This document shows, piece after piece, positions 1 to 64,000 of a DNA stretch of 64,000 nt. Within the stretch, counting starts at the first letter, position 1. The number at the start of each line of letters is the position of its first letter. Position numbers and translations under genes: made by a program. The DNA is from Cinnamomum chago (lineage: Eukaryota; Streptophyta; Magnoliopsida; Laurales; Lauraceae), in the NCBI GenBank assembly GCA_038049695.1, contig CP142455.1:33083501-33147500 (forward strand), read 5' to 3'. The notes beneath the pieces are model-generated. The model ran no database searches. It saw only the letters and a program-made list of their open reading frames with translations, and was not told the origin of the DNA.

Positions 1-2
1 TT

Positions 3-1058
3 GAACTCATCGATGCCCAACTTGAAGAGCTAAGCATTGCATCAACGAAGCTTCTCATCAACCTATCACCCCACATGGGCCACACACTAGCTGATAGGCT
101 GTGCAAGACTAGAGGACAGCCGGAAAACCTGATAAAGAAGCTCGACAACAGTCAAATTACAGAAAAGCATGCAGTTTGGGCAGGCCTGCTATCAAAAATC
201 CCCCACCAGAACCTAGTTCTCAATCTGGCTCTACTTAACAAAGATGTAGTCCCTACAGTCTTGAAAAGAGTCCATGAAATTCAGAGAGGTATAGCAAGAA
301 CAAGCAGGTTTTCAAGCTCTTACATGGAAGGTTTGGTGGGTATTTTAGTTAGATTCACAACCACCTTATATGATGCACAGATCCTCTTCCTAGCTAGAGA
401 ACACAACCTTACATCAGTTTTCACAGATTTGCTGATTAGATCCAGCAGTGATGAAGTACGAAGGTTATCAGCAATTGGGTTAGAAAATCTGTCAGCAGAG
501 TCCATCCACCTATCAAAAACACCCCAAATCAGTAAACCTAAGTTATGGAGATACTGGTTAAGATGTTTCATTGGTGGGTCACCCCAAGATAGGAAAATAG
601 TACAAGTCTGCCCAGTTCACAGGGGGGCATGTTCTTCACAGGGTACTTTTTGCTTGATAGCGTCTAGGGCTCTAGAGAAGCTCTTGGCGTGTCTGGACAA
701 TGAGAATGTGGGAGTGGTGGAGGCTTCACTCTCAGCCATTTGCACTTTGTTAGATGACAAAGTGGATGTGGAGAGGAGTGTGAGTTTGTTAAGTGAGGCA
801 AATGTTGTGCAACATATTTTAAATGTGTTGAGGGAGCACAGGCAGGAGGCGGTTTGGCAAAAGTCCTTTTGGATGATTGAGAAGTTCTTGATTAAGGGTG
901 GAGATAGGTCTCTAAGCGATATATCACAGGACAGGTTACTACCTTCAACTTTGGTAAGTGCTTTCCATCATGGAGATAGTAGCACTAGGCAGATGGCAGA
1001 GAAGATCTTGAAGCATCTGAATAAAATGCCCAACTTCTCAAGTAAGGTGATTTTGTAG
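3..1058 (+). CDS. U-box/ARM-repeat E3 ubiquitin ligase, 3' end (partial)
   Basis: The reading frame is open from the window edge (in-frame from base 3, before the first visible ATG at 75) to a TAG at 1056-1058, so this is the C-terminal part, about 351 residues, of a longer protein whose start lies outside the window. The visible part is helical and leucine-rich, as expected for armadillo repeats. It includes the segments CPVHRGACSS and VVEASLSAICTLLDDKVDV and a tail with WQKSFWMIEKFLIKGGD. From family knowledge these resemble the C-terminal ARM region of Arabidopsis PUB42/PUB43-type U-box proteins, which transfer ubiquitin to substrates recognised by the ARM repeats. The U-box itself is not in the window. 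No intron or break is seen. This looks like the only intact host gene here. The assignment to the U-box/ARM family is fairly sure; the exact PUB number is not. Confidence 0.85.
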   Translation, partial: ELIDAQLEELSIASTKLLINLSPHMGHTLADRLCKTRGQPENLIKKLDNSQITEKHAVWAGLLSKIPHQNLVLNLALLNKDVVPTVLKRVHEIQRGIARTSRFSSSYMEGLVGILVRFTTTLYDAQILFLAREHNLTSVFTDLLIRSSSDEVRRLSAIGLENLSAESIHLSKTPQISKPKLWRYWLRCFIGGSPQDRKIVQVCPVHRGACSSQGTFCLIASRALEKLLACLDNENVGVVEASLSAICTLLDDKVDVERSVSLLSEANVVQHILNVLREHRQEAVWQKSFWMIEKFLIKGGDRSLSDISQDRLLPSTLVSAFHHGDSSTRQMAEKILKHLNKMPNFSSKVIL

Positions 1059-3638
1059 GTAGATTGATTTGAAATGTATCAATGTCTCTTTCTATATTGT
1101 TTTTCCATTGTATAGTATGAGAATGAATGTGTATATGTGGTTTTGTGTTATAAGAGAGAAATGAATCTAACTTTATTGAAGACAACATAATGGTTTTGTG
1201 ATTGTTGATCATTCTGATTGGATAACTTCGCCAGTTTGCTGGTCACAAGCTTCGATAAAGGAGGAGGATTGCATAAGGTAAGTACCGTGGACATAAAACT
1301 TTTTTACAACTACAATATGAGTTTTGAGACATTGACATTTCATGATCATGCTGGGGCATAGCGATATGGCATAGGATCGACTAAAATATCAAAAGAGAAT
1401 TTATTTTGTTGACCCCAACATAGTTGGACAGTTCTTTGATGATGATGATGAATCATTCTGAACCAATACTTTAAAAAATTTCAAGATTGTGATTATCTCA
1501 CCTAGGGAAAACTCGTCATATGATCTGAATAATTCAACAATGAAATGAAGTATGGGGAAAATAAATTTATAAAAAAGAGGAGAACATAATAAAATATGAA
1601 AGAGTTGATTTGTTTTCCTTCATTCAATATTCTGTCTACATGTACAATGAATTTATGGATACATGACAAGGGGGTAAGCTTTACATAATGGAAAGACTGG
1701 CTTTGTCAAGATCCAAAAGAATCAGATCCGCAAGAAATGGTAATTGCTCAACATGTGAATCAATCAAGGATATGCATGAGTCAGCAATGCTGTCTTGGAT
1801 GAGTCATGTGGTCCAGCTTGTCAACAGCTGGTCTAATAGAGAAGACACATGCAAAATACATTTCACACATTAAAAACTAAAGGTGATGATTAAATTCTGA
1901 CAGCTTCAACTTGTAACTTTTTCCTAAAATGAACAGGTCATGGATATGTATTTGTATTTAAAGGTTTCAATCCGGGAGCTATCCTGTACTTTTGGAGAAA
2001 TACATTCATTATTATAGAAGAGAGATGAGGTTTTCCAATAAAACTCACATCATATAAGGTGAGACAAAAGTCGTTTATAATAGAGTTGAAATTAAAATAG
2101 TTGAAGTCACCTAACATGACTAAGGGTAGAAGAAAAGAAATTAAAAAAAGGAGATAATTTGCAAGCTCTTTCAGTGGCTCCCAACAGAATATTTATGGGG
2201 TCCGTTCGATGCCACTGAATATAGAAGAACCACTGAGATTAGGCATCCAGTAAAGTAAATTTCAGTCCCAACAGTATCTCCCTGTTTCTACAAAACAGGG
2301 GATCGGGACTCAATGTTTCTATCCATATGATGTAAGAATAAGGAACATATTATTAGCATATAAAGGGAAAGTGTGAAATATGGAATTCAATTTGACAAGT
2401 GACAATCATTTGAACAGCATCATTTCATCCCTAGTTCCTATTAAACCTGCATATGTGAAATGTGGAGTTGTTGATCAAACCTCATTCACTGTTTGACACC
2501 CTTATTTTGGCCATATATAAATAATGGACGTGGTGATTGGCAAAGGATGTGTGAATCTAAAATTTTTGGACTTTACTGTTTCTGAACTGCATGAATGTAT
2601 GGGGAGAAATTAATAAATTCAGAAAGAAAGTTGTTAGACGGCTTAAGGTTAATCATTTCATGGACTCTTCATATTTCATGGATATGTTTATTACCAGTAC
2701 CACATGAAAGATGTGATACATCAAAAACTTTTGAATGCGAATTAGGTAGAAAGGCACCCAGATAGTCTACTTAAAGTTTCAAGATACGACAAGTGTAGAG
2801 AATCCTACGGTATGCATATATAAAGTAGTTATGCATTTAAGCTTAAATGCACAGCTAGATGTGGGGCCCACTTGGGGATGGAACTGGTGGGGATCTCTTC
2901 GCATGGTTGGGGCCTAACTGTATATAAAATATCGGTCGCATCTAATTATCCTAACTACTTCATCAATAGTCAACAAATTTCAATCCTTTAAATTGAACCG
3001 TAGATCTAGTGGTACCAACTATTTGGACGGGTGTAAAAAATGGGACTAGTGTGAAAACTCCCGGTGGGCCCTACTATGAGGCGTGCACTGTATGAAAAAA
3101 AGGAAAGAAAAGAGGAGCACTAGAAAACTCCCGATGAGTTTTATTTTATAGAAAATGCCCTTCCCAGTTGGGCCCACTATGGTGTATGACAACATAAAAT
3201 GTCGCCGGATGGAATAATCTAGACGAGATCTACATATGCGAAGATCTTCAACTCCATTAGATTATCCTAATCTCTTGATCCTTAGCTTCAAAGTTTAATG
3301 ATTTTAGAGGCATAACTTTCTTTTGATTTCAATCCAACGAAGAGTAAAAGTTGGATGAGTGTCAAATCTGAGCTTTTTACTAATTCATGGGCGTAGTATG
3401 TGTGAAATACCAAGATACATGAAAATGGATAGTTAGATCAAGTTTTTCTTCTTTTTTTTTTTTTTATGATATGGTTAGATCAAAGGTTCCTTTGTGTGGG
3501 TGAATGTCGGTGGTTTTTAATTTTTCTATGTTTTTTTGTTGTTTTTATTAATTGGGTTTTTAATAAAAATGATTATTTCTTGTTTGTTTCAGTTTTCTTT
3601 TGATAAAAGTCCTCGAGAGTGGAGAGATTGAAAACTTT
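1059..3638. other. Intergenic sequence, no gene recognised
   Basis: This AT-rich stretch begins with the 3' untranslated region of the U-box gene and has no long or recognisable reading frame. It holds homopolymer T runs near 3449-3470. The sequence around 2850-3200 has several GTGGGCCC-like motifs of a kind common in plant upstream regions, but no gene follows because the LTR element is inserted at 3644. The flank resumes at 11366. Confidence 0.5.
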
Positions 3639-4161
3639 GGGCCTGTTAGGGATTTTGTATTTGCAATTTGATGGATGCATTAACATATTCATATCATTTG
3701 AATTTACACTCTTGCATTGTTTTAGAAAACCTTGAAATCTGGTTTTATACATGCATTGCTTTTAAGATTTGTAAAAGTATTGTTTTATTGCATGTTTTGG
3801 TTTTAAACTTGGATGCATTGTTTTTAGTATTCAAACTCTTTTGAAAACCTAATTCTTTGTGCATTATATTTGGAAAATCAATTTGAGAAGTTAAGTTTGT
3901 GCATTGCATACATTCATCATTTTCAGAATCAGTTTTGTATGCATTCTCATTTGAAAAGAGTTTTATCAAATCAAGCTAGCCTTTGGATTTAAAGTTTCAA
4001 ATCATTTTAGGCTCTTTTTGTTTCATGTTTTTAAACATCTTAGATTGACTTAAAACATGTTATCCAAGCTTGATTTAGTGGCCCAAAAATCCTCCCAAAG
4101 AAATACCTTCAAATGTGCAAAAGTTGGAAATTTTGCAAAAGGGGAGTGACCTGGCAGTGTC

Positions 4162-4308
4162 GCCGGTCGGCCGAGACCTGCTTCCTGGTCGACCGGGACC
4201 ACTGTCGGTCGAGTGGGCAGTTTCTGAACTGTAACATGCCAACGGTCAGAAATATGACCGTTGTGCTTTCTCGGTCGACCGAGACCTGTGTCTAGGTCGA
4301 CCGAGGAC
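4162..4308 (+). promoter_or_regulatory. Cluster of GGTCGACC palindromes in the TR-GAG LTR
   Basis: Four to five copies of a palindrome close to CCGGTCGACCGG (one mutated to GGTCGGCC) lie directly upstream of the TATA-like region. The same cluster is at 9964-10108 in the 3' LTR, 28911-29072 in the solo LTR, 58508-58650 (reverse) and, decayed, at about 49850-49930. The position before the TATA box suggests a transcription-factor site; the function is inferred. Confidence 0.6.
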
Positions 4309-5132
4309 TAGCCGTTGGGCATTTTTGGCTTTAAAAATGAGTTCTTTCCCTTGTCCAAAGTTGGAGATTTTTAAGCCTTCTTTGAGGAGCTTTGAGACAA
4401 GACAAAGGGGAGGAACTAAGAGAGACCAAAGGGGTCATTAAGTGAAGCTTAAGCTTGGATCAACTAAGTTAAATCTCCAAGTAAGTTTTACTTTTAATTA
4501 ATCATTTGTTATGTGCTTTATTTGAAACTTTGGAAAATGATTTCAAGCATGATAACAATGATATGTTGAATCCATTCTTCCCTTCATCTTTGATATTCAA
4601 GATTGGATTCATCACTTTGATTTCAACCCAAGTTTTGTTTTAAACTTTCTTAATCATGCTTAGCCTAAATCTTTGATTTCTTTTATTGCATGATTATTTC
4701 ACTTGGTTGAAACTTCCCTTGTTGTTTTCATTCATTTAATCTTTAGTCAAATTAGTTTAGAAAACAACATTGCACATGCATCACTTGATTAGGCTTAAAC
4801 ACTTTCATACAACTTGTGATCTTTAGATTTTCATATCATTCACAAGTGTGTAATTGTTCAAGTGATTTGCATAGAACTTCAATCATATCTTTTTGTGCCT
4901 TAAACTTTCGAATTGCATTAAGCATAAATTGATTGAGCTTACTTTTAAACTTGATTGAAGTTTTCACATACACACTTCATAAGCATACATCTTTGCATTT
5001 CTTTGAGTGTTTGTGTGAGTTAGTTTTCATTTTCATATCCGCCTATTTAGAGGCAAATTAATTTGAGCTTAAATTGTAATCTCTTAGAGTGATCTTTTGA
5101 GAAGACACTTTCTTAGAGAAATCTTTATCTTG

Positions 5133-5300
5133 AAAGGTTATTGCTTAGCCTAAGAAAAGCATTGTGTAAAGGTTATTGCTTAGCCTTGAAAAGCATCTTG
5201 TAAAGGTTATTGCTTAGCCTATAAAAGCACATTGAGAGGTTGTTGTTTAGCCTAGAAAAACAACATTGTAAGGGTTATTGCTTAGCCTAGTAAAAAGCAT
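5133..5300 (+). repeat. Tandem repeat, about 34-bp units, TR-GAG LTR
   Basis: Five degenerate units share GGTTATTGCTTAGCCT followed by AAAGCAT. The array is repeated at 10940-11105, 28400-28505 (reverse), 30098-30160 (cut by the CACTA element) and 57510-57690 (reverse). It lies downstream of the presumed transcription start, so it would be transcribed. Confidence 0.8.
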
Positions 5301-5557
5301 ACATAGTGGAAATCCGGTGGGGTGTTGGATGCACAAGCCGGTAGTGGATGTAGGCACGTTGGCCGAACCACTATAAATATTGTGTTGTGGTGATTGCTAT
5401 GTGGTGATTGTTTTTGTTTTAGCTTCCGCATATTGATTGATTTATCATTACATGTGACTAGTTTTTGTTAAGAATTAAAATTGGTCTTAATTAGTCATAA
5501 TTGTAGCTCACCCTATTCACCCCCCCCTCTAGGGTTAGGATCCCAAGGACTTTCAAT

Positions 5558-5569
5558 TGGTATCAGAGC
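5558..5569 (+). other. Primer binding site, initiator Met tRNA
   Basis: TGGTATCAGAGC lies 2 bp after the 5' LTR. It is the standard plant primer site complementary to the 3' end of initiator tRNA-Met, used by most Copia elements. Confidence 0.9.
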
Positions 5570-5656
5570 CTCGTGCTCTATCTTTTTGGATCAAGTGTTT
5601 GGAACTCTTGATTAGGTGTAAAAACCTAGAGTCAAAAACCCTAGAGTTGTCCTTGC

Positions 5657-7070
5657 ATGAAAATCATTAGAATGGACTCCACTATGCTAGATCTTGTAGA
5701 TTCTTCTAGACCCCTCATTCTTCCTTCTATTGGAGATTCAAACATTCAATTAAAAGAATCTCAATGTGAATTAAAAGAAGAAGAAATTAAAGAAAATGAA
5801 GAAGATCTTCAACAAGCCTTTGAGGAATTATATGAATTATCCTTAAAGACTGAAAAGAAAAACAAAAAGTTAAGAGAAGAATCTAAAAGACTAAACAAAG
5901 AACTAGTCTCTTCTAAAGATGAGCTTAGAGAGAAAGAAGAAGTCATAAATTGTTTAGAATCTAAGTTCATGATCTCTTTAAATAATCTATCTAACATTCA
6001 AGATGAACTAAGAGAATTAAAGATGGATTATGATAATGTCAATAAGGAAAATTTAAAACTAAGAGATCAAATAAAAAGGCAAGACAAAGACTTTAGCAAT
6101 TTAGAAGCCAAGTTGATTAAAAGTAAGTTAAAAACTCAAGAACTTGGATAATGTCATCAATGAACTTAAACTTGAATTAAAACTTGCCAATGAAGAGCTA
6201 AGCAAATATAAGGAAATTGAAAATGAAATTTCAAAAGTCAAAAATGAAAATTCAATCCTTATAACCAAAGTCACTCAACTTGAAGTTTATAAACAAAAGT
6301 ATGAGTGCAAGTTTACCCAAAGTGAAGATAGACTTGAAAAATTATTTAAATTGGGTAAACCTCATGGAGATAGGACGGGTCTTAGATTTAATAGGAATAT
6401 GTCTCATGACCCTAAATTCACCAACACTTTTGTGAAAGGTGAGTCCTCTTTCTCTAGCACTCTTTCTCCTTTGCCCAAAACCAAATGTAATTATTGTGGC
6501 ATTGAAGGGCATTTTTCGTTTGAGTGCAAACTAAGGAAAAGAAGCCATGTGTCTAAACCCATCTTTGAACTCAAAAATGTAAAACCTAAATCTATGAAGG
6601 GTAAGACACTAAAAATCAAAGAAGACTCCAAAAAGATTAAACAAGTTAAACCATTTAAAATGGAGTCTCCTAAGATAGATTCTAAGAAGTTTAAACGAGT
6701 CAAACCAAGTTTAAAAGAATCTATGAACAAAAAGCTTCTCAACCTATCTCCCTTATATCAACCCATGAAAGAACTTTTGAATAAAGTAACAAAGTTAAAT
6801 CTAAAATTCAAAAGTCAAATGAAGGGAGAATATAAGAAGAAGAGAAAAATGAAACAATCCCCTAAGAAACAAACTCACCAACATCAAAAGACTAATCACC
6901 AATCTAAGCTAAATTTAGTCAAATCTAAATATCATGGTGATAAGTTGAAATTGAAAATTTATCAAGTCAAATCTCCTTTAGTTGGTGAGAAGTCCAAACT
7001 AGACCTCAAAGTTCAACACTCCCAAGACCTTAGGTGGATTCCAAAAGTTGTTTACTTAGACAAACCTTAA
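5657..7070 (+). pseudogene. gag-like protein, coiled coil plus zinc knuckle, one frameshift
   Basis: Two overlapping frames (5657-6151 and 6144-7070) together cover about 470 codons, joined by a frameshift near 6144-6151. The first part is a long charged coiled coil with heptad-like Leu/Ile spacing. The second continues the coil, has a segment KPHGDRTGL that resembles the SIRE-lineage Copia Gag before its knuckle, then a zinc knuckle C-x2-C-x4-H-x4-C (CNYCGIEGHFSFEC, codons at 6486-6527) and a very basic Lys-rich tail. The N-terminal capsid-like UBN2 domain of Copia Gag is absent, so only the distal half of Gag is kept. It probably binds RNA. The frameshift could be a real mutation or a recoding site; since the LTRs are young, recoding or a fresh mutation are both possible. 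Confidence 0.75.
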
Positions 7071-9022
7071 GGCCTTGAACCTCATTGACCAACCTATTCT
7101 TTTTAAGTTAAATCACTTTGTTGGTCATGTTGCTTTGCATTTTGTTCTTTCTTAGTTACATTTATTAAAATGCAATGTTTATTTATGATCATTTGATTTT
7201 GTTTTCATGCACCATTCTTGTTACATATCATGGTTTTCAAAATCTTTTGATTATAATTACATCATGTTTGATTTGCTTTTTGTACACATGATATGTCTTG
7301 CATTGCATTTCTTTACATGATTAATTGATTGTGTTTTTAAAAGCTTTCATAGCTAATTTATTCATGATCAATTGTTGTTGGATCATTTGTGTAGATGTCA
7401 TAGTAGTATTATTTGAACAAATGATTTGAATCAACTTAAGTTTTCCATGGATTTCTAAGTTAGACTTTTATATGGAGAACATTGTTTTGAAAAATCAACT
7501 TGTATGTGTTTCAATTAAGTTATATCTTTTAAAATACAATGTTGAAAATTGATCTTCAAAATCATTGTTTTTATGCTCATTGGTGGATTTTGTTTATCAA
7601 AATGATTTGAAGATTGTTTGAATGGAAATGCTCTATAAATTCATTAGTCATATTCATCAAAGCATGTTCCATGTTCTCATTTCCTTTTCTTTTGGTTTCA
7701 TTATCTTAGAAATGGAAATGTATGTTGTTTGCATCTTTGCTTTTTTAGTTATTCTTTTTATATGCAAATAACAATTGGTTCCATGTATGGTTGTGATCTT
7801 AGTAATATTTGTAGAAACCATACTAGAACCCAAATCCATCCTCTATGCCTTATAGTCATTTCTTTTTGGATGGTTATGGTGTTGATTCATGTAGATTCTC
7901 TTGGTGTCATCCTTATACATGTTTCAACTTCATAAGTAGTGATCTTAATCATATGAAACTCTTTGAAATCCATTCCTTGCATTTATGATGGTTGATGGAT
8001 ATCTTAGTAGTTGAATTCATATGATTTAGTCACTTTGGAAATTGCATGCATTTCAAAGTTATATAATTTTGCATTGCAATTTACCTTGTTCATCACTATG
8101 CTTATTAGTTATATATTTAAAAGTGATGAATATGCATTTATGATGCTTGTTGGAATTTTGTGTTTGTCACATCCTTGCTCTTTAACGTGTTGTCAAATTC
8201 AATTGGTTTCATTTGGTATAATTTAAGATTGATTTGATTTCTTGTGTATGTGATAGACCTTGTGTGCATTGGATTGAGCTTGATAGTTATATATTTGTTT
8301 CATATCACATTCCATTAGCATCATAATGTTCATGTTGCCACCTCTTTTGCTCATATAGGTATATCTCATGACCACCATGTTTATGTGTTCATAATATGGG
8401 TTGGTTATTAGTTGAGGTTGGCTTCATGCTTGAATTTCATTTCACTCATCTTGCACATGATAAGTTATATTTATTGATTGAATGAAATGATTTTCAAAAC
8501 CTTCATAGCCTATGCTTTCCATAGTTAGATTATTTGATGCTATGATTAATAAACCCCATTGCTTCATGGATAGCTCTAATTTGGATTTTTCCTAATAGTC
8601 ATTCTTTTAAATCCATTTTAGAGTGATTGATTTAATAGTCATATCCTTAAATCTCAATTGGTATTCTTTGTTTTTCCAATTGGTATCCATGATTGCTTTT
8701 CCCATTAGATCTTGCCTTCTTTTGGTAATTTGATCATAATGTGCTCTATAGTTAAATGAATCTAATCCTTTCCTTGAAGTTGACCCTCATTTGGTTGAAC
8801 CATCTACTTCTTGAACCAAATAGTTATATCTTGTCAAAAGTTTGACAAAAGAAGAGAATGGATTGAGGGGGAGTGTAAACCTTCATAGGAAGAATTAGTT
8901 TTGATCAAATTCACCCTTGGATTGCCTTTGAACCCTTAGAGATAACTTCCATACATGATAGCCTGTTATGTTTTTCATTTTCGATTTCTTTTGTGAACAG
9001 GTGCTACTAAAAGGTATTTTCC
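7071..9022 (+). other. Non-coding interior of the TR-GAG element
   Basis: About 2 kb of very AT-rich sequence separates the gag-like gene from the purine-rich 3' end. Only short, compositionally biased frames occur, and no pol motif was seen. It holds a purine tract GATTGAGGGGGAGTG near 8862-8876, of the kind that often follows gag in SIRE-like elements. Confidence 0.6.
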
Positions 9023-9057
9023 TTGTTTCATGTGTGTAGGTACCTTTGCAATTTAAT

Positions 9058-9444
9058 GTCAAAGGGGGAGAGAGAGTTCAAGTACTCGAAGATCTCCTAC
9101 TCTTCAAAGGGGAAGAGAGCATTCAAGTCCAAGCTTCCTAAGGGGAGGTTGTGTATAATCTTGCCAAAGGAAGAGAGAGGCATGGTCAAAGGGGGAGAGC
9201 AAATAGAAGAAAGAAAGCTTGGAGCTAAAGAAGATGCTTGGCCAAAGAAAGGAAGATGAATAGAAAGCTTAAAGATTGATCAAGCACCAAGCATCAAGAA
9301 GATTGAAGAAGAGAGCCCAAGAGCCCAAGCTAAGAGGAGGAGCATCCAAGAAGATTTCAAGACTTGTCCAGCTTAGGGGGAGCTGAAGACTAAGTGTGTA
9401 ATTTCAATGATGAGTAAGTTGCCATCAAATTGCAAAGGGGGAGA
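9058..9444 (+). repeat. Repeated purine tracts ending in the polypurine tract
   Basis: The unit CAAAGGGGGAGA or close variants (CAAAGGGGAAGA, CTAAGGGGAGG, TAGGGGGAGC) recurs at least six times between 9058 and 9444. The last, AAAGGGGGAGA at 9434-9444, lies 1 bp before the 3' LTR and is the expected plus-strand primer. The others are decoy-like copies. A 78-codon frame at 9023-9259 is formed by these repeats and is not considered a gene. Confidence 0.7.
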
Positions 9445-9445
9445 T

Positions 9446-11360
9446 TGTTAGGGATTTTGTATTTGCAATTTGATGGATGCATTAACATATTCATATCATT
9501 TGAATTTACACTCTTGCATTGTTTTAGAAAACCTTGAAATCTGGTTTTATACATGCATTGCTTTTAAGATTTGTAAAAGTATTGTTTTATTGCATGTTTT
9601 GGTTTTAAACTTGGATGCATTGTTTTTAGTATTCAAACTCTTTTGAAAACCTAATTCTTTGTGCATTATATTTGGAAAATCAATTTGAGAAGTTAGGTTT
9701 GTGCATTGCATACATTCATCATTTTCAGAATCAGTTTTGTATGCATTCTCATTTGAAAAGAGTTTTATCAAATCAAGCTAGCCTTTGGATTTAAAGTTTC
9801 AAATCATTTTAGGCTCTTTGTGTTTCATGTTTTTAAACATCTTAGATTGACTTAAAACATGTTATCCAAGCTTGATTTAGTGGCCCAAAAATCCTCCCAA
9901 AGAAATACCTTCAAATGTGCAAAAGTTGGAAATTTTGCAAAAGGGGAGTGACCTGGCAGTGTCGCCGGTCGACCGAGACCTGCTTCCCGGTCGACCGGGA
10001 CCACTGTCGGTCGAGTGGGCAGTTTCTAAACTGTAACATGCCAACGGTCAGAAATATGACCGTTGTGCTTTCTCGGTCGACCGAGACCTGTGTCTAGGTC
10101 GACCGAGGACTAGCCGTTGGGCATTTTTGGCTTTAAAAATGAGTTCTTTCCCTTGTCCAAAGTTGGAGATTTTTAAGCCTTCTTTGAGGAGCTTTGAGAC
10201 AAGACAAAGGGGAGGAACTAAGAGAGACCAAAGGGGTCATTAAGTGAAGCTTAAGCTTGGATCAACTAAGTTAAATCTCCAAGTAAGTTTTACTTTTAAT
10301 TAATCATTTGTTATGTGCTTTATTTGAAACTTTGGAAAATGATTTCAAGCATGATAACAATGATATGTTGAATCCATTCTTCCCTTCATCTTTGATATTC
10401 AAGATTGGATTCATCACTTTGATTTCAACCCAAGTTTTGTTTTAAACTTTCTTAATCATGCTTAGCCTAAATCTTTGATTTCTTTTATTGCATGATTATT
10501 TCACTTGGTTGAAACTTCCCTTGTTGTTTTCATTCATTTAATCTTTAGTCAAATTAGTTTAGAAAACAACATTGCACATGCATCACTTGATTAGGCTTAA
10601 ACACTTTCATACAACTTGTGATCTTTAGATTTTCATATCATTCACAAGTGTGTAATTGTTCAAGTGATTTGCATAGAACTTCAATCATATCTTTTTGTGC
10701 CTTAAACTTTCGAATTGCATTAAGCATAAATTGATTGAGCTTACTTTTAAACTTGATTGAAGTTTTCACATACACACTTCATAAGCATACATCTTTGCAT
10801 TTCTTTGAGTGTTTGTGTGAGTTAGTTTTCATTTTCATATATATCCGCCTATTTAGAGGCAAATTAATTTGAGCTTAAATTGTAATCTCTTAGAGTGATC
10901 TTTTGAGAAGACACTTTCTTAGAGAAATCTTTATCTTGTAAGGTTATTGCTTAGCCTAAGAAAAGCATTGTGTAAAGGTTATTGCTTAGCCTTGAAAAGC
11001 ATCTTGTAAAGGTTATTGCTTAGCCTATAAAAGCACATTGAGAGGTTGTTGTTTAGCCTAGAAAAACAACATTGTAAGGGTTATTGCTTAGCCTAGTAAA
11101 AAGCATACATAGTGGAAATCCGGTGGGGTGTTGGATGCACAAGCCGGTAGTGGATGTAGGCACGTTGGCCGAACCACTATAAATATTGTGTTGTGGTGAT
11201 TGCTATGTGGTGATTGTTTTTGTTTTAGCTTCCGCATATTGATTGATTTATCATCACATGTGACTAGTTTTTGTTAAGAATTAAAATTGGTCTTAATTAG
11301 TCATAATTGTAGCTCACCCTATTCACCCCCCCTCTAGGGTTAGGATCCCAAGGACTTTCA
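9446..11360 (+). repeat. 3' LTR of the TR-GAG element
   Basis: The 1915-bp LTR is almost identical to the one at 3644-5555. Differences seen by eye include one A/G near 9695, changes inside the palindrome cluster (9964-10108), a 4-bp TATA insertion near 10840 and one C fewer in the C run near 11326. It is followed directly by the target duplication GGGCC. Confidence 0.92.
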
Positions 11361-11365
11361 GGGCC

Positions 11366-11765
11366 CCCCACTGTATGTATGATTGAACTTTCCAATTGAC
11401 CATTGTCCGCCCCACTCAAATGAAAATCCTGAGTTCGCGACTGTGGACTCACCCTTTCTTTTCCACCTCTTTCAATTTCTATATGCTTGCCATTTTGGAG
11501 AGTGTTTTTTTTTCTTTATTTTAATTTAAACAAAAAGTAGTTTGTAGGGATCGATCTTTATTTTAATTTTATATGTATATGGATCGATCTTTGGGTGCAG
11601 TTTGCAGAGGCACCCTTGTAAGTAACATGAAACCATTGATCCCGAAACAGATAAGAAAATTTCAGATGGGTCCACAGTTGCTTCTGGTCAGTGGTGTTTT
11701 CCCAAACATGGGTATCGCTTTGTTGGCATTGGTAATCGTCCCAAACTCAATGGCTAGGTTTTTTG
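11366..11765. other. Unresolved flank right of the TR-GAG element
   Basis: This is the continuation of the sequence interrupted at 3643. A 92-codon frame at 11573-11851 has no recognisable domain and runs into a MITE, so no gene is called. Confidence 0.4.
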
Positions 11766-11928
11766 GGCCAGTTTCTTTACCAAAAATTCTGACAGGAATT
11801 TGTTATGTTGGGGTTTCTTGGATGGGATGTCAAATTTTTTCTAGCATTTGAAATGTCATATTTCTTTAATGAGAATTTCAAATTCCAGCCATCTAAGAAG
11901 GTCTCGAATGATCTTTTGGAATTCCTTG
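11766..11928 (-). mobile_element. MITE fragment next to the Harbinger-type MITE
   Basis: It begins GGGCCAGTTTCTTTACC and shares the interior GTTGGGGTTTCTTG and the stretch around ATTTGAAATGTCATATTTC with sequence at 18890-19010. It resembles the MITE that starts at 11929 and looks like a further copy of that family, incomplete or itself an insertion target. Confidence 0.5.
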
Positions 11929-12074
11929 GGGCCTGTTTCCTGACAGGAACTCTAGATGTTGGGGTTTTGGCGATATGGTATGACATTATATTCCCTAACA
12001 TTTCCAAATCCCATGTTTCTTGCCAAGCATTTTAGAGTTTTGGCCACATGAAAGGCCCTAAATAATTACCTTTA
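11929..12074 (-). mobile_element. Harbinger-type MITE, first half (continues at 18726-18857)
   Basis: The half starts with terminal repeat GGGCCTGTTTCC and stops at the TTA where the Harbinger element is inserted. Its other half is 18726-18857, ending GAAACAAGCCC. The two halves sum to 278 bp and match, in reverse orientation, the uninterrupted 280-bp MITE at 50867-51146 (shared segments include CACATGAAAGGCCC and TCTAGATGTTGGGG). Confidence 0.75.
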
Positions 12075-13333
12075 GGGCCCGTTTGGTTGGAGGAATTTGG
12101 AGAATTCATGTCTGGTGGAATTTGGAGAATTTAGAATGCTGGAATTCAAAATGCTGCTAAATTCATTTTGAATTCTAATTCTCCGTTTGATTCGTTTAGG
12201 AATTCAAGCCTGAGAATTCAATATACTCTGAATTCCTGAAATTCTCTGTTTGGTAATTTACAAGAATTTTTGAAAAAAAAAAGGTATGTAAGGAAATCAG
12301 AAGTGTTTTTTGGAACATTAATTCACATCCATAAAAGGAAATAAGAAGTGTTTTTTTTTTTTGTTTTTTTTTGTTTTGTTAATGTGTTGGAAAATCAGAA
12401 TTGTTTTTAATGGCATATAGCAGCATGTCTTTGTGTGAGCACCTAACCCCTATGTAAGCCTTGAACGGATAATACAACATGACAATTTCTTAACACTTTT
12501 GACATCTAAATTCACTTCCATAATCTGTATATGTGTTTTGCTGGAGCCTTTTGGTGATGTGCTTGATACTGAAAAAACCTAAATTTTGAATTTTAGATTT
12601 TGAATTTTTGACATCTATCTTCCTTTTAAATTTTGAAGACTGGAATTCAAAATAATGTATTCATAAATACCATTCAAGAAAGTAGTAAAAACGGGCATTG
12701 AAACTTAATATTCTACCCCTTGTTTATCTATGTTATTTTGAAGAAATGAACATCTAATCAATGCACAGTACTGAAACTGAATATTGAAGTAGAAAAATTC
12801 ACTTCTAAATCCACTTCCACAGTTTATGACTTAGTAACTTTCTAGGAAAATTTTGGCAGAGTCTCCTCTGTATTTTGGACCCCGGGAAATATCTTGAGTA
12901 CACAAAACCTGTCACTTCTAAATAAAACACTTCATATATCACCCTGGTGCCCCTCATAACTCCAATATCAACATTTCATACTATCCACCATACATACCAC
13001 TTCTATAATGAATCTAACAATTATAAATCATAGATTTAAAAAAAAAATGAATCAATGGTGACACAAAGATATCATAATTTCCAAAATAAATTTAAGTGGC
13101 AATAAAGTTTAGCAGCTGCAAAAGATCTATTGGCACAGTCATCAATAGAAAGCTGTACATAAGTCATCCATTAGATCCTTTCACTATAGGGTTGGGTCCT
13201 AACAGTTAAGTTCAAAATATCAAAGGATAAAGTATTTCAATGTTACACCTTATGCCTCAAAATAGCAAGTTATAACACATATACCAAAATATTAACCATC
13301 TAACTTTCATCTCCAAAGTATGTTCTTAGAAAC

Positions 13334-14323
13334 TCAATGACCACTGCTAGATGAGCCATGAAGGAAATGTATCTCATACCATTGCTGCTTCATCTGGTCA
13401 TTGTAGGTGAAAAATAAGTTGGCCATAGAAATGTCCTTGGCAAGATATTCAGTTACATGCACATATGCTTGCGGAGGTATAAATGGGCACGATGTCACTG
13501 CGGTTGTAACCTTGTTCATCAATATATGAACGGGTTCAGGCGTGTTTATCCTCTCCGCAAGTGCATTAACAGCAGTTGCAACACTAGCCAATGTGTCCCT
13601 TATTTCATCACCTACCACCGTCTTACGTTTTTTAGCAGCATGGGTTTTATTCGTAGGAGTTGGTGGAGGTCTACTTGCCCCATTTGTTTCTTCATCCATT
13701 TGAGGCAAGCTACCATCATCCATATCATCCAAGCCTCTGGATGTTGACCCAAAGGTTGTATTGACAAATTCGTCATCTGTCATCATAGCCTCGACATCAA
13801 TAGTGCTGCGTTCAGCGCCAGTCATTGCAATGTTCCCTTCGGCAACATCATCAGCAACAAGGTCATGTATCTCATCGAAGAAATTGACGTGAATAGTCCG
13901 ATACTTACTCAATTTGTTTTTTGCCTGTAAATAGTCTAATGGGTTAGAAATTCATTTATTAAAACACTTTAAGCAATAATAAAGTGAATGGATGTAATAT
14001 TTTGATATACCTGTATTAAATCTTGCCATACATCATTTGAAGCCGTTACCATCTTCTTTGTGTCATCCCATCCAAACCTAGACATATTTAGGAGTTGCCT
14101 AACCTCTTTATATCGAGCCCTCCAAGTCTTCAACTTATTTTTTGCATTATATATGTCTGGTTCTAGTCCGGTCTCTTCTTTGATCTTTGCAATTACTTCA
14201 CCCAACAAGCTTTTGTGAAGTTTTTTTCAACCTTCCTACCTCTTTGCTTCATAAGTAGAAGCATATCCATTAGGACCCTTTCTTCTTTTTGGTCCCAAAG
14301 ATAATTTTCTCTCCTTCCCCGTC
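13334..14323 (-). pseudogene. Harbinger ORF1, Myb/SANT-like DNA-binding protein, frameshifted
   Basis: In PIF/Harbinger elements this partner protein binds the transposon ends and helps bring in the transposase. The visible parts in order are a SANT-like start (YLWDQKEERVLMDMLL), the segment VEKNFTKACW, the SANT C-terminal part around NKLKTWRARYKEVRQLL and FGWDD (13969-14208), and a C-terminal tail to the stop at 13334. An intron is predicted at 13925-14010 (donor after CTG-CAG-type codon, GTATATC; acceptor TTTACAG), joining the helix to AKNKLSKYR. A likely exon start is near 14323 after AATAG. Around 14215 the frame changes by one base between KACW and EVIAKIKEE; the second copy at 20700-20990 keeps the frame there (ACWNEAIAKIK). 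So this copy has a one-base deletion. The start codon was not located. Confidence 0.75.
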
Positions 14324-14666
14324 CTATTAGAATTTCAAGCATTTAAAGTACACCACGAATATAGCAAGAAAAAATATAAATTGAATGAAAATGTAATGAT
14401 TCTTCAAAACTACTGCAACTTGTGATGTATGACTACTATATATAAATCCCCTGTCACAAAATACAACCTATTACATATACAAGAGAAATTCATGTGTTGA
14501 TATCAAAAGATGAAACTTAACTATCATCCACCAGGACAGAAACATCTCTTTTCACAAAATACGACCATTTACAAACCTTGCCAAAAAGTGATTTTATAAT
14601 TATTTTTTTTTGTCATTTCCCCTTTTATGGTTGTTGATCCCCTTGTACTTGCAACTCATAGTCTGC

Positions 14667-16224
14667 CTACATTTGCTCAGCTATGGAGTCTCGAAATGCA
14701 GTCCACATATCTCTAGTCCACCTTGGAACCGTCATCTCATCTCTTGCCATTCTCAACTGAGGATCAATTCCTGGTGCATTAGATGGAGCCATTCGAATTT
14801 TTTCAAGTAATTCATCTCCAACACCATACATAGCAATATGGTTGTGAAGAACACAACATGCAATTACAATATCTCGTTGGGTTGTTAATGAATAATCACA
14901 TGGCAATTTTAATATTGGAAAGCGATTTTTTAACACTGCGAAGACCCTCTCAATTGTGGTACGTAATGAAGAGTGACGCAAATTATAAAGCTCTTTTGCA
15001 TTTGTTGGAGGACAAGTGATGTTGAACTCTTTAAGATGATATCGAACACCTCTATATGGTGTCAAAAAACCCGGTGCATTACCGTATCCAGCATCCACTA
15101 GATAAAACTTACCTACAATTATGAATCAAAATAATCATTATTAAATGAAGGGTTTAGTTAATGAGCATTTAAGTTATACTGAAATGCAAATTTATATTAT
15201 TTATGCGAGTTGATTACCATCCGGTATTCTTAGCATATCTCCCCTGTTCATTGCAGACCAAAGCACAGTGGCATCTGATGCAGAACCTTCCCATCCCGCA
15301 AGTACATAATGAAATTTCATATCAAATCCACTTGCCATAAGGCAATTTTGAGATAGAACTCCTTTCCTATTTCGATACATGGTTTGCATTGACAATGGAA
15401 CATCAGCTGGTATATGTGTCCCATCAATGGCGCCTATGCAATCCTATTGAGTGAATTAAAATGTTTAGCAAATGGGTTAACATAGACATATATATATATA
15501 TATTAGTTGATGCAAGTAAAAATGTGTAAATATTTAAGGGGATAACCTTAAAGTATGGATAAAATCGGTTATTCATCTGGATCTGTTGTGGAATTGAAGG
15601 ATTTTCTGGAATAAAAATGTATTCTGGATAAATCTTGCAAACTGCATTCAAGACTTCATGAAAATAACGACTAACAGTTTCACCCGAATGGTTAAATCTA
15701 TTTGCCGTTACTCGATTTGTAACATTGTGTGCCAATGTATGTAGAAACATCGCTAATTGCTCGTCAATTGACAAAACACGTCTTCTTCGAAGAAGACCAC
15801 GCCGCATAAAAGTGTCACTCAATATAGAAAAACATTCTGGATGCACACGGAGGTTCTCGTGGCACTGAGGCCCTGTACTGGATAAGAGTTCCTTCACCCA
15901 TATGTCGCCTGACAATGATGAAATGTGTCGCTTTTTTCTTGGTCTTTCCTCTTTTAAGGCTAACCATAATGTGGCTAACTCACAACATACAGCTACCATA
16001 GCAACTAATGCAGATACTAAAATACTTGTGTCCAACTCTGTTATTGCACCAAGTTAAAAGGTTTTTTTTTTTGTAAGTATTATGTGACTATAGGAGCAAT
16101 TAAAAAATGAACTTAGTGAAAATAGAAGCTAGGATGTAAAAAAAATAATGATTCTACAAATTTTGTTTTCAATAATATCACAATAAATTTTAACTAACAG
16201 TTGCGACGAATTAATACCTTCCAT
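14667..16224 (-). CDS. Harbinger transposase (DDE superfamily), four predicted exons
   Basis: The protein cuts and reinserts the element. Predicted exons on the minus strand are 16224-16218, 16037-15547, 15443-15218 and 15112-14667; all introns are GT-AG (180, 103 and 105 bp) and keep the frame. The first coding exon is only ATGGAAG; it gives MEELDTS and is supported by the second copy, where ATGAAAG precedes an in-frame exon. Domains: an N-terminal helix-turn-helix-like region (SIDEQLAMFLHTLAHN), then the catalytic core with GAIDGTHIP (first Asp), AGWEGSASDATVL (second Asp), LVDAGYGNAPGFLTPYRG, and TTIERVFAVLKNRF (Glu). It ends at a stop at 14667. Total length is about 390 residues, normal for the family. 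No internal stop is seen, so the enzyme may be functional; expression is unknown. Confidence 0.85.
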
Positions 16225-17802
16225 TGAGCACTGTCGCCACAGAGGTAAAAAATGATCCAAGTCACCTATACAAGCACAAATTACATTAATCATATAGTCA
16301 AAATCAGCTATACAGGCACAACTAACATTTTCTACTAGAAATGAGCTCTAAGTATGATGAAAACCTTATGATGATTGGGATTTGTCTATGACTTTTGCAA
16401 CTGATATAACACAAGAAAAACCTCAACAATCATAATGAAGTTCTCTACCTTCTTCATGGCACTTATCCATTCTCACCATGGATTCATCCAAACACTTTTT
16501 ACTCAATTTTAAATATTAGCACTAACTCCATTACTCAATTTTAACTAAGGAATAGGACAGTTAGAGTAATAGAATGAAAAAGAGGACCGAAGTCTATCCA
16601 GAGTTCCATAGACTTCCATGAGGGAGAATCCAAAGCACTATAGTTAAACTAAAAGAACCCAAGTCTATTAAACTTCAGATAGAGAACACCCAATGAATAA
16701 AATGAGGTGGAGATCAATCTAAACCTCATATTTGTATTTGTAGATTAGTATATATAAAAAAAAAAACCCTCCATCAAATAAAAAGCACCCAAACACATCA
16801 ATGCTCAATGATTCAAATGGATGCATATATGATCAATACAAACCTCATGTTGCAAACAAACATAAAATCCAGCCTTCAAACCATAAGAAAGCTGAATACA
16901 AGAGCTGGTAACACAGTTGGAAGGTCCTCATTGTCACAACACAGTCATGTTAATCTTTATGTAGAGAAAAAGCCCACAAACCTCAAAGCTCATTTCAGGA
17001 GAGAAAAAAAAAAAAAAAAACCCAAAAACATATCTGGACCCAATCATTCAAATGACAAAACAAAATCCTCAAGAACAGGAAAAAAAGAAACGGGGTCTAT
17101 TTAAGAAAAAGAAAAAACATTTCTTCTAGTAGAAGCCAAAAACCCACAATAATACATCAACGTCAAACACTCAAAAGAACCAATTCCAGCCTGTTTTACC
17201 TCATCAGAGAAGATAAGACATGGAATCCAAAGCAGAAACTAAAAAAGAGATAAACCCATCAAACAATGAAGGAAAAAAGAACAATAATTCAATCATCTTT
17301 TCTAAAAATTCAATATAATAATAAAAAGAAACCATCAGCATCAGACATAAAACAAAAGCAGTTAGTTATACATAATCAAACACTTCTTTAGTAGAAGTGA
17401 AAAAACTCATAAGAACCCCTCAACATCAAAACCTCAAAGAATCAATCAAAGCTTGTTTTACCAAGTCAGACAAAAAAGACAAAGCATCCCAAAAAAAAAA
17501 AAATTTGGAAAACCCTAAACCCAATGAAACAAATGAAAAAAAAAATACCCAAGAAAAAAAATTCAATCATCATTTAGAAAAAAGAGCATCAAACACACCA
17601 AAGGATCAATTCAAGCTCATTTACCTGATCAGACAAGATAAGACATGAAAGCCAAAGCAAAAAACTTAAAACCCAGATAAACCCATCAGCCAAATAAGAA
17701 ACAAAAACAAACCCGAGAATAAAAGCCAATAATCATTATAAAACCAAAGAAAAAAAAAACTTTCATCAGCATCAGATGTTGAAGAAGAGCAGTTAATGGT
17801 AC
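16225..17802. other. Non-coding part of the Harbinger element
   Basis: The sequence upstream of the transposase start is A-rich, with many A runs (16760, 16998, 17488, 17750) and repeated phrases such as CAAACACTTCTTTAGTAGAAG and AACCCACAA at about 17110-17400. These suggest internal duplications. No gene was recognised; short Lys-rich frames here reflect the A runs. Confidence 0.5.
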
Positions 17803-18042
17803 CTGATCAGGTGGGCTGTGAGGGGGATTGACAAAATGGGTGGAGGGTAGCTCAAGGGCCTTGTCCTTGTGAGGTCTAGACCTGACACCCCTGCTCATTT
17901 TAGCAAGTGGAAGCTCCTGAATCTCCCAGAGATTGGCTCCAAGCTTCCTAGCAGAGAGTGCAGGTATTGTTGACCCACCAGGATTGCTATCATGCGCACC
18001 CCCAACCTTCCATGGGGGCACTGGAGTGCACGGGCCAGATGA
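17803..18042 (-). pseudogene. Captured exon of an At5g41620-like host gene
   Basis: On the minus strand, 80 codons without a stop encode a protein segment that starts with SSGPCTPVPPWKVGG, passes SARKLGANLWEIQELPLAKM, and ends with VNPPHSPPDQ. From family knowledge this order (PCTPVP, then SARKLAA.LWE, then PPHSPPD) marks the N-terminal exon of plant proteins annotated as At5g41620-like, of unknown function with coiled coils. The exon ends at a splice donor (CAG/GT, 17803/17802). An in-frame stop lies upstream and no ATG is seen in frame, so the capture begins within the exon. A GC-rich block at 18195-18310 may be part of the same capture (5' leader). It lies 1.6 kb upstream of the transposase on the same strand and could be spliced to it. 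The source gene identification is from memory of the family and needs a search. Confidence 0.6.
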
Positions 18043-18725
18043 TAACCCCCAACACCCAAAATTTCATGGAAAACCAGAAAATCCACCCAAAAGATCATAG
18101 AAAACCCAGAAGTCAGAACCCATATCAGATAAACAAAAATAGCAAAAACCCATATCAAATCCAGTTCAATCATTCAAAATGGAACCCAGAAAATCAATCA
18201 TTCTGTCTCCTCTCCGGCACCGATTCCAGCCCATCGGCATCCGCCGCCGGAGTTCTAACAGCGTCGGATCTTGGAGATTTGAGGGGTAGATCGATCTCGT
18301 GATGGGTATTGTTTCGTTTGAACGAATGGGCTCGGTGAGTCATGATAACGAAGAAGATGGTCTTCAACAGAGAAGAAGACAATGAAAGATACTAAAAATG
18401 TCAAAAAAACAAGAAAATAGAGAAGGTAGAAGAGAGAAGCACTGAAAAATTACCTTGTATCACTGATTTTTGGGTTGAAATCACAAAAGGAAGATGACCG
18501 TTGGAGAAAACGGAACTCCCACCGGAATGCCCCTCTTCTTACGAATTCCAAATGCTCGATGAGTTCCTGGCATTCCAAATGCTTGCTATTTGACTTTCTA
18601 AATGCCAGCATTTCTACTTTTTCCAATATCAGTCCAGCCAAACATAGCATATCTGACAGAAATTATTGAAATGCCCGACCACCTGAATGCTGGCCAGAAA
18701 TGCTGGGTAAACAAACAGGCCCTTA

Positions 18726-18857
18726 GGAATTCCGGAATTCCACCCTCTTTGCATTTTGGTGGAATTCCTGGGGTGCTCAAGTCCAAGGGAGCATCCAGGA
18801 ATTCCACAGCATCCGAGAACTCAAGAATTCCTTGAATTCTAGAAAAGAAACAAGCCC
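18726..18857 (-). mobile_element. Harbinger-type MITE, second half
   Basis: This half follows the TTA target duplication and ends GAAACAAGCCC. It contains the AGGGTGGAATTCC/GGAATTCCACC block found near 19095-19140 and 50975-51000. With 11929-12074 it rebuilds a 278-bp MITE split by the Harbinger element. Confidence 0.75.
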
Positions 18858-19265
18858 TGGCATTTACAAATGCCATATTTCTAACAAGAAGTTTTCATGT
18901 TAGGGTTTCTTGAACATGCATGATGTAACATCTTTCCCCTCGCATTTACAAATGCCATATTTCTTCACAAACATTTCAAAATCTCAGTTATCTAAAATGT
19001 CTCAAAGGACCTTTAGGGCATGTTCATGTACTAGAATTCTAGGAATTTCTGAATTTCAAGACAAAGTGGAATTCTTGAATCCTCCTTTGGACTTGAGCAT
19101 TCAGGAATTCCACCAAAATGCAAAGAGGGTGGAATTTTTGAATTCTTAAAGGCCAATTGAGATTTTTCATGTGCTGGAATTCATAGATTCTTGTCAAGAA
19201 ACAAGGGACTTGAAAATGCCAAGGGGACATGATGTATGACGTCACATCATGTCCCAAAAACCCTA
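18858..19265. mobile_element. Further Harbinger-type MITE fragments
   Basis: The stretch holds GGCATTTACAAATGCC twice (18859, 18940) and a MITE-like body at 19015-19215 that starts TTTAGGGCATGTTC. It includes the same block CACCAAAATGCAAAGAGGG and ends GAAACAAGGGAC. Boundaries are unclear because copies are nested or tandem. Confidence 0.5.
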
Positions 19266-20046
19266 ACCACTAGAATTCATAGAATTCATGTCCGGTGCTT
19301 GTCTGGGAATTTCAAATGCTGATATTTGACATACTGCTGAATTCTTAAATTCTGAATTCCCTGTTTCATTCAAGGCTTGAATTCCTGTATAAGAATTCTT
19401 AATTCCCTAGCTCTACAAATTCTTTGTTTCATAGCTAAAAGAATTTCTAACTGGAATTAGAGTCCTATATGTATTAGTACTGTACAAATTCAAGTGTAAA
19501 TTGCCCATCAATATATATACAGGTCCCCACTTAATTACAGAAGGTAACCATCTCAAAAAAATAATGGAAATGCTAACATAGTAAATTGGAAATTAAAATA
19601 TCTATAGAAAGGAAGTGGGTACATCTCTCAAACACAATTTTGTAAAGACTATATGTGCCAACAATAACTAATATCTACTTAAGTGAAACCTTAATAGACA
19701 AGTACAATGGTTATAAGACATTATGTGCTAATAAAGGATTGAGAAAATCAAGCAAAAAAAAAAAAAAAAAAGAGCAAAAACCTGCATTGAATTACATACA
19801 CCCAAAGCCCATCAAAAACAAGATCACACTATCTCACACATCCAAAATAATGTTAGCCCATCAAAACCTACCTAATATGTTTTCTATAGTAATCCATAAG
19901 ATAGAAAGTACTTAAAAATCCAAAATATGTTTACTACGGTCATCCAAAAGACCAAAGTATTGAAACATCTAACCACTTCAAATTAATAAGGTTTAATAAA
20001 GTCCCCCATTCATATGGACCAAAATGTAAACCGAAAGACTTCTCAT

Positions 20047-21000
20047 TCATGGAGTGTGGCCTGATGACCCCGGATGGAAATTTGTCTCTACCCATTTTAT
20101 CTGATTCTCACCATTCAGACTCGAGAAGGTTAATGCCCTCCTGTCATTACTAACAAGAAAGTCAAGAACTAGCATTTCTATATCCAACGGTATAAGAGGA
20201 TGTGTAGTTATAACTTCACTAACTTGTGAAATCAAGCCCTCAAGCGGGTTTATGCTTTCTGTAAGTTTAATGAAAGCATTTGCAACTTTATCCAATGTAT
20301 GTCTTACTTCTTCACATTCCACTGACAGTTGCTTCTTTGAAGTTTTGCTGGTACCAGTTTGGTTTGATGGCACAAATGTATGCCTTGGTGATGTTTCACT
20401 ATGTTGAGGCAAGTTAGCCTCATCCATATCGATCATCCAACCGAGGTGTTTTGGTATGAAAGCCATCATTTATGAAATCATCATCCATTGGCATTTTCGA
20501 AAAAAAAAATGTTGGCTTCTTTTAGTTCCTATAAGGGCTACATTACCTTGCGCAATATCATCAACGAAAAGATCATGTTACTTCATAAAAAAAACTTGAC
20601 AATGATACACCTATGTAGCCAACTTACTCTTTTGCCAGTATAAGGTTTTTTTAGTTAGAATGTAACTCATTTAATTGAAAAAATATGAAAACATATAATG
20701 TTGAAATGTAGGTGATTCTAATTTATCTGCTCCATTGAGTCCCCACACATCATCTGAAGCAATTACCAGTTTTAATGTATCATCCCAGCCAAAACCAGAC
20801 ATTGGGAGAAGTTGCTTTGCTTCTATTTTTCGTGTTCGCCAGTTTTTGTACTTATTTTTGGCATTGTCTATAGTTGGTTCTAATCCAGTTTTTTCCTTAA
20901 TCTTTGCTATGGCTTCATTCCAACAAGCAGTATTGATGGGTTTTTTTTTTCAACTTTTCTTCTTGCAAGCTTCATCTCTAGAAGTGTATCTATTAAAACC
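20047..21000 (-). pseudogene. Harbinger ORF1 (Myb/SANT-like), decayed copy
   Basis: The C-terminal part (20047-20469) has PLIPLDIEMLVLDFLV and ends SGHTP, like the SGH tail of the first copy. The SANT part is at about 20700-20990, with NTACWNEAIAKIKEKTGLEP, NAKNKYKNWR and GFGWDD. Frames change several times and an extra poly-T run (20941-20950) lies in the start region. It is not expected to make a working protein. Confidence 0.65.
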
Positions 21001-21226
21001 CTTTTCGCTCCTAGATTCCATTTGTAATTTTCTTTTCTCTGCGGGCCTAATGAGGTTTGAAAAGCATTTATTCAACATAAATAAACTAAAGAAAAGGTGG
21101 AAAGAAACTCAATATGCTATCAATAAAATGCAAACATTCATTGTCAAATAATATTACATTGTCAACATCCAAAACCATACATTGTTTGTAAAACTAAAAT
21201 GCAGGAGTGCGAACACAAAAAAGAAA

Positions 21227-22895
21227 TCATTCCACATTATCATTATCTTCTTGTTGATGCTCATAATAATTCCACATGAGCTCAACTATGGAGTCCCGAA
21301 ATGAATGCCAAGTGTCTCTGTTCCAGTGTGACACTATTTCTATATTTTTGGTACTTGTCAAGGGAGGATCAATTCTAGAATTTGTCTTGGTGGAGATGGT
21401 TAATTTCAAGCATTGGGTCTCCCGCATTGTGCATAACTATGTGGTTGTGGAGAGTACAAACAATGAGAATATCTTGTTGAGTTGTCAATAAATACCCATG
21501 TGGCATTCATAAAATGGGGAAGCGATTTTTAGTAACTCCAAACACCCGTTCTATGGTGGTGCGCAATAAGAAGTGTCGCAAATTAAAAAGTTCTTTACAA
21601 TTCATTGGAGGACATTCCTTGAACTCTCTCAAATGGTAACAGACACCTATATATGGTGTCAAAAATTCTGGTGCATTACTAAAACCAGCCACTAGATAAA
21701 ATTTACCTACATTTGCATATTAAAGAAGTGAATGTTAAATGAGACTTCACATAATTATAAAAATATATTTATATTTTGGACAAAAATATTTGTATGGTTC
21801 CATTGCCATCTGGTACTGCTAAGTTGTCACTTTTGTTTAGTGTAGAAAAAAGAATAGTAACATCACTTGTGGTTCCTTCCCATCTTGCAAGCACATATTG
21901 AAACCTCATATCTAATCCGCTTGCCCTGAGGCAGTTTTGAGCGAGTTGGCATGCCTATTTTGATAGTTTGCCTGCTTTGTAGTTGGTACATGAGCGGGTA
22001 CGTATGTACCATCTATTGCACCTATGTAATCCTATCATCTGAGTGAAAGAGTTATGATAATGAAAATGTCTTATCGATCTAAAAGAATAAATATGGATAG
22101 ACTAACAGTTAATAGACTAACCTTAAAATAAGGATAGAATCTACAATTTATCCTAATTTGATATGGAGTTGGGGCATTTTCTGAAACTTGAACGTAACTT
22201 GGATAGACCTTGCGTACCGCATCTAATACTTTATGAGAATAACGACTAATAGTGGCGCCTGAATGGTTGAACCGATTAGCATAAATTCTATTAGTAACAT
22301 TGTGGGCCAATGTGTGGAGAAATATTGCTAACTGCTCGTCTATGGACATCACTCGTGTGTTCTGAAGGAGTCCACAATGTGTAAGTGTTTCACACAAGAT
22401 TATAAAACAATCAAGACTATGCGCAGATTTTCATGACATTGAGGGCCCTCAGTTGACTAAAGCTCTGCTTCCCATGATTTGCCTGATGAATATGAAATGT
22501 GGTGTTTCTTTCTAGTTTGCTCCTCTTGTAATGTTAGCCATTGTTCAGCATACAGCCACAGCAGCGCTAACAACAAATATTAAACGTAATTTTAAGGATT
22601 CTGTTGTAATGCAATTGAGAATGTCATTATGTACGAATAAAATAAAAAAAATGCGAGTAAAGTATCAAATGCAAATTAAAAAAAAAATAAAACAAAAAGA
22701 GTAAATTTCCGTGATTCTGTTATAATGCATTTGAATGGTTAACTATGCATAAGTATGTCAAAATGATACAAGTAAAACAAGAGGTGGCAATAATATTATA
22801 TTCAAATGATCAATATGAAGAATTGTACATATCATGGAATCACTAGTGTCATATTAAATCAAAGAAGATAGTTAGGAAGAAATGATACCTTTCAT
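21227..22895 (-). pseudogene. Harbinger transposase, decayed copy
   Basis: Segments of the transposase are seen in order on the minus strand: VMSIDEQLAIFLHTLAHNVT and NRFNHSGATISRY (22071-22397), a remnant around GAIDGT (near 22010), GFSNAPEFLTPYIG and TTIERVFGVTKNRF (21507-21692), and the C-terminal tail (21227-21427). Stops and frameshifts separate them. The 7-nt start exon ATGAAAG (22895-22889), donor GTATC, and acceptor CAACAG before 22600 match the gene model of the first copy. Confidence 0.7.
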
Positions 22896-23715
22896 TGAGT
22901 GTTAAGACTATAGCTTTGAATAAGAAAACACCAAATTAACTATATTGCATCTTGAGTTTCAATCAATCTAACGAGCTATAACAATGAGAAAGAAAACATC
23001 AATAACATTGCATAAAAAGATACAAAGGAAGATTTAAACAACTATGCTTTCTTTGAGTAGGTTCAAAAGATCATCCTCAATGACAACATTCACATAGTAG
23101 AGTTCACGACAACTCACTGACAAAAAAGATTGAACATTTTCTTCATTAGCATCACAAATAATCCTGAGAACCCAAAAATTCCAAATTAAACATTTCAAAA
23201 GCATTGTTATGAATAAGTTAGGAATCTAGTAAGATATGGTTACATATAACCATGATGGGTTACAAATGGTTACTAACTTGGTCATCATGTAGATAACCAT
23301 GATTGGTGTCTTCTACAACTACAAAGTTTGCCCTTTCAGATCAAGGTGCCAATCTTTAAAATCTTAAACAGTCAAACATCACTAATGCTTTCTTAATATA
23401 GGTTTTTCTTTCTTTCTTCCTTACTTTCTCTTCAATTCTTACACTCTTTCTTCCTTTCTTGTCTTTCTTTCTCTACAAACATCACTAATAATATTTTTCA
23501 ATAAGAAAACTAAAATGCAAATCATCATAAATAAAACCTTCAACACGAATATATCAATATTACTGGAGAGTTACAAAACATACTCCTGCAGAACATTGAA
23601 TAAAGGAAAAAACCACAAAGAAGTTGCTTCTGTCTTGTAACTTATCTTACAGACTATTCTTATTAAAGAGAATTGTAACTAGCCTCAATTAACAGCCAAG
23701 TAGGCGTAATTAGGG
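22896..23715. other. Unresolved AT-rich sequence
   Basis: It may include the 5' non-coding part of the decayed Harbinger copy. A pyrimidine-rich TTTCTTTCTTCC stretch is at 23405-23475. No gene was recognised. Confidence 0.4.
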
Positions 23716-25089
23716 ATAACTGTGAGAACCCGACCCCTAATCTCTTGGATTAGTGTTGTTTTATTTCTGGATTAGTTCTTTTAGTGGGATTAGTAGTTGT
23801 TGGGTTGAGTTTGTGAGCTAGAATGGTTTTTCTTCTAGTTTTGGGCTTTTGAGTGCTTTGGTAGCTTGTGGGGCCCTTTGGAGGTTCCCTTTTCGGCTTT
23901 GCTTTTCTTGTGAGATTTTCCCGATTTGTTTTGTATCTTGTTTTTGGCCCGTTGCATTCATCTTGAGGAATCCTACAACTTTCATGTTGATCTTGTATCC
24001 ATTTGAGAAACCAAAACCCGATTTCTTGGCCTTGAGGGCAAAACAGTCTTTTCACACCAAATCTGTACCCAAAACTCGATATTCTCGAAATCCGTGAAAC
24101 ATACACTTTTTGGAAACTAGATATTTCGACGATCATTTCTTCCTTCTTCGTCGAATCCATCCGAGGTCCCGAATTAGATGATTTCAGCCACCCAAGTCCC
24201 TTAAGTTGTGGGGCCCAAACCTCACTTGTTTATAAGAGGAACCCATCTCCTTCATTGCTCATTCTTCACCATTGTTCCAGCTGAACCTAGGGTTTTCCCT
24301 TGTGCAACTTCTTCTTCTTCTTGCTTCTTCATCTCCAAGCCACACCAATCTTGCACCAAACTAGAAATGGAGATCATCAATCTCTTCCCCTCCTTGCAAG
24401 CTTCATCTTGATAGCATTTTTGGAGAAACTCATCAACATTGAGACCTTCCTTGAGCTTGTTCTTCTCATTTGAAAGTCATCCAAGTAAGTGATTCTTCCC
24501 ATCTTTTAGATTTGTAATCTTCTAGCCTTAGAGAAGCTCCACCTTGATTATTGAAAGGTTTCATGGTCATTTCATTGTTTAACCCATTTTAGGGTTGTTT
24601 TGGGGGTTTTTGTAGAGATTGTGGATCTTGAGCTTGAGAGGTGATTAGGAGCTTGATTTGCTTGATTAGAGTCAAAGGCAAGTGGATGAATGGATTGTTT
24701 TGATTATTAACATGTTTTGTGAGAAAATCTTGATTCATTAATGGTTTTGGTGATTTTAATAGTTGTCTTTAATATGATTAATATTGATTTCAAGATGTGC
24801 TTATTGATGAGTTATTTCTCCCTTGTTAATCTCTTGGAAATGTATGTATCATAGTGTCAAGATTTCAAATGATTTCACATGAATGAGTTTTCTCCACCTT
24901 GTGATTAATTGTGAATGGAAAGAATGGAAAGAGAGGAACTTGAAATGAGGAGCTCTTTAGCTCATGTTATTGTCTTGGAAACATGTATTTAAACCATCTT
25001 GTTTATGGTTCTTTGTGGTTGATTATATGTTGGAAGGAAAGGAAAAAGAGGAAGAAAAATCAGCTTTCCCGGACCTGCTGTACCCAGGT

Positions 25090-25226
25090 CCGATCGATCG
25101 GACCTACAGGCCGATCGATCGGACTGTCAGTAACTGTAAGCCTTTTTGGGCCGATCGATCGGACCCTGTACATTTCTGGTACAGAAATTTCGACCGATCG
25201 ATCGGCCCTTCGGACCGATCGATCGG
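25090..25226. promoter_or_regulatory. Five exact CCGATCGATCGG palindromes
   Basis: Exact 12-bp palindromes lie at 25090-25101, 25111-25122, 25151-25162, 25194-25205 and 25215-25226. Copy B has four, at 41946-41957, 41967-41978, 42007-42018 and 42039-42050. They give false peptides with a repeated DRSIG. The spacing is not constant, so these are repeated sites and not one tandem unit. Confidence 0.75.
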
Positions 25227-26149
25227 AGGACTCAGTTTGAGTCCAGTGAAATTTGGTATTGTGTTTTTTTGGAAACCTTTGGGCCTTCTATGAGTCCTAG
25301 GGGTGTATACCTTAGTGTTAAGACCAATTGTACCCTAATCTAAGGTCCCTAAGACTAGGGAACTAAAAGGAAAGAATGGTGATGATCTAGACACTAATCC
25401 TTGGTTTTAGGTGGGACCCTTACCCTTTTTGGACTGTTTGGCCTATGAGTGAGGATGTCTTGAGCCGACACTCCTCCCGGTGGGTTCGGTGACATCGAAG
25501 TTAATCCATTTCAATCTTGAACGGGATGGAACGACGCGATATCTTCTTTATATCTAAACACAAGTCTATTTCCTTGGTTATCGCTAATTCTATTCCTTTC
25601 GAGGACTGAGTAGGTTGCTCGATGTTTCCGGATTAATGTCATGCCTAGGATGGACCGTTTATAATCTTGATTCTTGCTATTGTAACATCTAGTACTACCC
25701 ATAAGCTCATTTTAAGTTTTGAAAGTAGTGAAAGTGCATAAGGAGCCCGGAATGTCTTCAAACTCAAGGAGTACCAAGTAATTATTGTAATCGACATACG
25801 GGACCCCTATTCACTTAAATAGATCTGGAAATCAATATTCTTCCCGAAACGGTATAGTGCATTATATTTCCTCATTTCCCGAGATTTGCATCACATGACT
25901 TGTTTCCCGAAAGCATTGAAGTTACTCTGGTAACAGTTATTGTCCCGAAGTGCATTGCACCACATGATATGTTAGTGTGCCCTTGAGCACCCCCGTCTTG
26001 CCCGTTTGATTATGTATTTGTACTTGATTTACTTGCATTGTCTCGATTGTATTTGACCTATCAGTCGGCACCACTAAGCTTGGATAACCTTGTTGGTCTG
26101 ATCCACCAACTTGGAGATCCCCCTCTTGTCCCGCCAGCTGCAGCTTGGA

Positions 26150-27260
26150 TCCCGCTACCCGGTTATTACCGTGGTCCCGTCCCGATACCCGGTTATTACC
26201 GTGGTCTTGTCCCGATACCGCAGATTGCTACTGTGGTCCCCGATGCCCGGCTCGCTACCGTGGTCCCGTATAGTATATGTATATGCATTCATGAGATCCC
26301 CTGTTTCTCCTCACCTCGAGTGACTGAGATCAGGGCCTAGTATATGTATATGTATTGATATGAGATCCCCTGTTTCTCCTCACCTCGAGTGACTGAGATC
26401 AGGGCCTAGTTATTGCTCTATCGCTTTAGTGATAGAGGACTTAGCTTCGTGTGGTTGCCATCTTGCCAGTTCCCGATTCCTTGGATACCCGACATGTTTT
26501 ATATTGTTTACTTGCTTTCCGATAAATGATTCGTTTCCTTTATGAAAGTTGTTATTTAAACAAGTGCTAATATTCTCCAATGTAAATTCAGTTATTATTA
26601 TATTGTTTTCTGTTCTTTGTACCCGCACATGTTTTAAATGGATGCCGGTTGGGCGAATACCCATGCTTTTACATATGTTTCAAACGATCGATGGTTTTAC
26701 TAGATTTATGTGATTACACATGTTTTAAATGAATACCCGAATTGTTAAATATCCGTGCCTTGTTTTAAATGACATTTGGCTGGTGAGATTCCTATGTTTA
26801 TACCGTTTTAAATGATTACCCGATTTGTCAAATATCCATGGTTTGAAATATGTTTTAGATGACACTTGTTTTGCCAGATTCCTATGTTTATACCTATTTT
26901 ACATGATACCCGATTTGTTTAAATATCCATACCTTGGAATAGGTTTAAACGAACATTAGTCTTGTCAGATTTCTTGGGTTACACTTGTTTTAAATGAACA
27001 CCCGGTTTGTTAAATATCCGTATTTTCACATATGTTTCAAATGGACATTGGTTTTGCTAGACTGTTATGGATACCTGATTTGTTGTATACTTGTGTTTTA
27101 CTTAAGTTTCAAAGGAACGTTTGTTTTGTCAAACCACTATATTTATACATGTTTTAGACGAATACCCGATTGTCAAATATCTATGATTATAGATGATATA
27201 AATGAATACATGTTTTATTAGATGTTCATGTTTTACCCGTGCTTGAAATGAATACAAGTT
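26150..27260 (+). repeat. Tandem arrays inside solo LTR copy A
   Basis: Three arrays follow each other. About 33-bp units with CCCGGTTATTACCGTGGTCC occupy 26150-26270. A direct duplication of about 70 bp (GAGATCCCCTGTTTCTCC ... CAGGGCCTAG) occupies 26270-26409. Degenerate units of about 80-90 bp with GAATACCCGATTTGTTAAAT and TGTTTTAAATGA run from 26620 to 27260. The first and last arrays are also present in copy B. Confidence 0.75.
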
Positions 27261-27906
27261 TTCCCCGAGATTCCCGACTTTGCACCCGTATAATTATATG
27301 CAGCATTTTGAGCAAATAGCATGATTTATCATTTGTATTATTATTCGCTATATTGTGTTCTCTTCATCCACCTGCCAGACCATCGTGTCTGACCCACTAC
27401 TTTTGGTACTCAGGTTCAGATTTCTTCGCCCCGAGTTGAGTGTTTCTATTGGCTGTGGAGCCATGCCTTGCAGGTTGGTTTGTCGGCTATGTCATGTAGA
27501 CATTGAGCTTGACATCGGAGCTACGTCACATTTGGGTAGTAGTTTATAGCTTCTTGTTGTATGGCTTTTATTAGCCTGTTTCTTGGGCTTCTTAATTAAT
27601 GTACATTGATAATTGTAACTTGAACATATTTGGGAATGTAATATCCTGTTGCTGTCAGCTCTGTAATTTATTGTGATGGTTACTCCAGTCTGATATGATT
27701 CTTGATATAATAGCTTAGTGCTAAAGGTTGAGTGCGACGCGGAATCCGATGGCCACGGACTTCGGGTCGCAACGCCACAAATGCTTCCGCAAAATATTCA
27801 GAATGTGTTGTCCTCACACACGCGGATCTTGGGAGAAGTAAAAATACATTTATGCTTAATCCCATCTCCCGCCCCCGAGGTTTCGGTTCGGGGGCGTGAC
27901 AATAAC

Positions 27907-28146
27907 AATAGCATTGTTTAGTGTCAATATCTTCATACAAGGTGTATAGATAGACATGTTTGTCAACAAATGGATCTGGTGTCGTCTAGTTACTCTGGAG
28001 CCCACCTAATCATGATGAAGGCATCAAGACGTATATTAGCTAGAATAAACTTCAGTTTTCATAAGGATCTTCTTATAGGCCTTTTTAGAATCAAAGGTCA
28101 GTTGTATCGTAGTACTTTAGTTTTGAGAAGATCAACAAACTCCCTC
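27907..28146. other. Short unresolved spacer
   Basis: This 240-bp stretch lies between the solo LTR and the start of the reverse TR-GAG LTR. No gene or repeat was recognised. Confidence 0.4.
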
Positions 28147-28533
28147 TGAAAGTCCGGGATCCGAACCCTAGGAGGGGCGAATAAGGTGAGCTTAATTTTA
28201 TGCTAATCATGCCAAATTTTAACTCTTTAAAATACTTAGGCACAAATGATGATTCTATAAAAATAAAATGCTGAAGCTATCAAGATAAATCACCACAAAG
28301 CATGCACCATAAAACAATGATTTATAGTGGTTCGGCCTGAATGCCTACGTCCACTACCGGCTTGTGATCCTACACCCCACTGGATTTTCTACTATCTCAA
28401 ACTCATGCTTTTCAATAGGTTAAGTAATAACCTCTATAATATACTTTTCAAGGCTAAGCAATAACCTCTGCAATATGCTTTTTTAGGTTAAGCAATAACC
28501 TTTACAAGCCTAAACGTTTTTTCCTCTCAGACA
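28147..28533 (-). repeat. Old reverse TR-GAG LTR, part 1 of 3
   Basis: It starts TGAAAGTCC, the reverse of the LTR end, and carries the reversed GGTTCGGCC and TAAGCAATAACC blocks of the family. The LTR is interrupted at 28534 by a forward LTR of its own family and continues at 33797-34371 and 49695 to about 50110. Confidence 0.75.
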
Positions 28534-29092
28534 TGTTAGGGATTTTGTGTATTGCAATTTGATGAATGCATAATCATTCAGCATCATTTGAATTTACACA
28601 CATGCATTGATTTAGAAAAACTTAAAATCTTGATTTATACATGCATTGTTTTTAAGACTTGTAAAAATGTTGATTTATGCATGTTTTGATTTTAAACTAG
28701 GATGCAATAAATTTTGAAAAGAAGTTTTATCAAATCAAGCTAGCCTACGTTTTAAATCTTTCAAATCTTTTTAGGCTTTTATGTTTCATGATTTTAAACC
28801 TCTCAATTTGATTTAAATCATGATTCCAAGCTTGATTCAGTGGCCCAAAAATTCCCCTCAAAGAAATACTTTGGAAATATGAATTTTAGGGAAATTTGGT
28901 CCCTGGGCCCTGGTCGACCCGCAGTGTGCTCGGTCGACCGAGCCAGACCCGGTCGACTGAGCACACATGCGGTTGACCGGGAAAGAGCCGTTGGGCTACT
29001 TTTTCAAACGGTCAGATTTTTGACCGTCGAGTACCAGGTCGACCCGGGGGTCATGGGGTCGACCGAGGACTAGCTGTTGGGCAGTTTTTGGG

Positions 29093-29100
29093 TATAAATA
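29093..29100 (+). promoter_or_regulatory. TATA box of the TR-GAG solo LTR
   Basis: GGGTATAAATAGTGGC lies about 25 bp after the last GGTCGACC palindrome. It is the best TATA box seen in the family. Confidence 0.7.
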
Positions 29101-30343
29101 GTGGCTCATTCCTAAAGAAATTTTGAGGATCAAGAGGCCCTCCTTGAGATGTTTTGAGGCCAATCAAAAGGGAATGAGCTAAGGGATTAAAGGGGTCATT
29201 TGGAAAGCTAAAGCTTGGTTCCATTGAGTTAAATCACTAAGTAAGCTTTACTTTTCTTAATCATATGTTTTCATGCTTTGCTTTAATTATTGGTAAATCT
29301 TTTCTAGCATGATAAACTACGACTTGTTGTGTCCTTAACATGTATATGTTTTTGAATTGATTTATTGTTTTGGATGCATCACCTTGATTCAAACTAAGTA
29401 GTACTCACATTGGTATATCTAAGTAAATCATGTTAATGAAAACATCTTTGAAATTATATGTAACATGATTTCTATACTTGGTTGAATCTTTGGTTGTTAT
29501 TTTTCATCATAAGAAAATCACTTTCAAATCTATCTTATGTTTTGAATTCAACAACTTCACAAATCATATGTACTTTTGTTTTAAAGTTTCACAACTTGCT
29601 TTGCATTGATAGGTATATCATTTTCAAGTTGAATTTATAATTACATATGATTTGTCCCCTAACTTCAATCAAATCTATTTTTATGTTTTATGCTTTAGCA
29701 TACACATATTGAGCTACATTGTTAATTTGATTGACATCTCTATGCATCACATGTTTTGTTCTCAGAATTTGACAACTTGTTTAGAATACATATGTTTATC
29801 ATTTACAAGTTATTTTTAACATGTGATTAGCATTCTTTCCTGAATCATAATTTTTTTTATGAGCTAAAACATTTAAAAGCCTTTGGCATACATTTATGAG
29901 CTTTCATTTTCAAATTGATTGAGGACATCATACGTACACATTGTGCATTCATCTTTGCATTCATAGTGTGTGTGTGAATTAGATTTTCACTTTCATATCT
30001 GCCTAATTAAGAGACATTGTATTGAGCTATAAATTGTATCTCTATCAAGTGTATTGTAGACACTACTTAGAGAGATAACCAACCTTTTGGTTGTAGAGGT
30101 TATTGCTTAACCTAAGAAAAGCATAATTTAGAGGTTATTGTTTAGCCTTGAAAAGCATATTGTCACTACAAGAAATTTAGGTTGTTGCGACGAAATTTGA
30201 TGATGAATTTTTTTTTTGTCTTAAAAGAACACCCAAAGGGGACGAAATATAAATTTTGTCGTCTGTTTTCATGTTTTTCAAAAGTATAGGAGACGAAAAC
30301 AAAATTTTGTCTACAAAAATATGGCGCCAACTTGTTTTGTGTT

Positions 30344-30960
30344 GGCGCCAATTATTTTAGCTTATTAGAGACGAAAATTGTTGTCACAAAATATAAATTT
30401 TTTTTGCGACGAACGTAATTCGTCACCAATAAGGATAAGTTATGGAAGACGAACATATTTCGTCACCAAAATAAGGCGCCAATTTCATTTACTTTGGCGC
30501 GGATTATTTTAGCTCATTGGAGACGAACATTTTTGTCACAAAATATAATTTGTTTTTGTGACGAACTTAATTCGTCACTAATAAGAATAAGTTATGGAAG
30601 ACGAAAATATTTCGTCACTAGAATAAGGTGCCAATTTCATTTGCGGGCGCGAATTATTTTAGCTCATTGGAGACGAAAATCTTTGTCACAAAATATAATT
30701 TGTTTTTGCGACGAACGTAATTCATCACCAATAAGGATAAGTTATAGACAATGAACATATTTCGTCACCAAAATAAGACGCCAATTTCATTTGCTTTGGC
30801 GCGAATTATTTTAGCTCATTGGAGACGAAAATTTTTGTCACAAAATATAATTTGTTTTTGTGACGAACATAATTCGTCACTATTAAGGATAAGTTATGGA
30901 AGACGAAAATATTTGTTCACCAAAATAAGGCGCCAATTTCATTTGCGGTGGCACCAATTT
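30344..30960 (+). repeat. Subterminal tandem repeats of the CACTA element, about 151 bp
   Basis: The mark GGCGC followed by ATTATTTTAGCTCATTGGAGACG recurs at 30344, 30496, 30646 and 30798, a spacing of 150-152 bp. Each unit holds several GACGAA and TTCGTCAC motifs. Confidence 0.85.
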
Positions 30961-31475
30961 CGTTCCACTTGAGCCTATTCCTCTCTTACAAGTATTGCTT
31001 TGGAAAAGCCTTTAAAATGACTAAAATGGCCCCCCAAGGCCCTAACGTCCATCCCCCCCCCACCCCAATCCAACGCCCCTTTTCCAAAATCCATTTCCCC
31101 CTTTGTCCCTCCATCTATCCCGGTCTCTCTTTTCCAAAACCATTTCCCCCCTTTTCCAAAACCCTTTTCCAGAAGAGGAGAGAAGAACCCTTTTCCCCAT
31201 TTTCCAAAACCCTTTTCCAACATCTCCCACCCATCGTCTCAAGCAGCAGCCCCATGGCCCATTGGCCCCCATCAATCATCACCACCCTCCATCAACACAC
31301 GCAGTACAGACCCATCCCTGATCAGTGATCCTTCTCATCTCTACTTCTCTCAGTCTCTCTCGCCTAGAATTCCTAGACGCAGCCACCATCACCAATCACC
31401 ATCATCTGTGCCCATCATCCTCCATCCAGGAGTCCGCCATTGCTAGGTACACCTACCTCTCTCAGTCTCTGCTAC
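30961..31475 (+). other. C-rich segment inside the CACTA element
   Basis: The segment is pyrimidine-rich with many repeats of CCCTTTTCC at 31075-31215, then CATCACCACC and CTCTCAGTCTCT. Overlapping frames on both strands reflect this bias. It may be a captured 5' leader of a host gene, but no coding match was recognised. Confidence 0.4.
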
Positions 31476-31640
31476 TGTGAGAACTTGGTCCGGGCGGTAC
31501 CCTTAATCACGGAGCGTAGCATGTCAACCACGGGCTTCAAACGGTGAGTCTCCGTTAGCCCACATCAGAAATATCCAAGTCCTGACCTTGGGCTTATAAG
31601 TCAAACCCCGTATTAACTTAGCATGGGGCTTTTTAAAACC

Positions 31641-31738
31641 ATGCGTCCCCGGAAATCATAAGAACTTCGAAGTTAAGCGTGCTCGGGCGGGAGCAGTATT
31701 AGGATGGGTGACCTCCTGGGAAGTCCTCGCGCGTGCAC
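31641..31738 (+). ncRNA. 5S rRNA-derived sequence in Cassandra-type LTR 1
   Basis: The match to plant 5S rRNA covers about the last three quarters of the gene, including AAGTTAAGCGTGCTCGGGC (A-box region) and AGGATGGGTGACCTCCTGGG (C box), and then GAAGTCCTCG. These are the internal RNA polymerase III promoter elements. Copies are at about 31997-32094 and 32353-32436. It is not a genuine 5S gene because it sits within a retroelement LTR and differs at several positions. Confidence 0.85.
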
Positions 31739-31788
31739 GTGGGCCAAAGCGGATAATTTCATGCTGAGTTGGGCGGGGTTGTGACAGT

Positions 31789-31800
31789 TGGTATCAGAGC
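31789..31800 (+). other. Primer binding site of the Cassandra-type element
   Basis: TGGTATCAGAGC follows LTR 1 by 2 bp and matches the initiator tRNA-Met 3' end. In the second interior it is TGGTATCGGAGC (32145-32156), one base changed. Confidence 0.85.
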
Positions 31801-32555
31801 CGAGGACGACTCTATTTCTAGTGGGGGAGAATGTGAGATCTTGGTCCGGGCGGTACCCTTAACAACTGGGCGTAGCGTGTCAATGACGGGCTTCAAACGG
31901 CGAGTCTACGATAGCCCGCATCGGAAATATCCAAGTCCTGATCATGGGCTTATAAGTTAAACCCCGTATTAACTTAGCATGAGGCTTTTTAAAACCGTGC
32001 GACCCCGGAAATCTTAAGAACTCCGAAGTTAAGCGTGCTCGGGCGGGAGCAGTACTAGGATGAGTGACCTCCTAGGAAGTCCTCGCACGTACACGTGGGC
32101 CAAAGCGGACAATTTCATGCTAAGTTGGGCGGGACTGTGACAGTTGGTATCGGAGCCGAGGACGACTGTATTTCTAGTGGGGGAGAATGTGAGATCTTGG
32201 TCCGGGCGGTACTCTTAACCACGGGGTGTAGCGTGTCAACCATGGGCGTCAAACGATGAGTCTCCGTTAGCCCGCATCGGAAATATCCAAGTCTTGACCA
32301 TGGCTTATAAGTCAAACCCCGTATTAACTTAGCATGAAGTCTTCTAAAATCGTGCGGCTCCAAAAATTGTAAGAACTTTGAAGTTAAGCGTGCTCGGGCG
32401 GGAACAGTACTAGGATGGGTGACCTCCTGGGAAGTCCTTGAGTTGGGCGGGGTAAATGCGACAAAAAAATTTTGTCTCTATTTTTTAAATTTATGACAAA
32501 ATATTTTTGTCTCTAATTTCTTCCTTTAATGACAAAATATTTTGTCACTAATTAC

Positions 32556-33237
32556 TAGGGGTGTAAAAAAAAACCGAATAACCGTTTAACCGAACCGAAC
32601 CGCGGTTAATAACTGTGGTTCACGGTCTGGTTACGGTTACGGTTATTGAACTCCAAAAATCGCACCCTACGGTTCGGTTACGGTTTTCTGTATTAATTCA
32701 CGGTTATTAACCGAACCGAACCGTAACATACGGTTCGGTTAACCGCATACGGTTAACCGTACCGTTATACTAATATAAGAAAAACTAAAGGGCCTAGATG
32801 TAATTCTGAAGTTATGTGAAGCACTTAAGCCAAATAGACATCAGTGAACTTGCTCCAACAGAGATTAGAAGATTAGAACAGTAGTACTACATCAAAAGCG
32901 TGGGTACAGACAATGATGGTAAGTTTATACCGATTTGAATCCCACCAACAACATTAATTTTTTCCGAGTCTGCAGAAAATAAATTAAAACGCATAGCGTT
33001 GGACCAACATCAGAAGCTTAAAGCACAAAAAAAGTGGCTAAGGATTATAGCAATGAAGATTTTTTTCCACGGTTATTAACCGTAACCGAACCGTTTCATA
33101 TGGTTAACCACGGTTCGGTTTTCCACGGTTTTTGTGGATATGGTTACGGTTACGGTTTTGAAAAATAGAAAACCGCGGTTACGGTTCGGTTAACGGTTTT
33201 CCCAATATGAACGGTTAACCAAACCGTTACACCCCTA
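32556..33237. mobile_element. hAT-type MITE rich in AACCG/CGGTT
   Basis: The 682-bp element starts TAGGGGTGTAA and ends TTACACCCCTA, with a perfect 8-bp target duplication CTAATTAC (32548-32555, 33238-33245) typical of hAT elements. Both ends are packed with AACCGAACCG and ACGGTTACGGTT repeats; the middle 32770-33060 is unlike them. There is no coding capacity. Confidence 0.88.
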
Positions 33238-33796
33238 CTAATTACTTACAAGAATGTTTCCAACATAGTGTATTGGAGACGAAAAAAAAAATACTTGTTT
33301 CCAACAGAGTGTATTGGAGACAAAAAAGTCGTCACAAATTTATCTTTTTCAATGACGAATTTTTTTCCGTCTCCAATACCTTTTAGCGACAAGGCTTTGG
33401 CAACGAAACGGGTGACGAAAAATTTTCGTCTCAATTAGTTTCGGTGACGAAATATGTACATTTTGGGACAAATTTGTGTCGTCCTTAAACCCCAAAATTT
33501 CTTGTAGTGTGTAAAGGTTATTGCTTAGCCTATTGAAAGGCATAAATAGTGAAAATCCGGTAGGGTGTTGGATCACAAGCTGGTAGTGGATGTAGGCATT
33601 AAGGCCGAACCACTATAAATCCTTGTGTGATGGTGCATGCTTTGTGGTGATTGTTTTTGTTTAGCTTCCGCATTTAATTTTATAATCATCACTTGTGACT
33701 AGTTTATTTTAAAGAAGTTAAAATTGGGCATAATTGGTCACATATTGTAGCTCACCCTATTCACTCCCCCTCTAGGGTTCGGATCCAGGACTTTCA

Positions 33797-34371
33797 AGGC
33801 ATGTCTAAGATACACTCAAAGAGATACAACTTAAGCTTAATATAATGCCTCTAGAATAGGCTGATATGAAAGTAAAAGTACAACTCAAACATACATTCTA
33901 GAAATACAAAGATGAATACTCAATGTGTATGTTACTTCAATCAAGTTTAAAAGTAATAGCTCAATAAATGTAATCTTAAAGATTTTGAAAGTTTAAACCA
34001 AAGAGAAGATTTAATTGAAGTAAGGATGCTAATCACATGTGGTATGAAAAAAAACTTGAAAATGATATAACTGATAAAAAGCTCACAAGTTGAATGGAAA
34101 TATTCCAAAACTAGCACATGAGATGCAAGGGAATGTTGTATCCAAAATAAATTAGTTTAACTAAATGGTTCAAGGTATGGAAAACAACTAATTAGAGCTC
34201 ACTCAAATAGAGAAATCATGCTATATTTGAAATACAAAGTTTTGCATAAGCATGTGAGACAATAATCATGAAAACCAAAACTAACTTAGAAGGGTTTACC
34301 TATTTGGTTCTATCATTTTGGCTCTCCATTGATCTTCTAGCCTTCTTAACTCATTCCCTTTGTTTGGACTT
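33797..34371 (-). repeat. Old reverse TR-GAG LTR, part 2 of 3
   Basis: The sequence resumes the LTR interrupted at 28533. It contains the reversed LTR sequence including the segment near CTTCTTAACTCATTCCC that matches the forward family near 4375-4440. It is cut at 34371 by the Tat-like element (TSD GACTT). Confidence 0.7.
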
Positions 34372-36891
34372 TGTTGACACAAAAAATGTCACTTTGCCTC
34401 TTCAACATCAAGAAGTCACATGAAGCCGCATCTTGCTACAAACAGGCAATGCTGCTTCAAGAATCAGATCTTGTCAGAATCAAACAAAAACTGCAAGATC
34501 CTCCAAGACAGCCAAAAGAGAGGTTCACATGAAGTTTCGGGCCATTCCAACATCATTTGGCCCAACTTCACTCCTACGACAGCTGAACAGGGGCTCTTAG
34601 CGGCGACGGCGTCGAAGACATCAAAACTTCAGTTAGAGCCTGAGGATGGTCTCAAAATACCTCCAAAAGGCTCCATGTCAAATTTCAAGTCAAACCGACA
34701 ACGTTTGACCCTCCATCAACCCTTGAACAACAAAGTCAAGCCTCTCGGCGGTGAGAACCACCGAGGCCATCACTCATCAAACGGAGCACATGGGCGGCTT
34801 TAACATGCTTCAAAATGGGTGCAAGTCAAATTTTAGGTCATTCCGACAACGTTTGACCAGACTTTGACGTTTCGAAACAAAATCAAGGCTACCGGCGGCG
34901 GAGTACCCTAGGACCATGACATCCAAAACGGAGCCAATGGATTATCTCAAGATGACTCCAATAGGCTCCCTGTCAAATTTTAGGTCAATCGGGCATCGGC
35001 TGACCGTACATCAAAGCACGAAATCTTCCTCGCGGTGAAACCAAGCCTAGCAGCGACAGAACTCCAAACGGCTTCAAAACTCAAGAAAAAGCCCATGGTT
35101 GGTCCTATCTACTGCTCAGGAGGCTTCACCTCCAATTTCAGGTCATTCCGACATCGTTTGACCTAGTTTCGACTCTTGACAAAAAATCGGCAACTCTGCC
35201 TGGCAAGGTCCTCGGCTTTTCCGAAAAATAGGAAACTTTGTGATCTGGTTTTGCACGACTTCTCATCGGGTTTTCTTCAGGAGAATCAAGCCAAAAAATG
35301 AGGAAAAATGCCAAGAAAAATACAGGAGAAAAAAAGAAACAAAAAGCTCGAAAAACGGCTGACGAAATGGCGACCAAAGGGGACCAAACCCCATGGTCGC
35401 CGGCGACCTTGGACAATGGTCTCTGGCGACCATGGAAGTCCGGGTCGCCGGATTTCTGCTGGAAGGCCCATTTTCCGATCCTTTTCGCGTTTCGGGAATT
35501 CCAGTCCCTATGATTTCCGGAAAATCTGATTTTTGATGCTCGGAATCGACTGATCTCCGTCTACATCTCGGATCCGCCGCCAAGAGCATGAAATCATCAT
35601 TGATCGCTCCAAGATCACCAACCGGCTGACCAGAAAAGTACACTTTCTGTTCGACCGATCGAGAAATCGACAAGACAGATGGTACTGGCCCGCTGTTAGC
35701 AATCTATGTCTGAAGTTGCATGATCATCTGACATCAATCAACATGAAGATCCATCGTCGATCATTGCAAGAAGAATTCCAAAAGACGTGGCACGGCCCGC
35801 GACTCTTCAAATCCCCGGCGACCACTTAATGCTGTTAATTGACCAAACTAAATGCGGTCATTAACTCATTATTTTGGACGGCCCAATCGTAAGCAAGGAA
35901 ATGGGAGTTACAAGTCAAAGTCATCATGGCATTAAAGCTATGAAACTCCTCTCATCATGGAGATTAAAGGCGATTAAATGCCCACCATTCTCCATCGGCC
36001 AATCAGATTCAAGGAAAAAAGAGTTACAATATCAAGAAATAAAAACTTGTAACTCCTCCCATCATGAAGCTTTAAAGCCATTAATGCTCATAAACCCTCC
36101 TAAATGGCTACCAAAGGCCTATAAATAGAAGAGCATTCTAAGAAGAACAAAATAAGAAAAATCAGCCAGAAAGATCGTCCAAAATTCCCAGAAGCTCTGC
36201 TACTCTGAAGAAACTCTGCTGCAACAAACACCACAAGGTGATTGAAGCCCCTTGGGGGGCATTCCCCCCCAAGGCAAAGCCTTCTCTTCTCCTATTCAAC
36301 ATGGCCTAGACGTGGCTTTTCAGCCCGTCTCTTCATTTTTTTTATAGGATATATGGCCTTCCCTTGGTCTTTATCCTCTAAAAAAACTGAAGTCCAAGCC
36401 AACCCAAATGAATCGAAGCATCGCATGTTCTCATCTGAAGGACGATGGCGAAGTCCATACATGACTTGCGACCGTCGATCTGAACGAGTCCCCGTAATCT
36501 CCTGAGAAGTTAGACTCCTTTTCTTGCATTTTTGTTGTATTTTGTATTTCTTAAAGAGACAAAAAATTCACAATTCTTGTCTTTCATTTTGATGAGATTT
36601 GTAAATCGCCTTCTAGGGCACAAAATCGCCTCTCACGGCATTCAAAAGAACCTTGTCTCTTTTCTTAAATATATGTGCAATGGAAAGTTAGAAAAAAGAT
36701 TGATTTCCTTTCTACTTGCGAAGGTGGATCTCCGGATCACCATTTCTAAATTCCAAGTAGAATAGAAAATCAGGCATACCCGTAGAAAAAAATGTTGATA
36801 CCCGCCTTTCTCTCCCCTCCTTCCCTCCATTCGGCCTTTTCGGTGACCCCGGGGACGGATGGGGGAGGAACGGAAGGAATCGGGTCCATCA
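34372..36891 (+). repeat. 5' LTR of the Tat-like element
   Basis: The 2520-bp LTR has about five degenerate units of roughly 150 bp at 34518-35165, each with a form of GTCAAATTTTAGGTCATTCC and GTTTGACC. A TATA box is at 36120-36127, and short GCCGTGAAAGGCGATTT-type units (reversed here) lie at 36600-36645. A reversed solo copy is at 55532-59922. Confidence 0.88.
36120..36127 (+). promoter_or_regulatory. TATA box of the Tat-like 5' LTR
   Basis: GGCCTATAAATAGAAGAG is followed by an A-rich leader. The same site in the 3' LTR is 48903-48910 (CCTATAAATAGGAG). Confidence 0.75.
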
Positions 36892-36894
36892 AGT

Positions 36895-36913
36895 TGGCAC
36901 ACCCGGTGGGACT
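36895..36913 (+). other. Probable primer binding site of the Tat-like element
   Basis: TGGCACACCCGGTGGGACT begins 3 bp after the LTR. Its position and TGG start fit a tRNA primer site, but the tRNA was not identified. Confidence 0.5.
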
Positions 36914-36989
36914 CCGTTCATTTGAGAACGCGATGCGTGAATTCCTAGGCTCCTTTTTAGTTGGTGGCCTATGTTGGATCTTGTATATA

Positions 36990-37800
36990 AAAAAAAACAT
37001 GAGATGGGATTTTTGGAAAATTTCTACCTTTAAACTTATTTCCATTCTTTCTCATTTAAAAAAAAACAAAAGAAATTTGATTTCTCATTTTTGGTTTCAA
37101 TTTTGAGAAACTTTGATCCTCTCATTTTTGAACTTGATAGCTCACAGAAATGTTCGCTGCTATTGTTCTTATCGGGGAATGGGCCATCTTTTCTTTTTGA
37201 TGAGTCCGATAGGGATTTCCAAAAAAACTCCTTAAAAAAATTTTCTTTTTTTTTTTTGGAATCAAATTTGAGAAAGTTTGGTCCCCTCCTTTACGGATTT
37301 AGTGCTCGCAAGAATGTTTGAGCCCTTATTCGGATTGGGACACCGTTCGTTCTCTTTGATGAATCCATTTAAAAAAAAATCAAAAAAATTTCAAAACCCA
37401 CTAGGGTTGCACCAATTGCGTTCTTTGACCAAAGTGGATCTAAGAAAAGCCTTGTCCAGAGTGTGGAGGCAGCTAGACTGTTCGAGGCAAGGGACCTCCA
37501 AATGGGTTCATTAAGTAATCCTACCCTTACATGGGGGCTGATCTATCTACTAAGGTTTCATAAGACCGAATTGAAAACCTTTGTGTTTCTTTAAAAAAAA
37601 AAAACTTTCTATAAAATAAGTTGTCATTTTTGGGTTTACATCTGAGAAATCTTGGTTCCTTCCCTTTCGGATAAAAGCTCGCGGAAATCGCTTGTAGCTT
37701 GCGTTCGGATTGGAATACCAGTTGCTCTCTTTTATGAATCCGATTTTGACCTTTCAAAAAAATCCCATCTCGTGTCCATTCCAAGGATGCAATTTGCAAC
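36990..37800 (+). repeat. Degenerate repeats in the leader of the Tat-like element
   Basis: Three related blocks at about 37084-37240, 37254-37380 and 37626-37770 share the order TTTGAGAAA.TTTGGT, then GCTCGC or GCTCAC, then TTCTCTTT.ATGA.TCC and a run of A. The segments between are less similar. They lie upstream of gag and are probably not translated. Confidence 0.6.
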
Positions 37801-38159
37801 ATTTGTGCCTAGCGGTGCTAGTACGCCCTTTTGGGTCTACTGTATTCGTGACCGACACATTTGTATCCCCAACCTTATATCATTTTACCTCGAGTGAGCC
37901 TCGCTTCTCGGTAATTTGAATTAAGGTCTACAATTGCTTCTAGCAGTTACTGAAATGCTCGCTCTGAGCCTCCTATACTTGCGTTCAGAACAATTGTATC
38001 CTCTATGACTTTTTGCTTTCTTCACCTCGCTTGGAATGGGCCATGTTCCCTTGACCGATTTGAAAAGACAAAACCATAGTTCTTTCCCATTTATGATCAC
38101 TGTTTTCTTGTGATTACTAATGGACGTGGTCTTGTTTGAGAAGTTTTCCAAAACTAACA

Positions 38160-38990
38160 ATGGCAGCTTCTTTAACCATCACTTTTGATGAGAACAAGTA
38201 CCAGCTCATGCTCCAGGAGAAGCAGAACAAGCGCACTCATAAGCACCTTGTTAGCAGCCGAAGCATTACCTCCCTCGGCAAATCTCAGAACACTGGTCGA
38301 CCTCTACTCCCCGGACTATCATCTTCGGGTCGCTGGGACCGTTCCCACTTCCCGTAGAGGAAACCGCATCTGCTAAGAAGCAAAAGATCGCCTCACAACG
38401 TATCACTGCCATGACACCAAGGGCGAACACAAAGAAGCCTGAAGCCCGCGGCAACCCCACGAAACCTTAACCTACAAAGAACCAGGTATACACTAAGACT
38501 TGGTCCCCGAGACCTTCACCAAAACAAAGGAGGTCCCGAGCATCTGCAAAGCTAGCATACCTGGCCCCTATAAAAGAAAATTGGTTCAATCCTCTTGCAT
38601 ACATGAAGGAGGAGAAACTAGTCTATTGCCTGACAAAGAAGTCAACCCATCATGAGCCGGCTTGCTCCTACAAGCCAAAAATCAAATCATACATTATAAG
38701 GCCGCTACAGGAACCTGCCAAGGCCTGCACTCCTGCAGTTCGACCCTTTATCTCAACGGGGGCCGAACCCGCAAGATTCAAAGCTTCGCTACGACAGTCG
38801 AAGGACCGGGTCCAAATCCTGTCTATGCCCAGCTTCAAAGAAGATAGGCTTGGTTGCTGCGCTCGAGGGAGTATATCCTTCATTGTTAAAGCCCAGCCAG
38901 AGCTGACAGAAGCTCAAATTACCCGTCGTATACGTCGCCGCATGTCGTATCGACAAAAGAGACTAGAGAAGCAAAGGACCTAGCATCCTA
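38160..38990 (+). other. Upstream coding remnants before gag
   Basis: A frame opens with MAASLTITFDENKYQLML at 38160 and shifts near 38270. Another of 126 codons at 38603-38983 contains EAQITRRIRRRMSYRQKRLEK. Codon-like composition differs from the leader, so these may be remnants of an extra open reading frame before gag, as some Tat-group elements have. No domain was recognised. Confidence 0.4.
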
Positions 38991-39262
38991 TCCTCCAAGT
39001 CTCCCAAAAATGGGTCGAAAAAGAAAGACCCGATCAAATTGCTACTGTCCATATGGTTGGCAAAACCAGAAGACGTTAGAACTCAGCAACTAAACTTCAT
39101 GTCCGACGACCGGTGACTCGCAGGGTCTCCCGAACATGAAGACATCTGGAAGAATCTTCTACTCCTTCAAGCTAAGGACAACGGAGTAATCCTTCCTCAA
39201 GATCTTCAAGAATGAGCCCCAGCTCAGTCACCAGGACGATCTCCTCGTTCTAATCATGGGGG

Positions 39263-40553
39263 ATGAACGTCTTGGCTACAAACTCTGAGCCACCTTGCAA
39301 TCCTCCTCCTGATGAAACGACCGCACACATCCAGCAATTGGAGCAAGGTCAGCAGTGGATTGAGGCTCTGATGGAAAATCTTCTTCTCGCTTTTCAGCGT
39401 CAAGAAAACAACCAACCTTCTCTAGATAACGAGGAAAATGCAGAAAACAATGAGTCATGCGCCCTTACCAAAAAGGACGTTGACGGTATCCTTGCCAAAG
39501 CAAGAGAAGAGGATACACTAAAGGAGCATGGGATCAAGCCACTATATCTCTTATGGATGGACTTGGTCCCGTTTCCAGCAAAATTCAAGCAACCTACCCT
39601 CCAAACATATATGGGGAAAGGTTCAGTCAGACAACACGTCATTCACTTCAATATCCTGACGGAAGCCTTCACAGATCAAGATGCCCTCAAGATCTGTCTC
39701 TTTGCAAGTACCCTAAAAGGTACGGCCTTCGATTGGTATTCTACTCTGCCGGAGGACTCCATTCAAAATTGGGCCATGCTAGAGACATGCTTCCTGACCC
39801 ACTTCAAAGGTGAGGATTATCCTGTTACTATGGCACAACTCTGCAGCCTAAAATAGGGAGTGAATGAGTTAACATACGACTTCATTCATAAGTGGAAGGC
39901 GATGGCATACAAATGCTCCGATGTGTTGCCACAAGCGTCGCTGGTTGACATCTGCCGTAACAACATGAGAGCAAGGATCCGCTCTATGATTATCGGCAAC
40001 AAATCAAAGAACCTGGGAGAACTCCTAAAAGCTTCCATGGAGGCTAAAACGATGATCAAAGACCTCAACAGTCAGCAGTCATCAAAGAAAGAGTCGACTA
40101 CCATTACGACATCAAAGCAAAGAAAAATGAGGTTCTTAATGTGCAAACCAAGTCAGCTCCTCAGCAGCCAAAGAAAGCTGAAAATAAAGCTGCAGGTAAG
40201 AAACCTGAACTCTCTGATGCCTTTAGAGAACGAGTAGAGAAAAAATACCCGTTCGATGAAGATGTTGAAGAAATCTTTGAAGCTCTCGTAGAAAATGGTA
40301 AATTAACCTTACCTGAGCCCAAAAGACCGGGAGATGTTGGCAAAACCAATGATCCTCTGTATTGTCCCTACCACCAAATGATCTTGCATCCTCTTAATCA
40401 ATGCTTTGTTGTGAGAGAAAAAATCAACGAGATGTGGAAAAATGAGGTCATCACCTTTGACAAAAACTATGGATCTGCTTCCGTCAACATGGTGTCGTAT
40501 GGACAAACTTTCGAGTCACTAAAGAAGAAGACCACTACTTCCTTCAAGGTGAT
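39263..40553 (+). pseudogene. Gypsy gag, decayed and cut by a solo LTR
   Basis: The first frame (39263-39856) has the retrotransposon Gag core, including QTYMGKGSVRQHVIHF and CLFASTLKGTAFDWYSTL. It stops at TAG (39854-39856) exactly where family members usually have Gln, and the same frame resumes at 39860 with NELTYDFIHKWKAMAYKC, so this is one nonsense change, consistent with CAG to TAG. A frameshift near 40140-40230 leads into 40141-40608, with VEKKYPFDEDVEEIFEAL and a Cys/His segment YCPYHQMILHPLNQC that looks like the unusual knuckle of Tat-type Gag. The frame is then broken by the solo LTR at 40554. The product would form virus-like particles if intact. Confidence 0.75.
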
Positions 40554-42609
40554 TGTGAGAACCCGACCCCTAATCTCTTGGATTAGTGTTGTTTTATTTG
40601 TGGATTAGTTCTTTTAGTGGGATTAGTAGTTGTTGGGTTGAGTTTGTGAGCTAGAATGAGTTTTCTTCTAGTTTTGGGCTTTTGAGTGCTTTGGTAGCTT
40701 GTGGGGCCTTTTGGGGGTTCCCTTTTCGGCTTTGCATTTACTTGTGAGATTTTCCCGATTTGTTTCGTATTGTGTTTTTGGCCCATTGCATTCATCTTGA
40801 GGAATCCTACAACTTTCATGTTGATCCCATATCCATTTGAGAACCCAAAAACCGATTTCTTGGCCTTGAGGGCAAAACAGTCTTTTCACACCAAATCTGT
40901 CCATTAATTTCGAAAATTTCAGAATTTGGCAAAATTAGACTTTTTGGAAAGTAGATTTTTCGCTGATGAATTTTGTCTTCTTCGTCGTTTTCATCCGGGG
41001 CCCAGAAACTTGTGTTTTTCCTTTGAGAAGTTTAAGTGAGGTGGGGCCCACACCCACCCCTTTATAAAATGGGTTCCTTCTCCTTCCTCTTCATCCTTTT
41101 CCCTGCAACGGTTCCAGCAAGAGCTGGAACCACTCCTCTCTCAGCCACTCTCTCTCTCTCCTCTTTCCCTTGGCTTCTCTTGATTGTAAATGGAGATTTG
41201 ATCTCCTCATCATCTTCCATACCTTCCAAGCTTTCCAAAGATGTTATTTTCATGGATTTTGAGCAAAGGCAACTTCTCTTTTCAAGCTCTTCTTCTTGGT
41301 TCAAGGCTTTAAAGGTTAGCATTTGGTTTCTTTCTTTTAATCTTTGTTTTCCCAAACCATTTGGAGTATTTTTATCTTCCATTCATGGATTTTCATTGAG
41401 GTTTGCAATGGATTGGATTTTCTAGGGTTTTCATGGGAAAATTTGGGGGTTTTGGTGGGTTTGGAGCTAGAGACTTCTTTGAGGCTTTTGTGGAGTGATT
41501 TGTGCATCTTCTTAACCCAAGGCAAGTGGATGAATGGATTGTTTTGCTTATTAACATGTTTTGTGATAAAAATCTTGATTTCATTGATGGTTTTGGTAAT
41601 TTTAATAGTTGTTTTTGATATGATAAATATTGATTATGAGATGTGCTTATTGATGAGTTATTCTTTCTTGTTAAGCTCTTGAAAGTGCATGCATCCTATT
41701 GTCAAGAATTTCAAATGGTTTCACATGAATGAGTTTTCTCCACTTTGAGTTTTATTGTGGATGGAATAGATGGAAAGGATGGAAATGGAGGAACTTGAAA
41801 TGAGGAGCTCTTTAGCTCATTCTAATACCTTGGAAACATGTATTAAGTATCCTTGTATCTAGTTCTATGTGATTGATTATATGTTGGAAAGAAAGGAAAG
41901 AAAAATGAAGAAAATCCAAGTCCCGGACCTGCACTGCGCCCAGGACCGATCGATCGGACGTGCAGACCGATCGATCGGTCTGTTAGTAACTGTAAGGGTT
42001 TCTGGACCGATCGATCGGGCCCTGTGTAGAAATTTCGACCGATCGATCGGTGGACTCAGTTTGAGTCCGGTGGATTTTGAGAATTTTATTTTTTCCTTAG
42101 AGCTAGGTGGGACCTTGGCTACCCTTTTTGGACTAATTGGACTATGGGTGAGATGTCTTGTGCCGACGCTTCTCACGGTTAGTTTAGTGGCATCGAAGTT
42201 CAATCCGTTTCAATCTCGAACGGGATGGAATGACGCGATAACTCCTTTATATCCAAATATAAGTCTTTTGCCTTGGTTATCGCGAATTCCATTCCTTTCG
42301 ATGACTGAATAGGTTGGTCGATGTTTCCGAATTAACGTCATGCCTAGGATGGACCGTCTATAACCTTGATTTTTCCTAGTATGAAATCTAGTACTACCCA
42401 CAAGCTCATTTTAAGTTGTGAAAATAGTAAAAGTGCATAAGGAGCCCGGAATGTCTTCAAACTCAAGGAGTACCAAGTAATTATCATAATCGACATACGG
42501 GACCCCTATTCACTTAAGTAGATCTTGCAATCAATATTTTTCCCGAAATGGTATAGTGCATTATATTTCCTCATTTCCCGAGATTTGCATCACATGATAT
42601 GAAATGAAA

Positions 42610-42950
42610 GTGTGCCCTTGAGCACCCCGTTTTACTCGTTTATTTATTGTACTTGATTTACTTGTTTCCCCGAAAGCATTGGAGTTACTTTAGTAACAGT
42701 TATTGTCCCGAAATGTATTGCCCGATATGATATGACAGTGTGCCCTTGAGCACCCCGTTTTACTCGTTTATTTATTGTACTTGATTTACTTGTTTCCCCG
42801 AAAGCATTGGAGTTACTTTAGTAACAGTTATTGTCCCGAAATGTATTGCCCGATATGATATGACAGTGTGCCCGTGAGCACCCCCGTTTACCCGTTTATT
42901 TACGTGCCCTTGAGCACCCCCGTTTACCCGTTTATTTACTGTACTTGATT
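42610..42950 (+). repeat. 128-bp tandem duplication in solo LTR copy B
   Basis: Units 42610-42737 and 42738-42865 are nearly identical, starting GTGTGCCCTTGAGCACC. They are followed by a shortened third start and a repeat of about 37 bp (GTGCCCTTGAGCACCCCC). Copy A has a single unit here (about 25970), so the expansion is specific to copy B. Confidence 0.85.
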
Positions 42951-43419
42951 ACTTGATATGTCTCGATTGGTTTTATCCTATGAGTCGGCATCACTAAGCT
43001 TGGATACCTTGCCAGTCTGATCCACTGACTTGGAAATCCCTCTCCCGTCCCGCCAGCTGCAGTTTGGATCCCGATACCCGGTTATTGCCGTGGTCCCGTC
43101 CCGATACCCGGTTCGCTACCGTGGTCCCGTTCCCGTATATTTATTATTGTATATATGATTTACGTTGAGTCTCCTCACCTTGTGTGACTGAGACCAACGT
43201 CCCGCTCTTGTCACTTCGGTGATAGAGGACTTAGCTTCTTGTGATTGCCATCTTGCCAGTTCCCGATTCCTTGGACACCCGACATGGTTTATATTGCTTA
43301 CTCGTCTTCAGTTAAATGATTCATTGCTTTTATGAAAGTTGTTATTTAGATAAGTGTTAATGCTCTCTATTGTAAATCCAGTCACTATTATATTGTTTTA
43401 TGTCCTTTGCACACGTACA

Positions 43420-44060
43420 TGTTTTACAGGAATGCCGGTTGGGCGAATACCCGTGCTTTTACATATGTTTCAAACGATAAATGATTTTGCTAGATTTATA
43501 TGATTTCACATGTTTTAAAGGAATACCCGAATTGTTAAATATCCGTGCTTTGTTTTAAATGACATTTGACTGGTGAGATTCCCATGTTTATACATGCTTT
43601 AAATGATTACCCGATTTCTAAATATCCATGCTTTGAAATATGTTTCAGATGACATTTGTTTGCAAGATCCCTACGTTTATACCTGTTTTTAAATGAATAC
43701 CCGAATTGTTAAAAACCCATGCTTTGAAATAGGTTTTCAAATGACACTTGTTTTGCCAGATTCCTAGGTTTATACCTATTTTACATGATAACCGATTTAT
43801 TAAATATCCGTATTTCTACATAGGTCTCAAATGGACATTGGTTTTGCTAGACTGTTATGGATACCTGATTTGTTGTATACTTGTGTTTTACTTGAGTTTC
43901 AAATGAACGTTTGTTTTGTCAAACCACTATATTTATACATGTTTAGACGAATACCCGATGGTCAAATATCTATGATTATAGATGATGTAAATGAATACAT
44001 GTTTTATTAGATGTTCATGTTTTACCCGTGCTTGAAATGAATACAAGTTTTACCCGAGAT
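43420..44060 (+). repeat. Degenerate 80-90-bp array in solo LTR copy B
   Basis: Repeated units carry AATACCCGA, TTGTTAAATATCC and TGTTTTAAATGA, collinear with 26620-27260 of copy A. Confidence 0.7.
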
Positions 44061-44691
44061 TCCCGACTTTGCACCCGTTTAATTATATGCAGTACTTGAT
44101 CGATTAGCATGATTTATTATATGTTTTACTCTTTAGTATATTTGTGATCTTTTCATCCACCTGCCAGACCGTCGTGTCTGACCCACTACTTTTGGTACTC
44201 AGGTTCAGATTTCTTCGCCCCGAGTCGAGTGCTTTTGTTGGCTGTAGAGCCATGCTTTGCAGGTTAGTTTGTCGGCTATGTCATGTAGACATTGAGCTTG
44301 ACATCGGAGCTACGTCACATTTGGGTAGTAGTTTATAGCTTATTGTTGTATGGCTTTTATTAGCCTTTTCTTGGGATTCTTAATTAATGTACATTGATAA
44401 TTGTAACTTGAATATATTTGGGAATGTAATATCCTGTTACTGTCAGCTCTGTAAATTATTGTGATGGTTGCTCCAGTCTGATATGATTCTTGATATAATA
44501 GCTATGGGCTAAAGGTTGAGTGCGACGCGGAATCCGATGGCCACGGACTTCGGGTCGCAACGCCACAAATGCTTCCGCAAAATATTCAGAATGTGTTGTC
44601 TTCACACACGCGGATCTTGGGAGAAAAATACATTTATTCTTAATCCCAATTCCCGCCCCCGAGGTTTCTGTTTCGGGGGCGTGACAGTGAT

Positions 44692-46010
44692 AAAAATGAC
44701 CTAGACGTCCCAAGAGTTGGTTCCTTATCCAACACCAGACGGACGACCTATATGGGTGCATCCCGATGTCATTGAAAATGAAAATTGGGAGATCGTCAAA
44801 ACAAAGTCTACCTCTCAACAGCAAAGGCAGGCCAAGAGATAACTCCGCAAGCTCAAATAGTGGGAGAAAGCTCAACCAAAGCAAGAAGTCCCTGAAAAGG
44901 CAGAGACCTCTTCCACTGCTTCGCTGGGGGCAACGGAAGAATCCAAGCTTCAAAGGTGGTAAGAAAATTCACCCTTGGTGATTTCATGCCACCTCAATTC
45001 AAAGATGAAACTACGCAGGGGGCATCATATTCTTGCAATTTGGTAATTGGATTCTCCATGGATGGATACGAGTCCAGTGACATCGCCAGTGACACCGATG
45101 AGTGGGAGGAATCCCTTGAAACTGGAGAATACCTCTCCGACGAAGAATGGATTCCCGAATCTCATCTTATGTCAGTAATCTGGTATAACCCATATCAGCA
45201 ACAAGGATCCTGGTTTGATGATGAAGAAAACCAAGAGGCTGTTCAAGAAAATGTTGTTGACTCAGCACCCTTCAACGCCCCAGTGGAACCCAATCGTGTT
45301 GAACAAGGGGCAGACGAAAAAGAAGATTTGGCTCCCATGCCTGATCTTGAAGAGTATGCGAGGGTCTTACAACGCCTTGCCTTAGAACAAGAGCAAGATC
45401 TTCGCAATCAAAACACGAAATCGGAAGTCCCTGAAAATCAACAGGTACCTCCTCCTTCAATTCCGAAAATGAAGAAAACTGTTGGATAGAAGATCCTCTC
45501 ACATTCGATGATGAGCCCGACTCCCAACAGTCCACTCTGGGTGGATCTCCTATCAGGTCAACTTGCAACGCGATAGTTCAGGATGATAGCGCCTCTGAAG
45601 CATCATCTACCGAAGACACGTACTCTCCGGCTACACCTGATAGTATATCTTCCGGAGCTACATTTTCTCAGGTGACTTCCACTGAGATAACACTTTCTCA
45701 GCCTTCGTCCCCTGAAACTATGACATCACAACTCACAGCTCTTCCGACTGATCATCCTGAAGAAACTTTAGCCGATGGAGACCTGGTCAATTGGTCCCAG
45801 ATACCTGACTTCATAGGAGACGTCTGGACCGACAAATTACTCAATAAAGGAAAAAAGTTGCTAGACGCTATTCAGGACTTGTTCCCGAAAAATGCTCCAT
45901 GTAACGCAATCACTAAGGATGGTGACTCTGCCGCAGACACATCTTCAGCAAATGAGAAGGATCAACCCTTGGATCCCAAGGATGATCTTCCAAATAAAGA
46001 CCCTTCTTAA
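44692..46010 (+). pseudogene. Gag-to-protease linker of the Tat-like element, decayed
   Basis: This region continues the reading interrupted by the solo LTR. Frames at 44956-45489 and 45672-46010 are acidic and rich in Glu, Asp and Ser (for example MDGYESSDIASDTDEWEESL), without a known domain. A shift separates them at about 45485. Such acidic linkers between Gag and protease occur in large Gypsy elements. Confidence 0.55.
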
Positions 46011-46175
46011 GAAGCTCTAGAAGTTGGTAGAGGTACCCGTTCTGGCCGGGATTACCACAAAAATTACAACCAATCTTCTTCTTCTTATGTAAATCCTTAG
46101 GGAAAAGATGTTGTAAATGCCCCAAGTGGCAACAATAATGAGCATGCAGGCCCGAAGGAGGCTTTCAAGTACGAC

Positions 46176-47190
46176 TTGATTGAGCACTTCAAACACATAC
46201 TTGCACGACTGCACATCCTTGATTTATTACGAAAGTCTCCACACACTCGTGATAATCTCATTTCAGAGCTGCAAAGACTGAACGCTGATGTCGGCAAACA
46301 TGCCCCACAAGTCCTACAAATTGAAATGGACTATAGGGTCAAAAAATCAAATACTTCCTCAAAGGGAGAAAAGAAGAAAACCGAGCGATCGGGCATTGAA
46401 TACCTTTCGGTACAGAAAGCAGCAAGTGCAACCATCGCCTTTTGTAAGGATGACCTCTTGCCAGGCAAGATAAAGCACAAGCGACCCCTGTACTTCACAG
46501 GGTACATCAAAGAAATGCCGATACACATAGTCTTGATCGACCTAGGTTCTACACTCAACCTCATCTCTACTTCGGCACTTAAAGAGCTGGGCATCCCACC
46601 TAGCAAGCTGAGTCACACGTCTGTATCCATCTTTGGATATGATGGGACCGCTCAAAGGCCTATCGACAAAATTGGGTTCAAGTTGTAAATCCACTGTGTA
46701 TGCAATAAGAACCCCCTCATGCTACAACATTCCTCTTGGACGCCCCTGGATACACGAGAATGGTGTCGTCCCTTCAACTATACATCAATGCATCAAGTTC
46801 GTCAGCAACGACGGCTCGATACATCGAGTGTTTGCAGACAAGAAACCCTTCAAAGGTAAAGAAATCCACTTTGCAAATGCTCAGATGTACAAAGATGAAG
46901 AAGAAGGAAATGAGGAAGAAACAACGCCCTTCGCTAAAAATCTCCAGAAAGATAAAGGCAAGGCTCCTCAGCAATCATCAGGAGAAAACAAACCTTCCTG
47001 CAAATTCGAAGAGAGATCCATCTCCCTTCGTTGTCTCTTGCAAATCTTCAAAGCCTTTGGTCATAACAACCAAAGCAAAGAAGATAAAGCAAAAGTCTGG
47101 GGGGAAGCTTGTTGTCTCTTTCGTGTCTATCGTACAAGACATGGATTTGGAGTCAGAGCCAGAAGACGACATACCGTCAAGCCAAGTTGA
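46176..47190 (+). pseudogene. Gypsy aspartic protease region, frameshifted
   Basis: The first frame (46176-46688) contains HIVLIDLGSTLNLISTSALK, the retropepsin-like active-site loop, here DLGS where the usual motif is D-S/T-G-S/A; the middle residue is changed, so activity is doubtful. After a frameshift near 46680 the next frame (46633-47190) carries YNIPLGRPWIHENGVVPSTI, the conserved end of plant Gypsy proteases, followed by HQCIKFV. Upstream sequence has an HILDLLRKSPHTRDNLI-like helical part. In an intact element this enzyme would cut the Gag-Pol chain. Confidence 0.75.
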
Positions 47191-47399
47191 CACTCATCAA
47201 GTTCAGCCTGCTCTACCTCCAATAGAGAGACCTGCTGATATAGAAGATCCTACGTCTGCTTCCTTCGTTGTTCCAGCAACTTCAGCCGAAGAGAAGCCAA
47301 TCTTCTTCCACAGAACAAAAGCTTCTTCATCAAATTCCATGCTTGAACCTTTCCAAAACGAAGGTATGCCTCAACTATTTTTATATAGTCCTATGGCAT

Positions 47400-48042
47400 A
47401 AGCTATTATGAAGAAAATGGGTTATGACACTCAAAACCCAGTAGGTCTGGGGCAAGGTCGCGATATTCTCACACCGCTGGAGCCCGCCTTAACCAAAAGT
47501 CAACTGGAAGATAGGAGACTCTACGGTCATGTAGAAAAATCTTCACATGGGTTGGGGTATGATCTCGACACTCCCATGAGACAATTAACACAAATTCTGA
47601 GGAGTTGTTTTACCGACCAAGCCTCAACATCTCATGTCCTTGAAGACATCGATCTCCTTGGATATCTCTTTGAAGAATCACCCGTCAAGGATCCAGGAAG
47701 CTTTACCAATTGGTACGATTTCTCTGATGAAAAAGAGGATTTATCCGGTGATACCGACATGTGGTATTCTGACCCAGAAGAACCATCGTCTCCAAAAGAA
47801 GTACCCTACTTCGATCCTGTTTCAACAGGCGATTGAGGCCATCTCATAGTAAGCCTTGAGAAGATCACCGATCCTAAAAATCCATGGCCAGAAACAAGGC
47901 CTTGGTCTGAAAATATCCTTGAAACTCCAGAAGGTTTCTTTGAGTTGGAAGCTTCCAAAAATATTGTGGAGGAACCACCTTCAAACCTTCCAACAGAAGA
48001 TCATGTTCAAAAGATAGACTTGGGAACACCAGATGTCCAGAA
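47400..48042 (+). pseudogene. G-patch-like segment and truncated end of the polyprotein
   Basis: The frame at 47408-47836 begins MKKMGYDTQNPVGLGQGRD, a glycine-spaced G-patch-like motif, and has SSHGLGYDLD soon after. Plant Gypsy polyproteins often have such a segment between protease and reverse transcriptase. The coding trace continues after a stop to about 48042 and then ends at mid-LTR sequence. Everything downstream in pol is deleted. Confidence 0.6.
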
Positions 48043-49694
48043 GGTTTTGCATGACTTCTCATCGGGTTTTCTTCAGGAGAATCAAGCCAAAAAATGAGGA
48101 AAAATGTCAAGAAAAATACAGGAGAAAAAAGAAACAAAAAGCTCGAAAAACGGCCGACAAAACGGCGATGAAACCCCATGGTCGTTGGTGACCTTTGCTT
48201 ATGTCACCGGCGACCCTGGAAGTCCGGGTCGCCCGATTTCCGCTGGAAGGCCCTTTTTCCGATCCTTTTCGCGTTTCGGGAATTCCAATCCCTGTGATTT
48301 TCGGAAAATCTGATTTTTGATGCTCGGAATCGACTGATGTCCATCTACATCTCGGATCCACCGTCAAGAGCATGAAATCGTCATTGATCGCTCCAAGATC
48401 GCCAACTGGCTGACCACGAAAGTACACTTTCTGTCCGACCGATTGAGAAATCAATAAGACAGATGGTACCAGCCCGCTGTTAGCAATCGATGTCTGAAGT
48501 TACATGATCATCCAACGTCAATCAACATGAAGATCCATCGTCGATCATCGCAAGCAGAATTCCAAAAGACGCGGCATGGCCCGCGACTCTTCAAATCCCC
48601 GGCGACCACTTAATGCTGTTATTGACCCAGCTAAATGCGGTCATTAACTCATTATTTTGGACTACCCAATCAGAAGAAAGGAAATGAGAGTTACAAGTCA
48701 AAGTCATTATGGCATTAAAGCCATAAAACTCCTCTCATCATGGAGATTAAAGGCAATTAAATGCCCATCATTCTCCATCTGCCAATCAGATTCAAGGAAA
48801 AAGGAGTTACAAAATCAAGAAAAAAAAACTTGTAACTCCTCCCATCATGAAGCTTTAAAGCCATCAATGCTCATAAACCCTCCTAAATGGCTACCAAAGG
48901 CCTATAAATAGGAGAGCATTCAAAGAAGATTAAAATAAGAAAAATCAGCCAGAAAGATAGTTCAGAATTTCCAGAAGCTCTGCTACTCTGAAGAAACTCT
49001 GCTGCAACAAACACCACAAGGTGATTGAAGCCCCTTGGGGGGCACTTCCCCCCAAGGCAAAGCCCTCTCTTCTCCTATTCAACATGGCCTAGAGGTGGCT
49101 TTTTAGCCCGTCTTTTCATTTTTTTTATTGGATATATGGCCTTCCCTTGGTCTTTATCCTCTAAAAAAACTGAAGTCCAAGCCAAGCCAAATGAATCGAA
49201 GCATCGCATGTTCTCATCTGAAGGACGATGGTGAAGTCCAAACATGACTTGCGACCGTCGATCTAAACGAGTTCCCGCAATCTCCTGAGAAGTCAGATTC
49301 CTTCTCTTGCTTTTCTGTTGTATTTTGTATTTTCTTAAAGAGACAAAAAATTCACAATTCTTGTCTTTCATTTTGATGAGATTTGTAAATCGCCTTTCAC
49401 GGCACAAAATCACCTTCTGCGGCACAAAATCGCCTCTCATGGCATTCAAAAAAACCTTGTCTCTTTTCTTAAATATATGTGCAATGGAAAGTTAGAAAAA
49501 AGATTGATTTCCTTTCCAGTTGCGAAGGTGGATCTCCGGATCACCATTTCTAAATTCCAAGTAGAATTGAAAATCTGGCATACCCGTACAAAAAAATATT
49601 GATACCCGCCTTTCTCTCCCCTCCTTCCCTCCATTCGGCCTTTTCGGTGGCCCCGGGGACGGATGGGGGAGATCGGAAGGAATCGGGTCCATCA
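48043..49694 (+). repeat. 3' LTR of the Tat-like element, 5'-truncated
   Basis: It matches 35247-36891 of the 5' LTR from GGTTTTGCATGACTTC to GGGTCCATCA. The first 875 bp of the LTR are missing. The TATA box is at 48903-48910. It has three short AATCGCC/GGCAC units (49389-49442) where the 5' LTR has two. Confidence 0.88.
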
Positions 49695-50110
49695 GACTTC
49701 AATACAGCTCCAAAGGTTCATTCCAAGTCCTCTTTTTCAGGTTTAGAAATGAGTTGGAACATATATATATATATATATATATGTATATGTATATGTATAT
49801 ATAGGGAACTGTCAATGGCTAGTTCAAGTGATTGCCCAGGTACAAGGGCCGGTTGACCGCATTTCCATTGGTAAAAAAATGGCTACTTTTGGCCGGTCGA
49901 CATTCTTAGGCGCCTGGTCAACCGGGTACACACTAACCTGATCCCAGTTCCTTGTATTTTCTGAAATTTCTGACTATTTTTTTTGGGAACTCAAGGCCAT
50001 TATAATCATGCTTGGTCTCATGCCTAAATAAATCCAAAGATGGTTTTCAAATCAAGAACCTAAAATGCCTTACATGGCTCTTGATGTTTTAGATTGGATC
50101 AAGTTTAATA
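49695..50110 (-). repeat. Old reverse TR-GAG LTR, part 3 of 3
   Basis: After the GACTT duplication the old LTR resumes. It has decayed palindromes (GGTTGACCGC, GGTCGACATTC, GGTCAACCGGG) at 49850-49930 and the region matching AGCCTAAAAT. An AT/GTAT microsatellite is at 49761-49802. The expected end CCCTAACA was not found, so the right limit is approximate. Confidence 0.6.
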
Positions 50111-50119
50111 ATAGAAGCA

Positions 50120-50338
50120 CACAGATGTAAAAGTAAAGTCGAAGATATGCTCCATTACAATAAACCTATACCAGAGGAAATTATTGAGAAACCAGTTGGG
50201 TTATCAATGGGTGAGAAAAGTATAGGAAGCAATCCCCGTTGTGTTGATTGTGAAGAAAAAGGTGTGGTCTTATGCCCCACTTGCTTTGGTTCAAGCCTTT
50301 ATATAGACTCTATACTGGAGAGCCAAGGAACAACCTAG
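50120..50338 (+). pseudogene. Exon remnant of a DnaJ-type zinc-finger (CxxC) gene
   Basis: An open frame of about 72 codons includes KPIPEEIIEKPVGLSMGEK and then the paired CxxC block RCVDCEEKGVVLCPTCFGSS, followed by LYIDSILESQG. From family knowledge, plant plastid DnaJ/BSD2-like cysteine-rich proteins have C-x2-C-x3-G-x3-C-x2-C followed by SGLYVDSILESQG, and continue with a second CxxC repeat. Here the frame ends two codons after ESQG and no GT donor lies at the usual junction. The second CxxC half was not found nearby, so this is a lone exon of a broken or dispersed gene. An exon start after CACACAG at about 50120 is possible. Confidence 0.6.
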
Positions 50339-50866
50339 TTTAATTGCAACTTTAACTATGAAAGTATTTAATTAAAATATTCCAGCCGGATAAAACCATC
50401 CGAATCTTTCAATCTACCAAATGAGATGGAAGGGCAATCAATTGATTCCAAAATAGAGATATTGAACTCTCCAAAATTAGATTTTTCATCCCCTTCAATA
50501 CATACAAGCCCTAGAAAAGAAAATAAGCAAGGAAATAGGGAGAAAAGACGAAAAATAGAAGAAAATGAAGAGGGGGTGTAGATGTAGAAGATTCACACCT
50601 TCAGATTTGTCGCCGTTGCCAAAAAATGGATGGAGAAATGACAATTGGAGTTCTCAAAATGCCGTTGTCCGTCTCATGAATTCTAGTGTCGAGCGAGATT
50701 TCCAAATCCTCCTTGATAAAGTGGTTTTTCAAATGCTAGCTTTTTTGGGATCTCAAATTCCTGGAATTTGAAAAGCCCAAGAATTCTAGTTATGAAACAC
50801 ATAATTCCTGACACGAATTCTGAATTCCAAGACAACCTAAATTCCTATTAGGAATTCTAGTAAATA
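50339..50866. other. Unresolved, partly Harbinger-like sequence
   Basis: It ends with AATTC-rich sequence (GAATTCTAG, GGAATTC) resembling the ends of the Harbinger element and MITEs. No terminal repeat pair was found. Confidence 0.4.
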
Positions 50867-51146
50867 GGGCCTGTTTCTTTTCTAGAATTCAAGAAATTCC
50901 TATTTGGGGAATTCCTGAATTCTCAAACATAGTAAGATTTCTTAATGCTCCCTTAGAATTGAGCATCTAAGAATTCCACCAAAATGCAAAGAGGGTGGAA
51001 CTCCTGAATTCCCAAGGGTCATTTGGGGCCTTTCATGTGGTTGAAATTCCTGGATGCAAGGCAATAAACATGAGATTTTCAAATGTTGTCCCCAAAACCC
51101 CAACATCTAGAATTCATGTAAGGAATTCTAGTAAGGAAACAAGCCC
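50867..51146 (+). mobile_element. Harbinger-type MITE, complete copy
   Basis: The 280-bp element has inverted ends GGGCCTGTTTC and GAAACAAGCCC and is full of GAATTC. It is the uninterrupted form of the MITE split at 11929/18857. Only TA is repeated on both sides, so the target duplication is uncertain. Confidence 0.75.
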
Positions 51147-51154
51147 TAGAGTCT

Positions 51155-51600
51155 ATTTGTTTGGAAGAATTGAGAGACTTCTTGTTCGGGAGAATTCTGA
51201 GAATTACAAATGGTGCCCCCACAAAGTAGAATTCCAAACGCTCAACCCCCTCAAGCATTTGGAATGGTGGAATTTCAAAAATTCGTAAGGCTAAAAGTGC
51301 CTTTTCATGTGGTCTTGGATTCTTAAATCTTTCATCAAATAGTGTATTGGGAACGTTAAAGGGATTAAAGGTGAAGGCATGTTAGAAATTCCTAACTAGC
51401 CCAATTCCTTGTTAGAAATGCCTTTAACCAAATAGGCCCTTAGAATTCAAGAACTCCAGCCCCTTTGTTTTTTAGTGAAAGTTTTGGATGCTCAAGTACA
51501 AGGGAGAATTCAGGAACTCTACCATGTCTTAGAATTTTAGAATCTTTTAGACAGGAACTACATAAATTCTAGTAACAAAGCAGGCCATAAATGTCAAAGC
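51155..51600. mobile_element. Related MITE remnants
   Basis: One unit runs from about TCTATTTGTTTGG (51152) to AACCAAATAGGCCC (51432). The second covers about 51437-51595 and ends AACAAAGCAGGCC. Both are GAATTC-rich and related to the neighbouring MITE. Confidence 0.5.
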
Positions 51601-52876
51601 CAAATATTTAAGATTATTCCAACAACTTGTTTGTTTCTAATGAGAAGTTGATTGCATGAGAGGAAGATGAAGAGGAAGAGGATAATGATATAGAGGAAAG
51701 GAGATGGAGCCATATGGTTTAAAATCACGGTATTGACCAACACCAGAAAATTGATACAGTACCGGTATCGGTCGCGACTCATGGTTCGTCGTGACATGAA
51801 TTTTTCTTTAAGTCCGAAAAAAAATTGAAAAAATATCCAAAAATCCAAAAAAATATAAAATTCTAAAAAAATATTTTTATTAGTAACAACTATAAATTAA
51901 ATTATCGGTCCTCCTAAGTCATGACATCCTGTATCATTGTCTTAGCTGAAATTATAAAAATTGTGTTTACAATTAAATTGATTTAGATGTATATACTGGA
52001 ATAAGTTGGAACACAAATTTTATAAAATGCAACCATAATTATGACTTATAAGCTATCTATTAATGTAAATCCTAATCCTCGATCTTGACTAACCCAGACG
52101 AACTTAATCGGTTAAACTATAATACCAGAGATAAACCCAACATGTTCGTCTCCTCTGAAATTACTTAGGCCCTTCATCAATTTTCATTGATTCATCTCGT
52201 ATGTACTTTTTATAGGGAATCGTGTGGTCCGCATGCCACAGGTCCTATGGTAGATCAAGCAGGGCTTATGCCAATAGTGAATAAAATCCCACTAATATAA
52301 GACTTGATTTTTTCCCCACGAACATGAGTATCTGATTCTCCAATTACCCAGAAGTTTCGACCCGCAAAAAACTGGTTATGGAACCCATTTAAGGTTCCGA
52401 TTCATAAATGGGTTCGGGTCAGGAGCCCAATTTAGATTCCGATAGCTAAATGGGTCTTGTTCTGGGTCCATTGAGGTTCCGACCCGTGGACCTGGGACCC
52501 TACATATGTGTCTTTGATATTGCAAACTATATCTCAAAATGAGCATTATTCTTGGACATTTTTATATATAATACAGGAGCTAGTAGACTTGATACACTAT
52601 TATTATAAGTTGAATACTAAGTTTATTTTTGAAAAAAATCGAAGAGAAATTAGAATTGATTTTGGAACTAGATTTCAGTCCTCTAGGTAAATCCGATTGC
52701 GAAACCTGATCCGGATTTTCCTATTTGAATCGGCTCTGGAACCAATAAAACAGGTTCCGAGTCAAGACCAGACCAAGACCCGAAACTGTTATTTAGAAAC
52801 GGGTCCAGATCCGGTATGGTTGTGACCCGGAACCATCCCGTTTGCAATCCTATCCACAAATAAGACTCCCAGTAGG
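51601..52876. other. Unresolved AT-rich sequence with GGTTCCGA repeats
   Basis: No gene was recognised. At 52360-52850 the words GGGTTC, GGTTCCGA and GACCCG recur in both orientations, as in hAT-type MITEs, but terminal repeats were not located. Confidence 0.35.
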
Positions 52877-53071
52877 ATTAGTGGATTTGAGTTTCTTGGT
52901 GAAGAAGTCTCAAGTAAGCGGACTCTTTGGGACTTGTTTATAAAAGATAAAGTAGTCCTAGGGCTGGTATTATTCCATCTTATAGAAAAGACAAGAGATG
53001 GAGAAATTCAAAACTTCCCAATAGAATTAGTGGATATGGGTTTCTTGGCGAAGAAGTCTCTAGTAGTAAGT
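52877..53071 (+). repeat. Duplicated flank left of the Copia element
   Basis: GATTAGTGGATTTGAGTTTC (52877) recurs as AATTAGTGGATATGGGTTTC (53029), a step of about 151 bp. The following block GACTCTTTGGGACTTG (52920) also recurs right of the Copia element (61355-61465). This fits a tandem duplication that existed before the Copia insertion. Confidence 0.6.
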
Positions 53072-53076
53072 GTGAT

Positions 53077-53922
53077 TCTAAGGTTTTTGAGTGTTTGCTA
53101 ATTTATGAGTTGGAGAAACCCTGGGCTCATTGAATTGTAATTTTTATTTTTTAGATGAACCGACGATCGTATGCACAAGGTGGACTGAAAGATAATCAAC
53201 GGTGAGCTGCATTACCCGAAGATCAAATAAAGGGACCGATCGATCGGATCTCGGTGACCCCTCAGTTAACAAAGGTACCCAATCGATCTGATGGCGGCAT
53301 AGAATTCTGCACCAATTGGAAGTTTATTTCTAGTTTTTGTCAAACTGCCTGTTTGAGTCTGAATTATCTCAGGTAACCCTAAGCCCGTCCCTAAGCCTAT
53401 TTAAAGGACTCTTTGGTTGCCTTAAAGATGTATCAAGGAGACCAACAAACCTCTCTCATTGTTCTGAGCAAGAAAACCTAATTGTGTTTATTCTTCGTCT
53501 TTAGAGATTTCATTGAAGACTTGTGCTGCAGAGTTCTTATAAAGAGTTGTTTCTTTTACATTTCTTATAGAAAATCATCTTTTTTCGTACAAGATTTGAG
53601 GAGTCAAGCGAGTTTGAACTTGTTGTGGTTAACGGCGTGAAGTCGTTGAGGCGTGAAGTTACAGAAGAGGTTACTGCAGCCCTTAGGTAGTGATTATCTA
53701 GGGAGGGATCTGTGAGTGTCTTGTAACTTCGAGATTCATAGTGCTTGATTATTGATGCAGTTTGGATCCGTGGTTTTACACTTGGTTTGAGTTGTCCACG
53801 CTATATTTGGTGTCCCTTGTGGTGTGTACTTTTGTTTTAATTCCGTTGCATATCATATTATTTTTTCACACTTTGTTTGGGCCGTTTAGCTGACCAATCT
53901 AGAGATCTCACAAAAACCTTCA
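53077..53922 (+). repeat. 5' LTR of the Copia element
   Basis: It holds a CCGATCGATCGG palindrome at 53236-53247 and a TATA-like TATTTAAAG at 53398, about 150 bp downstream. The end AAAAACCTTCA is followed by a weak primer site. Confidence 0.7.
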
Positions 53923-53924
53923 CG

Positions 53925-53936
53925 CGGTGTCAAAGC
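53925..53936 (+). other. Degenerate Met tRNA primer binding site
   Basis: CGGTGTCAAAGC matches TGGTATCAGAGC at 9 of 12 positions. All three differences are transitions, as expected from decay. Confidence 0.5.
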
Positions 53937-53979
53937 GGGTTGCTTAAATTTTCCATGTTGATCCTTTGAGGTTTCTAGA

Positions 53980-55531
53980 ATGGTACTCAATCAAGAAGGA
54001 ACTTCAACTACAAAGCCTCCTTTGCTTGATGGGTCAAAATATACATATTGGAAGCAAAGGATGTTTGGGTTCCTTAAGTCCATTAATGATGATGTCTGGG
54101 ATATTGTTTGAGGAGGGGTACTCCAAACCAACATCTGTGATGAATGGGTAAATTGTTCCTAAACCAAAAGCCCAATGGACTGAGGATGAGAAGCATGCCT
54201 CCAATTGCAATAACAAGGCAATGAATGGTTTCGACAATGGAATGACTGCTGAGGAGTTTCTTAGGATTTCCACATGCAAAACTGCGAAAGAATCATAGGG
54301 TGTCTTACAGACTGTATATGAGGGTATAGATAAGGTCAAGCAATCTAAATTGCAGAGGTTGAATAAAGAACTTGGAACCATTGTAATGGAAGAAGGTGAG
54401 ACCTTTGATCAATTTTATGCTAAGCTATTGTCAATTCTGTTTTGAATTGGGTGAGGAAATACCAAAAAACAAGATTGTCAAGTAAATTTTGGGGTCTCTT
54501 CCTTCGAGGTTTGATTCTAAAATTGATGCAATTAAAGAGAACAAGAATTTGGACACCCTCAAGGTAAATCATTTGGTTGAAAAAGCAAACTGTTTAGATA
54601 AAAAAAATCTAAGGATAAGGGTATTGCTTTCAAAGCCATCAACGAATCATCTAAGAAGCTTGAAAAGAAAATTGAGACTGATTCTGATTATGGACCTGAA
54701 GATGATATATCAGAACTTATGAAGTGTTTTAAGAAATACATGAAGTCAAAACAAGCCAAGTGGAAGAAATCTAAATCTGAGAAAAAAGATTCTCCAAACG
54801 TGAATAAGTATTATAAGTGCCAAGACTATGGTCACTTTGCGAATGAGTGTGCCAACAAGAAAAAAATTCCAAGAAAAAGGCTCTCAATACGACATGGGAT
54901 GATGAATCTTCTGAAGAAGAGAAAAAAAGAATCTAAGATTGATCCATCTCAAATTGTGAATGGCAAGTTTATCGCTTTCATGAATAGAACTTTGTCTGAC
55001 AATGATCCTGATGAGGATAGTGATGATGAAGTGTCAGATAAAGAAAAGGACTAGGAGGAGTTGTATCACTCTGCATTTGCTGAATGTGTAAGGATGACCA
55101 AGTATGGGAACAAGGTCATAATCAAATTGAAAGCTGCTTAAGAAAAAAACTTTACAATGAAGAATAAGTTAGAGCAAGCAATTGACAAGGTTCATCTCTT
55201 GGAAAGTAAAAAACAAAAAAACTGCATGGAAGAAAATTTGATTATTGAGAGTCAGAAACTTGAGAAGGCTACGCAAGAGATTCTGAATTTGAAGACAGAA
55301 CTGCACATAGTAAAAATAGGAAAAGAAGACTTAAAAGATAGATTGAAGATCACTTTGTCTTTGTTAGAGGTTAAACAAGCTTTTCTAAACAAAAAGAATA
55401 TTGGTTCGAAAATTTTTAAAGACATCTTGTGCAGTCAAAAGACTCCTTTTGACAGAAGCAGTCTTGGTTATGATCATAGGGCATCCACTTCAACAAGTAA
55501 AAGTAAAACCATTTTTGTTACAAGTGTTGCA
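53980..55531 (+). pseudogene. Copia gag (UBN2, zinc knuckle, coiled coil), decayed
   Basis: Starting at ATG 53980, the first frame has PPLLDGSKYTYWKQRMFGFL, the usual start of Copia Gag, and stops at TGA near 54109. Further parts of the UBN2 domain are seen in other frames (KQSKLQRLNKELGTI; GSLPSRFDSKIDAI at 54489-54540). A basic region is followed by a zinc knuckle at 54810-54852 whose first Cys codon is TAT (YYKCQDYGHFANEC). A charged coiled coil follows at 55157-55534, typical of SIRE-lineage Gag. There are many frame changes. The reading is cut at 55531 by the solo LTR and resumes after 59922. Confidence 0.75.
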
Positions 55532-58500
55532 TGATGGGGGGCTCCGACCTTTCGTCCTCTCCTTCCCACCCCTAGGGCTGCTGGGGTATGGCGGAGGAGG
55601 AAAAGCGAGTCATCAACATTTTTGTACGGGTATGCTGGATTTTCTATTCTACTTGGAATTTGAAGTGGTGATCTGGAGATTCAACTTCACAAGTAGAAAG
55701 GAAATCAATTCTTTTTTCTAACTTTCCATTGCACATATATTTTAAGAAAGGGACACAATTTTTTAAATGCCGTAAGAGGCGATTTCATTTTGTTTGCCGT
55801 GAAAGGCGATTTTTGTTTGCCGTGAAAGGCGATTTGTACCGTAGAAGGTGATTTTGTGCCGTGAAAGGCGATTTACAAATCTCATCATTTAATGAAAGAC
55901 AAGAAATGTGATTTTCTATCTCTTTACAAAGAATACAAAACACAATAGAAAAGTAAGAAAAGGTATCTGACTTCTCAGGAGATTGCAGGGACTCATTCAG
56001 ATCGACGGTCGCAAGTCATGTATGGACTTCGCCATCGTCCTTCAGATGAGACGCTTGATGCTTTGATTCTTTAGCTTGGCTTGGACCTCAGTTTTTTTTA
56101 AGGGATAAAGACCAAGGGGAGGTCCTATATCCAATGAAAAACCGAGTAAATGGGCTGAAGAGCCCGCGTTTAGGCCATGTTGGATAGAAGGGAATAGGAG
56201 ACCTTTGGGGGGATGGCCCCCCAACGGACTTCGATCACCTTGTGGTGTTTCAGTAGCAGAGTAGCAGTATTTCTTCAGAATTCTTCTTCCCTGCTCGTGA
56301 GTATGGATCTCTCTCTCTGTGTCTGCGCATGTCTCTATCCATATGTGTATATGTGTGTATCTATATGTGTGGATCTCTTGGAATGACCCCTTTTTATTTG
56401 CTCTTGGTAGCCATGGGGTGATTTATGGGATTGATGCCCCATGATGAGAGAATTGATGGCATTGATGCTCCATGATGGGAGGAGTTACAAGTTTTTATTT
56501 CTTGATTTTGTAACTTCTTTTTCTTGGCTTGTGATTGGCCGGTGGAGAATGATAGGCATTTAATCACCCTTAATCTCCATGATGAGGGGAGTTTCATGGT
56601 TTTAATGCCATGATTACTTGAATTTATAACTCCCATTTGCTTGATTTTGATTGGGCTGTCCAAAATAATGGGTTAATGACCCATTAAGTTGTCATAAAAC
56701 GGGTTAATTAACAACATTAAGTGGTCACTAGGGCGTTTGAAGAGTCGCGGGCCGTGCTGCGTCTTTTGGAATTATTCTTGTGATGATCACCGATGGATCC
56801 ACATGTTATTTGATGTCGAATGGCGATGCAACTTCGAACATTGGTTAATATCAGTGGGTCGGTGACATCTGTCTTGTCGATTTCTCGATCGGTCGGACAG
56901 ATAGTGTACTTTCTTGGTCAGCCGGTTGGCGATCTTGGAGCGATCAATGATGATTTCATGCTCTTGATGGCGGATCTGAGATGTTGATGAAGATCAGTCG
57001 ATCTCGAGCATAAAAAATCAGATTTTCGAAAAACGACAGATGCTGGAACTCCCGAAACGCGAAATGGGGTGGAAAACGGGCCACCCGGCGAAAAATCCGG
57101 CGACCCGGATTTCCATGCATGGTGATCCTTCCCCTTCTGGTCGCCATTTCTCGGCCGTTTTTCGATCTTTTTTACTCCATTTTTTTCCTGTCTTTTTCCT
57201 GACGTTTCTCCTCATTTACTGGCTTGATTCTCCTAAAGAAAGCCTAACGAGAAGTGAAAGTCCTTGGGATCCTAACCCTAGAGGGGGGGGGGGTGAATAG
57301 GGTGAGCTACAATTGTGACCAATTAAGACCAATTTTAACTTCTTAAAACTAACTAGTCACATGTGATGATTAACCATACAATATGCGGAAGCTAAACAAA
57401 AACAATCACCACATAGCAATCACCACAACACAATATTTATAGTGGTTCGGCCAACGTGCCTACATCCACTACTGGCTTGTGCATCCAACACCCCACCGGA
57501 TTTCCACTATTTATGCTTTTTACTAGGCTAAGCAATAACCCTTACAATGTTGTTTTTCTAGGCTAAACAACAACCTCTCAATGTGCTTTTATAGGCTAAG
57601 CAATAACCTTTACAAGATGCTTTTCAAGGCTAAGCAATAACCTTTACACAATGCTTTTCTTAGGCTAAGCAATAACCTTACAAGATAAAGATTTCTCTAA
57701 GAAAGTGTCTTCTCAAAAGATCACTCTAAGAGATTACAATTTAAGCTCAAATGATTTGCCTCTAAATAGGCGGATATGAAAATGAAAACTAACTCACACA
57801 AACACTCAAAGAAATGCAAAGATGTATGCTTATGAAGTGTGTGTGTGAAAACTTCAATCAAGTTTAAAAGTAAGCTCAATCAATTTATGCTTAATGCAAT
57901 TTGAAAGTTTAAGGCACAAAAAGATATGATTGAAGTTCTATGCAAATCACTTGAACAATTACACACTTGTGAATGATATGAAAATCTAAAGATCACAAGT
58001 TGTATGAAAGTGTTTAAGCCTAATCAAGTGATGCATGTGCAATGTTGTTTTCAAAACTAATTTGACTAAAGATTAAATGAATGAAAACAACAAGGGAAGT
58101 TTCAACCAAGTGAAATAATCATACAATAAAAGAGATCAAAGATTTAGGCTAAGCATGATTAAGAAAGTGTAAAACAAAACTTAGGTTGAAATCAAAGTGA
58201 TGAATCCAATCTTGAATATCAAAGATGAAGGGAAGAATGGATTCAACACATCATTGTTATCATGCTTGAAATCATTTTCCAAAGTTTCAAATAAAGCACA
58301 TAACAAATGATTAATTAAAAGTAAAACTTACTTGGAGATTTAACTTAGTTGATCCAAGCTTAAGCTTCACTTAATTGACCCTTTGGTCTCTCTTAGTCCA
58401 TCCCCTTTGTCTTGTCTCAAAGCTCCTCAAAGAAGGCTTAAAAATCTCCAACTTTGGACAAAGGAAAGAACTCATTTATATAGCAAAAAGTTGCCAACGG

Positions 58501-59922
58501 CTAGTCCTCGGTCGACCTAGACACAGGCCTCGGTCGACCGGGAAGGCACAACGGTCATATTTTTTACCGTTGGCAAGTTTCAGCTCAGAAACTGCTGACT
58601 CGCCCGACAGTGTTCCCGGTCGACCAGGAAGCAGGTCTCGGTCGACCGGCGACACTGCCAGGGCACCCCCTTTTTGCAAAAATTCCAACTTTGCATATTT
58701 TGAAGGTATTTCTTTGGGGGACCTTTTGGCCACTAAATCAAGCTTGGAAAACATGTTTTAAAGATTCTAATGGATTTCAAAACATGAACATAAAAAGCCT
58801 AAAAAGATTCAAAACTTTTAAAACAAAGGCTTGCTTGATTTCTTGAAAACTCTTTTCTAAAAACAAATGCATCCAAGATGAAAATACAAATCATGCATAA
58901 ATCAATACATTTACAAATCTTAAAACCAATGCATGAATAAATCAAGATTTCAAGATTAACTAAAGCAATGCAAGAGTGTGTGAATCAAATGATGCTAGAA
59001 TGATAATGCATCCATCAAATTGCAATCTACAAAATTCCTAACAAGAAGTCGTACAAATCAGAGCACAAAGTCTCATATTTTTTGGAAAAGCCGAAGACTT
59101 TATAGCCGATTTTCCGTCAAAAGTCGAAGCTAGGCCAAACAATGTCGGAATGACCTGAAATTTAAGGTGAAGCCTCCTGAGCAGTAGATAGGACCAGCCA
59201 TGGACTTTTGCTTGAGTTTTGAGGCCGTTTTGGGTCCCGTCGCCAGTAGGCTTGATTTTTCCGCGGGGAAGATGTCGCATTTTGATGTAAGGTCCACCGA
59301 TGTCCGATCGACTTGAAATTTGACAAGGAGCCTATTGGAGTCATTTTGAGACGATCCGTTGGCTCCGATTTGGATGTCATGGTCTCGGGGTGCTCCGTTG
59401 CCGGTAGCATTGATTTTATTTCGGAGCATCAAAGTCGGGTCAAACGTTGTCGGAATGACCTGAAATTCAACATTTAGCCCTTTAGAAGCATGTTGAAGCC
59501 ACCCATGTGCTATGTTTGATGAGTGACGGCCTCGGTGATTCTCGCCGTCGAGAGGCTTGATTTTACTACTCGAGGGTTGATAGAGGGTCAAACGTTGTCG
59601 GTTTAACTTGAAATTTGTCATGGAGCCTTTTGGGGGTATTTTACGACCATCCGTAGGCTTCAATTGAAGTTTTCATGTCTTTGACGCTGTCGCCGCCAGG
59701 AGCGTCTGTTCAGCTGCAGGAGGAGTGAAGTTAGGCCAAATGTTGGAATGGCCCGAAACTTCATGTAAACCCCTCTTTTGGCTGTCTTGAAGGATCTTGC
59801 AGTTTTTGTTTGATTCTGACAAAATCTGATGCTTGAAGTTGCATTGCCCATTTTGTCGTAGGATGCAGCTTCGTGTGGCTTCTTGATGTTGAAGAGGCAA
59901 AGTGACATTTTTGGTGTCAACA
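55532..59922 (-). mobile_element. Tat-like family solo LTR, reverse, with a nested LTR
   Basis: On the minus strand it starts TGTTGACACCAAAAATGTC (59922 down) and ends at 55532, in reverse of the 5' LTR 34372-36891. The flanks TTGCA (55527-55531) and TTGTA (59923-59927) fit a 5-bp duplication with one change. Without the nested LTR and its 5-bp duplication, 2597 bp remain, close to 2520. Five short GCCGTGAAAGGCGATTT units are at 55770-55880 and the 150-bp units at 59100-59760. Confidence 0.8.
57255..59043 (-). mobile_element. TR-GAG family solo LTR, reverse
   Basis: It starts TGAAAGTCCTTGGGATCC and ends AATTCCTAACA. The duplication AGAAG (57250-57254, 59044-59048) is perfect. The 1789-bp LTR is a bit shorter than others of the family. 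A palindrome cluster is at 58508-58650 and the 34-bp units at 57510-57690. Confidence 0.9.
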
Positions 59923-60559
59923 TTGTACACACTACTCCATATATTGCACATGAAAATAATGTGTTGAGTAGTTCCAAGAAAAAGAATTTATCAGCACTGC
60001 ACGCACATCCACCTATCATCATTACGGAATAAAAGGACACATTCGTCCCCATTGCAAGAAGCTGCAAAGTCTACTAAAGTCCAAGCAACAGCGGAAGACT
60101 TTCTCTCCACCCAAGACGACTACAATTTGGGTAAGAAGATCTGATTTGCCTAAGGAAGTTGCTCGCACTGTGCTGAAGAATCAAACTACACAAGTGTTTG
60201 TGGGTAGCTACATACAAAAAGCCCTAATAAAGAAGATTAAGTTCCCACCTCCAGTGCTGCTATGAAGTTACAATTCGGGGGGACTGCAATTGAGGGGGAG
60301 CTATTGATTCTTACTGACAAGTATGCTGCATGTTAACATCATTAAATTTGTCAATTATGGACAAAGATGGGGAGATCATGTATAGAAGATACTAGATCAA
60401 AGGGGAGAACAAAAAAACTAGAGAGGAAGCCAGAGACAATGCAAATCTACTAGTGTTGATTATTGATTTTTTTACAGTCAATGCATTGGGCTTTGTTTTC
60501 TGTAAATCAATTTCTATTATCTTAGGGAGTCTTGTCTATGAATTTTCAAAGGCGACTAT
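59923..60559 (+). pseudogene. Copia gag C-terminal remnant and 3' interior
   Basis: After the solo LTR, a second knuckle-like segment is seen at 60014-60055 (YHHYGIKGHIRPHC), in which both first Cys positions are lost; His and the last Cys remain. A basic stretch (KKLQSLLKSKQQRK) follows. From about 60240 there is only non-coding sequence with purine tracts, up to the 3' LTR. No integrase or reverse transcriptase is present. Confidence 0.6.
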
Positions 60560-61351
60560 TGTAAGGTTTTTGGGTGTTGGCTAATTCATGAGTTGGACAA
60601 AACTTTGGGTTCATTGAGTTGTGTTTTTCTATTTTCTAGACAGATAGGCGAGCATATACACAAATTGGACTGAAAGATAATCAGTGGCGAAGTGCGTTAC
60701 CCGATCGATCGGATCTCGGTGACCCCTCAGTTGACAGAGGTTCCCGATCGATTGGATGGTTGGCCCAATCGATTGGATGGCAGCATAAAATTCTGCACGA
60801 ATTAGAAGTTTATTTCTAGTTTTTATCAAACTACCTGCATGAATCCAAATTATCTCAAGTAACCCTAAGCTCGTCCCTAATCCTATTTAAAGGACTTGGC
60901 TGCTTAAAGATGTATCAAGGAGACCAAGAAACCTCTCTCATTATTCTAAGCAAGAAAACCTAATTTAGAGAATTCTTCTTCTCTAGAGATTTCATTGAAG
61001 ACTTGTGCTGTAGAGTTCATCTAGAGAGATGTTTCTTCTAGGTCTCATTTGAATCTATTGCGGTCAACGGTGTGAAGGCGTTAGGCGTGAAGCTACACAA
61101 GAGGTAACTGTGGTCCTTAGGTAGTGAGTATTTGGGGAGTGTGAGTGTCTTGTAACCGCAAGATTCATAGTGCTTGATTGTTGATCCAGTCTGGACCCTT
61201 GGTTTTTCACCCAATTTGGATTTTCCATGTTATATTTTGTGTCCTTTGTGGTGTGTGCTTTTGTTTTAATTCCACTTCATATCATGTTATTTTTGCACTA
61301 TTTGTTTTGGCTATTGAGTTGACCAATCTAGATATCTCACAAAAACCTCCA
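60560..61351 (+). repeat. 3' LTR of the Copia element
   Basis: It carries CCGATCGATCGG (60701-60712) plus two diverged copies, CCGATCGATTGG (60744-60755) and CCAATCGATTGG (60765-60776). A TATA-like TATTTAAAG is at 60884-60892. Ends AAAAACCTCCA. Confidence 0.7.
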
Positions 61352-61356
61352 ATGAC

Positions 61357-63309
61357 TCTTTCAGACTTGTCTATATATGATAAAGAGTCCTAGGGTTGGT
61401 ATTATTCCATCTCGTAGGAAAGACAAGATGAGAAGATATCCACAGAACTTCCCAATCATCGAATGCACATAGATGTTATCGGAGTTCCCGTATCCAACTC
61501 CATCATTTTCAATAATGGCGCCATGGTGAAGGTCATCATTTCAAGTTTGGTTCCAACGATAGAGGATGACGATGCCATTTGGGAATATTTTCCCCATGGG
61601 ATTCTGCTATGTGAGATTCTACAGGGATCCCCGATCCATGAGGACCTTCATGGTGGAAGCTTGCGGAGGGCCGTTTCATGAAGCATGTACATAAATCAAA
61701 GTATAATGGCATTATCAGACTGTATAGCAGAAGTGAATTCATTCCATTAGTTAGCATTCAAGTTGAACAAAAGATTAGTTTAATTACATCCTAGAGTAAG
61801 GCTATACAAAAACACTAGCCAATAATTACAAGTCAAAAGATGAAATTCCCAAAATAATAAAAAAACCAAGAGATGATATCACGAGCTCTGCAGCTTTGGA
61901 CACTACTCTATGTCGTCATCCATTCTCGAATAACTAGCGGATCCCGCTGGTTAGCTGCAATGTTCGGTTCGGGGGCGTAGACGAGCACATTACCTACGGC
62001 ATCAAGTGTAGATCAGACGGAAGTCTGGCAAGTATTCAAGGAAAAAAGCATAGTTTGCAGGTAATAGCATAATGTAAATACATGTAATTAATCTGGAAAA
62101 CAATGTAGTATACTGACAAGCTGATGCAAGAAAGTATGATTTACAGAATCATAAACATGAATTAAATTCAAATCAATAAAATAATTGGCAACCACTTGGC
62201 ACGATCCTCAAGGAGGGGGATGCACCTACTAGCTCCATCTGAGTAAACTGAGAGTACCAAAAAACTCACCCTAGAGTCACGACCATTTTGAAATCAGATG
62301 CCCTGCCACAGAGTACCCTGTCTAGCCCTAGCATGGAAGGTACTATAGTGACACCTGTCACATTCAAAACTTAAGCTATATAGCACAATATATTTATATA
62401 TCCATGTATAACAAGTACTAGAATAATTGCTTGGTGGTGCCGACTCGAAAATCAATGTCTAAATCAAGAATTAATGAGTAAATCGGTTACTCGCAAGACG
62501 AAATCACAAATATAGGATTTGATAGAAAATCAAAATGCTTTAAAACATAAACAATGGTAATTCGGCTTTTAAAACGATAATCCGAAACAAAACTGATTTC
62601 AAAATAATATTTTCTAAGATAGCGTGCTAAGACCGTCGGAGACCCGTGGGGCAAGATGCTAAAAATCAGATTTATAATGTGCAAGACAAAAGTAGAAGAA
62701 TTGATTTAAATAAACCTAAGCTTGTAAGCACGATAATTTCCAAAGTTATACACTCAAAGAGATGGATATTAGTGTATTTAGTACACTTGATGCAATCTGA
62801 AGGTAATAATATCCGATCCCTAAGTTCAGGTAAAATTACAAGTCATCCTGCTCTACATGTGTTCATAATTGCTCGAGTTTAATTTTAAAATACATTTAAT
62901 GGAATAACAAGGGAAAGCTTCAGTTTTCATTGGGTCATAAAACATGGCCTAACTTTGCTGGTCCCAGGGGGGAACCCATTGTCTCAAGGTGTAAACAGCA
63001 ACTTGCTGGAGGGAACAAAGTAAAGAAGGAAAAGAGGAAATAGTTGGTTCGATGGGGGTACAGCTGGATTCATGTGAAGGTAAGTGTAGGGCTGAGGTTA
63101 GTGGAGGACATTAGAGGAAGGAGTGCAAGCTGTGGAGGGCTGCAGTGCAACTGCTGGGAAGAGAAGATGTTGTGCAGATGCTAGGAATGGGAGAAGAAGT
63201 AGTGCAGGTGCTGGTTGCAGGAGAAAAGAAGACAATAGGTGCTGGTTGCAGGGGATAAGAGGACAGCAGGTACTGGTGTGTGCAGGTGTAGTGACCGGCT
63301 GGCTGAGTG
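61357..63309. other. Old LTR fragments and unresolved sequence
   Basis: The first 110 bp repeat the flank at 52920-53030. A 72-codon frame at 61463-61681 has no known domain. From about 61890 to 62480 there are short matches, in reverse, to the 4-kb LTR family: GGTTCGGGGGCGTAGACGAG (61967), AGATCAGACGGAAGTCTGGC (62012, compare the reversed 27360-27400 region), and GTGCCGACTCG (62436). 63120-63300 is G-rich low-complexity sequence and its frame is not considered a gene. Confidence 0.45.
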
Positions 63310-64000
63310 TGTCACGCCCCCAAAGTTGAAACCAGGGTTATGCGTGATATTAAGGCCAATTAAAAATTTTCCAACATTAATCAAATGCAACCAGGCCCAA
63401 ATCATGTCCCATCTAGATCAAAGACCGTTGTGAGGTGTAAACATTTCCTCAAATACATAAAAACAAATAGCGGAAGCTTCATAAATACAAGTGGTATCTC
63501 AAGATGTATAGTTTAGAGCAAATACTAAATTATCATATCTAAAGTTCAAGTTTGAGACTGTTAACAAAAGTATTGGTTACAATAAGAAGGTCACTAAAAT
63601 TGGGCCTAATCAAAATAATAAAGGAACCAAAAGATGAATCTAAATCAAGAATAAACGTGAAGGCTCTCATGTATGGGATCGATATGGCTATACAATGCCG
63701 TTCGTACTATACTCTAGGAAGTCGTCAGGCTAATCTTTCTGAACTTCTTCCATCGTCTCCTCCTCGGGATAGAAGGGCTCGGTATCATCAGACATGATGG
63801 TTGGCAAGGAAATGGATATATAAATCACTACAGATATGCAGTACTAAAGAGAGTAAACGATAGACAAGATTATAAGAGATGCATAGCATTTTGATCGAAT
63901 GCATAGCGTTCGAATCATAAAACAAACTAACAAAACATTTAAACAAATAGGAAGTCCACATAGGCTAATCACCAGGATAGTTCCACATGTCCCTCCTGGC
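63310..64000 (-). mobile_element. Start of an LTR related to the 4-kb family, leaving the window
   Basis: TGTCACGCCCCCAAAGTTG at 63310 is the reverse of the CGGGGGCGTGACA end of the solo LTRs at 23721 and 40554. The sequence beyond, such as TCAGACATGATGG (63788), shows no gene. The other end is outside the window. Confidence 0.55.

Follow-up and report, generated by a model that had tools for sequence, protein, structure and literature searches.

The closest described counterpart of the sequences discussed here is the repeated motif (RM) of the Sireviruses, a palindrome with a CGG-CCG signature, such as CGGTCGACCG in Vitis and ACAATCGATTGT in Tnd-1 (PMC2829016). The available part of that paper places numerous RM copies, alike within an element, in the upper half of the LTR before the TATA box, calls the RM Sirevirus specific and absent from classic Ty1/copia elements, and reports that no single factor was found for all of them. 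The LTRs of maize Sireviruses contain the palindromes CACCGGAC..GTCCGGTG, which also recur in Helitrons (Bousios 2016, as cited in the accessible text of PMC10760457). In Del elements (Ty3/gypsy), the LTRs carry plastic 5' CpG islands, which the accessible portion of PMC4029996 assigns to monocot groups, with none in eudicot Del elements.

The window (the whole 64,000-nt stretch of Cinnamomum chago DNA that was analyzed) contains arrays of 12-bp palindromes of two types, A (CCGATCGATCGG) and G (CCGGTCGACCGG):

25090 to 25226, forward strand: A-type array of five exact CCGATCGATCGG sites (25090, 25111, 25151, 25194, and 25215; spacings of 21, 40, 43, and 21 bp) in solo LTR 1 of the 4-kb family, with an AACTG core in the 40-bp gap
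41946 to 42050, forward strand: A-type array of four exact CCGATCGATCGG sites (41946, 41967, 42007, and 42039; spacings of 21, 40, and 32 bp) in solo LTR 2 of the 4-kb family, with an AACTG core in the 40-bp gap
4163 to 4308, forward strand: G-type array in the 5' LTR of a Sirevirus derivative, sites with at most 2 mismatches at 4163, 4185, and 4271 (4163 to 4282)
9965 to 10108, forward strand: G-type array in the 3' LTR of the Sirevirus derivative, CCGGTCGACCGG and variants at 9965, 9987, and 10073, with an inverted AACGG...CCGTT pair between the site pairs
28910 to 29072, forward strand: G-type array in a related LTR, five sites with 2 mismatches each at 28910, 28930, 28949, 28969, and 29035 (to 29046)
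58508 to 58650, reverse strand: G-type array in a reverse-oriented LTR of the TR-GAG-labelled family, sites with at most 2 mismatches at 58530, 58616, and 58638 (58530 to 58649)
53236 to 53290, forward strand: A-type sites in an old Copia LTR, one exact (53236) and one with 2 mismatches (53279), 43 bp apart and flanking CAGTTA
60701 to 60776, forward strand: A-type sites in the other Copia LTR, exact at 60701, with 1 mismatch at 60744 and 2 mismatches at 60765 (spacings of 43 and 21 bp)

The five and four exact CCGATCGATCGG sites that a sequence-only reading had reported in the 4-kb LTRs all lie where it had placed them, as do its exact (53236 and 60701) and diverged (60744 and 60765) Copia sites, to which the diverged copy at 53279 is added. 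Its four clusters of CCGGTCGACCGG-like sites in the TR-GAG LTRs are likewise present, with the reservation that their edges at 4308, 10108, 29072, and 58508 take in sites with more than 2 mismatches; an exact CCGGTCGACCGG occurs in the window only once, at 9987.

These palindrome arrays are of a known kind, the Sirevirus RM boxes. They consist of CGG-CCG palindromes in multiple LTR copies, alike within an element, in the upper half of the LTR, and the Vitis RM makes up the core of the G-type word. Downstream of the arrays, TATA-like words were noted by eye: CTATTTAAAGG near 53397 and 60883, CTTTAAAAATG near 10131, and TTTATATCC near 42246. The RM definition asks for at least 8 copies per element; counted by array, 2 to 6 sites are found here. 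The hosts are Sireviruses in the case of the TR-GAG-labelled element and of locus L010, but not in that of the L086-L044-L093 stretch. In contrast to the arrays described here, the RM is not mentioned in the available part of PMC2829016 as present in Ty3/gypsy LTRs, as helically spaced, as enclosing a Myb core, or as switching between types. The maize palindromes, as described in the accessible text, resemble these arrays in forming clusters with a predicted structure in the LTR cis-region and in recurring in another superfamily, but they are a different word, for which a small-RNA role was proposed. Del LTRs share with the gypsy-type LTRs here a length of several kilobases and a variable CpG-rich block in the 5' half; judged from these descriptions, the Del CpG islands may represent the same phenomenon as the gypsy arrays, although the string "palindrom" is absent from the accessible text of PMC4029996.

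What looks new is the presence of the boxes in coding Ty3/gypsy elements, their spacing by nearly whole helical turns, their discrete uniform types, the enclosed Myb core, and the sharing of some spacers between gypsy-type and Sirevirus LTRs. The open-licence literature, as far as its text was accessible, contained no report that one palindrome array occurs in both superfamilies, that boxes are helically spaced, or that their type switches, and a search on the Myb motif gave no match. The arrays are genuine and pronounced, and they belong to a known class that here extends, unusually, across superfamilies.

Frequency and types of the palindromes

The degenerate word CCGRTCGAYCGG has 12 exact matches in the window versus 0.01 expected, a number reached in none of 100 shuffles. 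In the whole genome (1.06 Gb), it has 28,286 matches, including 15,936 of the A type, 11,616 of the G type, and, by subtraction, 734 mixed-arm sites with one A arm and one G arm. CCGRACGTYCGG, a control palindrome matched in length and number of CpGs, is found 18 times (190 times when read backwards), and the backwards readings of CCGRTCGAYCGG, CCGATCGATCGG, CCGGTCGACCGG, and CCGYTCGARCGG occur 89, 24, 21, and 34 times, respectively. The word is thus strongly enriched genome-wide, which supports the sequence-only reading on this point. CCGYTCGARCGG, which has 1,265 matches, was dropped as a clean control, since among the places listed nearly all were CCGCTCGAGCGG, some of them in pairs 20 to 21 bp apart, which makes it a third (C) type. 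There are accordingly at least three box types, with A, G, or C at the symmetric pair of the 12-bp dyad CCGNTCGANCGG; its TCGA center is constant, the outer CCG/CGG less strictly so. Exact A, G, and C-pattern sites (28,286 plus 1,265) number about 29,500 in this one genome. Loci L001 to L038, the first places listed on contig C1 and not a random draw, comprise 31 distinct stretches, 30 of which resemble another compared stretch with the sites masked and are therefore repeats, putatively LTRs. A search for CGATCGATCG with "retrotransposon" returned nothing informative from the open-licence literature, the text of PMC11656987 has neither "TCGA" nor "palindrom" at any word start, PMC4963935 and PMC3599292 offered nothing of use, and an ncbifam scan gave no matches.

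The types are kept apart. Among the loci with at least two sites at no more than 1 mismatch, 33 of 34 are uniform in type; the sole exception, L017, combines an A array and a C array about 440 bp apart, each of them uniform. The 734 mixed-arm sites compare with some 27,200 expected if the arms were independent; two pure populations would likewise produce a low count. At one homologous place in the gypsy-type LTRs, the boxes are of the A type in the window, of the C type with one A in L003, and of the G type, in several outer forms, in L086, L088, L089, and L090. Similarly, L002 (G) shares 84% and 73% identity with L006 (A) to the two sides of the array, within which only a 56-bp piece aligns, and L037 (C) matches L007 (A) with 86% identity on the TATA side and L038 (C) with 85.5% on the other. 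Because homologous LTRs thus bear different types between similar flanks, arrays appear to have been swapped as units.

Carriers of the arrays

The sequence-only reading had assigned the arrays to three unrelated LTR families, TR-GAG, Copia, and the 4-kb family. This was rejected: the TR-GAG element has exact Sirevirus junctions, and the Copia LTRs resemble Sirevirus LTRs and show, by eye, a decayed junction at best. The relevant features are as follows:

3644 to 11360, forward strand: full-length element, earlier labelled TR-GAG, a Sirevirus derivative with LTRs at 3644 to 5555 and 9446 to 11360 (99.4% identical) and the target duplication GGGCC (by eye)
5556 to 5569, forward strand: Sirevirus 5' junction ATTGG/TATCAGAGC, directly after the LTR end CA
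8866 to 9445, forward strand: five AGGGGGAG octamers (8866, 9063, 9190, 9375, and 9436), the last followed by AT and then by the LTR start TG
60550 to 60561, forward strand: decayed Sirevirus-like polypurine tract (PPT) plus attachment site (AGGCGACT AT/TG), where the Copia 3' LTR begins, recognized by eye from homology to L019, in which the PPT is intact

The element at 3644 to 11360 is of the Sirevirus (Ty1/copia) kind. Its primer-binding site (PBS) region, CA/ATTGG/TATCAGAGC at 5554 to 5569, is exact, and AGGGGGAG is found 10 bp before the 3' LTR, with the AT/TG site and several linker copies; both hallmarks are as defined by Bousios et al. 2010 (PMC2829016, available part). The domain scan covered two open reading frames of this element: 5645 to 6148, without any retroelement domain, and 6132 to 7067, with a CCHC knuckle as its sole domain match. 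An element of the TR-GAG type would be non-autonomous, with LTRs and no coding sequence beyond a gag-like frame; the observation that bears on this label is the CCHC knuckle. Relatives of the frame at 6132 to 7067, which is gag-like, are unnamed or, in 3 of 10 cases, labelled Streptomyces, probably a sign of plant DNA in bacterial assemblies. The aligned parts of the window Copia LTRs (53075 to 53919 and 60558 to 61348) match the LTRs of L007 and L019, which have intact Sirevirus junctions (PPT and PBS), so that these LTRs look like those of a decayed Sirevirus relative. A-type sites, an exact Sirevirus junction, and a copia gag domain occur together in L010. In L005, positions 2022 to 2954 match Transposase_32 (plant transposon protein) below the Pfam cut-off and adjoin an LTR start with an exact Sirevirus PPT and A-type sites.

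The remaining A-type arrays of the window lie in two solo LTRs of a non-autonomous, probably Ty3/gypsy-related family:

23721 to 27901, forward strand: solo LTR 1 of the 4-kb family, flanked by the 5-bp target duplication ATAAC (by eye)
40554 to 44686, forward strand: solo LTR 2 of the 4-kb family, with the target duplication GTGAT (by eye)

None of the 10 loci fetched with the 3' end of the 4-kb LTR, the window copy among them, has a primer site right after the LTR. Three copies of the family with an interior (about 1.84 kb) have the primer site TGGTATCAGAG(C) and no open reading frame of more than 90 aa; in 2 of these 3, a G-rich PPT precedes the next LTR. The LTR end, primer region, and array flank of the family resemble those of the Retrotrans_gag elements L039, L040, and L044, and the identity of the 4-kb LTR to coding gypsy LTRs beside the array is 67 to 76%. 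L044 encodes Retrotrans_gag and Ty3_capsid domains; L093, farther along the same element, has strong RVT_1 and RT_RNaseH matches, followed by Integrase_H2C2 below the cut-off; and L086, upstream in its LTR, holds one TCGGTCGACCGA site. With a Ty3-type gag and with reverse transcriptase and RNase H preceding a weak integrase match, the L086-L044-L093 stretch (L044 and L093 lie 432 bp apart) is a Ty3/gypsy element. Sites with at most 2 mismatches are present in 5 of the 6 gypsy LTR stretches L085 to L090, an exact one in L089 only and none within 2 mismatches in L087. Since both L010, with its copia gag, and the Ty3/gypsy stretch L086-L044-L093 bear sites, the palindromes cross the border between the Ty1/copia and Ty3/gypsy superfamilies.

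The suggestion that retention of CpG-rich sites reflects selection is not supported by the counts. In 17 close copies of the 4-kb LTR, taken best-first and too alike to be decisive, site CpGs are retained in 203 of 203 cases versus 82 of 85 for non-site CpGs, and the sites in the old Copia LTRs are decaying. The 17 copies come from 25 loci, after leaving out L057 (the query itself) and L060, L064, L069 to L072, and L077 (neighbors in tandem arrays). The conservation of the 4-kb LTR sites was reached by 6 of 113 shifted layouts.

Solo LTR 2 also contains a tandem duplication at 42596 to 42902, with a period of 128 bp (97% over 179 bp). Head-to-tail LTR arrays are found at G000:C3:75702612-75731579, C2:54315731-54360620, C6:28611734-28629456, and C1:29772242-29787596, with periods of about 5.6 to 5.8 kb (4-kb kind) and 7.66 kb (L044 to L046), as if LTR-interior units had been tandemly amplified.

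Spacing, Myb core, and possible function

Sites are spaced near whole helical turns, with overall clusters at 20 to 22, 31 to 34, and 40 to 43 bp. Of 50 A pairs listed with an allowed spacing of 15 to 42 bp, 30 are at 20 to 22 bp, 19 at 40 to 42 bp, and one at 37 bp; spacings of 23 to 39 bp account for 809 of 7,581 A pairs, and among 50 of these listed, 49 are at 31 to 34 bp. The G-type pairs among those listed are 22 to 23 bp apart, and the pairs listed at 44 to 72 bp fall mostly at 49 to 51, 60 to 63, and 71 to 72 bp (exceptions, 55 and 66), many of these being sums of shorter steps. All these lists are drawn from the places that come first on contig C1, and some of their entries are copies of one repeat, so that the counts are not independent events. 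The 42 adjacent spacings of at least 30 bp in the sampled loci are in phase at 10.5 bp (R = 0.52), a value that none of 4,001 jittered sets reached at this period and one of 4,001 reached when all seven periods were allowed; the scan over periods, however, peaked at 11.1 bp (R = 0.64) and not at 10.5 bp. With only the 25 distinct spacing values, the observed R was reached by 131 of 20,000 null sets.

The spacers are rich in YAACKG, which is taken here, in the wider Myb consensus naming, to be the Myb core. It occurs 33 times in 3,694 bp within arrays versus 7 times in 7,170 bp of flank, i.e., about 9 times more densely inside, although kinship of the arrays by descent means that these and the following counts overstate independence. 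Among the arrays of at least 60 bp, 22 of 32 contain it: 12 of 15 of the A type and 10 of 12 of the G type (22 of 27 for both), versus 0 of 4 pure C arrays. The 10 arrays without it are the 4 pure C arrays, the mixed L003, and L002, L005, L027, L028, and L034. AACTG is typical of A-type arrays, often in the four-turn gap; AACTG or CAGTT is present in 11 of 15 gaps of 36 to 46 bp versus 0 of 61 gaps of 14 to 26 bp. Arrays of the TR-GAG group have AACGG...CCGTT pairs instead. AACGG is also the core of the MSA elements bound by MYB3R factors (PMC10905365, accessible part), a likeness in sequence. In L017, L024, and L012, some short spacers are themselves palindromic (e.g., CCTGCAGG), and gaps of 50 to 51 bp hold CTCAGTTAACTGAG, so that some whole cassettes are near-symmetric.

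The reading preferred here, with a probability of roughly 0.6, is that the arrays are LTR enhancer cassettes of the Sirevirus RM type, present in both superfamilies and bound by a host homodimer and a Myb-class factor. The core of such a cassette would be the CCGNTCGANCGG dyads with their invariant TCGA center, repeated 2 to 6 times at nearly whole helical turns; in most A- and G-type arrays, a Myb core lies between them. Acting as a symmetric dimer, a host protein might sit on the dyads along one helix face and, together with the Myb-class factor, might drive transcription of the element. The same design would serve Ty1/copia Sireviruses, a gag-only-looking derivative, coding Ty3/gypsy elements, and their non-autonomous 4-kb relative, and could be shared partly through ancestry or convergence and partly through exchange of cassettes between LTRs.

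Proteins lined up along one helix face would be expected to leave such near-whole-turn spacing, which serves no purpose in an RNA stem. This bears on the sequence-only proposal that the sites either bind a host factor or pair as hairpins: the spacing would favor the former, and folding leaves some room for the latter. If the arrays formed RNA or single-stranded DNA hairpins, pairing of the boxes might feed small-RNA silencing or another RNA function, and the need to pair would maintain both palindromy and uniformity. Minimum free energy z scores for the 8 arrays folded, most of which fold strongly, range from -1.8 (window Copia) to -8.6 and are in line with this possibility, as are the mean z of -2.0 obtained with sites fixed and spacers shuffled (in 16 of 33 arrays, z is below -2, so that spacers strengthen the fold beyond what the sites give, the strongest in the G type) and the small-RNA hotspots at maize Sirevirus palindrome clusters (Bousios 2016, as cited in the accessible text of PMC10760457 and PMC5311732). 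However, pairing requires no invariant TCGA center, the spacers of the 4-kb arrays of the window contribute nothing (z of -0.88 and +0.62), and inverted Myb sites alone would also raise folding. A hairpin role is considered rather unlikely.

Somewhat less probable still is a neutral origin, in which a unit of about 21 bp was tandemly duplicated and then amplified with a few successful LTR families, the types being founder effects. Many copies are indeed young (TR-GAG LTRs, 99.4% identical; 40 best 4-kb matches, 91 to 100%), and one LTR drew 2,637 and 2,981 first-look candidates (40 scored per search), which could alone give large counts. Yet neighboring units differ in their spacers, spacings of 31 to 34 bp occur beside multiples of 21, the center and dyad are kept in two superfamilies with diverged flanks, and the Myb core is enriched within the arrays.

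Shared spacers, possible exchange, and descent

With the sites masked, comparison of 40 stretches at an E value of 1e-4 revealed no similarity linking the 4-kb group with either the TR-GAG or the Copia group. The spacers give a more varied picture. With the AACTG core held in place and each pair judged singly, 12 of 32 cross-group spacer pairs were matched by no more than 5 of 500 shuffles. Specifically, 3 of 14 pairs between 4-kb LTR and Sirevirus arrays pass this test (best, 21 of 30 identical, in L017). For the L020/L025 group, 6 of 14 pairs with Sirevirus arrays pass (the best, in L026, with 22 of 29 identical), as do 3 of 4 with 4-kb LTRs. All 8 pairs with window Copia spacers fail. L020 and L025 belong to a group (L002, L006, L020, L025, L033, and L034) that, like L001, L023, L029, and L032, is counted with neither superfamily; L025 has the complete primer site TGGTATCAGAGC without the Sirevirus ATTGG. 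The earlier statement that the LTRs are otherwise dissimilar thus applies to the masked flanks and the window Copia spacers but not to the 3 of 14 pairs of 4-kb and Sirevirus spacers, which are alike beyond the Myb core; to that extent, sequence around the sites is shared, which partly counts against the sequence-only reading. Since 12 of 32 pairs pass and all 8 window Copia pairs fail, some arrays seem to be of common ancestry across superfamilies and others alike in design only.

Common descent of everything, with all families being variants of one ancient LTR, is highly improbable. It would fit the homology of the 4-kb and coding gypsy LTRs beside the array and the exact (TR-GAG) or decayed (Copia) Sirevirus junctions, but not the lack of any link between the masked groups among the 40 stretches compared, nor junctions and proteins that belong to different superfamilies. 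A bolder version of the enhancer reading, which is possible but doubtful, has phased CCGNTCGANCGG dyads around a Myb core moving as a cassette between Ty1/copia and Ty3/gypsy elements, with the symmetric pair switching array-wide to track a family of host dimers; A, G, and C would then be parallel private channels of a shared on-switch serving much of the retrotransposon load of this genome.

LTR promoters evolve fast and are usually thought to be private to each family. The enhancer-cassette reading suggests instead that unrelated retrotransposon families tap, or trade, one host-driven on-switch. If so, families with one cassette in two superfamilies would compete for, or share, the same host factor, and it could be predicted which of them wake together. 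With three word types and about 29,500 exact sites, DNA-binding assays could fish out the factor directly, and the question raised in 2010, which protein recognizes the RM, would become testable.

Two further regions of the window contain repeats of other kinds. A tandem duplication with a period of about 356 bp at 31476 to 32438 includes two TGGTATCAGAGC-like primer sites (31789 and 32145). On the reverse strand, positions 15427 to 16053 encode the HTH_Tnp_4 domain of a DDE endonuclease, and parts of the region around this match recur about 6.6 kb apart (14829 to 15773 and 21432 to 22348) with 74 to 75% identity.
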